NCBI GenBank assembly: GCA_016219285.1
Contig: JACRNJ010000009.1
Span: 1 to 49,619, forward strand
Source of the DNA: Deltaproteobacteria bacterium
GTDB lineage: Bacteria; Desulfobacterota; GWC2-55-46; UBA9637
Direction: 5' to 3'
Length of the DNA: 49,619 nt
The notes beneath the pieces were generated by a model, which saw only the letters and a list, made by a program, of their open reading frames with translations, did not search any database and had not been told where the DNA came from. Below are positions 1 through 49,619 of the stretch, in pieces. The position numbers were made by a program, and so were the translations under genes. Positions within the stretch are counted from its first letter, which is position 1. Each line of letters begins with the position of its first letter.

Positions 1-48
1 TGAAAATATCTGTAGAATCTGTCCAAAGATACTGCTAAACTTATTCAT
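1..48 (-). CDS. IS4-family transposase, N-terminal fragment (runs off the left edge)
   Basis: Read leftwards from an ATG at 48-46, sixteen codons give MNKFSSIFGQILQIFS. I recognise this as the usual beginning of IS4-type transposases with an N-terminal DUF4372 domain. An AGGAGG lies at 60-55, a good distance upstream. The DDE catalytic core would lie outside the window, so only the family start is visible. The insertion sequence probably ends somewhere near 110-130, where it may have replaced the tail of the neighbouring small membrane-protein gene. Confidence 0.6.
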   Translation of the reverse strand, partial: MNKFSSIFGQILQIFS

Positions 49-49
49 G

Positions 50-109
50 GGAAGCCTCCTCTCAGGTTTTTTGTTTCTACTCAAGAATATCTTACCTGAT
101 GAGGCTTCC
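50..109. repeat. Inverted repeat in the IS leader
   Basis: The arm at 50-67 begins GGAAGCCTC and ends CAGGT. The arm at 94-109 is its near-perfect complement. In RNA this would fold over the transposase ribosome site, so it may limit translation of read-through transcripts, a device known from other insertion sequences. The role is inferred. Confidence 0.45.
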
Positions 110-119
110 TTTTAAAAAC

Positions 120-332
120 TTATTTTGGACAGATGTGGTTATGGAATAGCTCCCTTTTTCTCTGTTTTTCTTCTTCAGATTCTTCCTCTATTTTTGGCAC
201 CTTCCACCCTTTTATCTTTGCGACTATCTGGTAGATTGCATTAAATATCACTACCCCTACGACTGCAAGGAAGATGTATATCGCAGCCCAATCGGTATGC
301 GGGTTGTTTATTATCTTAATTATTTCATCCAT
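120..332 (-). CDS. Small single-pass membrane protein, unknown function
   Basis: A 70-residue protein with one clear hydrophobic helix at about residues 15-36 (AAIYIFLAVVGVVIFNAIY), then a charged tail rich in Glu, Lys and Arg (about 46-63). A GAGG motif lies about 10 bases upstream of the ATG at 332. Its promoter (361-388) nearly duplicates the one before the membrane-protein gene at 1632-1877, so the two may be co-regulated. The last residues and stop lie next to the presumed IS end, so the native C-terminus may have been replaced. No family recognised. Confidence 0.5.
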   Translation of the reverse strand: MDEIIKIINNPHTDWAAIYIFLAVVGVVIFNAIYQIVAKIKGWKVPKIEEESEEEKQRKRELFHNHICPK

Positions 333-360
333 ATCATTATTGCCTCGTTTTCTTACTTAA

Positions 361-388
361 ATCATACACCCTTTTTTTATTTTGTCAA
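361..388 (-). promoter_or_regulatory. Sigma70-type promoter for the 120-332 gene
   Basis: On the minus strand, TTGACA (388-383) is followed after 16 bases by TATGAT (366-361). The spacer is A-rich and ends GTG. The same arrangement and almost the same bases occur at 1926-1899. Confidence 0.6.
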
Positions 389-434
389 AGAGATTAAATA
401 TTCACTTAAATACGAAAGAACCGAAATTTTTTAT

Positions 435-854
435 TCAAGGATTGAATTTATTGACCTTGAGGCTGGAGATGTTCTTGAAGTGCTTGATGTTGCCGGTAAC
501 AAGGTTTGCGTCTATCGTTATTGCAGTCGCTGCAATAACTGCATCAACAGTTCTTAGTCCGTCAGAAGATGCATGCTTTTCAAGAAGGATAATAGCCTTT
601 TCGGAGATGGCCTCGTCAGGGTGGGCAATGTGGCAGATATTATTTTTAATGAAACCCTTGACATTCTTCAGTTCCTCTTTGCTTAGGCACCCTTGCACCA
701 GTTCCATTATACATAAAGAACTGACGCACCTCTCCTCAAAGGGAATGTTGGCGATGTAATCCATTGCCTTTGAATCTCCCCTGAAGTACCAGATAAGGAC
801 ATCCGTATCAAATATTATTTTGGAAATCTCTCTCTCCTCTTCTCTTCTACCCAT
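435..854 (-). CDS. vapC: PIN-domain toxin (VapC-like ribonuclease)
   Basis: A 139-residue PIN-domain protein. Acidic residues expected at the Mg-dependent RNase site are visible: FDTD near residues 15-18, Glu51 in MELVQG, Asp104 in VDAVIAATA, and the VTGNIKHF segment near 119-126 that matches the usual VapC C-terminal strand. Proteins of this family cleave tRNA or rRNA when free of antitoxin. The listed start overlaps the upstream antitoxin gene by 40 bases; the stop-start overlap is typical of translationally coupled toxin-antitoxin pairs. A start a few codons later is possible because the first residues (GRREEERE) precede the first PIN strand. Confidence 0.85.
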   Translation of the reverse strand: MGRREEEREISKIIFDTDVLIWYFRGDSKAMDYIANIPFEERCVSSLCIMELVQGCLSKEELKNVKGFIKNNICHIAHPDEAISEKAIILLEKHASSDGLRTVDAVIAATAITIDANLVTGNIKHFKNISSLKVNKFNP

Positions 855-1054
855 TCAGCAGGGTTTTTCAGGTCAGTCCTATCTTTCCATATCCCGAATC
901 CGACAGGGTTGAATGGTTTTTCACCCTTTTCAAGAGGTTTCAACACGGCAACGGATTTCCCTCTGAGGGTTATAATCACTTCGCTGCCTTTCCTGATGTT
1001 TGCAAGGATCGAGGAGGTTTTGTATCTCAGTTCCTTCGCAGTAGCGGTTTTCAT
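815..1054 (-). CDS. Phd/YefM-type antitoxin
   Basis: About 79 residues from the ATG at 1054. The N-terminal half (MKTATAKELRYKTSSIL, then RKGSEVIITLRGKSVAVL) is the Phd/YefM DNA-binding fold, which binds its own operator. The C-terminal part (about 55-79), ending WVEEKRRERFPK, should wrap the PIN toxin. I chose this ATG because a GGGGGG ribosome site sits just upstream; a TTG twelve bases further up would lie inside that site. Expected to neutralise the toxin encoded next to it and repress the pair. Confidence 0.82.
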   Translation of the reverse strand: MKTATAKELRYKTSSILANIRKGSEVIITLRGKSVAVLKPLEKGEKPFNPVGFGIWKDRTDLKNPAEWVEEKRRERFPK

Positions 1055-1067
1055 ATTTCCCCCCAAA

Positions 1068-1107
1068 TATACACTTTTAAGTATACACTTTGCAATATTG
1101 ATGTCAA
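1068..1107 (-). promoter_or_regulatory. Promoter and direct-repeat operator of the Phd/PIN pair
   Basis: On the minus strand TTGACA (1107-1102) and TATACT (1085-1080) are separated by 16 bases. Two copies of TATACACTTT (1068-1077 and 1082-1091, read on the + strand) overlap the -10 region with a 14-bp period. That placement fits an operator at which the antitoxin blocks RNA polymerase. Confidence 0.62.
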
Positions 1108-1152
1108 CTGAAAATTTGAGAAATTAAATGTTCAGTATATGAGATAGTATTT

Positions 1153-1354
1153 TTGACATCCTCCCCATGCCCGAAGGCAGGGGGTTCTAAAGGCGAATCC
1201 ATCGGGGTCTCCTGTTCTCGCATTACTGCTACAGCATCCGGGCCATGACCGATGGCAAGCCTTTTTCGACAGACGACCCGCTCTGACGGTTTCACCGTAG
1301 GGAATGCCGTGCACTCCCGTTCTCAGGTTGTTCTCTGCACCATCCCGCGTAATT
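1153..1354 (-). mobile_element. IS200/IS605 right-end remnant with a tnpB 3' fragment
   Basis: The hairpin CCCC-a-TGCC/GGCA-GGGGG (1163-1183) and the following GTTCTAA match the right end of the intact IS605-type element at 2179-2206. Minus-strand readings to its right contain broken pieces of a TnpB C-terminus (GETVRAG, then in another frame RKRLAIGHGPDAV), so tnpB is represented only by a frameshifted 3' end. On the transposon strand the hairpin is followed by TCAA (1156-1153), the kind of tetranucleotide at which this family cleaves the right end. The right limit near 1354 is approximate. Confidence 0.6.
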
Positions 1355-1540
1355 ATGGCTTACGGGGTGGGGAAGAATGTGTTGGAGAATTTTAAGGAGA
1401 TTACTGAAGATCGAGGTGCGCTGAAAAAATGGGAAAGTCCTCAAAAATCATCGCCAAAGGCTCCTCCTAAAGTTCAGTATCCAAGAATTGAGGAGGCGAA
1501 AGGGCCTTACTCGCATTGGTACCCGGGTATTATGGATTAA
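1355..1540 (+). CDS. Short unknown protein next to the IS remnant
   Basis: From an ATG at 1355 a 61-residue reading frame runs to a TAA at 1540: charged N-terminal part (NVLENFKEITEDR), then a Pro/Lys-rich middle, ending SHWYPGIMD. There is no good ribosome site before the ATG, and the gene starts right where the IS605 remnant ends, so it may be the 3' part of a gene whose beginning was lost. No family recognised. Confidence 0.35.
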   Translation: MAYGVGKNVLENFKEITEDRGALKKWESPQKSSPKAPPKVQYPRIEEAKGPYSHWYPGIMD

Positions 1541-1631
1541 TAGGAGGTATCACGAAACGGATTAGAAGTGCAAAATGATTGGAGAGTTTGGGAGATTGCA
1601 ATGGAACTGTTGTTAATACGGCACGTCCAAG

Positions 1632-1877
1632 TTACTCGCATTTTTTCTTGTAAAAAATATTTATTGAAAAACCCGAGTAGGCTGGATCAGTGATGAGATC
1701 GACATCTTCGGGAGGGGAGGTAAGAACATTATACATAACAAACATCGCCAAAAGTATCGCTCCCGTTATCAGCCCATATCCGGGGCTATATATTGCCAAC
1801 AGGGGAGTTCCGACTATTATGGAGAGGAGCAATAAAACCTTTAACTTTTTTATTATAGACTTTGTTTTTGGAGTCAT
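1632..1877 (-). CDS. Small two-helix membrane protein
   Basis: Starting at the ATG at 1877 (GGGAGAG just upstream) the protein has 81 residues. A basic N-terminus (TKSIIKKLK) is followed by two hydrophobic helices, LLLLSIIVGTPLLAIY and LITGAILLAMFVMYNVL, joined by a short turn containing PGYG. The polar C-terminus would then face the cytoplasm. Its promoter at 1899-1926 duplicates that of the other small membrane-protein gene at 120-332. Function unknown. Confidence 0.5.
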   Translation of the reverse strand: MTPKTKSIIKKLKVLLLLSIIVGTPLLAIYSPGYGLITGAILLAMFVMYNVLTSPPEDVDLITDPAYSGFSINIFYKKKCE

Positions 1878-1898
1878 CTTGCTCTCTCCCTTTTTTAA

Positions 1899-1926
1899 AT
1901 CATACACTTGATTTTTATTTTGTCAA
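1899..1926 (-). promoter_or_regulatory. Sigma70-type promoter for the 1632-1877 gene
   Basis: On the minus strand TTGACA (1926-1921), a 16-base A/T-rich spacer, then TATGAT (1904-1899) followed by TTAA. Nearly the same bases occur at 388-361. Confidence 0.6.
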
Positions 1927-1950
1927 GAGGAATTTGCCTGTTGATTTTCT

Positions 1951-2171
1951 CTAAACCGTCATATACTTAAAATCCATCGCTTCTCTTATTAGCTTGAAGT
2001 CTTTGTCGTTTTTAGTGATCAGGGTTGCTCCTATACCCCTTGTAGATACCGCGATCAAAGTATCGGCAAGGAGGCCTTTAACCCTTAATGGATCAATCTT
2101 TTTATCCCGTCTCAGCTTCAGCATTACATCGGCAGTATCATACCATTGTCTCTCGGATACGGTTATTACGC
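1951..2171 (-). pseudogene. PIN-domain toxin, C-terminal fragment cut by IS605
   Basis: The minus-strand frame ending at 1951 contains LLADTLIAVSTRGIGATLIT followed by KNDKDF, the C-terminal half of a PIN nuclease with its Asp (ADTLIA) and N/D (KNDKDF) positions. The N-terminal strand with the first catalytic Asp is missing: the frame begins inside the right end of the IS605 element (2172). DNA beyond the other end of that element (from 4104) does not continue the gene in frame, so the 5' half appears to have been deleted as well. No partner antitoxin gene is visible. Confidence 0.6.
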
Positions 2172-2330
2172 TGAACCTCCCCATGGCTAAAGCCAGGGGG
2201 TTCTAACGGCAAGGCCAATCATCTCTTTGCGGCTCTCACTCTTTAGAGCTACAGCATCCGCAACCTTGATGGCGGTCGATCCGTCTTTAACGGGCAAACA
2301 GCTCTGTCTCCGTGGTATCCCGAAGCTTGC
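2172..2330 (-). ncRNA. Probable omega RNA at the 3' end of tnpB
   Basis: In characterised IS605 systems the transcript of the tnpB 3' end and right end forms the omega RNA that guides TnpB, with the guide read from host DNA just past the right end. Here the right-end hairpin at 2179-2200 is intact. A guide would begin at 2171 on the minus strand (GCGTAATAACC), inside the PIN pseudogene. The upstream limit is arbitrary; only the hairpin is seen directly. Confidence 0.35.
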
Positions 2331-3698
2331 AGGCACAGGCCCACAACTTGCCGTTTCTGTGATCCTTGACATCGCCCGTCGCAACAGCGGTTCCGCAGCC
2401 GACCAGGCAGCCTTCGCCTGGTGTATGTCAAGGATATGATTACTACAATGTTTTGCGAGGTATGCCGAGAATAGATCCCGCTGCGCTTGAACTCCGCAGA
2501 TACAGGCATGATGCCGTTGTTTTAGCGGCTTCTTCTCTACAATACCACAGATGCAGGTCTGCGACAGTTTTGTTGCCTTGATGTTGATATCCTCTACACT
2601 TCCGCCAGCATTTGCAGCTTTGCGAGTGAGCATTGAAACAAACATCCCAGGGGCACGAACTGTCACACTGCGACCATAGTTTTTCTGAAACGATTTATAA
2701 GACAGCTTCTCGGTCTTGATGTTCTTACCAAGGCCAAGAACCTTGTTGCACATCTGGCCGTGCTGTTTTTTTCTGGTTGTCGTAAGCCTTCTTTGACATT
2801 CTGCAATCCGGTACTGACGCTTCTTGTAGCGACTCGAGCGATGCCACTTGCGGGATCCCTTTTTCGCGGTGCTGTCTTCGTTGTAGTTATCGGGATTCGT
2901 AGCTCTCCTGCTCCTGTCCTGCGCCCTTTGTTCCCGTTTGATATCTTTCCACGGTTGCATTACTTCGTAGCAGAATTGAGAAAGGAAGGCATTATCTTCA
3001 CCTACGGCAGCGATGGTGGACGGGCCTATGTCCAGGCCGCAGGTATCGTCTGATATGTCATTCTTCGTTTTCTGGTGCGGCGTGCCTTCAAGGACAAGTT
3101 GTACGAACCAACGTGGTTCACCGATGACGGTACGCTTTACGAGTCGCAGGTACTTCACCCTGCAGGTCAAGGCATGGGCTTCGACTCCGTGCTTGTCCTT
3201 GAAGTCAAAGATAGGCATGAGTGTTAAGCCGCTCCAGAGAACACGGCCATCCCGCCAGCGAATACCGGAGGCATTGCTTTTGCCTTCTACGGAAGTGAGC
3301 CAACCTCTGCGCTTGAATCTCGGTTTACCCCGTGCGCCATAAGCGTACTGCCGGACAGCATCAAAAGCTCTGGAGGCGATTGTCTGGATAGTGAACGCAT
3401 CGAGATGGTCACCTATCCAACAGGCTTTGCAGGTCTTGGCTGCAAAGGGATGAAGTGTATACTCCAGAAACCCGTGAGTTTCCCTGCACTCCTTAAAAGC
3501 CTCGTTGCGTACCTTGCCCTTCGGTAGATGCCTGGCCATCTGGTAGTGTTTTGACTCCCGCATAAGATCAAAACGTAGCAGCGACTCCCGGAGACAGGCG
3601 TTGTATAGATTCCGTGCTGCCTCCAGGCGTACGTCAAGTACCGCCAGATCATGAGGCGTTGTTTTGAGTGGTATTTCATGGATAAAGGTATCGGTCAT
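2187..3698 (-). CDS. tnpB: TnpB RNA-guided nuclease of the IS605 element
   Basis: A 503-residue TnpB, somewhat longer than the usual 350-450. RuvC-like residues can be seen in order: Asp in CGLDIGPS (about 222), Glu in IKTEKLSYKSF (about 335) and Asp in QRDLFSAYLAKH (about 410). Between the last two lies the zinc-finger segment, with CICG twice (TCICG, HACICG) in place of the common CxxC pairs. TnpB is a single-effector RNA-guided DNase that cuts the empty donor site and helps the element persist. Its start codon overlaps the tnpA stop by four bases, indicating coupled translation. The C-terminal 70 residues run through the right end and are probably not structured. Confidence 0.88.
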   Translation of the reverse strand: MTDTFIHEIPLKTTPHDLAVLDVRLEAARNLYNACLRESLLRFDLMRESKHYQMARHLPKGKVRNEAFKECRETHGFLEYTLHPFAAKTCKACWIGDHLDAFTIQTIASRAFDAVRQYAYGARGKPRFKRRGWLTSVEGKSNASGIRWRDGRVLWSGLTLMPIFDFKDKHGVEAHALTCRVKYLRLVKRTVIGEPRWFVQLVLEGTPHQKTKNDISDDTCGLDIGPSTIAAVGEDNAFLSQFCYEVMQPWKDIKREQRAQDRSRRATNPDNYNEDSTAKKGSRKWHRSSRYKKRQYRIAECQRRLTTTRKKQHGQMCNKVLGLGKNIKTEKLSYKSFQKNYGRSVTVRAPGMFVSMLTRKAANAGGSVEDINIKATKLSQTCICGIVEKKPLKQRHHACICGVQAQRDLFSAYLAKHCSNHILDIHQAKAAWSAAEPLLRRAMSRITETASCGPVPASFGIPRRQSCLPVKDGSTAIKVADAVALKSESRKEMIGLAVRTPWL

Positions 3699-4087
3699 TG
3701 GCTCTTTTGGTCTTCAATGTATTGTTTAATGATGGATAATGGCGCACCGCCGACCGTGGATACAAAATAAGAGTTTGTCCAGAGTGTCGGCAGCCGGGAT
3801 TTGATGGAGCTGAATTCCTGACGGAGTATCCGGGATGTTTGCCCCTTGATTTGTTTCACCAACCGGTGGATGCCGTATTGAGGATCGACCTCAATCAGAA
3901 GATGCACATGGTCCGGCATGACTTCTAACTCAAGAATACCCGATTGATGGTCAATAGCAATTTGCCGGATCAGTTTTTTGAGTCTATCAGCTACTTCGCC
4001 GGTCAGCACCTTTCTCCGGTATTTTGGACACCAGACGACGTGGTATTTACAAGAGTAGACAACATTGTTGTTGCTTTTGTATTCCAC
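3695..4087 (-). CDS. tnpA: TnpA, HUH/Y1 single-strand transposase of IS200/IS605
   Basis: A 130-residue Y1 transposase. The HUH metal-binding pair is in MPDHVHLLIEV (about residues 59-69), and the nucleophile tyrosine is in IIKQYIEDQ (about 119-127). It cuts and rejoins single-stranded ends at TTAC-type targets, copying itself with the help of replication forks. The start is a GTG at 4087. In the shorter relatives at 17.6 and 23.6 kb the same start is preceded by a promoter and left-end hairpin; both are absent here, so expression is doubtful. The first ~45 codons are what the two miniature derivatives retain. Confidence 0.9.
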   Translation of the reverse strand: MEYKSNNNVVYSCKYHVVWCPKYRRKVLTGEVADRLKKLIRQIAIDHQSGILELEVMPDHVHLLIEVDPQYGIHRLVKQIKGQTSRILRQEFSSIKSRLPTLWTNSYFVSTVGGAPLSIIKQYIEDQKSQ

Positions 4088-4210
4088 GACACGGCAACCT
4101 TTGGTAAGTATGCTTCAGTTTAAGGAAAAAGGGCTTTGCCTTTCAATTAAACAATGGATAGAAGGCTGTCAGGTTTACCGCGGCGGCCTTTTTGTTTTTT
4201 GGCGGCAATA

Positions 4211-4246
4211 CCCCTGTTGGGATGGCGCCCTTCAGGGGTTTTTGTT
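4211..4246 (+). terminator. Hairpin terminator upstream of the first Fic gene
   Basis: CCCCTG (4211-4216) pairs with CAGGGG (4233-4238), followed directly by TTTTTGTTTT. It separates the IS605 region from the Fic gene block. Confidence 0.6.
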
Positions 4247-4278
4247 TTAAACTTTTCAATTCAAAAAGAAGGTGTGAT

Positions 4279-4341
4279 ATGCTAACAATTACAATACCGC
4301 GAACTTTAGCCATAGAAAGGAGGATAGGCTTCTCGCCCTGA
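4279..4341 (+). CDS. 20-residue ORF, possible antitoxin-start remnant
   Basis: AAGAAGGTGTG precedes an ATG at 4279. The peptide begins MLTITIPRTLAIERR, which resembles the start of short AbrB- or VapB-type antitoxins, and stops after 20 residues. It may be a decayed gene or a leader for the Fic gene at 4376. Weakly supported. Confidence 0.25.
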   Translation: MLTITIPRTLAIERRIGFSP

Positions 4342-4375
4342 ATTGAAATAGTGGGTTATTGAAGTCGGATTTTAT

Positions 4376-5416
4376 ATGTTTAAACCTAATTTTCATTATA
4401 CAGATAAGATTGTAAGTGATATTGCCCATATTGCCGCTGACAGGGAACTTATTCTAAACTCTCCTTTTATTCCGAAATGGGAAGTATCTTTACGGAGAGA
4501 AGCGATTATTCGCAGCGCTCATTCCTCCACAGCTATTGAAGGAAACAGACTTTCACTCGAACAGGTGAGCGAATTGGCACATGGACGTAAGGTTATGGCG
4601 ACCCGAAAGGATAAGCAAGAGGTCGTAAATTATCTCAAGACTTTGGAGTCAATTGATAAATTAACCGATGGCAAGAATATTGCCGAGAAAGACCTTTTAC
4701 AAATCCATAAGATGCTAACACAGGGAGTTCTGGATGATCCTTCTGACTGCGGCGTTTATCGGAATCGTTATGTAGTAATAGGCAATAGGCTGACGGGGAA
4801 GGTTGTTTTTAGGCCGCCATCAAACGAAAATGTCCCGAATTTAGTCAAGGCATTAATTGCATGGCTGAATTTTCCGAAAGCATCGCTTGACCCTGTCATT
4901 GAGGCCGGCATAGCTCATTATGAATTTGTAAGAATCCACCCCTTTATAGATGGCAATGGAAGAACATCCCGCGTTCTTGCTACTCTGATACTTTATCTGC
5001 GTGGCTTTGATGCCAAGCAATTTTTCTGCCTGGATGATTACTATGACTTGGACAGACCTTCTTACTACAAGGCATTGCAAAGCGTAAATCAGGAGACCCT
5101 CGATTTGACAAACTGGCTTAACTATTTTGTTGAGGGCGTTAAGTTGAGTATTGCTTCTGTTAAGGAGAGAGTGATAAGGCTTAGCAGCGAAAGATTAAGA
5201 AAGACTAAGAAGGGGCAGATTGCATTAACTGAAAGGCAGATGAGGATTGTGGAATTTATAAATCAGAATGAGAAAATAGCAAATAAAGATATAAGGGAAA
5301 TGTTCAAAATTTCCTCTCAGGCTGCGCATAAAGAGATCGTAAAACTGGTGAAATTGGATGTGATTAAACCAGCCGGAAAAGGAAGGAGCCTTTCTTACCA
5401 ACTAAAGACGGGTTGA
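4376..5416 (+). CDS. Fic-domain protein with N-terminal inhibitory motif and C-terminal winged helix
   Basis: A 346-residue class II Fic protein, expected to transfer AMP (or another nucleotide part) to a protein hydroxyl. The catalytic motif HPFIDGNGRTSR lies at about residues 188-199. The auto-inhibitory motif S/TxxxEG/N is present near residue 50 (STAIEG), where its Glu normally blocks ATP placement. After the Fic fold, residues about 285-345 form a winged-helix segment (LTERQMRIVEFI, then NKDIREMFKISSQAAHKEI), suggesting DNA binding and autoregulation. The ribosome site is weak. It is the first of three Fic genes within 6 kb and is followed by a strong terminator. Confidence 0.9.
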   Translation: MFKPNFHYTDKIVSDIAHIAADRELILNSPFIPKWEVSLRREAIIRSAHSSTAIEGNRLSLEQVSELAHGRKVMATRKDKQEVVNYLKTLESIDKLTDGKNIAEKDLLQIHKMLTQGVLDDPSDCGVYRNRYVVIGNRLTGKVVFRPPSNENVPNLVKALIAWLNFPKASLDPVIEAGIAHYEFVRIHPFIDGNGRTSRVLATLILYLRGFDAKQFFCLDDYYDLDRPSYYKALQSVNQETLDLTNWLNYFVEGVKLSIASVKERVIRLSSERLRKTKKGQIALTERQMRIVEFINQNEKIANKDIREMFKISSQAAHKEIVKLVKLDVIKPAGKGRSLSYQLKTG

Positions 5417-5500
5417 CGATTTAATTGATGATTTGGTTGATGATTAGTTGCTGCGAAATAAAGCATTAACCCACTCACCACAAATTTAAGCCGCAGCATG

Positions 5501-5537
5501 AAGGCCTGTTAAGGATAAAACCTTAACAGGCCTTTTT
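5501..5537 (+). terminator. Strong hairpin terminator after the first Fic gene
   Basis: A 14-bp perfect stem starting AAGGCCTGTTAAGG (5501-5514) pairs with 5521-5534 around a 6-base loop, then T-rich sequence. Confidence 0.8.
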
Positions 5538-5575
5538 ATTTTTTAACACCCATATTTTAGAAAGGAGGTATTCAA

Positions 5576-6589
5576 ATGTTAAGTGAACTAAAGACCGGAG
5601 ATAGTGTCAATCAGGCTGTCATAGTCCGGAAGATTTCGGTCAGGACGATACGCAACGGCAGCATTTTAACCAGTTTCATTTTTGAGGATAAATCAGGGGC
5701 AGTTCCAGGAGTTTTATGGGATGCGCCTGATTGCAAAGACGGAGATGTTGTCACGCTTGCCGGAACGGTTGGATATTATGACGGCGGCGTACAGGTTCAG
5801 GTGGAGGGAGTTGAAATAATCCCACCCGACAAGGTATCTTCGCTACTTCCTTTGCTTATTGCGTCCTCAAAAATGACAAAAGAAACACTCGTAAGAAGAA
5901 TGACGGAACTGATAGGAAAAATCAAAAGTCAGGAAATCCGTTCTTTTGTTTCTTCTCTTTTAAGCGATAACGATAGCTTTTACCAGTCCCCGGCAGGCAA
6001 GAGGCTGCATCATGCATGGATAGGAGGTCTGGCAGAACATACTATTTCTGTGGGCCGGATTGTGACCGGTGCAATGTCGCTCTATCCATGGATTGACGCC
6101 GATATAGCGATGGCAGGTGCTTTGCTGCACGATATAGGCAAAACCAGAGAACTTGCTCTGTCGCCGTCAATAGAATATGGAGACACAGGGCGTCTGCTTG
6201 GGCATATTTACATTGGCGCCCAGATGGTAAATGTTCACAGAAGCAAGTCTCCTGTATCTACAGAATCGCTTGAGGATATTATCCATATCATACTCTCTCA
6301 TCATGGAGAGAATGAGTTTGGCGCGCCTGTAAAACCTGCCACCCTTGAAGCTCAACTTGTGTATCTGGCTGATAAGATGGACTCCGGTATGTTGCTCGCC
6401 AAGGGTTTGACAGACAGCGATAACACCCCCGGAAACTGGACAACTTTTGATCGTGTGGTGGGAAGGAGCTTTAGAAAGTCAGGCGCTGTAAAACTTGCCA
6501 ATAAAGAGAGGGGTATCGAGGGTGGGCCAGAGCCGGCGGTTATAAATTCAGAGAAGGCAAAAGATGACAGTGATGATGTTCCATTTTGA
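5576..6589 (+). CDS. OB-fold plus HD-domain nuclease/phosphohydrolase (YhaM-like) with SSB-type tail
   Basis: 337 residues. The N-terminal part (about 1-85) is an OB-fold nucleic-acid-binding domain. The HD domain follows: H in GLAEHT (about 158), HD in LLHDIGK (about 187-188), LGHIY (about 210) and LSHH (about 240), giving the metal ligands of HD hydrolases. The layout matches YhaM/CBF1-type 3'-5' exonucleases. The last residues, KDDSDDVPF, resemble the acidic tip of bacterial SSB (here the SSB ends DDDIPY), which recruits repair proteins; this is not a usual YhaM feature as far as I know. AAAGGAGG precedes the ATG at 5576. Likely acts on DNA or RNA ends; substrate unknown. Confidence 0.85.
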   Translation: MLSELKTGDSVNQAVIVRKISVRTIRNGSILTSFIFEDKSGAVPGVLWDAPDCKDGDVVTLAGTVGYYDGGVQVQVEGVEIIPPDKVSSLLPLLIASSKMTKETLVRRMTELIGKIKSQEIRSFVSSLLSDNDSFYQSPAGKRLHHAWIGGLAEHTISVGRIVTGAMSLYPWIDADIAMAGALLHDIGKTRELALSPSIEYGDTGRLLGHIYIGAQMVNVHRSKSPVSTESLEDIIHIILSHHGENEFGAPVKPATLEAQLVYLADKMDSGMLLAKGLTDSDNTPGNWTTFDRVVGRSFRKSGAVKLANKERGIEGGPEPAVINSEKAKDDSDDVPF

Positions 6590-6630
6590 CCGCATGTATG
6601 CGGAATGAGAAATGTGGAATGAGAAAGGAG

Positions 6631-6678
6631 TTGACCTCTGAAGCGAATATCTGCTATAATCGCTTCATATTTTGAAGC
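6631..6678 (+). promoter_or_regulatory. Promoter with overlapping inverted repeats before the second Fic gene
   Basis: TTGACC (6631-6636) and TATAAT (6655-6660) are 18 bases apart. GAAGCG at 6640-6645 pairs with CGCTTC at 6661-6666, bracketing the -10 box. GCTTCA (6663-6668) pairs with TGAAGC (6673-6678). Three half-sites in this position look like an operator, plausibly for the winged-helix part of the Fic protein itself. Confidence 0.6.
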
Positions 6679-6693
6679 AATTAAGGAGAGCAT

Positions 6694-7800
6694 ATGCCTC
6701 ACTATATTTGGCAACGACCGAACTGGACATCCTTCCGATGGAATGCCGATGTGGTTCTTCCGATAATAAGTGAATGCCGTATGCGTCAAGGCAAGCTGCT
6801 CTGCAGGGTTTCTTCTCTCGGCATAACGTTGGAACAACAGGCACAGGCTGAGATTGCTGTTGAGGAGACTGTTAAGACCGCAGCCATTGAGGGGGAGAAC
6901 CTGTCCAGAGAATCAGTGCGCTCTTCAGTGGCGCGAAGGCTGGGGCTCCCGTCTGCAGGTCTGCCGGTAGACAGGCATATTGACGGCTTGGTCAGCGTCC
7001 TCCTTGACGCAACCCGAAACTTTGATGCCCCGCTTACAGTAAAGAGGGTTCACGGCTGGCATGCAGCGCTGTTCCCCACGGGTTATTCAGGCTTACATAA
7101 GATAAGGGTAGGGAAACGGCGGGGTGCGGAATCTATGCGCGTTGTTTCCGGCCCTGTGGGGAAAGAAAAGATACATTTTGAGGCGCCGCCATCAAATCGG
7201 ATAGAAAAAGAAATCCGTCATTTTTTAGCCTGGTGGGAGAAGGAAAGAGGAAAGACCGAGGGATTACTCCGGGCAGCCATTGCCCACTTCTGGTTTGTAA
7301 CTATCCATCCATACGAGGATGGCAACGGGAGGCTTGCCCGCGCCATCACTGACATGGCCATAGCACAGGACGATGGACAGCCGCTGCGCTATTACAGCCT
7401 TTCTGCCCAGATTATGGCGGAAAGGGATGCCTATTACAATGCCCTTGAGCGGTGTTCAAAAGGTGAAGGTGATATTACAGAATGGCTTTCATGGTTTTTT
7501 GCCTGCTTTTCAAGGGCGACAGAACGTTCTGAAAAAATCCTTTCCATTGTTTTTGATAAGGCCGGTTTCTGGAATAAACATGCAGGGACTCCGCTTTCAG
7601 AACGGCAGAAAAAGGTTGCAAACCGTCTCCTTGACGCCGGAAGAGATGGTTTTGAAGGCGGACTCACAACCAGAAAATATGTCTCTATGGCAAAGGTGAG
7701 CCGCGCCACCGCATTCCGTGAAATTGAACAACTCCTTCAATCAGGCATACTACGCAGGAGGCCTGGCGGCGGAAGGGGTCAAACTTTAAAGCCTTGGTAG
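6694..7800 (+). CDS. DUF4172/Fic-domain protein with C-terminal HTH
   Basis: 368 residues. The N-terminus (PHYIWQRPNWTSFRWN) is the DUF4172 segment common in larger Fic proteins. The inhibitory motif TAAIEG is near residue 64. The catalytic motif HPYEDGNGRLAR starts at about residue 205. The C-terminal end (about 300-365) contains TTRKYVSMAKVSRATAFREI, a helix-turn-helix. AAGGAG precedes the ATG, and a promoter with three GAAGC/GCTTC half-sites lies immediately upstream, consistent with self-repression. Sequence is clearly different from the Fic genes at 4.4 and 9.1 kb, so it is not a simple duplication. Confidence 0.9.
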   Translation: MPHYIWQRPNWTSFRWNADVVLPIISECRMRQGKLLCRVSSLGITLEQQAQAEIAVEETVKTAAIEGENLSRESVRSSVARRLGLPSAGLPVDRHIDGLVSVLLDATRNFDAPLTVKRVHGWHAALFPTGYSGLHKIRVGKRRGAESMRVVSGPVGKEKIHFEAPPSNRIEKEIRHFLAWWEKERGKTEGLLRAAIAHFWFVTIHPYEDGNGRLARAITDMAIAQDDGQPLRYYSLSAQIMAERDAYYNALERCSKGEGDITEWLSWFFACFSRATERSEKILSIVFDKAGFWNKHAGTPLSERQKKVANRLLDAGRDGFEGGLTTRKYVSMAKVSRATAFREIEQLLQSGILRRRPGGGRGQTLKPW

Positions 7801-7825
7801 AGAATATTCTATCAGGGCTTTTTTA
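7788..7825 (+). terminator. Terminator overlapping the stop codon of the second Fic gene
   Basis: AAAGCC-TG-TAGA pairs with TCTA-CA-GGCTTT around the TAG stop, then TTTTTT. Single mismatches interrupt the stem. Confidence 0.6.
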
Positions 7826-7864
7826 TTTTCAAAATCCAACAAAAACAAAACAAAGAGGTAAATC

Positions 7865-8272
7865 ATGTCCAGTCTAAGAGATAAGATTAAGAAAACAATT
7901 TTGCAGCATCTGGCGGGGCGGCCATTTATGGATGCCAAAGATGTTGCAAACGAAATTACAGGCGATATAGAAAGAGAAGTAGAAAAGGCGCAAGTTCCGG
8001 TAAAAAACGGAATGAAACTTTATCTTGCAAATTTTGAGTTCGTCTCCGGCGAGAATCAACAGCCCTTTTCCTGCTTGTTCTATGCAAAAAGCCCAGCCGT
8101 TCTTGAAAAGAAAATCAACAAATATCTGCGAGACTACTATGGAAAGGAAGGTTTTGATGAGGTTGACGGTGATGACTACTACTACCTCGGCGGTCAGGTG
8201 GCAGTCAAAAATTGCGGATGGGAAGAAGTCATAAATCTGCAGCAAGTAGCAGACCGCCTAATGGCATATTGA
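7865..8272 (+). CDS. Conserved-looking protein of unknown function
   Basis: 135 residues, no recognised family. The N-terminal third is a charged helical segment (LRDKIKKTILQHL, then ITGDIEREVEKA). The middle is a beta-rich stretch (MKLYLANFEFVSG). An acidic/aromatic patch DEVDGDDYYYLGG sits near residue 100. An AAAGAGG site lies close to the ATG. It is the first of three small soluble genes between two Fic genes, spaced by short gaps, suggesting one transcript. Confidence 0.65.
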   Translation: MSSLRDKIKKTILQHLAGRPFMDAKDVANEITGDIEREVEKAQVPVKNGMKLYLANFEFVSGENQQPFSCLFYAKSPAVLEKKINKYLRDYYGKEGFDEVDGDDYYYLGGQVAVKNCGWEEVINLQQVADRLMAY

Positions 8273-8300
8273 TAGTTAAAACTTTTAAAGGAGATTTTTT

Positions 8301-8465
8301 ATGAATGAAATACGCGATGAGAGATATGATGAACTTTGCAAAAGACTCTCGCAGGAAAAGGTTTTTTCTGTTCTGGATAAAAAACAAGGACAGGGAAAAG
8401 GGATAATATTAAAAAACATCTGCCGTATATGCTGGGTAGATATAACACGGCCGGCAGTGGTGTGA
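8301..8465 (+). CDS. 54-residue unknown protein
   Basis: AAAGGAG is correctly spaced before an ATG at 8301. The peptide starts MNEIRDERYDELCKRL and has a Cys pair ICRICW near its end, enough for half of a metal site. It lies 28 bases after the previous gene and 31 before the next. Confidence 0.5.
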   Translation: MNEIRDERYDELCKRLSQEKVFSVLDKKQGQGKGIILKNICRICWVDITRPAVV

Positions 8466-8496
8466 GAGATAAAAATTTAAATGGGGGTTTATTCAA

Positions 8497-8982
8497 ATGG
8501 AAAACAGATTTAAAGACATATTGAAAGCTATTTACGAAAACATCAAAGCACGCTCGAAGAACTTATTATTTCAGGATGGTTATGTTTATCCCACTGCCTT
8601 TGTGGTTGTGCCCAGCAAAGATGTGCTGCAGAAGATAGACGTAATATGTGTGCCTCTGAACCATCGGAATAACGAAGAAAAGCAAAGCATCTTTGCACAA
8701 CTGAATATGCTTGCGGAAACAACCGGGGCGGTAGGCATAATTCATGCTACAGAGTGCTATTTCAGAATGCCTGTAGATGAAAAAGACGCGCACATTCTTC
8801 CATCGGAAAGCGAGGACCGCAAAGAAGGCCTGATGGTAACTCTTGTCGGAAACAATATAAGCATGGGGCATTTGACAGAGTTTGAAAGAGCGGGAACTGA
8901 CATAACGATAAAGCGCCAGGAAGAGATGTCGGGACAACTCAAAAACAATCTTATCATCGCATTTAACAACTTCAACGCATGA
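8497..8982 (+). CDS. Unknown soluble protein
   Basis: 161 residues, mixed alpha/beta by appearance, with no signal peptide. It contains AFVVVPSKDV, a segment VGIIHATECYFR near the middle and a polar C-terminus (EEMSGQLKNNLIIAFNNF). I do not recognise the family. The upstream sequence (AAATGGGGGTTTATTCAA) offers a GGGGG site about 12 bases before the ATG. Same strand and close spacing as its two neighbours. Confidence 0.6.
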   Translation: MENRFKDILKAIYENIKARSKNLLFQDGYVYPTAFVVVPSKDVLQKIDVICVPLNHRNNEEKQSIFAQLNMLAETTGAVGIIHATECYFRMPVDEKDAHILPSESEDRKEGLMVTLVGNNISMGHLTEFERAGTDITIKRQEEMSGQLKNNLIIAFNNFNA

Positions 8983-9031
8983 GGCTTGCGGGCTATGCCG
9001 GGGGTTTATTGCCTGTTTCCCTTTACCTAAT

Positions 9032-9063
9032 GTCCTGCCGGGAACTTACGGCAGGGCATTTTG
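9032..9063 (+). terminator. Terminator-like hairpin before the third Fic gene
   Basis: CCTGCCG (9034-9040) pairs with CGGCAGG (9049-9055); a short gap and TTTTG follow. Confidence 0.5.
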
Positions 9064-9111
9064 CTTTACTTATTACTGGACTTATACTATACTTTCAAGA
9101 AAGGAGGTATT

Positions 9112-10116
9112 GTGCCGTACGAACCGAAATATACCATCACAACCCATCTCATGGGGTTGATTGAGAGTATCTCCTCTATGAGAACAAAGATTGACATCTC
9201 GCCAATCTCGCTTGCATGGATACCACGGTTGACTAAAGAAGCATTTTCAAGAATGGCCCATTCATCTACAGCTATAGAAGGCAATCCTTTAACCTTGAGA
9301 GAAGTCAGGATTCTATCTGAAGGTGGAACTCTTCCCCATACCAAACCTCGTTATGTACAGGAAATCTTCAATTATTTTGCCGCCCTAAAACACGTTTCAG
9401 ACAACAACCAAAAAGAAAAGATACTTGAAGGCGATGCGTTGAAACTTCACGTCTTAATAGGCAAGGATGCATTAGACAGAGAGCCTGTCGGTTCATACAG
9501 GACGTATCAGGTGTATGTGGGGGGACATAAACCGCCAAAGGCGGCAGATGTTCCAAAATTGATGAAAGAATTGTTAGAGTGGCTCAATACAAAGGGACGT
9601 TTACTCCCTGCGGTAATCAGCTCTGCAATTCTGCATTATCAATTCGAATACATCCATCCTTTCGGCGATGGCAACGGAAGGGTAGGAAGGGTGTTGGCTA
9701 CATGGGAATTGTATAGAAAAGGGCTTGATACCCACCACATATTTTCTGTTGATGAGGTTTACTGGGAAAACAGGCAGAGATATTATAATGCATTAGATCT
9801 TGTGAGGAAGCAAAAGGGCGACCTTACAGGTTGGTTGGAGTTTATTGCCGAGGCAGTGGAATTGTCGCTGGAAAGGGCGCTGCAAAGGGTTGAGAGCATA
9901 AGGGCATTAAAAGAGGATAATAAGCCGTTAATTCTTCTGCCAAAGCAAGAAAAACTTCTTCACCTCATAAAAAGTTCCCCATTATCAATCAAGGAAATCC
10001 AGTCTGAATTAAAGGTTACCAAATCCGGCGCCCACTTTCTTATAAAACCTCTCATAGAGGCAAATCTCATTAAAAGAGTGGGAGGTCACAAAGCAGGAAA
10101 ATATATAATAACTTAA
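9112..10116 (+). CDS. Fic-domain protein (third), GTG start
   Basis: 334 residues from a GTG at 9112; AAAGGAGG at 9100-9107 fixes this start in preference to an ATG 51 bases upstream that would precede the ribosome site. The inhibitory motif STAIEG is near residue 55. The catalytic motif HPFGDGNGRVGR starts at about residue 182. The C-terminal segment (about 275-330) contains LSIKEIQSELKVTKSGAHFL, a winged-helix region. It is closer to the 4.4-kb protein in layout than to the 6.7-kb one. It ends seven bases from a convergent radical SAM gene. Confidence 0.9.
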   Translation: MPYEPKYTITTHLMGLIESISSMRTKIDISPISLAWIPRLTKEAFSRMAHSSTAIEGNPLTLREVRILSEGGTLPHTKPRYVQEIFNYFAALKHVSDNNQKEKILEGDALKLHVLIGKDALDREPVGSYRTYQVYVGGHKPPKAADVPKLMKELLEWLNTKGRLLPAVISSAILHYQFEYIHPFGDGNGRVGRVLATWELYRKGLDTHHIFSVDEVYWENRQRYYNALDLVRKQKGDLTGWLEFIAEAVELSLERALQRVESIRALKEDNKPLILLPKQEKLLHLIKSSPLSIKEIQSELKVTKSGAHFLIKPLIEANLIKRVGGHKAGKYIIT

Positions 10117-10123
10117 CTTTTCA

Positions 10124-10978
10124 TCAGATACACACGCAGTTCAGCTTCCCTATATTAAGAGCTGTCCACAATTCCGGAGACTCCTTGCAGACAGATTTGG
10201 CAGGAGACTTAAGATGCTCTACGGCAAACCTGTATAGCTTGGTGGTTGTCTCGTGGTCTATTCTTTTCTTATTACCCGCCTCCCTTTCAGACGCGTAACT
10301 CCATATATCGCTTGGAGGACAGTGCGCAGGAAGCGAACGGTTGAATCTTAAGGATCCCAACGTTACTTTTTCAGGGGAGAGGTCGTTTACCTGTTTTATG
10401 ATGTCCAGATAGTGTCTTTCCCAATCAGGGATGGGGAGCATAGGGTCAAGTCTCACCCTTATCCTCCATCCCTTTTGCTTTAAGTTAAAAGCCCCATTCA
10501 GCCTCTCTGAAGGCAAAGGAGCATCTTTTTCATAAAGCCGGCCCGCTTCATCTGCATTAACAGAAAAACCCACAACCACATTTTGGAGAGGTTGGACGTC
10601 TTTTAATAGCTCTCCTGCGCTTTTGGTAAGAAGATAAAGCCCTTTCTGCGGGTGGTTTCCAATCAGGGGCAGGACTGTGTCTAACATCTTTCTACTATAT
10701 TTGCCAAATGCCAGGGAATCTGCAAGCTCTCCTGCGTTGAGATAATTGCCGCTGCCGCTTCTCAGCCAGTTTTTCACCTGTCTGGCCATCTCATCATAGT
10801 CAGTCCACACAACCATTTCAGGAAGCATCCGGAGGGTGAGGTTTAAATAGCAGTAATGACATTTATATGGGCAGCCGGAAGCCCATGAAAATACAGGGAA
10901 AGATGTGCAGACTATCCCGCCGGGAGGTGTGAAAGGGTGAATAAAGCGGTGTTTGCCGGATCGTTCTTCAACGTGCAC
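10124..10978 (-). CDS. Radical SAM protein, spore-photoproduct-lyase-like
   Basis: 284 residues on the minus strand. The 4Fe-4S/SAM motif CPYKCHYC (Cys36, 40, 43) sits early in the chain, as in SPL-type radical SAM proteins, which repair or modify nucleic acids. VRLDPMLPIPDWERHY in the middle and TLGSLRF further on also match SPL-family spacing. Three more cysteines near the C-terminus could hold another metal. The only start is a GTG at 10978 with a poor ribosome site. It is divergent from the gene at 11044, so a shared control region lies at 10979-11043. DNA lesion repair would suit the surrounding replication genes, but the substrate is not shown. Confidence 0.75.
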   Translation of the reverse strand: MHVEERSGKHRFIHPFTPPGGIVCTSFPVFSWASGCPYKCHYCYLNLTLRMLPEMVVWTDYDEMARQVKNWLRSGSGNYLNAGELADSLAFGKYSRKMLDTVLPLIGNHPQKGLYLLTKSAGELLKDVQPLQNVVVGFSVNADEAGRLYEKDAPLPSERLNGAFNLKQKGWRIRVRLDPMLPIPDWERHYLDIIKQVNDLSPEKVTLGSLRFNRSLPAHCPPSDIWSYASEREAGNKKRIDHETTTKLYRFAVEHLKSPAKSVCKESPELWTALNIGKLNCVCI

Positions 10979-11043
10979 GGAAATAATTTTAACCTATGTA
11001 GGCGAAAATAACAACAAAAACAAACAAAAAAGGAGGTGTTTTT

Positions 11044-12390
11044 ATGGAAGTGATAACCACATCCACAACGCCGAACAGAAGGAGAATACAGTCCGGCTGT
11101 GTGAGGGTTCCGCCGGAGATTATAGAGGCGGTTCACGTCAATAGGAAAAGTATTGGGGTGGGCTATAAGACCCTGGCGAAATACCTTGGGTGCTGTAAAG
11201 AACGAATAAGAAAGATAGAAAGAGGATTGTCACAGGGCATACCTATAAACATGTATCCTCTTTACAAAAGGCTCGCGCATCCAACCGCCCCGGCATGGAG
11301 GCAGATGACCGGCATGACAGGACGAAGGCCGCAGGCTGAGGTTATAGCGGACACGCCTATTGTCCGTTTGTTCCGTAAGGATTGGCTTAGGCTACCTGAG
11401 GGGTTTATGGAAAAAATAAATGCCAACAGGGGTCTGTGGCAGGTCGGCAAAAAGAGGCTTGCGAAATATCTGGGGATATCCCACCCGCTTTTTTTGCGCC
11501 TTGAAAGCAGAAAGTCTGACCAGATACATAAAACATGCTTCGGGCTTATAAAGGACATGCTTAACCCGGACAGCCCCCGCTGGCAAAAATTGTCGCTGGT
11601 GAAGAGCGCTCATAAACCAAAACATCAGAGCTCATATTTTGCAGCAACAAGCAAAGAGAGCTTTGTGAAAGAGCCGGAAGCGCGGTTTGAGGGTCAGACG
11701 AGACGCGACATATCCGTGGTTGTAGACTTATCTTACAGGCCTGAAAAATTTCGGGTAAGAAAAATTCTCCTTGAGCTTTTAAAGAAACACACAGAAGGAG
11801 ACATCTCCGCCCTTACGCTTCCCGGCACAGAGTGGCTTTTGGAAAGGGATATTGTCATATACGGTCTTTCCACCGGAAGAAAGACGGATGTGACAGGCAT
11901 TGAGAATCACAGGCTGAGATATAATTTGGGCAGGCTTAATATGGAGGCCTTGCAGTCGGCGGCGCATGGAAGCAGCATACAATTCGTGCATACCGATATG
12001 GAGGATTTTCTCGGCAACCACTCTTACTACAAGGGCGCAACGGCCAGTTATAACTTTGTGTGGTTAGACTGGATGGGTTATGTGTGCAAGTCCCACCTTG
12101 CTTCATACTGGAAAATCCTGAAAAATCTGAGGCTGCCGGCAGTGGTTGCCTGCACATTTATGAGGGCAAGGGAGCATTCTGAAGAACAAGCGCTGTACAA
12201 CAAGTGCCTTGAGTTATACGGCGCAGAAATCCCGTCTGCTGATATAAGAGGGGTAACTATTCCTATGATACTTACAGCGCTTGCTGCTGCAGGAGGATGT
12301 AAAACAGAGGTGGTAATGAACGACCACTACAGGGAGATGGGCAAAAACACTCCTATGGCTGTGGTAGCGGTAAAGATCACGGAAGCATAA
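11044..12390 (+). CDS. Protein with two HTH-like repeats and a methyltransferase-like C-terminus
   Basis: 448 residues. Residues about 21-88 and 116-183 are diverged copies of one unit: LAKYLG occurs at 44-49 and 139-144, and HPTAPAW aligns with NPDSPRW, always 95 residues apart. Each unit looks like an HTH DNA-binding module. The remainder (about 225-448) resembles a class I SAM-binding fold: GLSTGRKTDVTGIE, FVHTDMEDFL and YNFVWLDWMG fall where motifs I, post-II and IV would be. Function is inferred: perhaps a sequence-specific modification enzyme. AAGGAGG precedes the ATG. I have not seen this combination described. Confidence 0.65.
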   Translation: MEVITTSTTPNRRRIQSGCVRVPPEIIEAVHVNRKSIGVGYKTLAKYLGCCKERIRKIERGLSQGIPINMYPLYKRLAHPTAPAWRQMTGMTGRRPQAEVIADTPIVRLFRKDWLRLPEGFMEKINANRGLWQVGKKRLAKYLGISHPLFLRLESRKSDQIHKTCFGLIKDMLNPDSPRWQKLSLVKSAHKPKHQSSYFAATSKESFVKEPEARFEGQTRRDISVVVDLSYRPEKFRVRKILLELLKKHTEGDISALTLPGTEWLLERDIVIYGLSTGRKTDVTGIENHRLRYNLGRLNMEALQSAAHGSSIQFVHTDMEDFLGNHSYYKGATASYNFVWLDWMGYVCKSHLASYWKILKNLRLPAVVACTFMRAREHSEEQALYNKCLELYGAEIPSADIRGVTIPMILTALAAAGGCKTEVVMNDHYREMGKNTPMAVVAVKITEA

Positions 12391-12413
12391 ATCTATTTCA
12401 AGGAGGGGCCATT

Positions 12414-12692
12414 ATGGCAGAGGTAAACATCACTATCAAAACAGAGGACAAAACGCTGCTGGAACTCGGCAACAGAGTATTAGACTATCTGGCAGCCAGA
12501 GACAATAATATGGCAACAAGTCCTGCCCCCGGCGTGAAAGTCAACCAGAACAAGGTTGACGATGAAAAGAAAAAGGAGGCGGTGAGGCTCTTAAAGTCCG
12601 GCATGGACGCCAATACAGCAGCGGCAAAGACCGGACTGTCTCCTAATGTGGTAAGGGCATACAAGGCGCATATAACTATGGGGACGTATTAG
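12414..12692 (+). CDS. Small HTH protein
   Basis: 92 residues, AAGGAGG upstream. The first half is beta-like then helical (LLELGNRVLDYLAARD). The C-terminal half is a recruiter-type helix-turn-helix: KEAVRLLKSGMDANTAAAK, then GLSPNVVRAYKAH. Probably DNA-binding. It follows the two-repeat protein by 23 bases and is probably co-transcribed with it. Confidence 0.65.
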   Translation: MAEVNITIKTEDKTLLELGNRVLDYLAARDNNMATSPAPGVKVNQNKVDDEKKKEAVRLLKSGMDANTAAAKTGLSPNVVRAYKAHITMGTY

Positions 12693-12726
12693 GAAAATAG
12701 AGGACATCCATATCTATCCGCAGTTG

Positions 12727-12765
12727 TTAAAGCCCTGAGGGAATATAAGTCCTTCGGGGCTTTAA
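12727..12765. terminator. Hairpin after the HTH gene
   Basis: TTAAAGCCC (12727-12735) pairs with GGGCTTTAA (12757-12765), with an additional AGGG/CCTT inner pairing. There is no long T-run, so termination is less certain than at other hairpins here. Confidence 0.4.
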
Positions 12766-12812
12766 GGGCCTTAACGAAACAGTGAAGAACACATTAAAAG
12801 AAAGGGGATTTT

Positions 12813-13043
12813 ATGAAAATTATAAAACCAAAAAGAGGGAATAATGAAAAACAAGTTTTCCATTTTCCAATATGCGGCAGCGGTGAGAAGGGGTCGCCGT
12901 GTTTAAAGGCCAGAGAATATATCCCACTGGAGGGCGGGGTATACATTAAACCTTGTGGTTGTGGAAGCGGAGGAATCCTTTTAACTTTAAAAGCTACAGA
13001 ACATATGAAAAAAGCGGTAGCCGCATACGGAAAGGGAGCATAA
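12813..13043 (+). CDS. Small cysteine-containing protein
   Basis: 76 residues with cysteines in PICGSGEKGSPC and PCGCGSGG; these could bind a metal. An AAAGGGG site precedes the ATG. The C-terminus is a short helix (EHMKKAVAAYGKG). Unknown family; first of three small genes before the IS605 right-end remnant at 13.7 kb. Confidence 0.5.
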   Translation: MKIIKPKRGNNEKQVFHFPICGSGEKGSPCLKAREYIPLEGGVYIKPCGCGSGGILLTLKATEHMKKAVAAYGKGA

Positions 13044-13101
13044 AGATAGGATTGGGGACTTCTTGGTTGAGTAGTTAAAATTAGAAAAAGGAGGGTATCC
13101 A

Positions 13102-13296
13102 ATGGTCAGGGTAATTATGGACACAGGGAAAGAGGACTTGGTCCTTCCAAGGATGTTGGAAGAACTAAGAAAGAAGGGAATGATTCTCGCGGTAGTCGGT
13201 GAGTCAACCCCGGGCTGCAAGTGCGGGAAGCAATGCAAAGCGCACGATAAACACAACCACTTGGAAAAGCGAGGGATGTGCCGCTGTAAGATATAA
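13102..13296 (+). CDS. 64-residue protein with a Cys/His-rich tail
   Basis: An AAAGGAGGG site precedes the ATG at 13102. The first 35 residues look like a small alpha/beta unit (RVIMDTGKEDLVLPRMLEEL). The tail holds CKCGKQCKAHDKHNH then CRC: five Cys and three His in 24 residues, a likely zinc or other metal site. Family not recognised. Confidence 0.55.
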   Translation: MVRVIMDTGKEDLVLPRMLEELRKKGMILAVVGESTPGCKCGKQCKAHDKHNHLEKRGMCRCKI

Positions 13297-13313
13297 AAAA
13301 GGAGATTTTTGCC

Positions 13314-13682
13314 ATGCAAAATGTGAGTGTGGAAGATTTGTCTGATGAAGAGTTGAAGGACATCTCTATACAAATTCTTGCCGAATTAAAGGAAAGGGAG
13401 TCTAAGAAAAAGATTGTGTGCAGCTTTACCCAGAAGCATTCAGCCCTGGTTTGCACGGAAGATGGTACGCCGGTTGATAGGCCGTCATGGTTTTACCTTC
13501 CTTTCTTAAAAGAGGCATCCGGAATGTTTCAGCCGAAAAAGACCGCCTCCGGATATCTCTATGATATCCGGGAAGAAGGCAAGGTTCTTACGATAAGAGG
13601 GACGGGCGAAAGGGTAAGAACGGGAGGCGCTGGTTTCAATAAGACCTCTTGCTTTTCCGGCCGGTTCACTGCAGCATTATAA
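13314..13682 (+). CDS. Unknown 122-residue protein
   Basis: AAAGGAG precedes the ATG at 13314. The N-terminus is an acidic helix (VEDLSDEELKDISIQILAEL), followed by a beta-rich part (SWFYLPFLKEASG, TASGYLYDIREEG) and a Gly/Arg-rich end. No motif recognised. The stop is directly followed by an IS605-type right-end remnant, so the last residues may not be original. Confidence 0.5.
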   Translation: MQNVSVEDLSDEELKDISIQILAELKERESKKKIVCSFTQKHSALVCTEDGTPVDRPSWFYLPFLKEASGMFQPKKTASGYLYDIREEGKVLTIRGTGERVRTGGAGFNKTSCFSGRFTAAL

Positions 13683-13684
13683 AA

Positions 13685-13763
13685 ACCGGAGATAAGGTGT
13701 TTCACGAAAGCCTCAAAGACACCCCGTCAGGAAGCCGCGGCTTTAGTCGTGCGGAGAAGTCAA
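13685..13763 (+). mobile_element. IS200/IS605 right-end remnant, plus-strand orientation
   Basis: The stretch from CCGCGGCTTTAGTCGTGCGG (13735-13754) followed by AGAAGTCAA is the typical right-end hairpin and end of an IS605-type element. Just before it, GCCTCAAAGACACCCCGTCA resembles the 3' end of a tnpB gene. No tnpA or full tnpB adjoins. The terminal TCAA (13760-13763) lies 6 bases before a promoter -35 box. Confidence 0.5.
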
Positions 13764-13769
13764 AAATGT

Positions 13770-13798
13770 TTGACATAGCCTGTTAAACAGGCTATATT
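13770..13798 (+). promoter_or_regulatory. Promoter with a 19-bp palindromic operator between -35 and -10
   Basis: TTGACA (13770-13775) and TATATT (13793-13798) have the ideal 17-base spacer. The spacer with the first two -10 bases is TAGCCTGTTAAACAGGCTA (13776-13794), perfect 9-bp arms around one base. A dimeric repressor bound there would block polymerase; which regulator is unknown. Confidence 0.7.
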
Positions 13799-13818
13799 AA
13801 AAAACAGATGGAGGAAGT

Positions 13819-14235
13819 ATGAAAGTAAAGCTGTTTATTATGAGTATTGTATTGAGTTTGTTCCTTCCCGTTGCTTCTTCTTATGCAAAGGATATGCCCT
13901 TTACTCAAGAAGATAGGGACAGGCTTATCAGGCTTGAAGTAAAAGTGGATCAGATGGAAAAGAGGTTTGACCAGAGGTTTGAGCAGATTGATAAGAGGCT
14001 TGAGCGGTTAGAATCAGTTATGACATGGGGCTTTGGTCTGCTTTTTACCAGTATGATAGGATTGGTTGGGTTTGTATTGTGGGATAGAAGAGCCGCTCTT
14101 GCGCCTGCAATAAGAAAGAATAAGGAACTCAAGGAACTCGAAGAAAGGGAAGAAAAACTGGAAAGGGCATTAAAGGAGATAGCCCTAAAGGATCCTAATG
14201 TATACGAGGCGCTTAAGCATGTCGGTATTTTGTAA
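13819..14235 (+). CDS. Exported or membrane-anchored coiled-coil protein
   Basis: 138 residues. The N-terminus is a signal peptide (basic start, LFIMSIVLSLFLPV, likely cleavage after SSYA). It is followed by a coiled coil with heptad-like repeats (MEKRFDQRFEQIDKRLERLE, about 48-67) and a transmembrane helix (FGLLFTSMIGLVGFVLW, about 73-90). The tail is highly charged and again helical (KELEEREEKLERALKEI). Coiled coil plus TM suggests an oligomeric envelope protein. Controlled by the palindrome-bearing promoter just upstream; closed by two terminators. Similar small proteins are common on mobile elements; function unknown. Confidence 0.65.
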   Translation: MKVKLFIMSIVLSLFLPVASSYAKDMPFTQEDRDRLIRLEVKVDQMEKRFDQRFEQIDKRLERLESVMTWGFGLLFTSMIGLVGFVLWDRRAALAPAIRKNKELKELEEREEKLERALKEIALKDPNVYEALKHVGIL

Positions 14236-14258
14236 GTAGTTAGTTTTCATCTTTAACT

Positions 14259-14296
14259 AAAGCCGTTGGCTGATAAAAGAACCAACGGCTTTTTTT
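14259..14296 (+). terminator. Strong terminator
   Basis: AGCCGTTGG (14261-14269) pairs with CCAACGGCT (14282-14290), followed by TTTTTT. Confidence 0.85.
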
Positions 14297-14303
14297 GTTT
14301 GGA

Positions 14304-14334
14304 GCCCTGTTGGCATTTTGCCGGCAGGGCTTTT
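14304..14334 (+). terminator. Second hairpin, in tandem
   Basis: GCCCTG..GGC (14304-14314) pairs with GCC..CAGGGC (14320-14330) and is followed by TTTT. It is the second terminator in a row before the next gene pair. Confidence 0.55.
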
Positions 14335-14414
14335 GCTTCTTAATTACCCCGGATATCCTGAACCTAAAAAGGTGCACCGGGGGAAAATACTTTCAAGAAA
14401 GGGTGGTTATAAAA

Positions 14415-14708
14415 ATGGCAAACAAAGCAATCAAAGTTAACGATGTAAATCACCTGCGGGAACTGTCAAAATCAGAAGACCCTGATTTCTTTATTGTTCT
14501 TCTCAGCGGCGGTCTTATATCCCGCAAGAGGATAGCTATTATCAAGGATGAGAAGGAACCGACTTATGACGTTTATAATTTTATTGATGACAGCGAACAA
14601 ACCATTACGGAAAAGGAATTATTCGACAGCTCTGTGACGAATATCGGAGAAGCGCTCAATAAAGGAGCGCTCTTCTTTGAAGGAGAGGGGAAGGAAACAT
14701 GGCGCTAA
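14415..14708 (+). CDS. Unknown protein, first of an overlapping pair
   Basis: 97 residues from an ATG at 14415 (AAAGGGTGG upstream); an earlier in-frame start would lie within the terminator. It contains DFFIVLLSGGLISRKRIAII, a beta-hairpin-like stretch, and an acidic middle. Overlaps the next gene by ten bases, so the two products are probably made together. No family recognised. Confidence 0.55.
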   Translation: MANKAIKVNDVNHLRELSKSEDPDFFIVLLSGGLISRKRIAIIKDEKEPTYDVYNFIDDSEQTITEKELFDSSVTNIGEALNKGALFFEGEGKETWR

Positions 14709-15130
14709 TCGTAGGGCTTAAAAAGGTTGTAACACATAGAATACCGGAAAAAGAACGGGAACCGCAGCTCTTTTATTATGAGCTGAGAAGGCGCGCCGAT
14801 GATTGGTCATTGCCTGCGACAATAGAGGACAAGGTTGCAGGGGACGATCTGTGGGGGACAATGGTCTTATCGTTACCTATTAAGGAAGGTTTCAATGAAA
14901 AGAATTTTATTCAGGTATCTGAAGATTTGGCTGAAGAATTAAAGAAGTTGGCAGGGAGGACAAAGAAACTGTATAAATTTTCCACCAGTATGCTGATTGC
15001 AGCAGAGAGCGAGGAACAAGCAAAATATAAGTTCGCCGATGCAAGCTCAGACTTTGCCGCAAATGCAGAGGTAGAGGAAATTACCGACGAAGAAGAATTG
15101 CAAAAGCATGAATATCTGCTGACGGACTAA
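14699..15130 (+). CDS. Unknown protein, second of an overlapping pair
   Basis: 143 residues. The ribosome site (GGAGAGGGGAAGG) lies inside the end of the preceding gene. The N-terminal half is mixed (LFYYELRRRADDWSLPATIE, GTMVLSLPIKEGF) and the C-terminal third is acidic and helical (EEITDEEELQKHEYL). No recognised domain. Closed by a terminator at 15153-15191. Confidence 0.55.
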   Translation: MALIVGLKKVVTHRIPEKEREPQLFYYELRRRADDWSLPATIEDKVAGDDLWGTMVLSLPIKEGFNEKNFIQVSEDLAEELKKLAGRTKKLYKFSTSMLIAAESEEQAKYKFADASSDFAANAEVEEITDEEELQKHEYLLTD

Positions 15131-15152
15131 ACTGCTTCATATACTGTTCCCT

Positions 15153-15191
15153 AAAAAAGCCATAGGTGTATTTGCCGCCTGTGGCTTTTTT
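15153..15191 (+). terminator. Bidirectional terminator
   Basis: AAAAAAGCCA-AGG pairs with CCT-TGGCTTTTTT around an 11-base loop. Confidence 0.8.
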
Positions 15192-15288
15192 ATTTCAGCC
15201 TCATTCTTAATTCCAAAAATACCCGTTTTTATCAGATTTAACCCCTTTTTAAAAATGTCGTTTCTGGGAATAATGATAGGGAGGATGT

Positions 15289-15795
15289 ATGCAAATAAAT
15301 GTTTCTATTAAAGAGGTCGTAATAAATTCCGGCATTCCTCTTAAAAAGAGAGGGAAAAACCATATCGGGCTTTGTCCATTTCATTCAGAGAAAACCCCGT
15401 CTTTTACCGTAAGTGAGGAAAAGCAGATATTCCGTTGCTTTGGCTGCGGTGAGGGCGGCGATGCAATTAGCTTTTTGATGAAGCTTCACAAAATAACATT
15501 CCGCGAAGCTATGAAATGGCTTGGTCATAACACTTTCACGTTTGTTGAAAGAAAGCCCGACATGAAGAAAGTAATGTTTGAAGCATGGAAGAAGAGTTAC
15601 CTGAACAAGATCTGTTTCTTGATACGTGGAATAAACCGGCTGCTTGTAAGCGGGTTCTTCAAGGGACGTTGGCAGGTAGAAAGGAGTGCGGTCTTGTTTC
15701 ATGCACTCCCTGTTCTTGAATACCACCACGAAATACTCTGCGGCTCCGATGAGGATCTCCAAAAAGAGCTTTATAGAGAAACAGGGGGTTGTTGA
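15289..15795 (+). CDS. CHC2 zinc-finger protein (DnaG-type primase N-terminal domain, stand-alone)
   Basis: 168 residues. Residues about 25-65 are the primase zinc-ribbon: CPFHSEKTPSF, then FRCFGCGEGGDAISFLM, with the CHC2 ligands Cys, His, Cys, Cys. In DnaG this domain reads the template and initiates primers. The RNA polymerase core and TOPRIM domains are absent, so this is a stand-alone CHC2 protein of the kind carried by conjugative and phage elements, or a primase accessory. The C-terminal half (about 95-168) is unrecognised. The TGA overlaps the ATG of the next gene (TGATG). Confidence 0.85.
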   Translation: MQINVSIKEVVINSGIPLKKRGKNHIGLCPFHSEKTPSFTVSEEKQIFRCFGCGEGGDAISFLMKLHKITFREAMKWLGHNTFTFVERKPDMKKVMFEAWKKSYLNKICFLIRGINRLLVSGFFKGRWQVERSAVLFHALPVLEYHHEILCGSDEDLQKELYRETGGC

Positions 15796-16442
15796 TGGAT
15801 TTAATAAATCAGATTATGAAAAACAAAATTTTAATGTCTTTAATTTTTATACTGCCGTTTCTTGCCGCAGGCAGTTTATATGCAGATGATAGCAGTTGGT
15901 CTCTATCATATGCATATGCGTCTGATATTAGAGACATAGAATGGGGGTTTGACAGCGATAAACTCAAAAGAAAACACGGCGAGGTGTATGAGTTCGGAGC
16001 TGTTCATAAACTTTCTAAATATATGGAAGCCCTTTTAAATATAACATTCGCACAATGGGAATATTATCTCAATGAGGGCGATGTTTATGAGCATAAAGGC
16101 GTGAATTATGTGGTGTCCGGAAGTCCAAACTTTACCATAAAGAGAAGTTCTCTTGTTGCTTCAATAAGACAATATTATCCCTTATCAGGTAAAAGCGTTC
16201 ACATTTTTGGACAGTTTGGGGCAGGATTAGCTTCCCATTCAACCTATGCACATAATCCAATAACCGGCGCCGCTTACTTTAAACAAAAATATCTCACCGA
16301 AGTAGTTCCCGCCATCGGAATTTTTTATCAAACACCTATACCTGTGTCTCTCGGTGTGGAGGCTAAATATCATTTCTCATCTCTTGAAACCTCCGGCAAG
16401 AACTACTATACGCTTCATGTGGGGATAAAGAGTGATTTTTAA
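15795..16442 (+). CDS. Outer-membrane beta-barrel protein
   Basis: About 215 residues. A hydrophobic signal sequence (LMSLIFILPFLAAGSLYA) is followed by alternating beta strands with aromatic girdles (WSLSYAYASDIRDIEWGF, HIFGQFGAGLASHS, SLGVEAKYHFSS). The last residue is Phe (HVGIKSDF), the BAM recognition signal. This resembles small OmpW/opacity-type barrels. Start ATG at 15795 has AGGGGG upstream. It points to a Gram-negative host and could alter the cell surface. Overlap with the primase-finger gene implies co-translation, an odd partnership. Confidence 0.75.
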   Translation: MDLINQIMKNKILMSLIFILPFLAAGSLYADDSSWSLSYAYASDIRDIEWGFDSDKLKRKHGEVYEFGAVHKLSKYMEALLNITFAQWEYYLNEGDVYEHKGVNYVVSGSPNFTIKRSSLVASIRQYYPLSGKSVHIFGQFGAGLASHSTYAHNPITGAAYFKQKYLTEVVPAIGIFYQTPIPVSLGVEAKYHFSSLETSGKNYYTLHVGIKSDF

Positions 16443-16494
16443 CGCGGGCTAACCTGCTTGTCGGGTTCAGCGATTGGTAGGTTAAGGATGTAAA

Positions 16495-16776
16495 ATGTTT
16501 GAATTAGATAAAGACCAATATTCAACAAAGGAAATGCTAAAAACAATAGCTGCATGGAAAGGCTCATACAAGGAACTTATGCAGAATATTGCTGATAACT
16601 TTCCTTACTATGGCCGTTGTGAGTTTAGAACGATTGATGAAACATGGGAGGTTGCAACCAGCGGATGGTCGGGGTGTGAAGATATTATCTCGGCATTACG
16701 TGATAATACCTTATTTTGGATGATATGCTGGAGATTGTCAAAACGAGGTGGATATTATGAATTTGAAACAATCTAA
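16495..16776 (+). CDS. Unknown phage-like small protein
   Basis: 93 residues with KEMLKTIAAWKGSYKELMQN followed by NFPYYGRCEFRTIDETWEV and a Trp/Cys-rich part (GWSGCEDIISALRDNTLFWM, then CWRLSKRGG). The pattern resembles short proteins found in phage genomes but I cannot name a family. The start has a weak AGGATG site. It lies 12 bases before the dNMP kinase. Confidence 0.5.
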   Translation: MFELDKDQYSTKEMLKTIAAWKGSYKELMQNIADNFPYYGRCEFRTIDETWEVATSGWSGCEDIISALRDNTLFWMICWRLSKRGGYYEFETI

Positions 16777-16788
16777 TAAGGAGAAGAT

Positions 16789-17649
16789 ATGACAAATAAA
16801 CTTATTATCGGCATTATGGGAAAAGCCGGTTCTGGAAAGGATACGGTCGCGGATTATCTTGTAGAACGGTTCGGTTTTATCAAATTGGCTTTTGCGGATT
16901 CTTTGAAGGAGCAGATAGGCAAAAACCTCTTTGGTTTTAGCGATGAGCAGTTGTATGGCAGCAGCAAAGAGATAACAGATAGCAGATATAAAATGTCTCC
17001 GCGTAAGGTTCTTCAGCTTGCAGGGCCAGCGATGAGGGATATTTATAGCGACATCTGGATTGATCTGTTGATGAAAAAGGTAGCTGCCCATTCTGAGGCC
17101 AACCGCGGTTTTAACAAGTTTGTTGTTTCCGATGTGCGCTTTAAGAATGAGGCGGAGCATATAAAGGGCGCCGGTGGAATACTGTGGGTCATTGAAAGAG
17201 ATGGCGCGGGCGCTGTAAACGGGGTAAAAAATCATATCAGCGAATGGGAAGCTCTGAATTCCTGCAAGCCTGACCTCTTTCTTAGAAACAACAGCACAAA
17301 GAGCGATCTCTTTTCCGTTGTAGATTATGCGGTTGTAGATGTTGCGGTCAATCACCCGGGGTTAAAACCACATGCATGTTGCAAAATATGCCAAGTTGAC
17401 CAGGCTCAGCCGCCACTTGTCCGCAATAATCATCATAATGAGATGATAAACGACCAAGTCAATAGCAATTTGCCGGATCAGTTTTTTGAGTCTATCAGCT
17501 ACTTCGCCGGTCAGCACCTTTCTCCGGTATTTTGGACACCAGACGACGTGGTATTTACAAGAGTAGACAACATTGTTGTTGCTTTTGTATTCCACGACAG
17601 ACAACATTGTTGTTGCTTTTGTATTCCACGACAACATTATACAGCCTGA
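16789..17649 (+). CDS. Deoxynucleoside monophosphate kinase (T4 gp1-like) with an IS605-derived tail
   Basis: P-loop kinase: GIMGKAGSGKDTVADYL at about residues 8-24 is Walker A; SPRKVLQLAGPAMRDIYSDI (about 67-86) and KFVVSDVRFKNEAEHI follow the T4 gp1 layout. Such enzymes phosphorylate dNMPs to dNDPs and feed the reductase/kinase pathway, matching nrdJ and dut nearby. The native reading ends near residue 223; from 17459 the frame runs antisense through an IS605 fragment (PDQFFESISYFAGQ), so the last ~63 residues are foreign. A short in-frame ATG peptide (17371-17445, other frame) starts MHVAKYAKLTRLSRHL and may be a truncated neighbour. AAGGAGAAG site before the ATG. Confidence 0.82.
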   Translation: MTNKLIIGIMGKAGSGKDTVADYLVERFGFIKLAFADSLKEQIGKNLFGFSDEQLYGSSKEITDSRYKMSPRKVLQLAGPAMRDIYSDIWIDLLMKKVAAHSEANRGFNKFVVSDVRFKNEAEHIKGAGGILWVIERDGAGAVNGVKNHISEWEALNSCKPDLFLRNNSTKSDLFSVVDYAVVDVAVNHPGLKPHACCKICQVDQAQPPLVRNNHHNEMINDQVNSNLPDQFFESISYFAGQHLSPVFWTPDDVVFTRVDNIVVAFVFHDRQHCCCFCIPRQHYTA

Positions 17650-17723
17650 ATCAGTATAATGCAAGTCAAAACCGTTGCCTTATATCCCCATAGATGAATC
17701 AAGGGGCTTTACGGCAACCTTTG
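17459..17723 (-). mobile_element. Miniature IS605 derivative: left end and tnpA 5' part
   Basis: Contains the first ~45 codons of tnpA (minus strand) and a complete left end: outer stem GTTGCC/GGCAAC (17674-17679, 17713-17718), inner CCCC/GGGG (17686-17689, 17703-17706), then TTAC on the minus strand. A promoter, TTGCAT (17664-17659) and TATAAT (17641-17636) 17 bases apart, points into tnpA. The inner end begins TCAATAGC, the same as the copy at 23482. It contains a 34-bp tandem duplication (17565-17598, 17599-17632) not present in the other copies. No right end and no tnpB. Confidence 0.7.
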
Positions 17724-17800
17724 GTAATGGAAAAGGTGATTTTTGGATAGGTAGAACTAGAAAGGTTTAGTCTCTCGGCTAAAACTTTCTTTGCAAGAAA

Positions 17801-17831
17801 GCCCTGTCAATATATACCAGCAGGGCTTTTA
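17801..17831 (+). terminator. Terminator before the 17852 gene
   Basis: GCCCTG (17801-17806) pairs with CAGGGC (17821-17826), followed by TTTTATTTTTT. Confidence 0.6.
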
Positions 17832-17851
17832 TTTTTTCAGGAGGTGTAATC

Positions 17852-18119
17852 ATGCTTAACAGACCAAAAAGATATTGAAATAGAGGATTCTGTCCAGACA
17901 TCCCCTTCTTTCGTCGAAAGCATACGAAGACACGGCGTCAAGGAGCCGCCGGTTTTGCGATTAAAAGGGGATGGTTCCGGCAAATATTCCCCCGGAATAT
18001 TCCTCTGGCTGCCTTTCACTCATTTTGAGTACATTTTGCCTGATGATAACAAGGTAGACGAGCGGGTAGTGAGGGTGATAGAGAAGGGCGCTATTATTGT
18101 CTGTGTGAAGGAAGGGTGA
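17852..18119 (+). pseudogene. Frameshifted small gene, unknown protein
   Basis: AGGAGG precedes an ATG at 17852, but that frame stops after eight codons. If the run of five A at 17866-17870 is read as four, the frame continues to a TGA at 18117-18119, giving 88 residues: MLNRPKDIEIEDSV, then FVESIRRHGVKEPPVLRL and LPDDNKVDERVVRVIEKG. The SIRRHGVKEPPV part is reminiscent of a ParB-like N-terminal domain, but the match is weak. The single-base defect in a homopolymer may be a read error. Followed by the radC-like gene, which has a similar defect. Confidence 0.5.
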
Positions 18120-18152
18120 GGATTTAAGATAATAAAGAAGGGGGTTTTTGTT

Positions 18153-18607
18153 ATGCCAAAAAAGAGTCCTAGTTTCAAATACCAGTTAGTGAAAATGGTG
18201 TGTATAAGGGAAGAATTATTCCCTTATGACAGCCGGATAAAGAATTCAGCTAATGCCGGAAGGATGTTTAAGAGGTTTATAGGGAAAAGTGATAGAGAAG
18301 TGTTTTGTGGGCATACCTGAATGTCCGTAATGACGTGATTGCAGTAAATACTATTGCCGTTGGCTCATTAACCGCTACAGTTGTGCATCCGAGGGAGGTT
18401 TTTAAACCGGCGCTTTTGTGCAATGCAGCCTCTGTTATTGTCGCTCACAATCACCCGTCAGGGAACACAACCCCATCGCCGGAAGATACAATGGCAGCCA
18501 AGAAGTTAAAAAATGCGGCTGAGATACTGGATATACGTCTGCTGGATTTTATTATCATCGGCGATAATGATGAGTATGTATCGCTGATGGATAGGGGAGT
18601 TATATGA
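18153..18607 (+). pseudogene. radC: RadC-like JAB/MPN+ protein, frameshifted
   Basis: The ATG at 18153 gives MPKKSPSFKYQLVKMVCIRE and runs to DREVF, then shifts; the next frame continues WAYLNVRNDVIAV to a TGA at 18607. Adding one T to the run at 18303-18306 joins them as DREVFLWAYLNVRN, standard for the RadC JAB domain. The metal motif AHNHPSG...SPED is intact. Product of about 151 residues, shorter than chromosomal RadC and lacking its HhH domain, as in plasmid/phage forms. RadC is often on mobile DNA; its exact role is unsettled. The defect may be an error in the reads. Confidence 0.8.
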
Positions 18608-18625
18608 GGCTGCTCCTCACGCAGA

Positions 18626-18665
18626 GAGACAAAGGCCGGACTTGAAATGCCCGGCCTTTGTCTTC
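18626..18665. terminator. Bidirectional terminator after radC
   Basis: GACAAAGGCCGG pairs with CCGGCCTTTGTC around an 11-base loop (18628-18662). Confidence 0.7.
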
Positions 18666-18829
18666 AGGCAGACCCTCGGCAAGCTCAGGACAGGGGAAAA
18701 CCGCAAACTGAAAATACCTTATTTTTAAGGGATTAAACCCCTGTTAATCTTTTTGGGTTACGGAAGTGTGTTATTTATAAAGTTGAATTTAGAAAAGTAG
18801 ATGTAGATGCAGTTAAGGAGGTGTTTTGT

Positions 18830-21211
18830 GTGAATATGAATATAGATGTACAGCTGACGGAAAATGCAATCAGGGTCCTGGAAAAGAGGTATCTGAAAAA
18901 AGACCTGAACGGAAATCCCGTAGAAACCCCGGAGAGCATGTTCCGGAGGGTGGCTAAGAATATAAGCCAGGCAGAAAGGCTCTATGACCCGGAGGCGGAT
19001 ATTGAAAGGACAGCAGCGGTTTTTTATGAACTGATGACCTCTTTGGAATTTATGCCAAATTCCCCAACCCTTATGAACGCCGGTCGTGATTTGCAGCAGC
19101 TATCCGCCTGTTTTGTTCTTCCGGTAGACGATTCCATGGAAAGCATATTTGAGGCTGTAAAACATACGGCCATTATCCACAAATCAGGCGGCGGCACAGG
19201 TTTTTCATTTTCAAGACTCAGGCCGTCAGGCGATGTGGTGGGTTCAACATCAGGCATATCATCAGGCCCAATATCGTTTATGACAGTATTTGATTCAGCT
19301 ACTGAGGCTATAAAACAAGGGGGCACACGCCGAGGCGCAAATATGGGCATCCTGCGTATAGACCATCCTGATATACTGCATTTTATAACCTGCAAACAAG
19401 ATAACAACAAGCTCAACAATTTTAATATCTCTGTCGCCATTACAGAAGACTTTATGAAGGCTGTGATGGAAGGGGGAGAGTATGAGTTGAAAAACCCGAG
19501 AACAGGGAAGGATGCGGGCAAACTCAATGCAAAAGAGGTCTTTGAAAAGATAGTGAACATGGCATGGAAAAACGGAGATCCCGGGATAATCTTCATAGAC
19601 AGGATAAACAGGGATAATCCAACCCCGCATATAGGAGAGATAGAATCTACAAATCCATGCGGAGAACAGCCGCTTTTGCCTTACGAGTCATGCAACCTCG
19701 GCTCCATAAACCTTGCAAAAATGGTTAGAATCAGAACATCAGAAGTTGAGAAGATGGGAAGTTCTGAACTTCCAAACTTCGGAACTTCTAAACTTCAGAA
19801 GTTTGAAATTGACTGGGATAAGGTTGGGTATGTCGCAAAAGAGGCGGTTCACTTCCTCGACAATGTAATTGACATGAACCGCTATCCCATACAGCAGATA
19901 GAAAAGATGACAAAGGGAAACCGCAAGATCGGCCTCGGCGTAATGGGTTTTGCGGACATGCTTGTAAGGCTCGACATACCGTATGATTCAGATGAGGCGA
20001 TAAAGATGGCTGAAGATGTCATGGGCTTTATCCATGAAAAAGGTAGAGAGGCGTCTCAGGAGCTTGCGGAAAAGAGGGTGGCTTTCCCTAACTTTAAAGG
20101 TTCTATATACGACGGTGGAGCAGAGGTAAGGAATGCTACCGTAACTACCATTGCCACTACCGGCACAATCTCCATAATCTCAAACTGCTCGTCAGGCATA
20201 GAGCCTATATTTGCGCTGGCATATACCAGAAATGTTTTGGACGGCGCCGAGCTCGTTGAGGCAAATCCATTATTTGAGGAAATTGCAAGAGAGCGAGGTT
20301 TCTACAACCCTGAGATATTGAAGCAGATTTCAAAGAGCGGCAGTCTTCATGATGTGGCTGGTGTGCCGGATGATATAAAGAGGTTGTTCGTTACCTCTCA
20401 TGATATTGTCCCGGAGTGGCATTTAAAGATGCAGGCTGCATTCCAGAAGTATACTGACAATGCAGTTTCAAAGACAGTAAACTTTCCAAACGAGGCAATG
20501 CCTGAACATGTGGCAGATGTCTACAGATTGGCATATGAGCTTGACTGCAAGGGCGTTACTGTTTACAGGGACGGCTCAAGAGAGGTACAGGTGTTGAACA
20601 AGGGGCAAAAGAAAGAGTCTGAGAGTCAGAGAGTCAGCGGCAAGAACGATGTTAAAACCGGGGCTGGGAAGATAAGGGAGGTTGAGATAGAAAGGCCGTC
20701 GGCGCTTGAGGGTAAAACCTATAAGGTTAAGACGCCTAACTCAAAGCACGCCCTATATGTAACCCTGACGGATATCCCCGACGGCAATGGCGGCAAAAGG
20801 CCGTTTGAGATATTCCTCAACACCAAAGACCCGTCCCAAATAGAATGGATGATGGCCATAACGCGGCTTATATCCGCCGTGTTCAGAAGGACTGAGAACC
20901 CGTCATTTCTTGTAGAAGAGCTGAAGGCCATATACAGCCCGTCTACGGGTTTTTTCTCTTCAGGCCGCCATAAATTCATCCCGTCTCTTGTAGCGGAGAT
21001 AGGACACGTTATTGATGATCACCTGGGGGGGCTTGGTCTTGTTGAGGAAACTCCTCCTATTGAGGCGTATTTTGAGGATGCCCGGGCGCAGGAACACAAT
21101 AAGGGTAATAAGGACAGCGGCATGGTTTTTTGCCTTGAATGCAGCGAAAGAACACTTATAGTGCAGGAAGGGTGCCGTAAGTGCCTCTCATGCGGCTATA
21201 CAAAATGTTAG
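18830..21211 (+). CDS. nrdJ: Adenosylcobalamin-dependent (class II) ribonucleotide reductase
   Basis: About 793 residues from the GTG at 18830; AAGGAGG at 18815-18821 is best spaced for it, and an ATG two codons later is too far. Conserved parts in order: FMPNSPTLMNAG (about 65), QLSACFVLPVDDS (about 85), SGGGTGFSFSRLRP (about 120), NPCGEQPLLPYESCNLGSIN (about 275) with the catalytic Cys and Glu, TTIATTGTISIIS (about 440), and a C-terminal zinc-type end, CLECSERTLI...CRKCLSCGY. It reduces ribonucleotides to deoxyribonucleotides with B12, without oxygen, and supplies dNTPs with the dNMP kinase and dUTPase here. An insertion-like repeat lies at 19729-19808. Confidence 0.95.
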   Translation: MNMNIDVQLTENAIRVLEKRYLKKDLNGNPVETPESMFRRVAKNISQAERLYDPEADIERTAAVFYELMTSLEFMPNSPTLMNAGRDLQQLSACFVLPVDDSMESIFEAVKHTAIIHKSGGGTGFSFSRLRPSGDVVGSTSGISSGPISFMTVFDSATEAIKQGGTRRGANMGILRIDHPDILHFITCKQDNNKLNNFNISVAITEDFMKAVMEGGEYELKNPRTGKDAGKLNAKEVFEKIVNMAWKNGDPGIIFIDRINRDNPTPHIGEIESTNPCGEQPLLPYESCNLGSINLAKMVRIRTSEVEKMGSSELPNFGTSKLQKFEIDWDKVGYVAKEAVHFLDNVIDMNRYPIQQIEKMTKGNRKIGLGVMGFADMLVRLDIPYDSDEAIKMAEDVMGFIHEKGREASQELAEKRVAFPNFKGSIYDGGAEVRNATVTTIATTGTISIISNCSSGIEPIFALAYTRNVLDGAELVEANPLFEEIARERGFYNPEILKQISKSGSLHDVAGVPDDIKRLFVTSHDIVPEWHLKMQAAFQKYTDNAVSKTVNFPNEAMPEHVADVYRLAYELDCKGVTVYRDGSREVQVLNKGQKKESESQRVSGKNDVKTGAGKIREVEIERPSALEGKTYKVKTPNSKHALYVTLTDIPDGNGGKRPFEIFLNTKDPSQIEWMMAITRLISAVFRRTENPSFLVEELKAIYSPSTGFFSSGRHKFIPSLVAEIGHVIDDHLGGLGLVEETPPIEAYFEDARAQEHNKGNKDSGMVFCLECSERTLIVQEGCRKCLSCGYTKC
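19729..19808. repeat. Palindromic repeat insertion inside nrdJ
   Basis: GGAAGTTCTGAACTTCC (19757-19773) and AAACTTCAGAAGTTT (19790-19804) are near-perfect palindromes, and GAAGTT/AACTTC units repeat throughout. In frame they encode a low-complexity Ser/Glu/Lys loop (TSEVEKMGSSELPNFGTSKL) that breaks up an otherwise standard NrdJ sequence. Confidence 0.6.
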
Positions 21212-21228
21212 AAAGGAGTTGGATAGAT

Positions 21229-21693
21229 ATGCTTACTTTTTATTTAAAGAGAGTATGGGAGAGATTTTCCGGTGTTGTTGTTGAGGTTAAAAGGCTTTCT
21301 GACTCAGCATCTTTCCCATCAAAGAGTCATATAGATGACGCCGGCTGGGACCTCTACGCTGCCGAAGCAGCCATCATCGCTCCTGGCGCAACAAGGATCA
21401 TAAAAACCGATATTGCTGTAAGTATTCCCATCGGCTGGTATGGACAGATTAAGGCCCGTAGCGGTATGGGGACCAAAGGAATAGTTGTTACAGCCGGAGT
21501 TGTTGACAGCGGCTACAGAGGCAATGTGGGGGTCGTTGTAATAAATACCTCCACAATCCCTTTCCACATTAAGCCAGGCAGCAGGGTGGCGCAGATTGTG
21601 ATTCTCCCCGTACCAAAGGTTAGATTGTGCTACGTGGAAAAACTTGATGAATCCCATCGCGGTAACAAGGGTTGGGGGAGCACCGGCAATTAA
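21229..21693 (+). CDS. dut: dUTP diphosphatase
   Basis: 154 residues from the ATG at 21229 (AAAGGAG nine bases before). All five trimeric-dUTPase motifs are present: DDAGWDLYAAE (1), ARSGMGTKGI (2), GVVDSGYRGNVGVV (3), GSRVAQIVI (4) and RGNKGWGSTG (5, with the Phe position replaced by Trp). It hydrolyses dUTP to dUMP and pyrophosphate, limiting uracil in DNA and supplying dUMP. An extra N-terminal segment (MLTFYLKRVWERFSG) precedes motif 1. It follows nrdJ by 17 bases, so the two are almost certainly in one operon. Confidence 0.94.
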   Translation: MLTFYLKRVWERFSGVVVEVKRLSDSASFPSKSHIDDAGWDLYAAEAAIIAPGATRIIKTDIAVSIPIGWYGQIKARSGMGTKGIVVTAGVVDSGYRGNVGVVVINTSTIPFHIKPGSRVAQIVILPVPKVRLCYVEKLDESHRGNKGWGSTGN

Positions 21694-21705
21694 TCAGGAG
21701 GCATT

Positions 21706-21966
21706 ATGACAAGAATCAGCAAAGATATGTGGATTTATCCAGACGGAAGGACAATAGTTGTTCAGCCGGGAGAGCAGGTTGCCGGAGCGAAACTCTACTA
21801 CGGCTATGACTATGAAAACCAGTTCTGGGTTGAAAAAAGCGAGCTGGTGCATCATGCCCTATGCGGGAAGTTAACAGATGCGATTGGAAGGGTATGGAAC
21901 GGCCCGTGCAATGCATGTGAATACCTTAAAAATTCTAAAAACAAAGGAGAAAAACCATGTCAGTAA
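21706..21966 (+). CDS. Unknown protein between dut and ssb
   Basis: 86 residues, TCAGGAGG upstream. Aromatic/acidic segment [18 protein letters not shown] and two Cys pairs later ([15 protein letters not shown]). Possibly a small zinc-binding protein. It overlaps the ssb start by ten bases, so its translation is coupled to SSB. No family recognised. Confidence 0.55.
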
Positions 21967-22385
21967 ATAAAGCCATTCTTATAGGCAGACTGGGTAGGGA
22001 CACCGAGATTAAATATACAACAAGCGGAATGGCCATAGCAAACCTCACTATAGCCACCAGCGAAAATTACAAAGATAAAGACGGCCAGAAACAGGAAAAA
22101 ATAGAATGGCACAGGATTGTAGCCTTTGGCAAGCTTGCAGAGATATGCGGCGAATATCTTTCAAAAGGCAAGCAGGTATATGTCGAAGGCCGGATACAGA
22201 CACGAAGTTGGGAAGATAAAGACGGCAGCAAGAAGTATATAACAGAGATTGTCGCAAATAGCATGCAGATGCTTGGTGGAGGTTCGGACAAGGGGAAGGT
22301 GGAAGAGGGGAAGGGGAAAGAAGGTATGCCGGGAGAAGCTGCTCCAAATCCGGCAGCAGTAAAAGATGATGATATTCCTTATTAA
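21957..22385 (+). CDS. ssb: Single-stranded DNA-binding protein
   Basis: 142 residues. The OB-fold starts [20 protein letters not shown], with [28 protein letters not shown] and [15 protein letters not shown] in the usual order (about 1-105). The linker is Gly/Lys/Glu-rich, and the tip is DDDIPY, close to the canonical DDDIPF that recruits repair and replication proteins. AAAGGAG is upstream. It coats single-stranded DNA during replication and should interact with the helicases and SbcCD encoded here. Confidence 0.96.
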
Positions 22386-22404
22386 CCATAAAAGAGGAGA
22401 TTTT

Positions 22405-22770
22405 ATGAAAGCTTTTAAGGAAATGTTTCTGGCTCTGAAAGAATCATCTGAGCTAAAAAACGGCAGCTCAAAAACAAGCATGCAGGAAGATTCGCCGCTT
22501 CTGCGCCTTTCTCTGGAGCTATACAACAAAACTAAAGACTGGGAAAGGGTAGAGATAAAGAAGCTGTGCGAGGCTAAACCCTACAGCGCTTCTCTCTGGG
22601 AAGGAGAAGAAAATAAAGGGAGACTTGTGGTGGTATGTAAAAGAGGAGTGCCTATTAAGTATTACCCGGTAAAAGATGTAAAAAATATAAACAGAAGGGT
22701 GGAAGGATATATTCGCGGCCTGAACACAGAAGGTGGGCAACCGGAACTGGAACAGGCGGTGGGGGCGTAG
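22405..22770 (+). CDS. Unknown basic protein after ssb
   Basis: 121 residues from the ATG at 22405 (AAGAGGAG upstream); an upstream in-frame start would lie inside ssb. N-terminal helix AFKEMFLALKESSEL, then WERVEIKKLCEAKPYSASLW, a hydrophobic strand GRLVVVCKRGVPIKYYPV and a helical end. No recognised family; probably co-transcribed with ssb. Confidence 0.55.
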   Translation: MKAFKEMFLALKESSELKNGSSKTSMQEDSPLLRLSLELYNKTKDWERVEIKKLCEAKPYSASLWEGEENKGRLVVVCKRGVPIKYYPVKDVKNINRRVEGYIRGLNTEGGQPELEQAVGA

Positions 22771-22787
22771 AAACAGGAGATGATTTT

Positions 22788-23027
22788 ATGGAAGACATAG
22801 CTTCTGGCGACAGGGTAACGGCCACCCTCAAGAAGCACAACAGTGTTATCGGCACATGGGTAGTCGGCGCTCTGATAATCAAAAATAACAGCTTTTTTGT
22901 GAGGGACGATATCTATCAAAAAGAGGTAGAGGTCGTCCCTTCAAGCATTAAGGTCATAAGAAAAATGGGAGGCAGCAATGACACAGTACGTGACAACACT
23001 GGCCACGATATTAAGCCGGAGGGTTAA
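22788..23027 (+). CDS. Small beta-rich unknown protein
   Basis: 79 residues; AGGAGAT before the ATG. GDRVTATLKKHNSVIGTWVV and IKNNSFFVRDDIYQKEVEVV suggest a small SH3/OB-like barrel. Its 3' end overlaps the start of the next small gene by 50 bases. Confidence 0.5.
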   Translation: MEDIASGDRVTATLKKHNSVIGTWVVGALIIKNNSFFVRDDIYQKEVEVVPSSIKVIRKMGGSNDTVRDNTGHDIKPEG

Positions 23028-23133
23028 AAAAGAACCTATAGCAAAAGGCAAAACTAAAACTCAATGCGCCGGATGCGGATACGCCAGTTCTTATGAAATT
23101 ACATTGAAAAATAAGACGGTAAAATTGCCTTAA
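22978..23133 (+). CDS. 51-residue CxxC protein
   Basis: A GGGAGG site precedes an ATG at 22978 inside the previous gene. The product starts MTQYVTTLATILSRRV and has CAGCG flanked by basic residues, then beta-like ITLKNKTVKLP. It could be a small zinc-binding protein. Confidence 0.4.
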   Translation: MTQYVTTLATILSRRVKKEPIAKGKTKTQCAGCGYASSYEITLKNKTVKLP

Positions 23134-23185
23134 TGCATCTCGCCATGCGGGTGTGTTGAAAATTAACAAGAAGGAGGTATTTAAT

Positions 23186-23488
23186 ATGTTCTGTCCAATC
23201 TGTAAAAGTAAAAGGTTAAGAAGATATAGCGGAGAAACAAAATATTATTGCCCTGCATGTAAAAAAGGCTTTAGTATCGTGGATTTTAATATCCCTGTCT
23301 GCTTTAAATGCGGGAAGGCAATAGACGATGCATTGAGGGCGGTAGAGTTGGGAAACGGCAAAACCAAGCACTTAAGGTGCAGAAAGCTGCCGGAGGAAGG
23401 GGAGGACAATATGAGCAAAAGGAAATTTAATATCACAGGGATACTTGCACACAGCACAAAGCCAAAGAAACATACGGGATTTCAATAG
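23186..23488 (+). CDS. Zinc-ribbon protein cut by a miniature IS605 element
   Basis: About 100 residues from the ATG at 23186 (AAGGAGG 9 bases upstream). Two treble-clef-like pairs: CPICKSKR with YYCPACKKGF (about 3-30), and CFKCGKAI with RCRK (about 40-70). An internal ATG at 23411 has its own GGGGAGG site and could start a second, 25-residue product. The reading frame stops two codons into the IS605 fragment (GFQ), so the original C-terminus is unknown. Confidence 0.6.
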   Translation: MFCPICKSKRLRRYSGETKYYCPACKKGFSIVDFNIPVCFKCGKAIDDALRAVELGNGKTKHLRCRKLPEEGEDNMSKRKFNITGILAHSTKPKKHTGFQ

Positions 23489-23700
23489 CAATTTGCCGGA
23501 TCAGTTTTTTGAGTCTATCAGCTACTTCGCCGGTCAGCACCTTTCTCCGGTATTTTGGATACCAGACGACGTGGTATTTACAAGAGTAGACAACATTGTT
23601 GTTGCTTTTGTATTCCACGACAACATTATACAGCCTGAATCAGTATAATGCAAGTCAAAACCGTTGCCTTATATCCCCATAGATGAATCAAGGGGCTTTA
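23482..23700 (-). mobile_element. Second miniature IS605 derivative, left end truncated
   Basis: Same inner end (TCAATAGC at 23482) and same tnpA 5' part and promoter as the copy at 17459, without its 34-bp duplication. The left-end hairpin is present as far as the inner GGGG and CTTTAC, but the outer GGCAAC arm is missing because the sequence joins a dnaN 3' fragment at about 23701. So this copy has lost its outer end, while the 17.5-kb copy keeps it. Confidence 0.7.
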
Positions 23701-23862
23701 CCAATAGGATTTAACGGGAGATACCTACTTGACTTTCTGGGGAGGATAGAGGCGGGAAGGGTAAAGATGATATTCAAATCAAGTGTAACGCCATGCGAGA
23801 TAACACCATTGGAGGAACCAATAAGCTACAGGTATATTGTGATGCCAATGGTAATTAAATAA
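23701..23862 (+). pseudogene. dnaN: Sliding clamp (DnaN) C-terminal remnant
   Basis: In frame from 23701: IGFNGRYLLDFLGRIEAG, then PCEITPLEE and finally YRYIVMPMVIK before TAA at 23860-23862. This is the last ~53 residues of the DNA polymerase III beta clamp, with the characteristic C-terminal VMPM strand where clamp-binding partners dock. The first ~310 residues are missing; the sequence begins at the edge of the IS605 fragment. The replicon therefore once carried its own clamp. The start of a full dnaN is not elsewhere in the window. Confidence 0.75.
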
Positions 23863-23884
23863 TTAAGAGGAGGGTAAAAATACT

Positions 23885-25234
23885 ATGGAAAACGTCGATC
23901 ACACAACAGGTGTAATAAAGACCCTTGAAAATGGAGGGGCTGAAGAAGTGGAGATGCTGCTTGGCTCTTCATTCCAGTTGAGAAGGAGTGGAGTTATAAG
24001 ACCGGGCATAATGGTTTTAAAAAGCGGGTGTTCTGATAAAGACACCGCTTTGTATAATCATATGGTTAAGGAGGGCGGCCATGACTGGGACGACATAGAA
24101 CGCTCTTTGGGTAATGATAAAAATGGGAAAAGTAAATTGGTCCCCAAAAATGTGGACTATTTTACTATACATCCAAAGGATTGTATAAATCCGGCAGATG
24201 CAGAAACAATCCACCGCCTTTATGCAGCCCCTGACGGAAAACTGCGATCATTCCCCGTATGGTTCCCAGTAAACGAGTGGTGGAATATCATTCCACACAG
24301 CCTACGGTGTTTTGGTTCTGAGCAGGGGCTAAAATATAAGGGTGTTATCAGGGATGGGAGAATGATATGTGAACATCGCTCCCGTGAGACAAAGAATGTA
24401 AAGAGAACATTCCGTAGCGACACATGGGTAGAAAGACCATGCAACCCCGAAGAATGCTCTGAATACCAGTCCGGGGCCTGCAAGTTTGGGGGGGCTATAA
24501 ACTTTTATATACCAGGCATAAAGGGACTTGGAATATGGACAATACCGACAACGTCCATATATAGTTTGATTTCAATTAAGTCTGCACTTGAACTGGTTTT
24601 AAATATGCCAGGGGGAAGGGTGGCCGGTCTGTTTGACGGCAAGCCGATATTTAAAATCAGAAAGGTTCTTGCCACGAGATACAGGCGTGAACCTGATGGG
24701 ACAAAGAAAAGGACACAGCAGTGGGAAATTACCCTTGACAGCGATATTGACCTTGCGGAGATTGCAGCATCACTGGAGACCCCAAGGGCGCTTGCCAGGG
24801 GTGAAAAGGCGGCTGCTCTGTTGGAAGGAAAGAATACACCCGAAAAACCCTCTGATAAATCCGGTGTCGTATTGACGGAGCCGAGAAAGACAGAAATACC
24901 GTCAAAAGCATCACATGCAGAGAAAGAGAAAATGCCGGACATGCAGGCTGGCATAAAAGAGGGCGAAAAAGGCGGCTCCCTGCCTGGGCCGACGGCTATA
25001 GATTCGCAGTCAGACGCGGCAAAAGAACAAAAGGAACCTTGTGTGCCGGGAAGTGTTGAAGCCATCGGCGAACCGCAGAAGAACGCAATAAGAAAGGTCG
25101 CCCTAAAACGAGGCATAGAAAAGGCTGACATAGAAAAGCTGATTACAGGCCTTAATGGACATGATGAGGCAGGCAAATTAATAATGCGGATTCAGAAGGG
25201 AGAACATATAGCTGCGTTGGAAACTTTACGATAA
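23885..25234 (+). CDS. phiC31 gp3/RDF-like protein with zinc cluster
   Basis: 449 residues. The middle part (RPCNPEECSEYQSGACKFGG, about 184-203) followed by INFYIPGIKGLGIWTIPTTS (about 204-223) and IKSALELVLN matches a family I associate with phiC31 gp3 recombination directionality factors and related phage/plasmid proteins. The C-terminal third (about 315-400) is low-complexity Pro/Glu/Lys/Ala and probably unstructured; a short helical end follows (RKVALKRGIEKADIEKLI). GAGGAGGG is upstream. If it were an RDF, it would steer a serine integrase toward excision, but no integrase lies in the window. Alternatively a replication-linked protein. Confidence 0.5.
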   Translation: MENVDHTTGVIKTLENGGAEEVEMLLGSSFQLRRSGVIRPGIMVLKSGCSDKDTALYNHMVKEGGHDWDDIERSLGNDKNGKSKLVPKNVDYFTIHPKDCINPADAETIHRLYAAPDGKLRSFPVWFPVNEWWNIIPHSLRCFGSEQGLKYKGVIRDGRMICEHRSRETKNVKRTFRSDTWVERPCNPEECSEYQSGACKFGGAINFYIPGIKGLGIWTIPTTSIYSLISIKSALELVLNMPGGRVAGLFDGKPIFKIRKVLATRYRREPDGTKKRTQQWEITLDSDIDLAEIAASLETPRALARGEKAAALLEGKNTPEKPSDKSGVVLTEPRKTEIPSKASHAEKEKMPDMQAGIKEGEKGGSLPGPTAIDSQSDAAKEQKEPCVPGSVEAIGEPQKNAIRKVALKRGIEKADIEKLITGLNGHDEAGKLIMRIQKGEHIAALETLR

Positions 25235-25259
25235 GAAGCCTCTTCCGGTTTGGCTTGGG

Positions 25260-25292
25260 AAAGGGCGTGGGAGAAATCCCCCGCCCTTTTTT
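25260..25292 (+). terminator. Terminator after the RDF-like gene
   Basis: AAAGGGCG-GGG pairs with CCC-CGCCCTTT, then TTT. Confidence 0.7.
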
Positions 25293-25319
25293 ATTTATTT
25301 TTAAAGTAAAGGAGAAAAC

Positions 25320-25559
25320 ATGCTTACAACAGAAGAAAAGTGTAAGGAGATAATAAAAGAAATTGTTAGGCGTTGTGGTGATGACAGTGATAGCGGTCAT
25401 CAAGTCTGTTTTTGCTCTGATTGGGGAGGAAACTCACTCACATTACTTTTGAAAGGAGCAGGGCATACACATTGTGGTACGCCCAAATGCACTTTCGATG
25501 AGTTTGTGCACTCTCTTTATTTGTCTTTATATAAACAAACCGGATTATCCGTCAAATAA
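25320..25559 (+). CDS. Small Cys-rich unknown protein
   Basis: 79 residues; AAAGGAG before the ATG. Contains HQVCFCSDWGGNSL and HTHCGTPKC, with His and Cys spaced for a metal site, then a hydrophobic end (FVHSLYLSLYKQ). No family recognised. Confidence 0.5.
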   Translation: MLTTEEKCKEIIKEIVRRCGDDSDSGHQVCFCSDWGGNSLTLLLKGAGHTHCGTPKCTFDEFVHSLYLSLYKQTGLSVK

Positions 25560-25574
25560 AAAAGGAGGTTGACG

Positions 25575-25784
25575 ATGAAAAGAAAATATACTGAGTTTAA
25601 AGAGTTGCTGGAAATTGCCTGCAAGAACGAGGGGAAGTTTATCGAAATAGTCAGGAGGGAAAGCAGCAACATCCCTCTACCTGTAAGGATGTTCATTGCG
25701 GACAAGATACGAAATGCCGTTATGGGGATGGATGAAAAGAGATCCCGAACCATAACAGAGGCGTTAGCCACGGTAGGGATTTAG
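25575..25784 (+). CDS. Small helical unknown protein
   Basis: 69 residues from the ATG at 25575; AAAGGAGG ends seven bases before it, so the upstream TTG is too close. Mostly helical by appearance (EFKELLEIACKNEGKFIEIV, then KIRNAVMGMDEKRSRTI). Unknown function; co-directional with the previous gene. Confidence 0.45.
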   Translation: MKRKYTEFKELLEIACKNEGKFIEIVRRESSNIPLPVRMFIADKIRNAVMGMDEKRSRTITEALATVGI

Positions 25785-25786
25785 GC

Positions 25787-25815
25787 TTGCATTTAAGTAT
25801 AATCCATATTATACT
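25787..25815 (+). promoter_or_regulatory. Promoter for the 25851 ATPase
   Basis: TTGCAT (25787-25792), 17-base spacer, TATACT (25810-25815). The repeated TATA-rich blocks around it (AAGTATAAT, ATTATACT, GATTATACT) might also bind a regulator. Confidence 0.55.
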
Positions 25816-25850
25816 AATGACGATTATACTTTTGAGGTGAGAGGTTTAAG

Positions 25851-27224
25851 ATGAAATTTGTTAATAGAAAAGACGAGCTTGAAAGTCTGTATAGATTTTA
25901 CAAGGGAGAAGGGTTCCAATTTATCCCTGTTTATGGCAGAAGAAGAATTGGAAAGACGCGGCTTATCCAGGAGTTTATAAAGGATAAGCCCGTCATATAC
26001 TTTCTTGCCGATAGTGTGGCGGAAAATGAGCAGTTGAGAAATCTCGGAAGAGAGGTCGGCATTTTCTTTAATGACCCCTTTCTTGCCGAGACAGGATTTA
26101 AGGATTGGTATCAGTTCTTCGATTACCTAAAGAGGCATTGTAAGAAGAGAATGCTTCTTGTAATAGATGAGTTTCCATACCTCGTAAACTCCAATAAAGC
26201 GATTTCCACGATATTCCAGAAAGGAATAGACCAATACCTTAAAGATACCAAAATTTTCCTTATCCTTATGGGTTCAAGCATTGGGATGATGGAAAAAGAG
26301 GTACTCTTCTATAAGGCCCCGCTTTATGGGAGAAGGAGTGGGACATTAGAACTAAGAGAAATGGGATTTGCTTCCCTAAAAGAGTTTTTCCCGAATAAAG
26401 TCACGGATGAGCTGATTTCGATTTACGGTGTAACAGGCGCCATACCGGCCTATCTTGAAAAACTGAATCCAGGAAAAGATATATTCCGGAACGTAGAGGA
26501 ACTTATACTGGACAGGGGAACGTTTCTTTATAATGAGGTGGAATATCTCTTGCGCGAAGAGTTAAGGGAACCGAGGAACTATTTTGTTATTCTCAGGTCT
26601 ATAGCCCAGGGTAAGAGGAAACTGTCAGAGATTATTAACGACACCGGATTCGAAAAGAGCCTCCTTTCACGATACCTTGAAATACTTCAAAGTCTGAGGT
26701 TTATAGAAAAAGAGGTTCCGGTTACAGAAAAATATCCTGAGAAAAGCAAGCTAGGTCTTTATAAATTTCACGACCGTTTCTTTGAATTTTGGTTTAAATA
26801 TGTCTTTCCAAACAGAGGCAGGCTTGAGATCGGAAAAGCTAATGAAGTGTTACGGATGATAAAGGAAACCTTTAAACAGCATCTTTCATTTGTATTTGAG
26901 GATGTCTGCAAGGAACACTGCGTGGAGCTTTTAAGGGATGGTAAAATACGGTTTACTTCTATCGGCAGGTGGTGGCACAAGAATGAGGAGATAGATATTG
27001 TAGCTCTCAATGAGGAAAACAGAGAAATATATTTTGGAGAGGCGAAGTGGAGTAAAAAACCTGTTGGCCTCGATATTATGGAGCATCTCAAGAAAAAGGC
27101 AACCCTTGTGCAGTGGAACACCGGAAAGAGGAAGGAATACTACATGCTTTTTTCAAGGTCAGGCTTTACCGAGTCATTACAAGAAAGGGCAATCAAAGAG
27201 GGGGTCTTATTGATATCCTTGTAG
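25851..27224 (+). CDS. Archaeal-type ATPase (ATPase_2) with C-terminal nuclease-like domain
   Basis: 457 residues. Walker A is YGRRRIGKTRLI (about 29-40) and Walker B is MLLVIDEFPYL (about 101-111). LYGRRSGTLELREMGFASLK is the sensor region typical of the family. The C-terminal part (DUF234, about 310-457) holds EEIDIVALN...EIYFGEAKW, a D...ExK arrangement found in PD-(D/E)xK nucleases. Such proteins are common on mobile elements and in archaea, with roles poorly known. GAGGTGAGAGG precedes the ATG. It has its own promoter and terminator, so it is an independent unit. Confidence 0.85.
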   Translation: MKFVNRKDELESLYRFYKGEGFQFIPVYGRRRIGKTRLIQEFIKDKPVIYFLADSVAENEQLRNLGREVGIFFNDPFLAETGFKDWYQFFDYLKRHCKKRMLLVIDEFPYLVNSNKAISTIFQKGIDQYLKDTKIFLILMGSSIGMMEKEVLFYKAPLYGRRSGTLELREMGFASLKEFFPNKVTDELISIYGVTGAIPAYLEKLNPGKDIFRNVEELILDRGTFLYNEVEYLLREELREPRNYFVILRSIAQGKRKLSEIINDTGFEKSLLSRYLEILQSLRFIEKEVPVTEKYPEKSKLGLYKFHDRFFEFWFKYVFPNRGRLEIGKANEVLRMIKETFKQHLSFVFEDVCKEHCVELLRDGKIRFTSIGRWWHKNEEIDIVALNEENREIYFGEAKWSKKPVGLDIMEHLKKKATLVQWNTGKRKEYYMLFSRSGFTESLQERAIKEGVLLISL

Positions 27225-27277
27225 CAACAACATAGAACTGGTATTGGTATAAGTACCACTATCACATTTGAAAGTTA

Positions 27278-27312
27278 CAAAAAGGCGAGGGATGCTATCC
27301 CCCGCCTTTTTT
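27278..27312 (+). terminator. Terminator before sbcD
   Basis: AAAAAGGCG-GGG pairs with CCC-CGCCTTTTTT. Confidence 0.75.
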
Positions 27313-27341
27313 ATTTTTTAATCTGAAAGGAGGTTAATATT

Positions 27342-28625
27342 TTGAAGATACTACATTGTGCAGACCTGCATTTTGCAAACGATGAAGCTGTCCTGACCGA
27401 TATTGTCAAATGCTGCGGCTATTTATTAAATACGGCTGAAAAAGAAAGGCCTGACATAGCTGTCCTCGCCGGAGACCTGTTTGATGAAAAGGTGTCTTTG
27501 GACAGTCCTGCGGTAAAGAGCGCCGTAGATTTTGTTGTAAATTTGGGCAGTCTGGCGCCTGTGCTGCTCATAAGAGGCACGAACAGCCACGACCACGACA
27601 GCCTGCATATCTTTAAAAACATAGATACTGCTTATCCGATCTATGTTGCAGATTCCATTGAGCAGGTGGCGTGGACATCAGGCGGTTTTAAACCGTTTAT
27701 CCCGGGAGTTGTCGGCGCTGTGGACGGCAAGGATATTATTGCGCTTATATCCTGCCTTCCTTCTGTATCAAAGGCGCATATTCTGGCCGGTATGAGTCTT
27801 GATATAGAAAGCTCAAACCTCCATGCAACAGACCTTTTAAGAGATGTGTTTCAGGCATGGGGGGCGGTTAACAGGGAGATGAGGGCAAAGGGCATTCCGA
27901 CTATTGTGGCCGGGCACGGCAGCCTTACAGGCTCGGAACTGTCAACAGGGCAGCAGCTTGTGGGTAAGGATCTTGAATTCGGCATAAGCGACCTGACTAT
28001 GGCTGATGCGGATATTGTCTGTCTGGGACATATCCATAAGGCGCAGCGCTTTAAGAACATCTATTATGCCGGTTCTATAACAAGGCTGAACTTCGGCGAA
28101 ACAGAGGAGAAGGGGTTCTGGTTGCATGTGATTGGCAGCGAAGTAAGGTCAAGATTTATAACCACGCCTGCCAGGAAGATGGTTACGCTTGATATAACCA
28201 GCCCAGATGACCTGAATTCCATAGACAAGGAGGTTTTAAAAGATTCGCTTGTCAGGGTGCGGTATGAAGTGAATGAAGACGACCTGCATAAAGTGAATGA
28301 TGAAGCCATTAAGACTGCCCTTGAAAAGGAAGGGGCTGTTTCAGTGAAGATAGAGAAGACCGTTGTCGCTAAACAACGGGTCAGGGCCGAAGGCATAAGC
28401 AAGATGCGCGGCCTTGAGGATAAAGTGCGAAAATGGGCTGAAACAGTAGGGGAAACCCTGCCGGAGGGAGTTCTGATAAAAGCGCTGCTTCTGGATAAAG
28501 AACCAGAGGAGATAATCTCTGCAATCAATGATAGCAATTCTTTTGATGCCGAAAAGGTGGAAGCCGCAGGTAATATCAACAACAGGGAGGAGGGGCAGAC
28601 ATGCGACTTATTCGCGCAAAACTAA
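27342..28625 (+). CDS. sbcD: SbcD/Mre11-type nuclease subunit
   Basis: 427 residues from a TTG at 27342 with AAAGGAGG upstream. Phosphoesterase motifs: CADLHF (about 6-11), AGDLFD (about 43), GTNSHD (about 81; the usual GNHD with two residues changed or inserted), AGHGSL (about 188) and LGHIHK (about 226). With SbcC it forms an ATP-driven nuclease that trims hairpins and blocked DNA ends. The C-terminal capping region (about 290-427) is charged and helical. Its 3' end overlaps sbcC by 25 bases. Confidence 0.9.
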   Translation: MKILHCADLHFANDEAVLTDIVKCCGYLLNTAEKERPDIAVLAGDLFDEKVSLDSPAVKSAVDFVVNLGSLAPVLLIRGTNSHDHDSLHIFKNIDTAYPIYVADSIEQVAWTSGGFKPFIPGVVGAVDGKDIIALISCLPSVSKAHILAGMSLDIESSNLHATDLLRDVFQAWGAVNREMRAKGIPTIVAGHGSLTGSELSTGQQLVGKDLEFGISDLTMADADIVCLGHIHKAQRFKNIYYAGSITRLNFGETEEKGFWLHVIGSEVRSRFITTPARKMVTLDITSPDDLNSIDKEVLKDSLVRVRYEVNEDDLHKVNDEAIKTALEKEGAVSVKIEKTVVAKQRVRAEGISKMRGLEDKVRKWAETVGETLPEGVLIKALLLDKEPEEIISAINDSNSFDAEKVEAAGNINNREEGQTCDLFAQN

Positions 28626-30904
28626 AAGGTTTTAAAGGCATCAAGAGGGGAATGGGTCTTGATACCCTCGACATAGACTTTACCAAACTGCCAGCCGGTT
28701 TGATTGCTTTTGTCGGACCAAACGGGAAAGGCAAGACCACCACGTTGGATAACCTTCATCCTTTCCGGGTGTTTCCTTCCAGAACTGGCAGCTCTTTCTA
28801 CGACCTGTGCGAGGGGCCGGACGCCCAAAAGGAGTTAGTATTTGAGCATGGAGGAGTTGTTTATAGGTCTGTTATTCATGTAGATGTGGACCGGAAAAAG
28901 CAGGAGGCTTACCTATATAGACAGGATGGCAGCGAGTGGCTATCTATAAATAAAGATGGCAAAACCACCTCTTATGATGCTGCCATTGAGTCTGTTATGG
29001 GAAGCGAAAAACTCTTTTTCCTTTCGGTTTTCAGAGCACAGAACTCAAAGCCTTTGTCAGCCCATACTAAGGGAGAACTCAAGGAAATATTTGAAGACCT
29101 TTTAGGGCTTGATGAGATAAGGGAAAAGGGAGAAAAGGCCAAAGAGGTCAAAAAACATCTCTTGTCTGTGAGGGACAGGCTGAAAGGCGAGATAGACGGT
29201 TTGTCCGGCATTATTAAAGAAAAGGAAAATAAAGAGAAAAGATTCGGGACAATAAGCGGCGAGATGAGTTCTCTTGATAATGAATGTAAGCTTAAAGAAA
29301 AAGAGTCTGCAGAAACAGACAGCCGTATAGCGGGTATTTCTGCCGGTATAGTAAAGAATGAAGCAGCGCAGGCCGCTATAGCCAGGCTCAAACAAGAGGC
29401 TGCCAGAAATGACACAAAGAAGCAGGCGCTTTTTGCTTCCCGTAAGACCAGGGAGGCGGAGTACGGCAAGAAGATAGACGAGAAGACCAAAAAGCTGGAA
29501 AGGGTTCGTAAAATCGCCGATAACGGGCATGTCATAAGGGAAAAAGTGGAAGAGGAGAAGGGTCTCTCTGCTGCATTAGATGAACTCAAACGGTCTTTAA
29601 CGTCTCTTGACGAGAAGGAAAGGGCGCTCTCCAGCAAGTTTGTTGAGAATGGCAAAAAACTTGATGCCCTGAATATTGCCCGCAAGTATGCCATTGAAAA
29701 GGCAGAAAAGGACATGGAGAGGGCCAAGGCAGAGGCCTTAAAGCTTGAAGGGGTGCCGTGTCTTGAGTCGCCTATGTCGGCAGCCTGTAAGTTTATAAAA
29801 GATGCTGTCCAGGCCAAAGACAGTCTTAAAAGCCTTGAAGAGGCGCTTGCATCCGCAAAGGCAGAAAACCCTGAAATAACCGGTCTTGCAGAAGAGATTG
29901 CCGTGTTGAATGCGGAACTCACCGGTATCAGGGCAGAAATGGGGCTTAAAAAGAAGGAGACTCAGGCGCTTGAAGAAAACATCGCCGGGATCAAAAAGTA
30001 TACGGTATTGCTGTCTGAACTTGAGACCGCAGAAAGTGTCCTGACCGAACTCAACAACGAGTTGGCCGGTCTTACAGATGAGAAAAGCCAGGTGTTGAGG
30101 GAAGTTGAAAAAGAGATTGAAGAAATGGGGAAGACCATACTCTCTCTTCATAAAGAGATAAGCATCGCGGAATTATCTGTTGATGCGTCCCTATCGGCGA
30201 CTCTTATTTCGGCTCAAAAAGAAAAGGCTCAAAAAGCCAAAGAGTTAAACGAACTAAGGGACAGTCTCTCGCGTCTTCATGCGGAATATGGCGCCATAGA
30301 GGAATCGCTAAAAAATATCCGGATTGCAGACGGCAGGATGAAATCTCTTGCGGAAAAGACGGCGGCTATAGATACGGACATAACCGAATGGGCAATCCTT
30401 GAAAAAGCCCTCGGCAGGGATGGTGTGATAGCCCTGGAGATAGATGACGCAGGCCCGGCGATCTCCGGCATAGCCAATGAGCTGCTTGTTTGTTTTGGCA
30501 GTAAATTCGCCGTAAAGATAGAGACTACGAGGCTAAAGAAAGACGGGTCAGGCGACATAATAGAAGTGTTTGATATCAGGGTTATAGATACCGAACAAAA
30601 CGAGGGAAAGAGCCTGCTTGATATGTCAGGAGGCGAGAAGGTCTGGATAGAAGATGCCGTTACTAAGGCCATAGGCCTCTACAACAAGCAGCAGGCCGGC
30701 AGAGAGGCGCTAACCCTCTTTACGGATGAGAAAGACGGCGCACTTGATGCGCAGAAAAAGAAAGAATATCTCCTTATGAAAAGGCGCACTCTGGAATTGG
30801 GCGGTTATGAGAGGGAATTTTTCATAACGCATTCAACCGAACTGCAGGAGATGGCCGATGCAAGGATAGTTTTTGAGGATGGAGGAGTCAGATACGAGAC
30901 TTAA
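28601..30904 (+). CDS. sbcC: SbcC/Rad50-type SMC ATPase subunit
   Basis: 767 residues, the compact phage-like size. Walker A GPNGKGKTTTLD (about 39-50), Q-loop region AQNSKPLS, long coiled-coil arms (about 180-380 and 400-600), hook region PCLESPMSAACKF with Cys separated by eight residues instead of the classic CxxC, signature MSGGEKVW (about 679-686), and Walker B/D-loop TDEKDGALD. It binds DNA and drives SbcD. GGAGGAGGGG within sbcD is its ribosome site, so the two are translationally coupled. The long ORFs antisense to the coiled coils are compositional artefacts. Confidence 0.9.
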   Translation: MRLIRAKLKGFKGIKRGMGLDTLDIDFTKLPAGLIAFVGPNGKGKTTTLDNLHPFRVFPSRTGSSFYDLCEGPDAQKELVFEHGGVVYRSVIHVDVDRKKQEAYLYRQDGSEWLSINKDGKTTSYDAAIESVMGSEKLFFLSVFRAQNSKPLSAHTKGELKEIFEDLLGLDEIREKGEKAKEVKKHLLSVRDRLKGEIDGLSGIIKEKENKEKRFGTISGEMSSLDNECKLKEKESAETDSRIAGISAGIVKNEAAQAAIARLKQEAARNDTKKQALFASRKTREAEYGKKIDEKTKKLERVRKIADNGHVIREKVEEEKGLSAALDELKRSLTSLDEKERALSSKFVENGKKLDALNIARKYAIEKAEKDMERAKAEALKLEGVPCLESPMSAACKFIKDAVQAKDSLKSLEEALASAKAENPEITGLAEEIAVLNAELTGIRAEMGLKKKETQALEENIAGIKKYTVLLSELETAESVLTELNNELAGLTDEKSQVLREVEKEIEEMGKTILSLHKEISIAELSVDASLSATLISAQKEKAQKAKELNELRDSLSRLHAEYGAIEESLKNIRIADGRMKSLAEKTAAIDTDITEWAILEKALGRDGVIALEIDDAGPAISGIANELLVCFGSKFAVKIETTRLKKDGSGDIIEVFDIRVIDTEQNEGKSLLDMSGGEKVWIEDAVTKAIGLYNKQQAGREALTLFTDEKDGALDAQKKKEYLLMKRRTLELGGYEREFFITHSTELQEMADARIVFEDGGVRYET

Positions 30905-30923
30905 GGAAGGGCCCAAAATTCAG

Positions 30924-30966
30924 TTGACTGCTTGCCATTTGACTGCTATAATGATGTCAAATGACA
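30924..30966 (+). promoter_or_regulatory. Promoter and operator of the RES-Xre pair
   Basis: TTGACT (30924-30929), 17 bases, TATAAT (30947-30952). TTGACTGCT is repeated at 30924-30932 and 30939-30947, and TGTCAAATGACA (30955-30966) is a palindrome next to the start point. Both are good sites for an autorepressing antitoxin. Confidence 0.7.
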
Positions 30967-30982
30967 ACAGGAGGTAAGTAGT

Positions 30983-31420
30983 ATGCAAACAGAAAACCAA
31001 ATATCCCAGATACTGGGAGGTAGAAAATTAACAGGGCACATTCTAAAAGGTCCGATGGATGTTGATCGGCTAATACGTGAAGGTATTCCGTTTAGCGCCG
31101 GGGAACATATAAAGGAAGCTCTGCATCTGACTGATAAGGAATTTGCAAATACATTAGGGATAAGCAAAAGGACATTAAGCAGGTTGAAAAAGTTATCCCA
31201 AAAACTTTCGCCTGTTGCCAGCGACAGACTTTACAGGATAACAAGGATATTGGTATTTGCAAAGAATGTGCTGGGGGGAGAAAGGCAGGCAATGGAATGG
31301 CTGCGCAGGCCGCAAATAGGATTAGACGGGGGAATCCCCCTTAATTTATTAACCACAGACGCCGGTACGAGAGAAGTGGAAGACCTTTTAGGGCGGATTG
31401 AGTATGGTGTCATTTCATGA
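30983..31420 (+). CDS. Xre-type antitoxin of a RES-Xre system (DUF2384)
   Basis: 145 residues, GGAGG upstream. HTH part around KEFANTLGISKRTLSRLKK (about 53-71), then the DUF2384 C-terminal end: VFAKNVLGGERQAMEWLRRP (about 91-110), IGLDGGIPLNLLTTDAGTRE, VEDLLGRIEYG. These antitoxins cap the RES toxin and repress their own promoter; the direct repeats and palindrome upstream fit that. The stop codon overlaps the toxin start (ATGA). Confidence 0.92.
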   Translation: MQTENQISQILGGRKLTGHILKGPMDVDRLIREGIPFSAGEHIKEALHLTDKEFANTLGISKRTLSRLKKLSQKLSPVASDRLYRITRILVFAKNVLGGERQAMEWLRRPQIGLDGGIPLNLLTTDAGTREVEDLLGRIEYGVIS

Positions 31421-31878
31421 TAACGGCATGGCGTCTTATTAAAGAAACTCACATAAAGGATGCATTTACAGGAGAAGGCGCTCGTCTTTACGGTGGCAGA
31501 TGGAATCATCGGGGGATTCCTGCTGTATATATAAGTGAGAGTCTCTCTCTGTCCATACTTGAGCAATTCGTACATCTTGGTTTTGAAGGAAAAGATATAA
31601 GGTTTGCTTATATACAGGTGCATATTCCTCAAAATGTAAGGATAGATAAAGTAAGAGCTCATGTTCTGCCGGCAGATTGGAGAAGCGAGCCAGCGCCTAA
31701 TTCAACAAAAGAGATGGGGTCAGGATGGCTAGAGGCTGCACGCTTTGCCGTGTTAAAGGTGCCGTCTGTAATTGTGCCTGTGGAATATAATTATGTTTTA
31801 AACCCCTCACATCCTGATTTTAAAGAAATTAAAATAAGCAAGTCGGAACCGTATTGCTTAGATCAGAGGATGTGGTAA
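31417..31878 (+). CDS. RES-domain toxin
   Basis: 153 residues. The RES pattern is visible: Arg in GGRWNHRGIPAVYIS (about 25-40), Glu in SESLSLSILEQFVHLG (about 41-56), and Ser in VPSVIVPVEYNYVLNP (about 116-131). Known RES toxins degrade NAD+ and stop growth until the Xre antitoxin restores control. It overlaps the antitoxin gene by four bases. It sits between sbcC and small unknown genes, so it looks like a module inserted into an existing gene row. Confidence 0.92.
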   Translation: MITAWRLIKETHIKDAFTGEGARLYGGRWNHRGIPAVYISESLSLSILEQFVHLGFEGKDIRFAYIQVHIPQNVRIDKVRAHVLPADWRSEPAPNSTKEMGSGWLEAARFAVLKVPSVIVPVEYNYVLNPSHPDFKEIKISKSEPYCLDQRMW

Positions 31879-32342
31879 ACAGCCCTTCATGGCTGAAGAT
31901 TAAGACAAAAAAATATGTTGTTCATATACAGCCTGTTAATAGGGGCAGGTACAAAGGAAACATGACATGGCACAAGGTCAAGATTAAATCGGAAAAGAAG
32001 ATAAATGTCGTCGGTGTTACTGGTGTTACAAACGATAATAACAGCATTTGTATATTATACATAGACAAGCCGGATTCTGTGTGGGGTATAGACGATGTGC
32101 TGTTTGATAATGTTTGTTACAGTGATGATGGCGACACGTGGGATACCCAGAAACATTACTTCGATGAGGACTTGTATAAGGATATCGCGAGTATCACAGG
32201 GTGTTGTGATATTGATAAAATCCTCGGCGGCGTTTGGGATCTGGGTCTGTCTCCATCTGATGTAAAATCCATAAAGGTAAGCAAAGACAAGATGGTGATT
32301 AAGACCGGCAAAGCATTGAAAACCGTAGCGCTGTCTGCGTAA
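31854..32342 (+). CDS. Unknown protein after the RES toxin, start uncertain
   Basis: The frame extends up to 162 residues from a TTG at 31854 inside the toxin gene; a GTG at 31872 or an ATG at 31962 (AAAGGAAAC before it) are alternatives. Beta-rich (VVHIQPVNRGRYKGN, KKINVVGVTGV), acidic centre (DDGDTWDTQKHYFDED), then GCCDIDKILGGVWDLGL. If the toxin pair was inserted here, the N-terminus of this gene could be lost. No family recognised. Confidence 0.5.
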   Translation: MLRSEDVVNSPSWLKIKTKKYVVHIQPVNRGRYKGNMTWHKVKIKSEKKINVVGVTGVTNDNNSICILYIDKPDSVWGIDDVLFDNVCYSDDGDTWDTQKHYFDEDLYKDIASITGCCDIDKILGGVWDLGLSPSDVKSIKVSKDKMVIKTGKALKTVALSA

Positions 32343-32364
32343 GAGAGTATAGCTGCGCTGTTTA

Positions 32365-32402
32365 CAAAAAAGCCCTGGGATTTATTCCTGGGGCTTTTTT
32401 GT
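32365..32402 (+). terminator. Terminator
   Basis: AAAAAGCCC-GGA pairs with TCC-GGGCTTTTTT. Confidence 0.75.
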
Positions 32403-32447
32403 TTTTTTTAAGAAGAATACTAAAAATAATAAAAGGAGGCTGAATCT

Positions 32448-32771
32448 ATGTTGACGCCATACAAATTTGTAAAATGGGATGTGCCGCCTTTAGAAACACT
32501 AATAGGGGACTATATTTCCTCGCTATTTGAAAAACGGCACAATCTTAACCAGTCTGAAAAGGATGTGGTTTTCCGGGAGCTGCAGAATAATTCTTACAGC
32601 AGGCGCGGTATCCCCAGAGGCGGATGGATGTTTCCGTTTATGGATGTCCTGAAAAGATTTTTGGTTAAGTTAAAGCATTGCGGGTGGCAAGAAGTATATG
32701 CGCCCAACAAAACAAGCATTCGCGCTTATTACAGGTCTGGTGTTTTGGAGGTAATTGAGCATAGAAGATAA
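32448..32771 (+). CDS. Unknown basic protein
   Basis: 107 residues; AAAGGAGG before the ATG. It has a helical beginning (LETLIGDYISSLFEKRH) and an Arg/Gly-rich turn (YSRRGIPRGGWMFPF) followed by VLKRFLVKLKHCGWQEVY. Family not recognised; it precedes the Ycf35-like gene by 51 bases. Confidence 0.5.
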   Translation: MLTPYKFVKWDVPPLETLIGDYISSLFEKRHNLNQSEKDVVFRELQNNSYSRRGIPRGGWMFPFMDVLKRFLVKLKHCGWQEVYAPNKTSIRAYYRSGVLEVIEHRR

Positions 32772-32822
32772 GCAGAAGAGTGTTATAAAGTTTTATAAAT
32801 ACAATTCAAAAAGGAGAAATAT

Positions 32823-33203
32823 ATGTCTCATATAGCATCATATGATACTCAAATAACCAATGTAGACCAGCCGCTTTTGCTGCAAGTGATGAATTACGCT
32901 GCCGGTCTTTTAGGCGGCAAGGTTACAGACAGAGTTTCTGAATACAATAACAGGGCGGACAAAAAGGTCCTTGCGGCCATCACGACCCCAAAATTAAAAA
33001 GCGGTATAGGGGTAGAGATAATAAACGGGAAGCTCATGTTTGTCGGCGACAATTACGGCAAGCAGGAGGAGTTTAACAGAGTCAAGAACAAGATACTTGA
33101 CACCTACTACGGCAGCGCCCTGGCGAAAACCCTGCCCTCTATGGGGTTTAAGGTCGCAGTAAAGGACACAGGTCAGGTTGTTACAATAGAGGCATCAAGA
33201 TAG
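32823..33203 (+). CDS. Ycf35/DUF1257-like protein
   Basis: 126 residues. MSHIASYDTQITNVD at the start, the centre GIGVEIINGKLMFVGDNYGK and the end FKVAVKDTGQVVTIEA match the DUF1257/Ycf35 shape. In many bacteria and plastids this family sits next to DUF2997 and a Ycf46-type AAA ATPase, as here. Its activity is unknown. Ribosome site AAAGGAG. Confidence 0.65.
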   Translation: MSHIASYDTQITNVDQPLLLQVMNYAAGLLGGKVTDRVSEYNNRADKKVLAAITTPKLKSGIGVEIINGKLMFVGDNYGKQEEFNRVKNKILDTYYGSALAKTLPSMGFKVAVKDTGQVVTIEASR

Positions 33204-33230
33204 ATAAAAATAATAAAAAGGGGGCGCAAA

Positions 33231-33443
33231 ATGACAAAACCAAAAATATTGATTGAGATAGACAAGGGTATGTTGGCCTCTGTCACCTCAACCTGTGATG
33301 CGGTCATCTATATAATAGACCGTGATGTTAGAGACAATGCAGAGCGCGCAGATGACGTTGATATTTATCAATCAGGCCGCATAGTTGATGAGGAAGAGTT
33401 CATAAAAATAATGGGGAAGGCTATGAAGGAGGCCCGAAGATGA
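33231..33443 (+). CDS. Small acidic unknown protein of the Ycf-like block
   Basis: 70 residues; AAAAGGGGG upstream. KILIEIDKGMLASVTSTCDA at the N-terminus, then an acidic helix (RADDVDIYQSGRIVDEEEF). It overlaps the next gene by four bases, so it belongs to the same operon. No family recognised. Confidence 0.5.
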   Translation: MTKPKILIEIDKGMLASVTSTCDAVIYIIDRDVRDNAERADDVDIYQSGRIVDEEEFIKIMGKAMKEARR

Positions 33444-33646
33444 AAAGGATTATTTTTACTATAAAAGACGGCAAAATAAATACCAGTCTGAATGGGTTTC
33501 ATGGGAGCGACTGTATTGTTGAGGCGCAGAGGATTATAGAAGCCCTCAGCAAGGCAGGAATTGCCCTTGATTGTAAAGAACTGGTACGAAAGGACAACTA
33601 TGAAAAAGAGACAGTCAAGGCTTGTGAAAAAGACACAACAAACTGA
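33440..33646 (+). CDS. DUF2997-like small protein
   Basis: 68 residues. MKRIIFTIKDGKINTSLNGF followed by CIVEAQRIIEAL matches the beta-beta-beta-alpha layout of DUF2997, where the strands read like MKxIxIxIxxDGxVxxxVxG. This family is a steady neighbour of DUF1257 and the AAA ATPase. It overlaps the genes before and after. Confidence 0.6.
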   Translation: MKRIIFTIKDGKINTSLNGFHGSDCIVEAQRIIEALSKAGIALDCKELVRKDNYEKETVKACEKDTTN

Positions 33647-33791
33647 ATTTATTGAGGTCTTTGTGTCAAACCAAAATATACTTGTTAAGGCGCACACCCC
33701 TCATGGAGGCGAATTCCTTGAGAAATTAAAAAACAGACTTAAAAACTGCGGGATTCAGGTTTCTCCGCAGTTTGAAAGTCTGTGCGGATAA
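33600..33791 (+). CDS. Small unknown protein overlapping the DUF2997-like gene
   Basis: 63 residues from the ATG at 33600 (AAAGGAC before it). Basic start KKRQSRLVKKTQQTEF, then IEVFVSNQNILVKAHTPHGG and a helix (EFLEKLKNRLKNCGI). Possibly also a small alpha/beta partner of the ATPase. Overlaps the preceding gene by 47 bases. Confidence 0.45.
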   Translation: MKKRQSRLVKKTQQTEFIEVFVSNQNILVKAHTPHGGEFLEKLKNRLKNCGIQVSPQFESLCG

Positions 33792-33805
33792 TAGGAGGAT
33801 AAAAA

Positions 33806-35346
33806 ATGCAAAAACCGGAATGCATAGAAAGGTTTAAAGACATGTATGAGGCGTCCATAGCCCATACGTTTCTCTTCCACGGGGCTACGTATGATTATGT
33901 GGAAGAGTTTAATACATTAAAACCATATCTCTCCTCTTTGCTAACGGCTGCGGGCAAAGAGGTTGTTTATTATAACAGGTCGGAAGGCATAACATTCTGC
34001 ACTGAAAAGGGACGCCAGTTGTTTATGAGCGCAGTTGCTCCCAGCGCTGTCGCATTTCCAGGCATGAGCGGGACTCAGTCCCCTCTGCCCAAGGAGCCTG
34101 TGGCTGCCCTGGAACTTCTTGAGGCGGCGCTCAAGAAGAACCCAAAAGAGGCTGCCCCTGATGATGCGGTTTTCAGGGGGTTCAGTGTCGTTATTGAATA
34201 TGCCGATACTATATTTCCTCCGGGGGACAGTCTCGGCGGAGAGGATAGAACAGCCCTTGTTACGATTCTCAGGTGGGCCAAAGATCCTGTCATAGCCGGC
34301 CTGGGCAATATGGTAATCATGGTGGCATCGGCAAAGAACAGGGTTTCGGCGCCCATTCTGGAGGCCAGCTCCAGAATAGAGCCTATAGCCGTTTCACTGC
34401 CTTCCAGACAGGACAGAGAGAAATTCCTGAAGGCCGCCAAAGGCAAGTATAGCTACAAACTGGAAAAAGGATTTTCAGACGGCGAGTTTGCCAATCTTAC
34501 TGCAGGGCTCGGCAGGATACATGTTGTGGATATTATCATGAGGGCCAAAAAGGACGGGGCTCCTATAGACAAAGACCTTATCAAGAGAAGGAAAGATGAG
34601 ATAGTCTTGTCTGAATACGGCAATGTCCTGCAGATAAGGACTCCTGAGTGGGGGTATGAGGCTATAGGCGGGATGGAATATCTTAAAGACTTTATGCGGA
34701 AGTCAGTTATAAAACCCCTTATGGATGGCAATTCAAAAAGAACTCCTTTGGGGATATTGATGTGCGGGCGCCTGGCACAGGGAAGACTGCTCTGGCAGAA
34801 GCGACTGCAAAAGAGGCCTCTGTAAACTTTGTCATCCTCAATATGGCGCGCATTTTTGACAAATACGTGGGGGCCACAGAAAGAAACCTTGAAAGGGCGT
34901 TTGAGGCCATTGAGTCTTTGCACCCCACTATTTGCCTTTTAGATGAAATTGACCAAGCCATGTCCAGAGGAGGCGGCGGAGACTCCGGGGTGTCAAGCAG
35001 GGTCTTTAAAAGGTTTCTTGAATTCTCATCAGATACTACCCATAGGGGAAAGGTCGTTTTTCTGGGCGCTACGAACAGGCCCGACACTATTGACCCGGCC
35101 ATGAAAAGGTTCGGGCGGTTTGATAAAAAGATAGCCTTTATGCCGCCTGCGCCGGAAGAACGGGCTATGATTCTAAAGGCCGTTGCCGAAAACAAACTTG
35201 GCATAGAATCAAGGCTTTCAGATGAGGATTATAAAGAGGCGGCCCGTCTGACGGATAAATGGGTCGGGTCTGACCTTGAGGGGGCTATTATAAAAGCGTA
35301 TGAAGCGGCAGAGGATAACGGGAGAGTGCGACTTGAAGTTGAATAA
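33806..35346 (+). CDS. Ycf46-like AAA+ ATPase, frameshifted in the Walker A region
   Basis: The first frame (33806-34825) carries the N-terminal ~310 residues: SIAHTFLFHGATYDYVEEF, then FRGFSVVIEYADTIFPPGD and GNMVIMVASAKNRVS, the degenerate first half of Ycf46-type proteins. It loses frame in the P-loop. Adding one G to the run at 34766-34768 yields LMCGAPGTGKTALAEATAKE, and the second frame (34762-35346) gives Walker B TICLLDEIDQAM, sensor 1 VVFLGATNRPD and Arg fingers KRFGRFDKK. AGGAGGA precedes the start. Likely the motor of the Ycf35/DUF2997 set. C-terminal coding continues past a TAA at 35344 and a group II intron. Confidence 0.75.
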
Positions 35347-37846
35347 ATGATTGTTTCTAAAGGAAAAATTCCTTTAATGAAGCCCACTGTTTTCCCAGTG
35401 CGAACCTATCCATACAGGCGTTTACAGTAATGAATTCGTCTGAAGCTATGGAGACAAAGTAGCTTAATCTGCAAGCACAAATGCAGAAAAGACGCTGGTT
35501 AGAATGACATGGTTAACATATGTAAACTGCTGATAAACACCGTTATATCCGAAAAGCCAAATGTGCTGACAGGCTTTAGCCAAAAGGCAAATAGTCAGAT
35601 ATTGTCTTTCTCCCTGACAATACGGAAATAAAAGACTATCGGTGAATAGGCAGAACCTAACTCATTCATATCATTTATTCAGAACAAGGTAAGCCCTTAT
35701 TTACGCCTCAAAAGGCAGGCAGACCGCAAGGAATGCTGTTGTAAATGAGGGTATAGGAAATCGGAAAAAGCAAAGGCCGTCCTGTAATAAGACGGATAGG
35801 GATTGAAATATTATCCTGCCCGAAAGGGAGCAGACTTCCGATAGGTCTGTAATAACGAGATAACTTAAAGAACCCTTAAAGGAGGGAAAGCAAATGAAAG
35901 CAGAAGTTTTAAATTCAGCTTGTGCACCCTCCAATAGAGAGGCTGCATGGCACAGTATCAACTGGGCAAAATGCAGCCAAAATGTTAAAGGGCTGCAAGT
36001 GCGTATCGTTAAGGCTACGAAAGAAGGCCGCTGGAATAAGGTGAAAGCCTTACAAAGGCTGCTGACTCACTCTTTCTCAGCAAAAGCAACCGCTGTCAGA
36101 AAGGTGTGCGATAACAAAGGCAGTAAAACTTCTGGAGTTGATAAACAAACATGCTCAACGCCGGAAGACAAATCCAAAGCAGTAATTGAACTCAAAATCA
36201 AAGGATATAAACCAATGCCTTTGAAAAGAGTATATATCCCAAAAGCAAATGGTAAGAAGAGACCTTTAAGCATACCTACCCTAAAAGATAGGGCAATGCA
36301 GGCTCTCTACCAGTTAGCCCTTGACCCAATTTCAGAGACATTAGCTGACAAAAACTCATATGGCTTCCGCAAGGAAAGGGCAGTAAGCGACGCTATAGAA
36401 CAATGCTTTATTGCTCTCTCCCAAAAGAACCAAGCAAAATGGGTTTTAGAAGGTGATATCAAAGGATGTTTTGATAATATATCACACAAGTGGTTATTGC
36501 AGAACATACCTATTGACAAGAAAGTTCTGAATAAATGGTTAAAGGCGGGATATATAGAGAAATCAAGGCTATTCCCAACAGAAGATGGAACGCCTCAAGG
36601 TGGAATTATCTCGCCTACACTGGCTAACATGACTCTGGATGGGCTTGAAAGGAAACTAAAGATATTTAAAGATAAGAAAGTAAATCTCACCCGATATGCA
36701 GATGATTTTATAATTACAGGAGCAACAAAAGAAATCCTTGAAGAAATCCAGAAAGTGGTAGAACTACACTTACAGGAAAGAGGATTATCTTTAAGTCCTG
36801 AAAAGACTAAAATCACTCATATCACAGACGGTTTTGATTTTTTAGGTCAAAATGTAAGGAAATATGGAGATAAACTTCTAATTAAACCTGCTAAAGAAAA
36901 TTTTAGCAATGTCTATAAGAAGATTAAATCTGTCATCTCCAACCACAAGACCTCAAAGCAAGAAGTCCTTATTATGGAATTAAATCCCATAATAAGAGGA
37001 TGGGCTGACTTTCACAGACATATAATATCTAAAGAATCCTACTCTAAATTAAATGCCTGGATTTGGAAAGCCCTATGGCAATGGTCAAGGCGCAGACATC
37101 CAAACAAACCTATCAAATGGATAAAAGAGAAATACTTTTTGAAAATTGATAACAGAAATTGGGTGTTCGGATGTGAAGTTAAAGAAGATAATGAGATAAG
37201 GATTTACAAACTTATCAATGCTTCTGATACAAAGATAAAACGACACATCAAGATAAAATCAGATGTAAATCCCTATGACATGGATTGGGAACTTTATCTG
37301 GAAGAAAGATATTCAAAAAAGATAAAGACTGACCCTGATATAGGGGATAGAGTTAAAAGTCTTTTGATAAGGCAAAAGGGGATATGCCCTGAATGCAAGC
37401 AAAAGATAATTACCAGAGAGGATGAGCGAAATATTCATCATAAAACATTTCGTATCCTTGGCGGTAAAGATACTCTGGATAATCTGGTTTTACTGCATGG
37501 AAATTGCCATAGAAAACTGCATAGTAATTATCAAAATCGTAATCGGTCAGCGAAAGTTGGCTAATACAGGCTTGAGCCGTGTGAGGGGAAACTCTCAAGC
37601 ACGGTTCTTAGGGGAGGGGGGAGTAGTAATACTTCTTCCTTACCCGACAACTATATTGCTGCGGAAGACCTTATATACGCCTCAACTGCACTTAAGCCCG
37701 ATTTCTCTACTACGGAATATTACACGCTTCTTGCCCTGAAAGAGGTTAACGACTTAAGCCTGCTTCCGCCTCAGTATCGCAAGATGAGCCAGGGGAAAAT
37801 AGATGAGAGGATAGAGGAGCTGAGGCCTGTGTCAAGAAAGCTATAA
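35347..37846 (+). CDS. Short coding region split by the group II intron (likely ATPase C-terminus)
   Basis: Upstream of the intron, 35347-35397 reads [17 protein letters not shown]; after it, 37649-37846 reads [20 protein letters not shown] to VSRKL and TAA. The phase is preserved exactly across the intron. The second part ([21 protein letters not shown]) resembles the C-terminal helix of the AAA+ protein just upstream, but a TAA at 35344-35346 separates them. So this is either an 82-residue protein with its own ATG, or the ATPase end cut off by a nonsense change. Confidence 0.55.
35894..37564 (+). CDS. ltrA: Group II intron reverse transcriptase/maturase with HNH endonuclease
   Basis: 556 residues. 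RT domain with YADD in [18 protein letters not shown] (about 270-287), [20 protein letters not shown] (RT block 2-like), and [17 protein letters not shown]. Domain X (maturase) spans about 340-420. The C-terminal HNH endonuclease, CPECKQKI...NIHHKTF...[15 protein letters not shown], is complete. It helps the intron splice and drives retrohoming. GGAGGG precedes the ATG, so it is probably translated from the unspliced RNA. Confidence 0.95.
37574..37607 (+). ncRNA. Domain V of the group II intron
   Basis: GAGCCGTG and GGAAAC loop, then CACGGTTC: a 34-base hairpin with the catalytic AGC-type triad at its base, as in group II ribozymes. Confidence 0.85.
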
Positions 37847-37871
37847 AAGCAGGAGTTATGCTGTTAATCAG

Positions 37872-37906
37872 AAAAGGCCGGACATATTATGCCCGGCCTT
37901 TTTTAT
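37872..37906 (+). terminator. Terminator after the intron-split gene
   Basis: AAAAGGCCGG (37873-37882) pairs with CCGGCCTTTT (37893-37902), followed by TT. It is nearly the same hairpin as that after radC. Confidence 0.8.
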
Positions 37907-37954
37907 TTTGAGACAGGAGGAATTTTTTATGCCGGTAAAAACAATAACGACTGA

Positions 37955-38013
37955 GCTAACCCGTGCGAATGAAGCGGAGCGTAATGAGCATCGGTGTTAA
38001 GCGATTTGTTAGC
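37955..38013 (-). other. attC-like recombination site (59 bp)
   Basis: GCTAAC (37955-37960) and GTTAGC (38008-38013) form inverted outer boxes 59 bases apart end to end. Between them on the minus strand lies AAATCGCTTAACACCG, resembling the L side of an attC, and a matching region before the other box. Another GCTAAC is at 40002-40007, at the far side of the cassette. Length and symmetry are those of a 59-base element; the inner boxes are only partly recognisable. Confidence 0.5.
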
Positions 38014-38017
38014 TGAT

Positions 38018-38488
38018 TTATTTGTTTTCTGAATAACACAAGGTTGGGTTGGAAGGAAGCACTGGCGTATTATCAAATAGGGTATTTTGAGACTGTTGTA
38101 ATCTCTTTTTTGCCGCTTCAAAATAATCTCTTTCTATTTCTATGCCTATAAATCGCCTATTCATTTTTAAAGCGGCAACTCCAGTAGAGCCAACCCCCAT
38201 AAATGGGTCTAAAACAATATCTCCTTCCTTTGATGCTATTTTAATTAAATGTTTTAAAAGTTTTACTGGTTTCTGAGTTGGATGTTTTGGATTATCAAGT
38301 CGCTCAGGTCCCATACAAATTGAGCTTTCAAAAAAATTGTGCATATCGCTTTGTTTGCCAAAATTCCATGTATGTCCTTTATTCCACATGCACACTATCA
38401 TCTCACAGCTATTCAGAAAGCCAGCCTTCCTAAATTTAGGAACAGGATTTGTTTTGTGCCAAACCATAAATTGAGTTTTAACTTTCAA
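38018..38488 (-). CDS. DNA methyltransferase, C-terminal part only
   Basis: 156 residues. It holds the SAM-binding motif DPFMGVGSTGVAAL (about 93-106) then FIGIEIERDYFEAAKKRL, and HPTQKPVKLLKHL before it, all typical of beta-class N4-cytosine/N6-adenine methyltransferases. The catalytic DPPY-type motif, which comes first in this class, is missing, so the gene lacks roughly half its normal length. Its start lies inside the end of the HNH gene. If no other copy exists, host protection from the restriction enzyme next to it must come from elsewhere. Confidence 0.75.
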   Translation of the reverse strand: MKVKTQFMVWHKTNPVPKFRKAGFLNSCEMIVCMWNKGHTWNFGKQSDMHNFFESSICMGPERLDNPKHPTQKPVKLLKHLIKIASKEGDIVLDPFMGVGSTGVAALKMNRRFIGIEIERDYFEAAKKRLQQSQNTLFDNTPVLPSNPTLCYSENK

Positions 38489-39113
38489 TGAAAATATTAT
38501 TGCGATGATATTCTATGTAATTAATCCTTCCAATAATCGGCAATTGATTATATTTCTTACCTTCTTCTAAACCAATTTTTTTGATATTTGTTTCAGATAA
38601 AGTTTTTGAAATATATAGTTCTTTATTGTTTTCAAAGGTTATCAACCCTTTATCAAAAAGTTTATCAATTGTAGGACTAAAAACAAACCCATTCAAAACA
38701 TCTAATCTTTCGTTATTATTGCATACTGCCCAAGGTTTTATGTGACTTGCAACTAATATTCTTATGTCATCAATACCTGTTATTGGACAGAACTTTAAAT
38801 ATTTTAAAAGTTTTTTCCTGAATTTTTCTTGACCAATTCTAATGCTTGCTTGAATACTTTTTGTCGTCTCTCCAATTTCTTCTTTTAGAGCCAATTTATT
38901 TTCATCATAATCAATAAGCGAAATAACACCTTCATCAAGCATTTTAAAAGACTTTCCTATGTCTCTATATAGAACACCTCTTACACCTGCTTTCCAATCT
39001 TTTTGTCGTTTAATATTTGGATAATATTTTTCAAGCTGATTATAAATAATATTCCAAACAGCAATACCTCCATTATCTTCTAAAACTTTTTTTATTGCTT
39101 CAACTTTTGTCAT
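38478..39113 (-). CDS. HNH endonuclease-like protein
   Basis: 211 residues. The N-terminal ~70 residues are a helical module (VEAIKKVLEDNGGIAVW). The C-terminal part shows the HNH_2-type pattern: CPITGIDDIRILVASHIKPW (about 110-129), then NGFVFSPTIDKLFDKGLI. Such proteins are found as type II or type IV restriction components. It sits between the TdeIII-like enzyme and the methyltransferase end, four bases from the former and overlapping the latter by 11. Confidence 0.75.
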   Translation of the reverse strand: MTKVEAIKKVLEDNGGIAVWNIIYNQLEKYYPNIKRQKDWKAGVRGVLYRDIGKSFKMLDEGVISLIDYDENKLALKEEIGETTKSIQASIRIGQEKFRKKLLKYLKFCPITGIDDIRILVASHIKPWAVCNNNERLDVLNGFVFSPTIDKLFDKGLITFENNKELYISKTLSETNIKKIGLEEGKKYNQLPIIGRINYIEYHRNNIFIES

Positions 39114-39117
39114 CAGT

Positions 39118-39963
39118 CTACGCCACCATTTTTAGTTGTTCATTTAAACTTTTGTAAAGAGCCATTTCATGTAAGTCTTTTCTAAATTCCAATGAAAAAA
39201 GCGTTCTTCTATATTCGTCCAAAACAATACCATAGCCTTTATCACTACAACAGACAAAGTTCCAAAAATCTCTACCTATAAGCAATTCTCTTGGTGAAAA
39301 AAATTGCAAAACCCTTGTTTGCTTCCACTCTTTTCCCTCGCCAAAACGATTATAGGCTGTCGCAAAATAACATCTAATATCTGCGTTCTCACCCAGTGTA
39401 TTGGCTAAAATAGCATACTGCTCAAAAATAGCTTCTTTTTCAGAGCGTGCCTTCTTATTGTCCAAATCACCGCCAATTTTTAGTTCAATTAAATAATGCC
39501 TCTTTGTTTCCTTATCAATTAAATAGTAATCACTTACATGAGTTTTAACTGATGCCCCAGTGGATTTGTCAGACTCTAAAAGTTTTTTATAATGCAAAAC
39601 ATCTGGTCTTAATGGATTGTTGCTATTTTTATATGCCTCCAGCAACTCAGCTATTACTCTTGTTTGTTCGGGATAAAGCGGGCCTTCAACATTTCTATGT
39701 ACTTCGTAAAACAACTCCGCAATGTTTATTGCCATGCCTTCAAGCATATTGCCAAGCGAACTATCCAATGACCTGACAAGAGCCGTATAATATTGTATCT
39801 CCTCACCCAAGGCAGCAATAAAAATATTATGTATTTTCATGTTTATAGTGCCATCAGGGTCATCAACTTCACCCACATGGCGAGATTCAAACCCTTCGGT
39901 ATATGCCTTAATTGAGCCTTTGATAATTTGCCTGATGGATTGTTCCGTATCTACTTCCCGCAT
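39118..39963 (-). CDS. TdeIII/MjaII-like type II restriction endonuclease
   Basis: 281 residues. The catalytic strand is DYYLIDKETKRHYLIELKIGG (about 147-167), with the D...ExK of PD-(D/E)xK nucleases; PLRPDVLHYKKLLE precedes it. Overall sequence resembles the TdeIII family, whose members cut GGNCC; the recognition here is inferred only. CTGGAGAC precedes the ATG at 39963. The gene begins just inside the right limit of the cassette. The full-length enzyme without a full-length methyltransferase is unusual. Confidence 0.65.
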   Translation of the reverse strand: MREVDTEQSIRQIIKGSIKAYTEGFESRHVGEVDDPDGTINMKIHNIFIAALGEEIQYYTALVRSLDSSLGNMLEGMAINIAELFYEVHRNVEGPLYPEQTRVIAELLEAYKNSNNPLRPDVLHYKKLLESDKSTGASVKTHVSDYYLIDKETKRHYLIELKIGGDLDNKKARSEKEAIFEQYAILANTLGENADIRCYFATAYNRFGEGKEWKQTRVLQFFSPRELLIGRDFWNFVCCSDKGYGIVLDEYRRTLFSLEFRKDLHEMALYKSLNEQLKMVA

Positions 39964-40223
39964 ATTGTCTCCAGTATCGCATATTTTTTCATATTTTACC
40001 AGCTAACAAGTTGACATGCAGTAAATGCAACAACGACCTGACAAAACAGGACAGCGTTATAAGGAAATATTTCAAGAGAGGGTTTTATGACCCTAACGGA
40101 TTTTTTAGCGAGACATCTTCCCTTGGAATAGAAGCCGATATGTGCGCACAGTGCGGCAAAGTTGTCTTTGAGCCATAATTGTTAAAAGGTTCTCTTTGAG
40201 AGATTACAATAAGCAGAAATGTT

Positions 40224-40252
40224 TTGACAATCAGTATGTTATATATTATTAT
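40224..40252 (+). promoter_or_regulatory. Promoter for the second ATPase gene
   Basis: TTGACA (40224-40229), 17-base spacer, TATTAT (40247-40252), in a very A/T-rich stretch that continues to the ribosome site. Confidence 0.65.
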
Positions 40253-40304
40253 CTAACAATAATTGATATATAATAATTATATTACAATAAAAGGAGGTGA
40301 GATT

Positions 40305-41435
40305 GTGAGAAACCCATTTTATTTCAGGACATTGCCGATTGATGCTGCTTTTTGCGATAGGGAAAAAGAATTGGAAGAGCTGATTAGCCATGCTAATAAC
40401 AGAGCTAATGTTACCTTGATTTCCCCCAGAAGGTATGGGAAAACCTCTCTTGTTCGGCGAGTTCAACATGCTCTGTCTAATCAGGGAAGCGCGACACTTT
40501 ATGCTGACTTTTTCGGTGTAACATCTGGTGAAGAGGTCGCTGCAAAGCTTGCGTCTGAGGTTTATCGGATTACTCATAAGCAAGAGTCTCTTTATGATAA
40601 GGCAATCAGATTTTTTTCTCTGCTCAGACCCGTTGTGCGTCCGGATCAAGAGTCCGGCTATTCTATCACTGTAGAAATATCAAAAGGTAAAACAGGGATA
40701 GAACTCATAGAGGATGCCATGACCGGACTGGGGAAATTTGCAGCAGGAAAAAACGCTCTTTGCCATATAGTGTTTGATGAGTTTCAGGAAATAGTAGAAT
40801 TGAAGGATGCCTACGCAATAGAAGGGGTAATGCGCTCGCATATCCAAAATCACTCCAATGCGTCTTATTTCTTTGTTGGAAGCAGAAGAAGAATTCTATC
40901 TGATATGTTTAATGACAGAAAAAGGCCGTTTTATAAGAGCGCCGTTAATTATCACCTGTCTCCCTTGCCTATGGATGATTTAATCTCTTTTTTAATAGAA
41001 CGTTTTAAATCCCAAGGCAAGTCGTGCAGCAGGGAAATCTCTCAAAAGATATACGACCTGACTATGGGCTATCCCTATTACGCACAAAAGTTGGCCTATC
41101 ATACTTTTGAGTTGACCGATACGCAGGCAGCAGATAAAGAATTGCACGGCGCTTTTTTGAGATTGATTGAGGAGGAAAAACCTCTCTTTGAGGCAATAAT
41201 ACAGGGGCTTGGAATAAGACAGATATCGCTCTTAACAGCCCTTGCTAAAGAGCCTACTCAAACGCCGTTTGCTGTGGATTATATGACGAGGCATAATCTG
41301 GGGTCGGTGGGGGCAGTTCAGGGAGCGGTAAAAAAACTTGAACGGTTGGATTATATTGAAAGAATTGATGCCGTATATAGGGTTGTAGACCCTATTTTGG
41401 CAGTCTGGCTTAAAAAGAGAGAAGTGATAGAGTAA
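40305..41435 (+). CDS. Archaeal-type ATPase (ATPase_2), second copy
   Basis: 376 residues from a GTG at 40305; AAAAGGAGGTGA ends about 6 bases before it. Walker A SPRRYGKTSLVRRV (about 40-53), Walker B HIVFDEFQEIVE (about 150-161), and the family's GSRRRILSDMFNDRKRPFYK (about 184-203). The C-terminus is a winged helix (RQISLLTALAKEPTQTPF), without the nuclease-like end of its relative at 25.9 kb. Such ATPases are frequent on mobile elements; function unclear. Own promoter and terminator. Confidence 0.82.
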   Translation: MRNPFYFRTLPIDAAFCDREKELEELISHANNRANVTLISPRRYGKTSLVRRVQHALSNQGSATLYADFFGVTSGEEVAAKLASEVYRITHKQESLYDKAIRFFSLLRPVVRPDQESGYSITVEISKGKTGIELIEDAMTGLGKFAAGKNALCHIVFDEFQEIVELKDAYAIEGVMRSHIQNHSNASYFFVGSRRRILSDMFNDRKRPFYKSAVNYHLSPLPMDDLISFLIERFKSQGKSCSREISQKIYDLTMGYPYYAQKLAYHTFELTDTQAADKELHGAFLRLIEEEKPLFEAIIQGLGIRQISLLTALAKEPTQTPFAVDYMTRHNLGSVGAVQGAVKKLERLDYIERIDAVYRVVDPILAVWLKKREVIE

Positions 41436-41525
41436 TTGCCTGCCGACAGTCAGGTCGGTTAGTCTGCAGTTTTTTTAACACCAACATACAAAAAGCAAAA
41501 AGCCACGCTCGTAAGAGCGATAGCG

Positions 41526-41565
41526 AAAGGCCGGGTGTTTTAACTACACACGGCCTTTTGTTTTT
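41526..41565 (+). terminator. Terminator before the helicase gene
   Basis: AAAGGCCG-GTGT pairs with ACAC-CGGCCTTTT, followed by GTTTTT. Confidence 0.7.
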
Positions 41566-41607
41566 CGTATGCGGGAAAAACAAAAAACCAATAGGAAGGA
41601 GGTTCAA

Positions 41608-44322
41608 GTGGAACAGTTGATACTTGTTGCCGGCGCCCACAAAGCGCATAGAAGAAACTGGAGTAGAAAAAGAAAGAGCAAAGATAATCTCATTGAAACA
41701 GATATATCCCAAAATCCTGCTTTGGATTTCATGCTGGACCGTGTTGCCCTGTCTCATAACGATCAGGGATATGTCTTTACTCCCCTGTCGCCTGTTGCAG
41801 AGGGCATAGTGTTTTATCTTGGCATAGGGGACACAATACCTGAACGTGATGCAGTAACAAATCTTGATAAGTATATAGAAATGCTAAAGGAATTAAACCT
41901 CAAGATTGTAATCTCCGATAGCGTCCACAGGAAATATAATCGCCTTAAGAAAAAATACGCCATAAAGGGCTTTCCTTTACAGGTGGTGATTCCTGCTGAA
42001 GATGCAGTTTCTTTTATGAATAAAGCCACAGGCAGGTCTCTTACGCCTCTGTCTGATTCAAGAACGCAGATAGAAGATATGGTAAACCTGGCAAGGTGGC
42101 AGGGAAAATGGGGAGGGTTAGACAGTTTTAGAAAACATAATACTATCCCTGATAAGATTAAGTCCCTCTATGAAGCGTATTTAGGCCGTATAAACTCTCT
42201 TTCTATACCTGCGTATGATTATCATGCCCACGATGCGGCAATGGCTGCGGTAAGCAGGAGCGCCATATTGGGACATAAGGCAGGTCTTGGCAAAACAAGA
42301 ATCGCCGTGCTTTTATCTGAAGTCCTTGGAGGCAATTCTCTGGTCTGCTGTTTGCCCAGGTTGGTCAGGAAAGTCTGGCTCAGGGAGTTTAAAGCGCTTG
42401 GGAGGGGAGACAGGTGTGTTGTCCTTGAAAGGCCCAAACATACAGACAAGAAGGTTTTTGTGGATTCCGTGAAGTTTAAAGGCAAAGACCCCAACAGCAA
42501 AAAGTTTAAAGGCTATAAAGGTCTTGGCATAGTCAGGAATAAAACGCTGCCCTTTCGCGAAGAACACACTACCTGCGACCCGAATCACTATGCTCCTGTG
42601 AAGATAACCGCCTTTACGCAGCTTATAAAAGGCAAAGAAACACTGGACAGGGTAAAATGCGGAAAGTGCGGAAATGTTTACAACGGCGATAGGTGCGATG
42701 GCATGTATGCAGAAGTATTGTATTTTGGCAGACCCGCTTCCAGTCCCTTCTATGCCAGACATTATAAGAGTCTGGGCATTCTTTACGACAGGTTCAGGAA
42801 GACAGGTGATGAAAACTCTCTTGCCGGTAAAGTTAACGACTTGTATGTAAAGACAAAACAGGCAAGAGGAAGCGATGTAGACCAAGAAAAAGTTTCGGTG
42901 CGCATTGTTCCATGCAACTCCGCCCGTTCTATGGCAGTATGCCCTAATTGCAACAGCAGGGTGGAGATAATCCAGTATCTTGCAGAAAAGGGAGAGGACA
43001 AGAAGAGGGTCTGGGTTTATAAAAAGCCGGCATACTATCTGGCGACCCGGAAAGTAAAGAGATATAAAAGCGGGATATTCACAGGGAATTATTGCAAAAA
43101 CTGCAATTACTCCGCCAGGACATGGGTTCCTCCTATCACCAGAAGACTCAGAAAACAAAGACTCAACACGGTTTTTGTAGATGAATCTCAGAAGATTAAA
43201 AATCCAAATTCTCAGAGGGGAAGGGCGGTAACTTCCATTGATGCTGCTCACAGATACCTGTTGAGCGCTACCATTGCGACCAATAGGGTCGTGTCTGACG
43301 TATATAGTCAGTTAAAATGGCTTATAAACGACAAGCTGTTTTTCCCGTTCAGATCTTTTGAGGAATTTGAGAAGGAATTCGGCAGGGGGCGCTCTATAGG
43401 GGTGAAAAACCTGGAATATTTTTATAAGCTACTTGACCCCTGGCAGATAAGAAGAAATAACGACAGCTATATGGTCGAGAAGAATGTTGTTCTCCCGCCC
43501 ATAGTTGAGAAACGGCTAAAAGTTGCTCTTTCAGATAAAGAGAGAGGTCTGTATGACCGTATGAAGGACGACTTTGCAAACTGGCTGCAAGAGCGGCTAA
43601 ACAGGGGAGAAGCAGAAATAACCAAGGATGATGTAATGACTCAAACCTGGACGCTCAGAAAGGCTGCTTCATGCGGGCATCTATTAGACAGCAGGATTAA
43701 AACCCCTGCAAAACTCTCTACGCTGAGTGATCTTGTGAGAGGCTTTGTGAGGAACGGCAGAAAAGTGCTTATCGGCAGCTGCATGGTAGAAACGGTGGAC
43801 AGCATAAAAGAAATGCTGGATGACGTTCCCATTGAGAAGCTTCACGGCGGCGTAGATAAGCATGAGCAAGACAGAATATTGAGCCTCTTTCAGGAAGAGT
43901 GTCCCGACTGTATCCTACCTCTTGACCCCGACTGCCCTTCATGCGGATTTAAGCCTGATAAGATACCTCAGGTCATTGCATGCACCAGAGGGGTAATCAG
44001 CGAGGGAGTAACTTTGTCTAAAGCGTCAGTGGTTATATTTGTAGATAGTTCGTGGACATATGCAGACCACTATCAGTTCTATAAGAGGGCGAACAGGATC
44101 GGGGCGAATTATGAGAAATTAGACGTCATATATCTTGAAGCCGAAGATACTATAGACACTTATATGTATAATCTGGCCGAGTCAAAAAAGGCGGATATAT
44201 CGCTTGCCATAGACAGGGTAAGGGTGGAGAAAACAGAGGCAGTGGATTGGATGAAGTTTGCCATGGATATCGCCGGGTGGTCTGCAGACAGGTCTATTGG
44301 GGAGGCTGTAAATGAGCGATAA
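41608..44322 (+). CDS. SNF2-type helicase with zinc-finger insertions
   Basis: 904 residues from a GTG at 41608, fixed by AAGGAGG 7 bases upstream. Walker A HKAGLGKTRIAVLL (about 223-236), variant DEAH box FVDESQKIKN (about 523-532), LLSATIATNR, and near the C-terminus GVISEGVTLSKASVVIFVDS with FYKRANRIG. Between motifs I and II are cysteine pairs (CGKCGNVYNGDRC, CPNCNSR, CKNCNYS) that should bind two zinc ions. A further CPDC...CPSCGF pair lies in the C-terminal half. Probably a DNA translocase in replication or repair. Start overlaps none; stop overlaps the next gene (ATGAGCGATAA). Confidence 0.88.
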   Translation: MEQLILVAGAHKAHRRNWSRKRKSKDNLIETDISQNPALDFMLDRVALSHNDQGYVFTPLSPVAEGIVFYLGIGDTIPERDAVTNLDKYIEMLKELNLKIVISDSVHRKYNRLKKKYAIKGFPLQVVIPAEDAVSFMNKATGRSLTPLSDSRTQIEDMVNLARWQGKWGGLDSFRKHNTIPDKIKSLYEAYLGRINSLSIPAYDYHAHDAAMAAVSRSAILGHKAGLGKTRIAVLLSEVLGGNSLVCCLPRLVRKVWLREFKALGRGDRCVVLERPKHTDKKVFVDSVKFKGKDPNSKKFKGYKGLGIVRNKTLPFREEHTTCDPNHYAPVKITAFTQLIKGKETLDRVKCGKCGNVYNGDRCDGMYAEVLYFGRPASSPFYARHYKSLGILYDRFRKTGDENSLAGKVNDLYVKTKQARGSDVDQEKVSVRIVPCNSARSMAVCPNCNSRVEIIQYLAEKGEDKKRVWVYKKPAYYLATRKVKRYKSGIFTGNYCKNCNYSARTWVPPITRRLRKQRLNTVFVDESQKIKNPNSQRGRAVTSIDAAHRYLLSATIATNRVVSDVYSQLKWLINDKLFFPFRSFEEFEKEFGRGRSIGVKNLEYFYKLLDPWQIRRNNDSYMVEKNVVLPPIVEKRLKVALSDKERGLYDRMKDDFANWLQERLNRGEAEITKDDVMTQTWTLRKAASCGHLLDSRIKTPAKLSTLSDLVRGFVRNGRKVLIGSCMVETVDSIKEMLDDVPIEKLHGGVDKHEQDRILSLFQEECPDCILPLDPDCPSCGFKPDKIPQVIACTRGVISEGVTLSKASVVIFVDSSWTYADHYQFYKRANRIGANYEKLDVIYLEAEDTIDTYMYNLAESKKADISLAIDRVRVEKTEAVDWMKFAMDIAGWSADRSIGEAVNER

Positions 44323-45328
44323 GATAGCATTTAATTGTGATGTGAAAAGCAGTAGAAGCCGTTATCAATGGGAAACTACCGGGACAATAAAACCAGTGTA
44401 TGCATTTATATGCCCATTCACCGATACATTGGTTTTTGGAATATTTCATGGGAGGAGCGTCTGCGAGAATGCCGCAAAGATAAGGCTCGAGAGAAAAAAT
44501 AAGAGCAGAGAATTTACTGGTCGCATATCGGGCCAGAAAGGATTTGTTGTTTCGTGCCTTGATACCGGGAAGATATTCGGAGAATCGACTTATTATGCTC
44601 CCGAAGATGTTGTAGGTATTACGCATTTCCATTCATTCAGCGGCTCCCTTGCAGGGGCGGTCAGGGGGCTGAGAAACTTATTACCGGAGAGCAATAAGAC
44701 ATACACTGTCCGTCTTACAAAAACCGATGGGCAGATAGAGAAAAGACGCTATTTTAAAAATGACTATAATTTATGTGTTCTGCCAAAAGGAGGCAGACGG
44801 ACAGGTTTTATTGTAAAAGATTTAAGCGATTATGCCAATGCAAGTATAGTGGAAGAAAAGGTTGTTACCGGAACCCCAGCCCAACGGTATGCAGATAAAT
44901 TAAGAAAGTGGGCAAGATACATCTTAAAAAACCTTCACCCCAATCTATGGGACAACCTGAAACAAGAGGCATTGAGTGTGACCGAAGAGCGACTCCGTGA
45001 ATATGAGCAACAAGAGTGCAAAGAGAGCCATGACGCGTGGGAAAGCGCCCCGGAATTTGGGTTACCAAGAATAGAGGGTCATAAGACTCTGACGCTAACA
45101 GCAGCAAAGGCTCCGGCGTATGTCATAGAAGCCATAGAAAAGCATTTGGAGAAGAAGGAAGCTTTTAGTTATCACTGGCGCGGCGAATATGATTACAAGG
45201 TATCTGCCAAACTCTGCGACGACGGGATTTATAGGGCATGGTTCAGCGCTGAATTTAAAGGCTGCCTGAATGGGCATTATTATTTGCTGTTAAACAAAAA
45301 CAACGCAATTTTCTGCGAAAACGATTAA
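44312..45328 (+). CDS. Unknown protein linked to the helicase
   Basis: 338 residues, starting inside the helicase gene 3' end. It has strands FICPFTDTLVFGIFHG and GKIFGESTYYAPEDVVG, a His-rich GITHFHSFSGSLAGAVRGL, a helical middle (DKLRKWARYILKNLHPNLW) and WHRGEYDYKVSAKL-like strands near the end. No family recognised. Overlap with the helicase points to a related task. Confidence 0.6.
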   Translation: MSDKIAFNCDVKSSRSRYQWETTGTIKPVYAFICPFTDTLVFGIFHGRSVCENAAKIRLERKNKSREFTGRISGQKGFVVSCLDTGKIFGESTYYAPEDVVGITHFHSFSGSLAGAVRGLRNLLPESNKTYTVRLTKTDGQIEKRRYFKNDYNLCVLPKGGRRTGFIVKDLSDYANASIVEEKVVTGTPAQRYADKLRKWARYILKNLHPNLWDNLKQEALSVTEERLREYEQQECKESHDAWESAPEFGLPRIEGHKTLTLTAAKAPAYVIEAIEKHLEKKEAFSYHWRGEYDYKVSAKLCDDGIYRAWFSAEFKGCLNGHYYLLLNKNNAIFCEND

Positions 45329-45346
45329 AAGGAGGTCAGAACTATC

Positions 45347-46458
45347 ATGAAGATTAAAACATGCGCCGACCTGCATTTTCTTGGCGGTGGATCGGACAAA
45401 GTGTACCATTGCTGTGTAGTAGACGAAGGCCCGCTGGGTATACAGTGCAGTTCGCTTATGGGAGGCGGGGGGCTGTATTAATGTTTGGCGCTAAAACACA
45501 AACGCCTGTCTCTTTGGACAAGGCTCAGAAAATATACGAAAGGCTAATATCCGAAAAGATGTCAAAAGGGTATGTTTCGAATCCTGGCATCAGCGGTAAT
45601 GTATTTGGCGACGCAAGTGGATTAGATGAAAGCATTCCTATCGTGAAGGGTATTAAAGACCATCAAATATCGGGAGTTCTTCCCCAGATCCTCAACGAAT
45701 GTGATGATGTAGAAGCAGATTATTTTATCAACAGTTCAGAGTGGGGGGCTCAAGAAAAATACGATGGGGATAGACGACTTATCCTTTTCAAAAACAATAT
45801 AGCGCAGGGCATTAACAGAAAAGGTTTTTTTGTACCGCTAATGCCTGTAGTAGATGCAGCAGTCCGTCAGATAGGAACATCATTACTACTAGACGGCGAA
45901 GCGGTAGGAGAAACCATCTATGTATTTGGATTGCTGGAATACAATGGTATTGATTTGCGTGGGTTATCGTATATCGAATCCTACCACAAACTACAGGAAG
46001 TGTTTGCAACTCACAAGTTCACATCAGGACTCAAACTTGTCTCCCTTGCTTTGACCACAGAGGACAAAAGAAATGTCTTCTTGCAAGTCAAGAGCCAGGG
46101 CGGGGAGGGGATTGTTTTTAAACATCTTGAGTCTTGCTATTCCCCCGGCAAACCCAATACAGGAGGAGACCAGAGGAAGTTTAAGTTTTGGGAAAGCGCC
46201 TCTTGTGTTGTTGTTAAAATTAACGACAAGCGGAGCATCGGTCTTGGAGTATACGATCTATGCGGCAAGCTTGTAAATGTAGGGAATGTAACAATCCCGC
46301 CCAACCATGAAATCCCTAATAGTGGGGATGTGGTTGAGGTTAGATATTTATATGCATACAAAGGTGGCAGCCTGTACCAGCCAATCTACATGGGGAAAAG
46401 AACAGACTTATTTGCTGGTGATTGCGTGAGCACTCAGCTTAAATATAATGGAGGGTAG
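45347..46458 (+). CDS. WGR-domain ATP-dependent DNA ligase, frameshifted at the N-terminus
   Basis: AAAAGGAGG precedes an ATG at 45347 that gives MKIKTCADLHFLGGGS and stops at 45481. If one base is added in GGCCC (45428-45432) the frame continues GPAGYTVQFAYGRRGAVLMF, a WGR domain, into the ligase. The ligase part reads from an ATG at 45481 in any case. It has the AMP lysine in EKYDGDRRLI (about residue 95 of the short form), LLDGEAV, GGEGIVFKHLE, and FKFWESA. It seals nicks using ATP. WGR plus ligase is also found in phage/plasmid ligases. Confidence 0.85.
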
Positions 46459-46534
46459 AGGGATGTTTTAAACTGCCCATAAAGGGCGAGGTTTTCACGC
46501 CTGAGTTTTATAAAAAAGTAAAAGGAGATAAAAA

Positions 46535-47143
46535 ATGTCAAAGATTTATATACGATTTCTCAGACAGGGGCTTGTAAAGACAACCACCCCTGAGAATTTC
46601 AACACCATGACATCTAAAGAGAAGATAGACTGGGCATCGGAAAAGCTTTATCAGATGACCGACCTTGATATTATAGCGGCAATGGCGGACTTTGATGATG
46701 CGGAGAAAACAGGCGAGTATTTCGACGAGGCGCCGCAGGCAGCCGCAATAGAAGAAGCAGAAGGAGAAAATATCGGCAGGATAATCGTTGAAACGAGAGA
46801 GTGGAGTTTATTTGCATCCGGCGAAGGGATGGACATCATTTCCAGAGACCTGCTGAATTTCATGGAAGATAATCCGGCTGCTTTGGTTGATATGACGCCT
46901 GTGGAAGAAGGCGGCCGGTGGGTTGTAAATGCCAATGATGAGAAAGGCAATACCTTGGAGAGCTTTTATTTTGAATCCAGGAAAGAAGCTGAAGAGACGC
47001 TGTGCAACTTGTGGAAAAGGAGCTCGCGGGAAATTGAGAAACGGATGCTTTTTTCAAAAGGCGGCATTTGTCAGAAGTGCAGGAAGTTAGGAGAAAACAC
47101 CTGCCCCGGGAAAGCGCCTGGTTGTTTTGAAAAGTCTGCGTAA
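46535..47143 (+). CDS. Unknown protein with C-terminal zinc site
   Basis: 202 residues, AAAGGAG upstream. The N-terminal part is helical (KEKIDWASEKLYQM), the middle acidic (ADFDDAEKTGEYFDEAPQAA), then a beta-rich stretch (WVVNANDEKGNTLESFYFES). The end holds CQKCRKLGENTCPGKAPGC, four Cys spaced as a metal site. No family recognised. Followed by a terminator before the last large gene. Confidence 0.6.
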   Translation: MSKIYIRFLRQGLVKTTTPENFNTMTSKEKIDWASEKLYQMTDLDIIAAMADFDDAEKTGEYFDEAPQAAAIEEAEGENIGRIIVETREWSLFASGEGMDIISRDLLNFMEDNPAALVDMTPVEEGGRWVVNANDEKGNTLESFYFESRKEAEETLCNLWKRSSREIEKRMLFSKGGICQKCRKLGENTCPGKAPGCFEKSA

Positions 47144-47162
47144 TGTCAATCCAAGGTTGTAT

Positions 47163-47205
47163 AAAATCCCTGTCATTTCATTTAAAAATGATGGGGATTT
47201 TCTTT
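47163..47205 (+). terminator. Terminator before the Hel308-like gene
   Basis: AAAATCCC with TCATT pairs with AATGA and GGGATTTT, followed by CTTTTT. Confidence 0.75.
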
Positions 47206-47242
47206 TTATGGTTAAGGTAAAAATTAAGGAGGTGCATATTTT

Positions 47243-49516
47243 ATGAGCGAAGCAATACGGGAGAACGATACTGCCGGCGCGGATGCTTCAAAGGTTATAA
47301 GGCTTCCCATTCCTATAAAGCAGGTAAAGTTTAAAATCAACAGCGAAGGCCTCCATGAGGAAACCGGCGAAAAGGTTAATTGTCTGAAAATAGACAGGGG
47401 GCTTTCTTTTACAAAACTCCTTCCGAAGGTGGATTTTTTCAATCCCGTCCAGTCGCTATTTATCGGCCATTACAAGAAAGGCTCTGCTATCGTCGCATCC
47501 ACAACAGGCACAGGTAAGACAATCTGCCCCCACTTTGCCCTGAAAGATGTCGCGAATTTTGTCTATGTGGTGCCGACAAAATCCCTTGCAAACCAGATTG
47601 CCAATGATTTCAGGCAATACAGGCAGGTCAACATAAAGACAGGGGACACGAACACAAGGGTCAGCGGCATGCGGGCAGGAGGGGTTGTGACTACCATAGA
47701 TTCATTTGTGGCAGCCGCAAGAAACAGGGTCTGGTGGGTAGAAGATGCAGAGATGATTGTCCTTGATGAAGGTCACTTTCTGCTGGATGAGTTCAAGGAG
47801 AAAAGCCTTCTTCTGGAAGAGGCTACAGGGTTCTGTTTAAGCAAAGGAGTCCCCGTAATATTTCTGTCAGCCACAATACCTGGAATAAATGACCTTGCAA
47901 AATGGCTTAAACCGTCAGTCGTAATCGAGTCAAAATGGAGGCCGATACTTCTTGACAGGAAATTTGTGGTTTACGAGGATGACGAGGAGCAGTTTGAGAC
48001 TGTGCTCAGGCTTGTGCGTGCGAGGCCGGACAAGAAGATAATCCTTGTGCCTCATAATAAAACAACGGGTTGGAGTTGGTTAAGAGGGCTTGAAGGAAAA
48101 GGCTATATGGCCCTTAATAAAACCGTGCCTTCTTCATGGGCGGCAAAGAGGAAAAAGACAAACGGTCCCTTTATGTGCGCATTTCACAACGCCGATGTGC
48201 CGCAGGACGAGAGGGAGGCTATTGAAATAAGCTACCGAAGCGCAAACGGCATTAGAATTCTTATTGCAACAAGCACGCTTGCATACGGATTCAACAGCCC
48301 TGCGGATACCGTCATACTCTGTCCACGTTCAAAAAGAGTACAAACCGGGAACGGCAGGAATGATTATTCCTTTGAGCCGTCGCCGATAAACATGCTCCAG
48401 TTTGAGGGGAGGGCAGGGAGATGCGGATTTTCAACCACAAACAGCGCGGAGAGCATAATAGTGATCAAGTCTGCGGCAAGAGAATATATTGAAAATGCCC
48501 TGAACTCCTGTCTTGACAGAGAATTTGATACTTCCCTTGGGAAGGACATAAACAGCCTCTCGGTTAATACCACGGCCTATATGCTGCTGGGCGCGTTGAT
48601 GATGTCAAAGGGCGATACAACCTGCGCATTTAAGCACATGGAGAGTTATTTCAGGGGGTATGCCTTTAAGGGGACAGGCCTGCTTGAGAAGTCCTTGGAT
48701 TTTCTTAAGAAGGAAGAGCTGCTTTGTCGGAATAACTCCCCGACATATGAGGGCAGGATTGTTGCAAGCAACTGCGTCCACCCGCATGTCTATCTCGGCG
48801 TCAAGCATGCCCTTGGGGATTACACAAAAGGCTCGCATAGATATAAGTCTTTAATCCCGAAGATAAGGCCTCTTTTGAGGGCGCAATTTAAGATAGAGGA
48901 TGATCTTTTGGGGAAAGAAGAAAGAGAGCTTCTGTCTAAATTCAGGGGTCACTGTGTAGAATTTCTGAACATGAAAGAAGAGGATGATGCTATAAACCTT
49001 CTTTTCTACTGCATGGGAGGTTTCGGAAGGCCTGGCATGAGGGCGCCGTCACATTTTGAAACGTTGCCTACAAATGCCGTTCGGCTTGGAGGGTTTCTTA
49101 CAGAACTTGCCATTAAAGGCTATCTGCCGATAGAGCCTTTGGAGGCAATAAGACTTTCCCACTCTATTGCTTATGGGATAATTCCAAGATACAGCCTTCT
49201 TGGTGGGGTAAAAGGGATAGGCATGATCAGTGGGTGGATACTCTCGAAGATAGGCAAGGCAATGGGCTTGCCAGACGACCACTCGCTTTGCAAAGCTGTG
49301 ATGACCAGAGAAGGGAAAAAGGCGGCGCTGGAGGCGGCAAGGGGTCTGGAGGGCATGGGAATAAGAATAAAGGATGCCAGGGCCGCCATTGAGAAGCTCA
49401 TTAACCACACAGGGGTTTTGGCAGGCAACAGGTGGATAATGAAGAACGTATCAAAAGCGGTTTTCGGCGCAAGAGTAACAGATTCAGAGGAAGGTGTGCT
49501 GGAGATGCTTGTGTGA
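47243..49516 (+). CDS. Hel308/Ski2-like superfamily 2 DNA helicase
   Basis: 757 residues, AAGGAGG upstream. Q-like FFNPVQSLFI, Walker A ASTTGTGKTICPH (about 88-100), VVPTKSLANQI (Ia), IVLDEGHFLLDEF (DEGH, about 172-184), FLSATIPG (III), ILIATSTLAYGFNSPADTVI (V) and MLQFEGRAGRCGF (VI, about 384-396). The C-terminal half includes an HhH-like GGVKGIGMISGWILSKIGKA (about 652-671). Such helicases remodel stalled replication forks. In bacteria the type is uncommon, common in archaea and mobile elements. It suits the SSB/SbcCD/ligase neighbourhood. Confidence 0.88.
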   Translation: MSEAIRENDTAGADASKVIRLPIPIKQVKFKINSEGLHEETGEKVNCLKIDRGLSFTKLLPKVDFFNPVQSLFIGHYKKGSAIVASTTGTGKTICPHFALKDVANFVYVVPTKSLANQIANDFRQYRQVNIKTGDTNTRVSGMRAGGVVTTIDSFVAAARNRVWWVEDAEMIVLDEGHFLLDEFKEKSLLLEEATGFCLSKGVPVIFLSATIPGINDLAKWLKPSVVIESKWRPILLDRKFVVYEDDEEQFETVLRLVRARPDKKIILVPHNKTTGWSWLRGLEGKGYMALNKTVPSSWAAKRKKTNGPFMCAFHNADVPQDEREAIEISYRSANGIRILIATSTLAYGFNSPADTVILCPRSKRVQTGNGRNDYSFEPSPINMLQFEGRAGRCGFSTTNSAESIIVIKSAAREYIENALNSCLDREFDTSLGKDINSLSVNTTAYMLLGALMMSKGDTTCAFKHMESYFRGYAFKGTGLLEKSLDFLKKEELLCRNNSPTYEGRIVASNCVHPHVYLGVKHALGDYTKGSHRYKSLIPKIRPLLRAQFKIEDDLLGKEERELLSKFRGHCVEFLNMKEEDDAINLLFYCMGGFGRPGMRAPSHFETLPTNAVRLGGFLTELAIKGYLPIEPLEAIRLSHSIAYGIIPRYSLLGGVKGIGMISGWILSKIGKAMGLPDDHSLCKAVMTREGKKAALEAARGLEGMGIRIKDARAAIEKLINHTGVLAGNRWIMKNVSKAVFGARVTDSEEGVLEMLV

Positions 49517-49531
49517 TTACTAAGAACTAAC

Positions 49532-49619
49532 ATGACAAAGCCTCATAAAATTGCATATGCACAGGAAGGGGCATGGAAGAAACTTTTAACAATATGCGGC
49601 ATTTTCTGCAATCTCCTCA
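49532..49619 (+). CDS. Start of an unknown gene at the right edge
   Basis: From an ATG at 49532, 29 codons are open to the window end: MTKPHKIAYAQEGAWKKLL, then ICGIFCNLL. The ribosome site is weak. Too short to classify. Confidence 0.4.
   Translation, partial: MTKPHKIAYAQEGAWKKLLTICGIFCNLL

Follow-up and report, generated by a model that had tools for sequence, protein, structure and literature searches.

A YhaM-like OB-HD protein with an SSB-type C-terminal tip encoded on a probable mobile element of a deltaproteobacterium

YhaM, or cmp-binding factor 1, is a 3'-5' exonuclease of the Firmicutes with the domain order OB-HD. It is treated chiefly as an exonuclease of RNA, and explanation is lacking for the earlier connections to DNA, an exonuclease activity on ssDNA and the name cmp-binding factor. 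The beta-clamp-binding motif is QL[SD]LF or QxxLF, and no description of either a clamp motif or an SSB-like tip on YhaM was found in the open-licence literature. Bacterial SSB proteins carry acidic residues followed by a terminal PF on a disordered linker that extends from an OB-containing core, and these acidic tails can fold back to gate substrate access. Published reports describe the terminal Phe and Pro of the SSB tip as decisive for partner recognition and the linker as a spacer (PMC10164576), YhaM as a 3'-5' exonuclease active on ssDNA whose deletion from B. subtilis did not raise mutagenesis (PMC5627055), and yhaM as one of the genes that co-evolve with polC, a relationship that was read via an RNA degradosome (PMC3814617). 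An SSB-like C-terminal motif has likewise been described in a non-SSB protein, DdrB of Deinococcus, which is described as being without an OB fold and whose purported motif is reported to be dispensable for radioresistance (PMC3834827).

The stretch of DNA analyzed here, called the window, is 49,619 nucleotides long and is the entire contig C3 of a 2.28-Mb deltaproteobacterial genome. It encodes ribonucleotide reductase, dUTPase, SSB, dNMP kinase, and SbcC- and SbcD-like proteins, together with helicases, an ATP-dependent ligase, a Gp3-like protein, and a DnaG zinc finger, which by sequence are genes of the kind that a large phage or plasmid uses for replication. From this replication-type gene set we infer that the contig is a probable mobile element. 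No structural genes were recognized among the contig proteins tested, and no exact terminal repeat of 15 to 500 bases was present on the contig. The gene under study, at positions 5576 to 6589 of the plus strand (stop included), starts with ATG, stops with TGA, and encodes a protein of 337 amino acids ending in KAKDDSDDVPF. Direct reading of the sequence placed a ribosome-binding site, AAAGGAGGT, at 5561 to 5569 (+), and a strong terminator-like site with a 15-bp stem lies at 5500 to 5535 (+), between an upstream Fic gene and the YhaM-like gene; it was one of two such sites found, compared to a mean of 1.2 in shuffled sequence. Within the protein, an OB-fold domain was assigned to residues 22 to 82 (5639 to 5821, +) by Pfam PF01336 above its cut-off and by the structural model, and an HD domain to residues 153 to 269 (6032 to 6382, +) by PF01966 above its cut-off and by the ligand residues. 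The model places a disordered linker at residues 312 to 329 (6509 to 6562, +), and the SSB-type tip DDSDDVPF makes up residues 330 to 337 (6563 to 6586, +).

The sequences of known structure closest to the window protein were two YhaM chains, 9h3f (E value of 1.1e-36) and 9o7t, and the top-ranked Foldseek match was also YhaM (9h3f_A; probability of 1.00, TM score of 0.89 on the target, and 1.9 A over 208 columns). The AlphaFold model, built with 41 sequences, had a mean pLDDT of 91.3. Across the alignment of 41 sequences, residues H145, H155, H185, D186, H237, H242, and D266 were invariant, and conservation was at least 90% at H210 and H243, both of which are present in the window protein; these nine residues are candidate metal ligands of the HD domain. 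The window protein thus has the domain order, fold, and metal ligands of YhaM, with about 30% identity to it, and differs from it in a disordered tail that bears an SSB-type tip. The two solved YhaM chains are 313 to 321 amino acids long and the match to them stops some 30 residues or less before they end, so that this comparison covers all but their last residues. Residues 3 to 294 matched the NCBIfam YhaM equivalog NF010007 with a score of 147.4 bits, far below the cut-off of 460, for which reason we class the protein as YhaM-like rather than as YhaM and treat any activity carried over from the Bacillus and Staphylococcus enzymes as an assumption. Taken together, the fold and the retained HD ligands identify it, by sequence and model, as a YhaM-like OB-HD protein with a free tail, and predict that it is probably an active nuclease.

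The last secondary structure element of the model ends at residue 311, and the 26 residues that follow form a disordered C-terminal tail along which pLDDT falls from 69 to 35, with residues 326 to 337 below 50. In the monomer model the acidic tail of this OB protein is disordered and unattached. It could serve self-regulation by folding onto the basic surface with which its own OB or HD domain, or that of a neighbor in an oligomer, binds nucleic acid, and gating substrate entry. We consider this unlikely, since gating requires acid and not an exact PF end, and since the model gives the tail no ordered structure. The initial annotation had described the tail as SSB-like, and this was borne out by its end, DSDDVPF, with an acidic run, a penultimate Pro, and a terminal Phe behind a disordered linker. 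The terminal PF, the preceding acidic residues, and the linker following an OB-containing core are therefore common to bacterial SSB and the window protein, but the core of the latter is a nuclease-type HD protein with no SSB match in Pfam: domain PF00436 was absent from it and was found in the window at 21957 to 22382, in the element's own SSB (21957 to 22385, +; used for comparison only). DdrB, by comparison, is not known to be a nuclease.

We examined how special this tip is within the host genome (G000). The DNA pattern for [DE][DE][LIVMF]P[FY] followed by a stop had five matches in the 2.28 Mb, compared to two for a reversed control. Three of the five were the in-frame ends of real ORFs, namely those of the host SSB (TDEDVPF), the element SSB (VKDDDIPY), and the window protein (DSDDVPF). 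The tip had initially been likened to that of the element SSB (DDIPY); its assignment to the SSB type stood, but the closest match did not, because the type found in the host SSB (xDVPF) fits better. Among background ORFs, which were called mechanically (n = 550, each of at least 200 amino acids), the strict tip occurred in 1 of 550, and when residues were drawn at random from the composition of the protein's own last 36 residues it arose in 49 of 2,000,000 draws. These values bear on a reading in which the tip is a coincidence, a solvent-exposed acidic tail ending in VPF by chance on an ordinary YhaM-like nuclease, with no partner for the tail. Speaking against it are the low yield of the composition-based draws, the restriction of the tip to the SSBs and the window gene in this genome, and the presence of the tip on an OB-fold protein whose element also encodes an SSB and other replication genes. 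On the other side, the motif was picked for the initial annotation after the whole window of genes had been viewed, and both the relatives and unrelated class proteins described below lend coincidence some weight. We judge it possible but not probable.

The type of tip was then compared across the host class. At the loci examined, which came from 62 class genomes, 56 tip-bearing ORFs were SSBs, plus L168; the SSB label was assigned by a simple regular expression, L168 was added by eye, and L194, with a cut SSB end, was counted as short. This class-wide scan covered part of the matches, leaving out, for example, G036:C165, G006:C110, and most of those with TGG as the last codon. The tip ended in PF in 55 of the 56 class SSBs, the exception being the element's own SSB, which ends in PY; the window protein therefore carries the host type of tip. 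The greater likeness to the host SSB (xDVPF) than to the element SSB (DDIPY) would also suit a decoy, an abundant protein that occupies host SSB-binding proteins and blunts repair or recombination directed against the element, with nuclease activity secondary. All of the HD ligands are retained, however, and a pure decoy would not need them; we regard this explanation as improbable.

Several class ORFs other than SSBs also bore the tip. These included a TIR protein (L178), a protein named by eye as HIT-like (L180), two proteins without assignment (L192 and L195), and a helicase C-terminal fragment ending in ELPDEYDDVPF (L174:14-1045, -). An abortive-infection-like protein of the AbiJ_NTD4/DUF7014 type (L128:1504-2568, -) ends in DDYDDIPF and is a defense protein with an SSB-type tip, and L160, from a second genome and in a different frame, has a related tail, LDEDIPF. 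One of the viral contigs with a YhaM-like gene also encodes, at L046:5612-6490, an unassigned 293-amino-acid protein ending in GDDIPF. Some of the tip-bearing class ORFs other than SSBs may be real tip users and some are likely due to chance; L131, L164, L165, and L182, which are short or without assignment, look like chance frames. The acidic PF ends shared by the unrelated TIR, HIT, and Abi proteins count in favor of coincidence in the window protein as well.

To our analysis of relatives, four sets of YhaM-like tails contributed: 52 complete class tails (54 minus the cut-off L264 and L265), those of the 28 best-scoring phylum relatives with a locus, 38 from a genome collection (49 loci minus the 10 weakest, L113 to L122, and the cut-off L094), and 22 viral tails (29 loci, with the 7 weakest, L061 to L067, outside the count). 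The strict tip was present in 0 of 52, 0 of 28, 0 of 38, and 0 of 22 of these, respectively, and the ends of the seven weakest viral loci also had no tip. The initial annotation knew of no such tail in standard YhaM proteins, and its absence from all 140 complete tails of YhaM-like relatives agrees with this; the same absence favors coincidence. All of the relatives are distant, with identities of approximately 36% or less over the full length and up to 39% over shorter stretches. A looser, tip-like end, DADPDHPPF, was found in Tautonia sociabilis (L106). Scanning the proteins of viral and genome contigs yielded no close relatives, and tblastn matches in phages and plasmids, whose tails are outside the tail counts, were all below 35% identity. 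No sister elements were found using the 757-amino-acid helicase; with the Gp3-like protein there were none in viral contigs and matches in four other class genomes, the three strongest of which (G042, G026, and G062) each had a single YhaM match, on another contig, and hence no sister copy. Since none of the relatives bears the tip, selection on it would be conjecture, and a single sequence leaves coincidence with the lesser probability given above.

In a quick tree, 35 chromosomal class rows formed one side of a branch with a support of 98 and the window protein fell on the other side, among viral rows in a mixed group of weak support; its branch is long and its placement unsure. A second YhaM-like gene is present in the same genome, at C22:8554-9465, with 33% identity. 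Without gaps, the last 75 bases of the window gene were identical to the element ssb at 36 of 75 positions and to the host ssb at 27 of 75. Gapped scores of the tail DNA were more than 3 SD above those of shuffles, but the element and host ssb genes scored about as high against each other, and the likeness of the tail DNA to ssb genes may follow from the shared peptide.

The tails of the cellular relatives gave an unexpected result. With the window protein set aside, [LM][FW] lay within the last 14 residues of 51 of the 52 complete class tails, compared to 45 of 550 background ORFs, and 38 of 52 had [LM]x[LM][FW], compared to 5 of 550; because relatives share descent, these and the following tail counts are not independent. 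Examples from the class are SDAELELFKK, GNLNLFK, and PEDLDLFSR, and the linkers that precede them vary in length and sequence. In the phylum set, Qxx[LMI][FW] was present in 9 of 28 tails (for example, LNQFDMFEDRR, PRQKGLWG, and SPQRTLF) versus 2 of 550 in the background, and LF occurred in the last 14 residues of 17 tails, with 11 of 28 lacking any LF. The genome collection had the Q form in 4 of 38 tails (such as RQSTLFGS and RQHNLF) and LF in 14 of 38. In viral relatives each of the longer motifs was found in 0 of 22 tails and LF in 3 of 22, so that this tail is mostly absent. In cellular YhaM-like relatives a variable linker thus leads to a terminal LxLF or QxxL[FW]. These ends resemble, in sequence, the sliding-clamp-binding peptide, with the difference that where the peptide has Q, tails of the host's class mostly have E, N, T, or G; the window protein lacks the motif and has an SSB-type tip in its place. 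L028:1474-2514 is one host-class cellular YhaM-like locus of the kind whose proteins end in the clamp-like LF motif. A tip that is kept behind a poorly alignable linker looks like a docking peptide, and judged from these ends, short docking peptides seem to sit at the C termini of the YhaM-like family, clamp-like in many cellular copies and of the SSB type in the element copy.

The function that we propose as the likeliest for the window protein, and to which we give an even chance, is that of an element-encoded YhaM-like exonuclease held at forks or ssDNA by a host-type SSB tip that attaches it to SSB-binding proteins. By analogy with the YhaM family, its core of OB and HD domains would engage RNA or DNA at a single-stranded 3' end and shorten it from there, and the tip would dock, as the tail of SSB itself does, in the pocket in which PriA, RecO, and other SSB-binding proteins receive the SSB tip. 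Because the SSB tip binds the partners of SSB and not SSB, we predict PriA, RecO, and similar proteins as its targets, and both PriA and RecO_C were found above their cut-offs in the host genome. Docking would place the nuclease at the forks, primers, or ssDNA that arise in replication of the element, and cellular relatives would be tethered in the same way by another, sliding-clamp-like peptide (LF or QxxLF). The presence of these LF and QxxLF tips in cellular relatives makes a fork or ssDNA localization of the window protein more plausible, and the reported dispensability of the DdrB motif calls for caution about its SSB-like tip. The reading initially put forward for this protein, localization at the fork or competition with SSB for partners such as RecQ, PriA, and ExoI, is partly supported, plausible, and unproved, and is refined here to a host-type tip and to partners of SSB rather than SSB. 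The clamp-like tips of cellular relatives and the SSB tip of the element copy together predict that these nucleases act at replication forks, and the former make a fork role of the family testable. More tentatively, and with some doubt, we suggest that YhaM-like nucleases outside the Firmicutes may be replisome tethered through exchangeable docking peptides, of the clamp type in cells, with a host-type SSB tip redirecting the element copy to host SSB-binding proteins during replication of the element. If true, the element copy would show a non-SSB enzyme making natural use of an SSB address label.

Other features of the window were also noted. Three Fic-domain genes surround the YhaM-like gene (4376 to 5416, 6694 to 7800, and 9061 to 10116), and a near-consensus promoter (11 of 12 positions, with TG before the second hexamer) lies at 6631 to 6660, ahead of the second of them. 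An IS200/IS605-like pair of TnpA-like and TnpB-like genes, recognized by eye, adjoins the Fic region at 2187 to 4087. An AAA+ ATPase frame is apparently split into two overlapping ORFs, at 33806 to 34825, which had no Pfam match, and 34762 to 35346, which matched AAA-type PHROGs, and is a possible frameshift. A reverse transcriptase or maturase-like ORF with an HNH-like end, at 35894 to 37564, was judged by eye to belong probably to a group II intron.

Follow-up and report, generated by a model that had tools for sequence, protein, structure and literature searches.

We found that the 59-aa ORF at 23683-23862(+) of the window, which is the whole of contig C3 (49,619 bp) in an 84-contig assembly of a genome rated 99% complete, is by its sequence a remnant of a beta sliding clamp (DnaN) gene and not a member gene of that family. 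It is joined to the damaged left end of an IS605-type insertion sequence. That the element in the window once had a complete clamp gene is well supported, and the piece, about the final seventh of such a gene, appears to be what remains of an accessory gene that was lost, and not a small gene that still works. The event behind it was probably a deletion ending in the left end of the insertion sequence (IS), which cut a complete accessory dnaN lying in an operon with the adjoining RDF-like gene. The features that bear on this reading are as follows.

About 2172-4107, minus strand: IS605-type copy in which tnpA (3695-4087) and tnpB (2187-3698) are complete; it has the right-end hairpin and the left tip but lacks the core of the left-end hairpin.
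17459-17727, minus strand: second truncated IS605-type copy, with the same inner boundary as the piece at 23482, the left tip and a 34-bp tandem duplication.
18821-21211, plus strand: ribonucleotide reductase (RNR) large subunit gene, same block.
21957-22385, plus strand: SSB gene, same block.
23411-23488, plus strand: gene start MSKRKFNITGILAHSTKPKKHTGF that has a good ribosome-binding site and is truncated at the IS piece.
23482-23701, minus strand: truncated IS605-type copy consisting of a damaged left end and the first ~45 tnpA codons, without right end or left tip.
23683-23701, plus strand: DNA of the IS left end, in which the 59-aa ORF has its ATG and first codons; the copy at 17459-17712 has the identical sequence.
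23702-23862, plus strand: dnaN remnant, the last ~52 codons and stop of a beta clamp, identified by its PF02768 match and by alignment with complete clamps.
23885-25234, plus strand: RDF-like gene (Gp3-like, PF18897), starting 22 nt after the dnaN stop.
27342-30904, plus strand: Mre11-like and Rad50-like genes, a core shared with relatives.

The 59-aa ORF, MNQGALPIGFNGRYLLDFLGRIEAGRVKMIFKSSVTPCEITPLEEPISYRYIVMPMVIK, matched PF02768 (DNA_pol3_beta_3) with an E-value of 3.3e-8 and 33.8 bits against a curated cut-off of 27, and did so again in a whole-genome scan (E 2.4e-7). The match runs from position 70 to position 120 of the 121 in the profile, which corresponds to the C-terminal half of beta-clamp domain 3, and the YIVMPM motif is kept near the end; homology to the C-terminal domain of DnaN is thus present, and the three complete clamp domains are absent. 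The first seven codons (MNQGALP) are IS605 left-end hairpin DNA, clamp sequence begins only at about 23702, and no ribosome-binding site precedes the ATG. Since the dnaN tail lacks its own start signal and retains only half of one clamp domain, it is predicted to be non-functional. Genome-wide, the N-terminal clamp domain (PF00712) was found only in the chromosomal dnaN; the window holds no further clamp pieces, and the 5' part of a dnaN occurs nowhere in window or genome besides the chromosomal gene. The first-pass annotation had read the end of a clamp gene beside an IS605, and both its coordinates and its reading hold, with ~52 clamp residues where it gave ~53.

The junction lies at 23701/23702 and is seen directly in the assembly, so the earlier claim that the clamp end abuts an IS605 edge is borne out there, the edge being a broken left end. 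A DNA similarity search located three IS605-type stretches with this sequence on the contig and no other in the genome. Y1 transposase (PF01797) is recognized in the complete copy (E 2.4e-45) and in both fragments; in the piece next to dnaN, 23481-23591(-) matches positions 2-38 of the 121 in the Y1_Tnp profile. Within this piece, 23482-23622 shares 99% identity with the 5' part of the complete copy's tnpA, and 23482-23701 also matches the truncated copy at 17459-17712. The two short copies have their inner boundary in common, ending, to within one base, at the same point of tnpA (GCTATTGA), and differ in their outer boundary. The copy at 17459-17727 overlaps the 3' end of a dNMP-kinase ORF (16789-17649). 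Outside this genome, a search of a phage collection for close DNA relatives returned only a 75-bp tnpA match in Helicobacter phages, and the exact IS left end and tnpA start had no match among viral contigs.

Comparison of the three left ends indicates what has been lost beside dnaN. The outer tip TTAC|CAAAGGTTGCCG is common to the copy at 17459 and the complete copy; since the flanks of these copies differ, the shared tip is part of the left end and its target. At 17459 the left end forms an extended hairpin, GTTGCC...GGCAAC (z -3.2). The TTAC-type left flank, guide and hairpin are therefore recognizable as a tip in two copies and as a hairpin in the 17459 copy, and the fragment at 23482 does not conform, its tip being missing. 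This fragment lacks both the left tip TTACCAAAGGTTGCCG and one arm of the GTTGCC...GGCAAC stem, and dnaN sequence starts exactly at that point. No right-end hairpin was found at its inner edge. With no right end and a lost left tip, the IS piece is a broken fragment, and an intact miniature (MITE-like) element at 23482-23701 was rejected on the same grounds; of the "miniature IS605" proposed at first, the IS605 piece stands and the miniature element does not.

We place a deletion at the joint because the ORF begins with codons of IS left-end DNA and because precisely there the tip present in both other copies is lacking. A simple insertion inside dnaN was rejected, as the sequence to the left of the IS has no clamp homology. 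The ancestor would have carried a complete accessory dnaN followed, in the same operon, by the RDF-like gene; the operon is suggested by the 22 nt between the dnaN stop and the RDF-like start codon and by the ribosome-binding site lying between them. A truncated IS605-type copy would already have been present upstream of dnaN, and one deletion, presumably a single event, would have stretched from inside the hairpin of the IS left end as far as about codon 313 of dnaN. It would have removed the IS tip together with about 0.9 kb of dnaN and left the 52-codon tail. Such elements would rely on the clamp loader of the host to load their clamp and on host polymerase III to work with it, and the window's element would now depend on the host clamp.

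Three damaged IS stretches in one short-read contig make misassembly possible, and the main rival to the deletion is that short reads were misjoined within the three near-identical IS605-type stretches, the real dnaN being complete and its 5' part missing from the bin. In keeping with this, all the odd joints (the missing left tip, the missing hairpin core and the 34-bp duplication) fall within the repeated stretch, and the contig is linear, with ends that do not overlap. Against it, the two short IS copies have different unique flanks on both sides, and the remainder of dnaN is absent from all other sequence of a genome that is rated 99% complete, though the element itself could be incomplete. 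We regard such an artefact as unlikely, and the deletion remains our preferred account.

As the first-pass annotation had proposed, dnaN was searched for outside the window, and the host was seen to have one complete gene of its own (C69:27346-28443(-)), flanked by an ORF named dnaA-like from its sequence and by an ssb. Aligned over 51 residues, remnant and host clamp are 35% identical, and at this identity the remnant is not a recent copy of the host gene; derivation from this host's dnaN was rejected.

The other comparison proposed was with related elements, which we found via the RDF-like protein and the Rad50-like protein. Complete clamp genes were seen directly in three of them, at other spots than in the window. 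The first, G352:C5, comes from the window's class and has in common with the window Mre11, Rad50, a zinc-ribbon ORF, the RDF-like gene, RNR and SSB; its dnaN (125617-126705, minus strand, 362 aa) lies 3.4 kb upstream of the RDF-like gene and on the same strand as that gene. G352:C5 also has F-type conjugation genes (TraC, TraN and the C-terminal domain of TraG/TraD), and a Toprim primase-like gene directly follows its RDF-like gene. The second, G001:C92 (83,834 bp, Nitrospiraceae MAG UBA665), has RNR, SSB, Mre11, Rad50, the RDF-like gene and other genes in common with the window; its dnaN (32959-34071, 370 aa) lies between a dUTPase-like ORF and RNR, near SSB and about 13 kb from the RDF-like gene. 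The third, the 51.7-kb IMG/VR contig L072, combines RDF-like, Mre11 and Rad50 genes with a complete dnaN of 360 aa. The RDF-like/Mre11/Rad50 core genes lie close together in the window (23885-30904) and likewise in relatives, where dnaN does not directly adjoin the RDF-like gene. The earlier proposal that the element once encoded its own clamp is thereby supported as probable. The RDF-like protein had no match in the phage collection, was found only in the window among eight genomes of the same family, and gave no match in single-sequence scans of viral contigs, nor did the C92 clamp in the same scans.

These relatives are distant. None exceeds about 50% protein identity to the window's element, so the exact ancestral locus has not been seen. 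The remnant is only 23-35% identical to all clamps compared, which counts against the deletion history inasmuch as the clamps may be independent acquisitions. The clamp piece might have come in as a fragment, for example by recombination with another replicon's DNA, into an element that never had a complete clamp gene; the remnant's distance from every clamp compared and the presence of dnaN in only 3 of the 16 related records fit this idea. However, the piece has the right orientation and sits 22 nt before the RDF-like gene like an operon partner, and the same-class relative G352:C5 has dnaN upstream of its RDF-like gene. We therefore consider an imported fragment improbable, and less credible than a misassembly. 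That the ORF is a real small gene for a clamp-like peptide is very improbable: its frame is open and the VMPM motif is kept, but it has no ribosome-binding site, its start codon lies inside the IS left-end hairpin, it spans only half of one clamp domain, and no related record with just the short ORF, which would have spoken for a small gene, was seen.

The clamp looks, from its distribution, like an accessory gene in these elements, because only 3 of the 16 related records have dnaN on the same contig; the 13 without it (G297:C216, also known as L005; L004; L028; L029; and nine of ten further ones) include many fragments, in which absence is weak evidence. Pfam tallies of the window and of C92, which has a complete clamp, contained no DNA polymerase family among the 25 families listed for ORFs above a size limit. 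The suggested switch from own to host replication machinery thus finds no backing, given these tallies and the 13 of 16 records without dnaN. Among large phages in general it is not unusual to encode a clamp: jumbo phages having PCNA-type clamps together with loaders are on record (PMC7824862).

Between the C92 clamp and the dnaN on the chromosome of the same bin, identity is 81%, and 92% over the C-terminal part, with DNA identity of 88-95%; that chromosomal gene lies on C33 (15564-16972) and adjoins dnaA-like and gyrase-like ORFs. Judging by these identities, the source of the C92 element's clamp was its host or a close relative, and a mobile element has here recently captured a core replication gene. 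Identity between the G352:C5 clamp and the dnaN of its host is only 34%, and the C92 clamp is host-like; the element clamps therefore look like separate acquisitions. The SSB in the window (21957-22385) is 85% identical over 105 aa to the host chromosomal SSB, which adjoins the host dnaN, and by this similarity SSB was also taken up by the window's element. It is possible, though we hold the idea tentatively, that conjugative or virus-like elements with an RDF-like/Mre11/Rad50 core repeatedly gain a clamp without a polymerase, once from a host chromosome like the element's own, and later lose it; such a clamp would bring polymerase and repair enzymes of the host to the element's DNA.

Several other features of the window were recorded. 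No homologue of the gene start at 23411-23488 was found in relatives. The 168-aa ORF at 15289-15795 has only the zinc-ribbon domain of a DnaG-type primase, and a RadC-like ORF (18305-18607) is 100 aa long, whereas its relative in G001:C92 has 223 aa. A group II intron occupies 35383-37648, with its reverse transcriptase ORF at 35894-37564, and a similar intron lies just after the RDF-like gene in G001:C92. Three Fic-domain proteins, one with a DUF4172 N-terminus, are encoded within 6 kb (4376-10116), an Xre-RES toxin-antitoxin-like pair lies at 30983-31878, and a gene for a TdeIII-type restriction endonuclease stands beside one for an HNH protein at 38478-39963.

Gene decay next to a broken insertion sequence is ordinary in kind. 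The case has comparative value, as the clamp occurs in only some family members and without a polymerase among the 25 families listed; whether a stand-alone clamp helps an element to use the host replisome, and is dispensable, is testable in this family.

Among known insertion sequences, IS608 integrates 3' to TTAC with a preference for C at +1, and its AAAG guide lies 5' of the left hairpin (PMC5934647). The IS on the contig resembles IS200/IS605 elements with an IS608-like left end in its Y1 TnpA and TnpB, in TTAC followed by C, and in AAAG 5' to a subterminal hairpin (PMC5934647); it differs in that tnpA and tnpB lie on one strand, the left end or its vicinity is damaged in every copy, and the right end is absent from two. 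Compared with bacterial DnaN (PF00712, PF02767, PF02768), the remnant retains the C-terminal half of domain 3 with the closing VMPM motif, whereas domains 1, 2 and half of domain 3 are gone, as is any start signal. The clamp genes of G352:C5 and G001:C92 differ from the remnant in being complete, in lying 3.4 kb and about 13 kb from the RDF-like gene, and in sequence (23-31% identical), but both elements share with the window the block of RDF-like, Mre11, Rad50, RNR and SSB genes with dnaN on the same contig.
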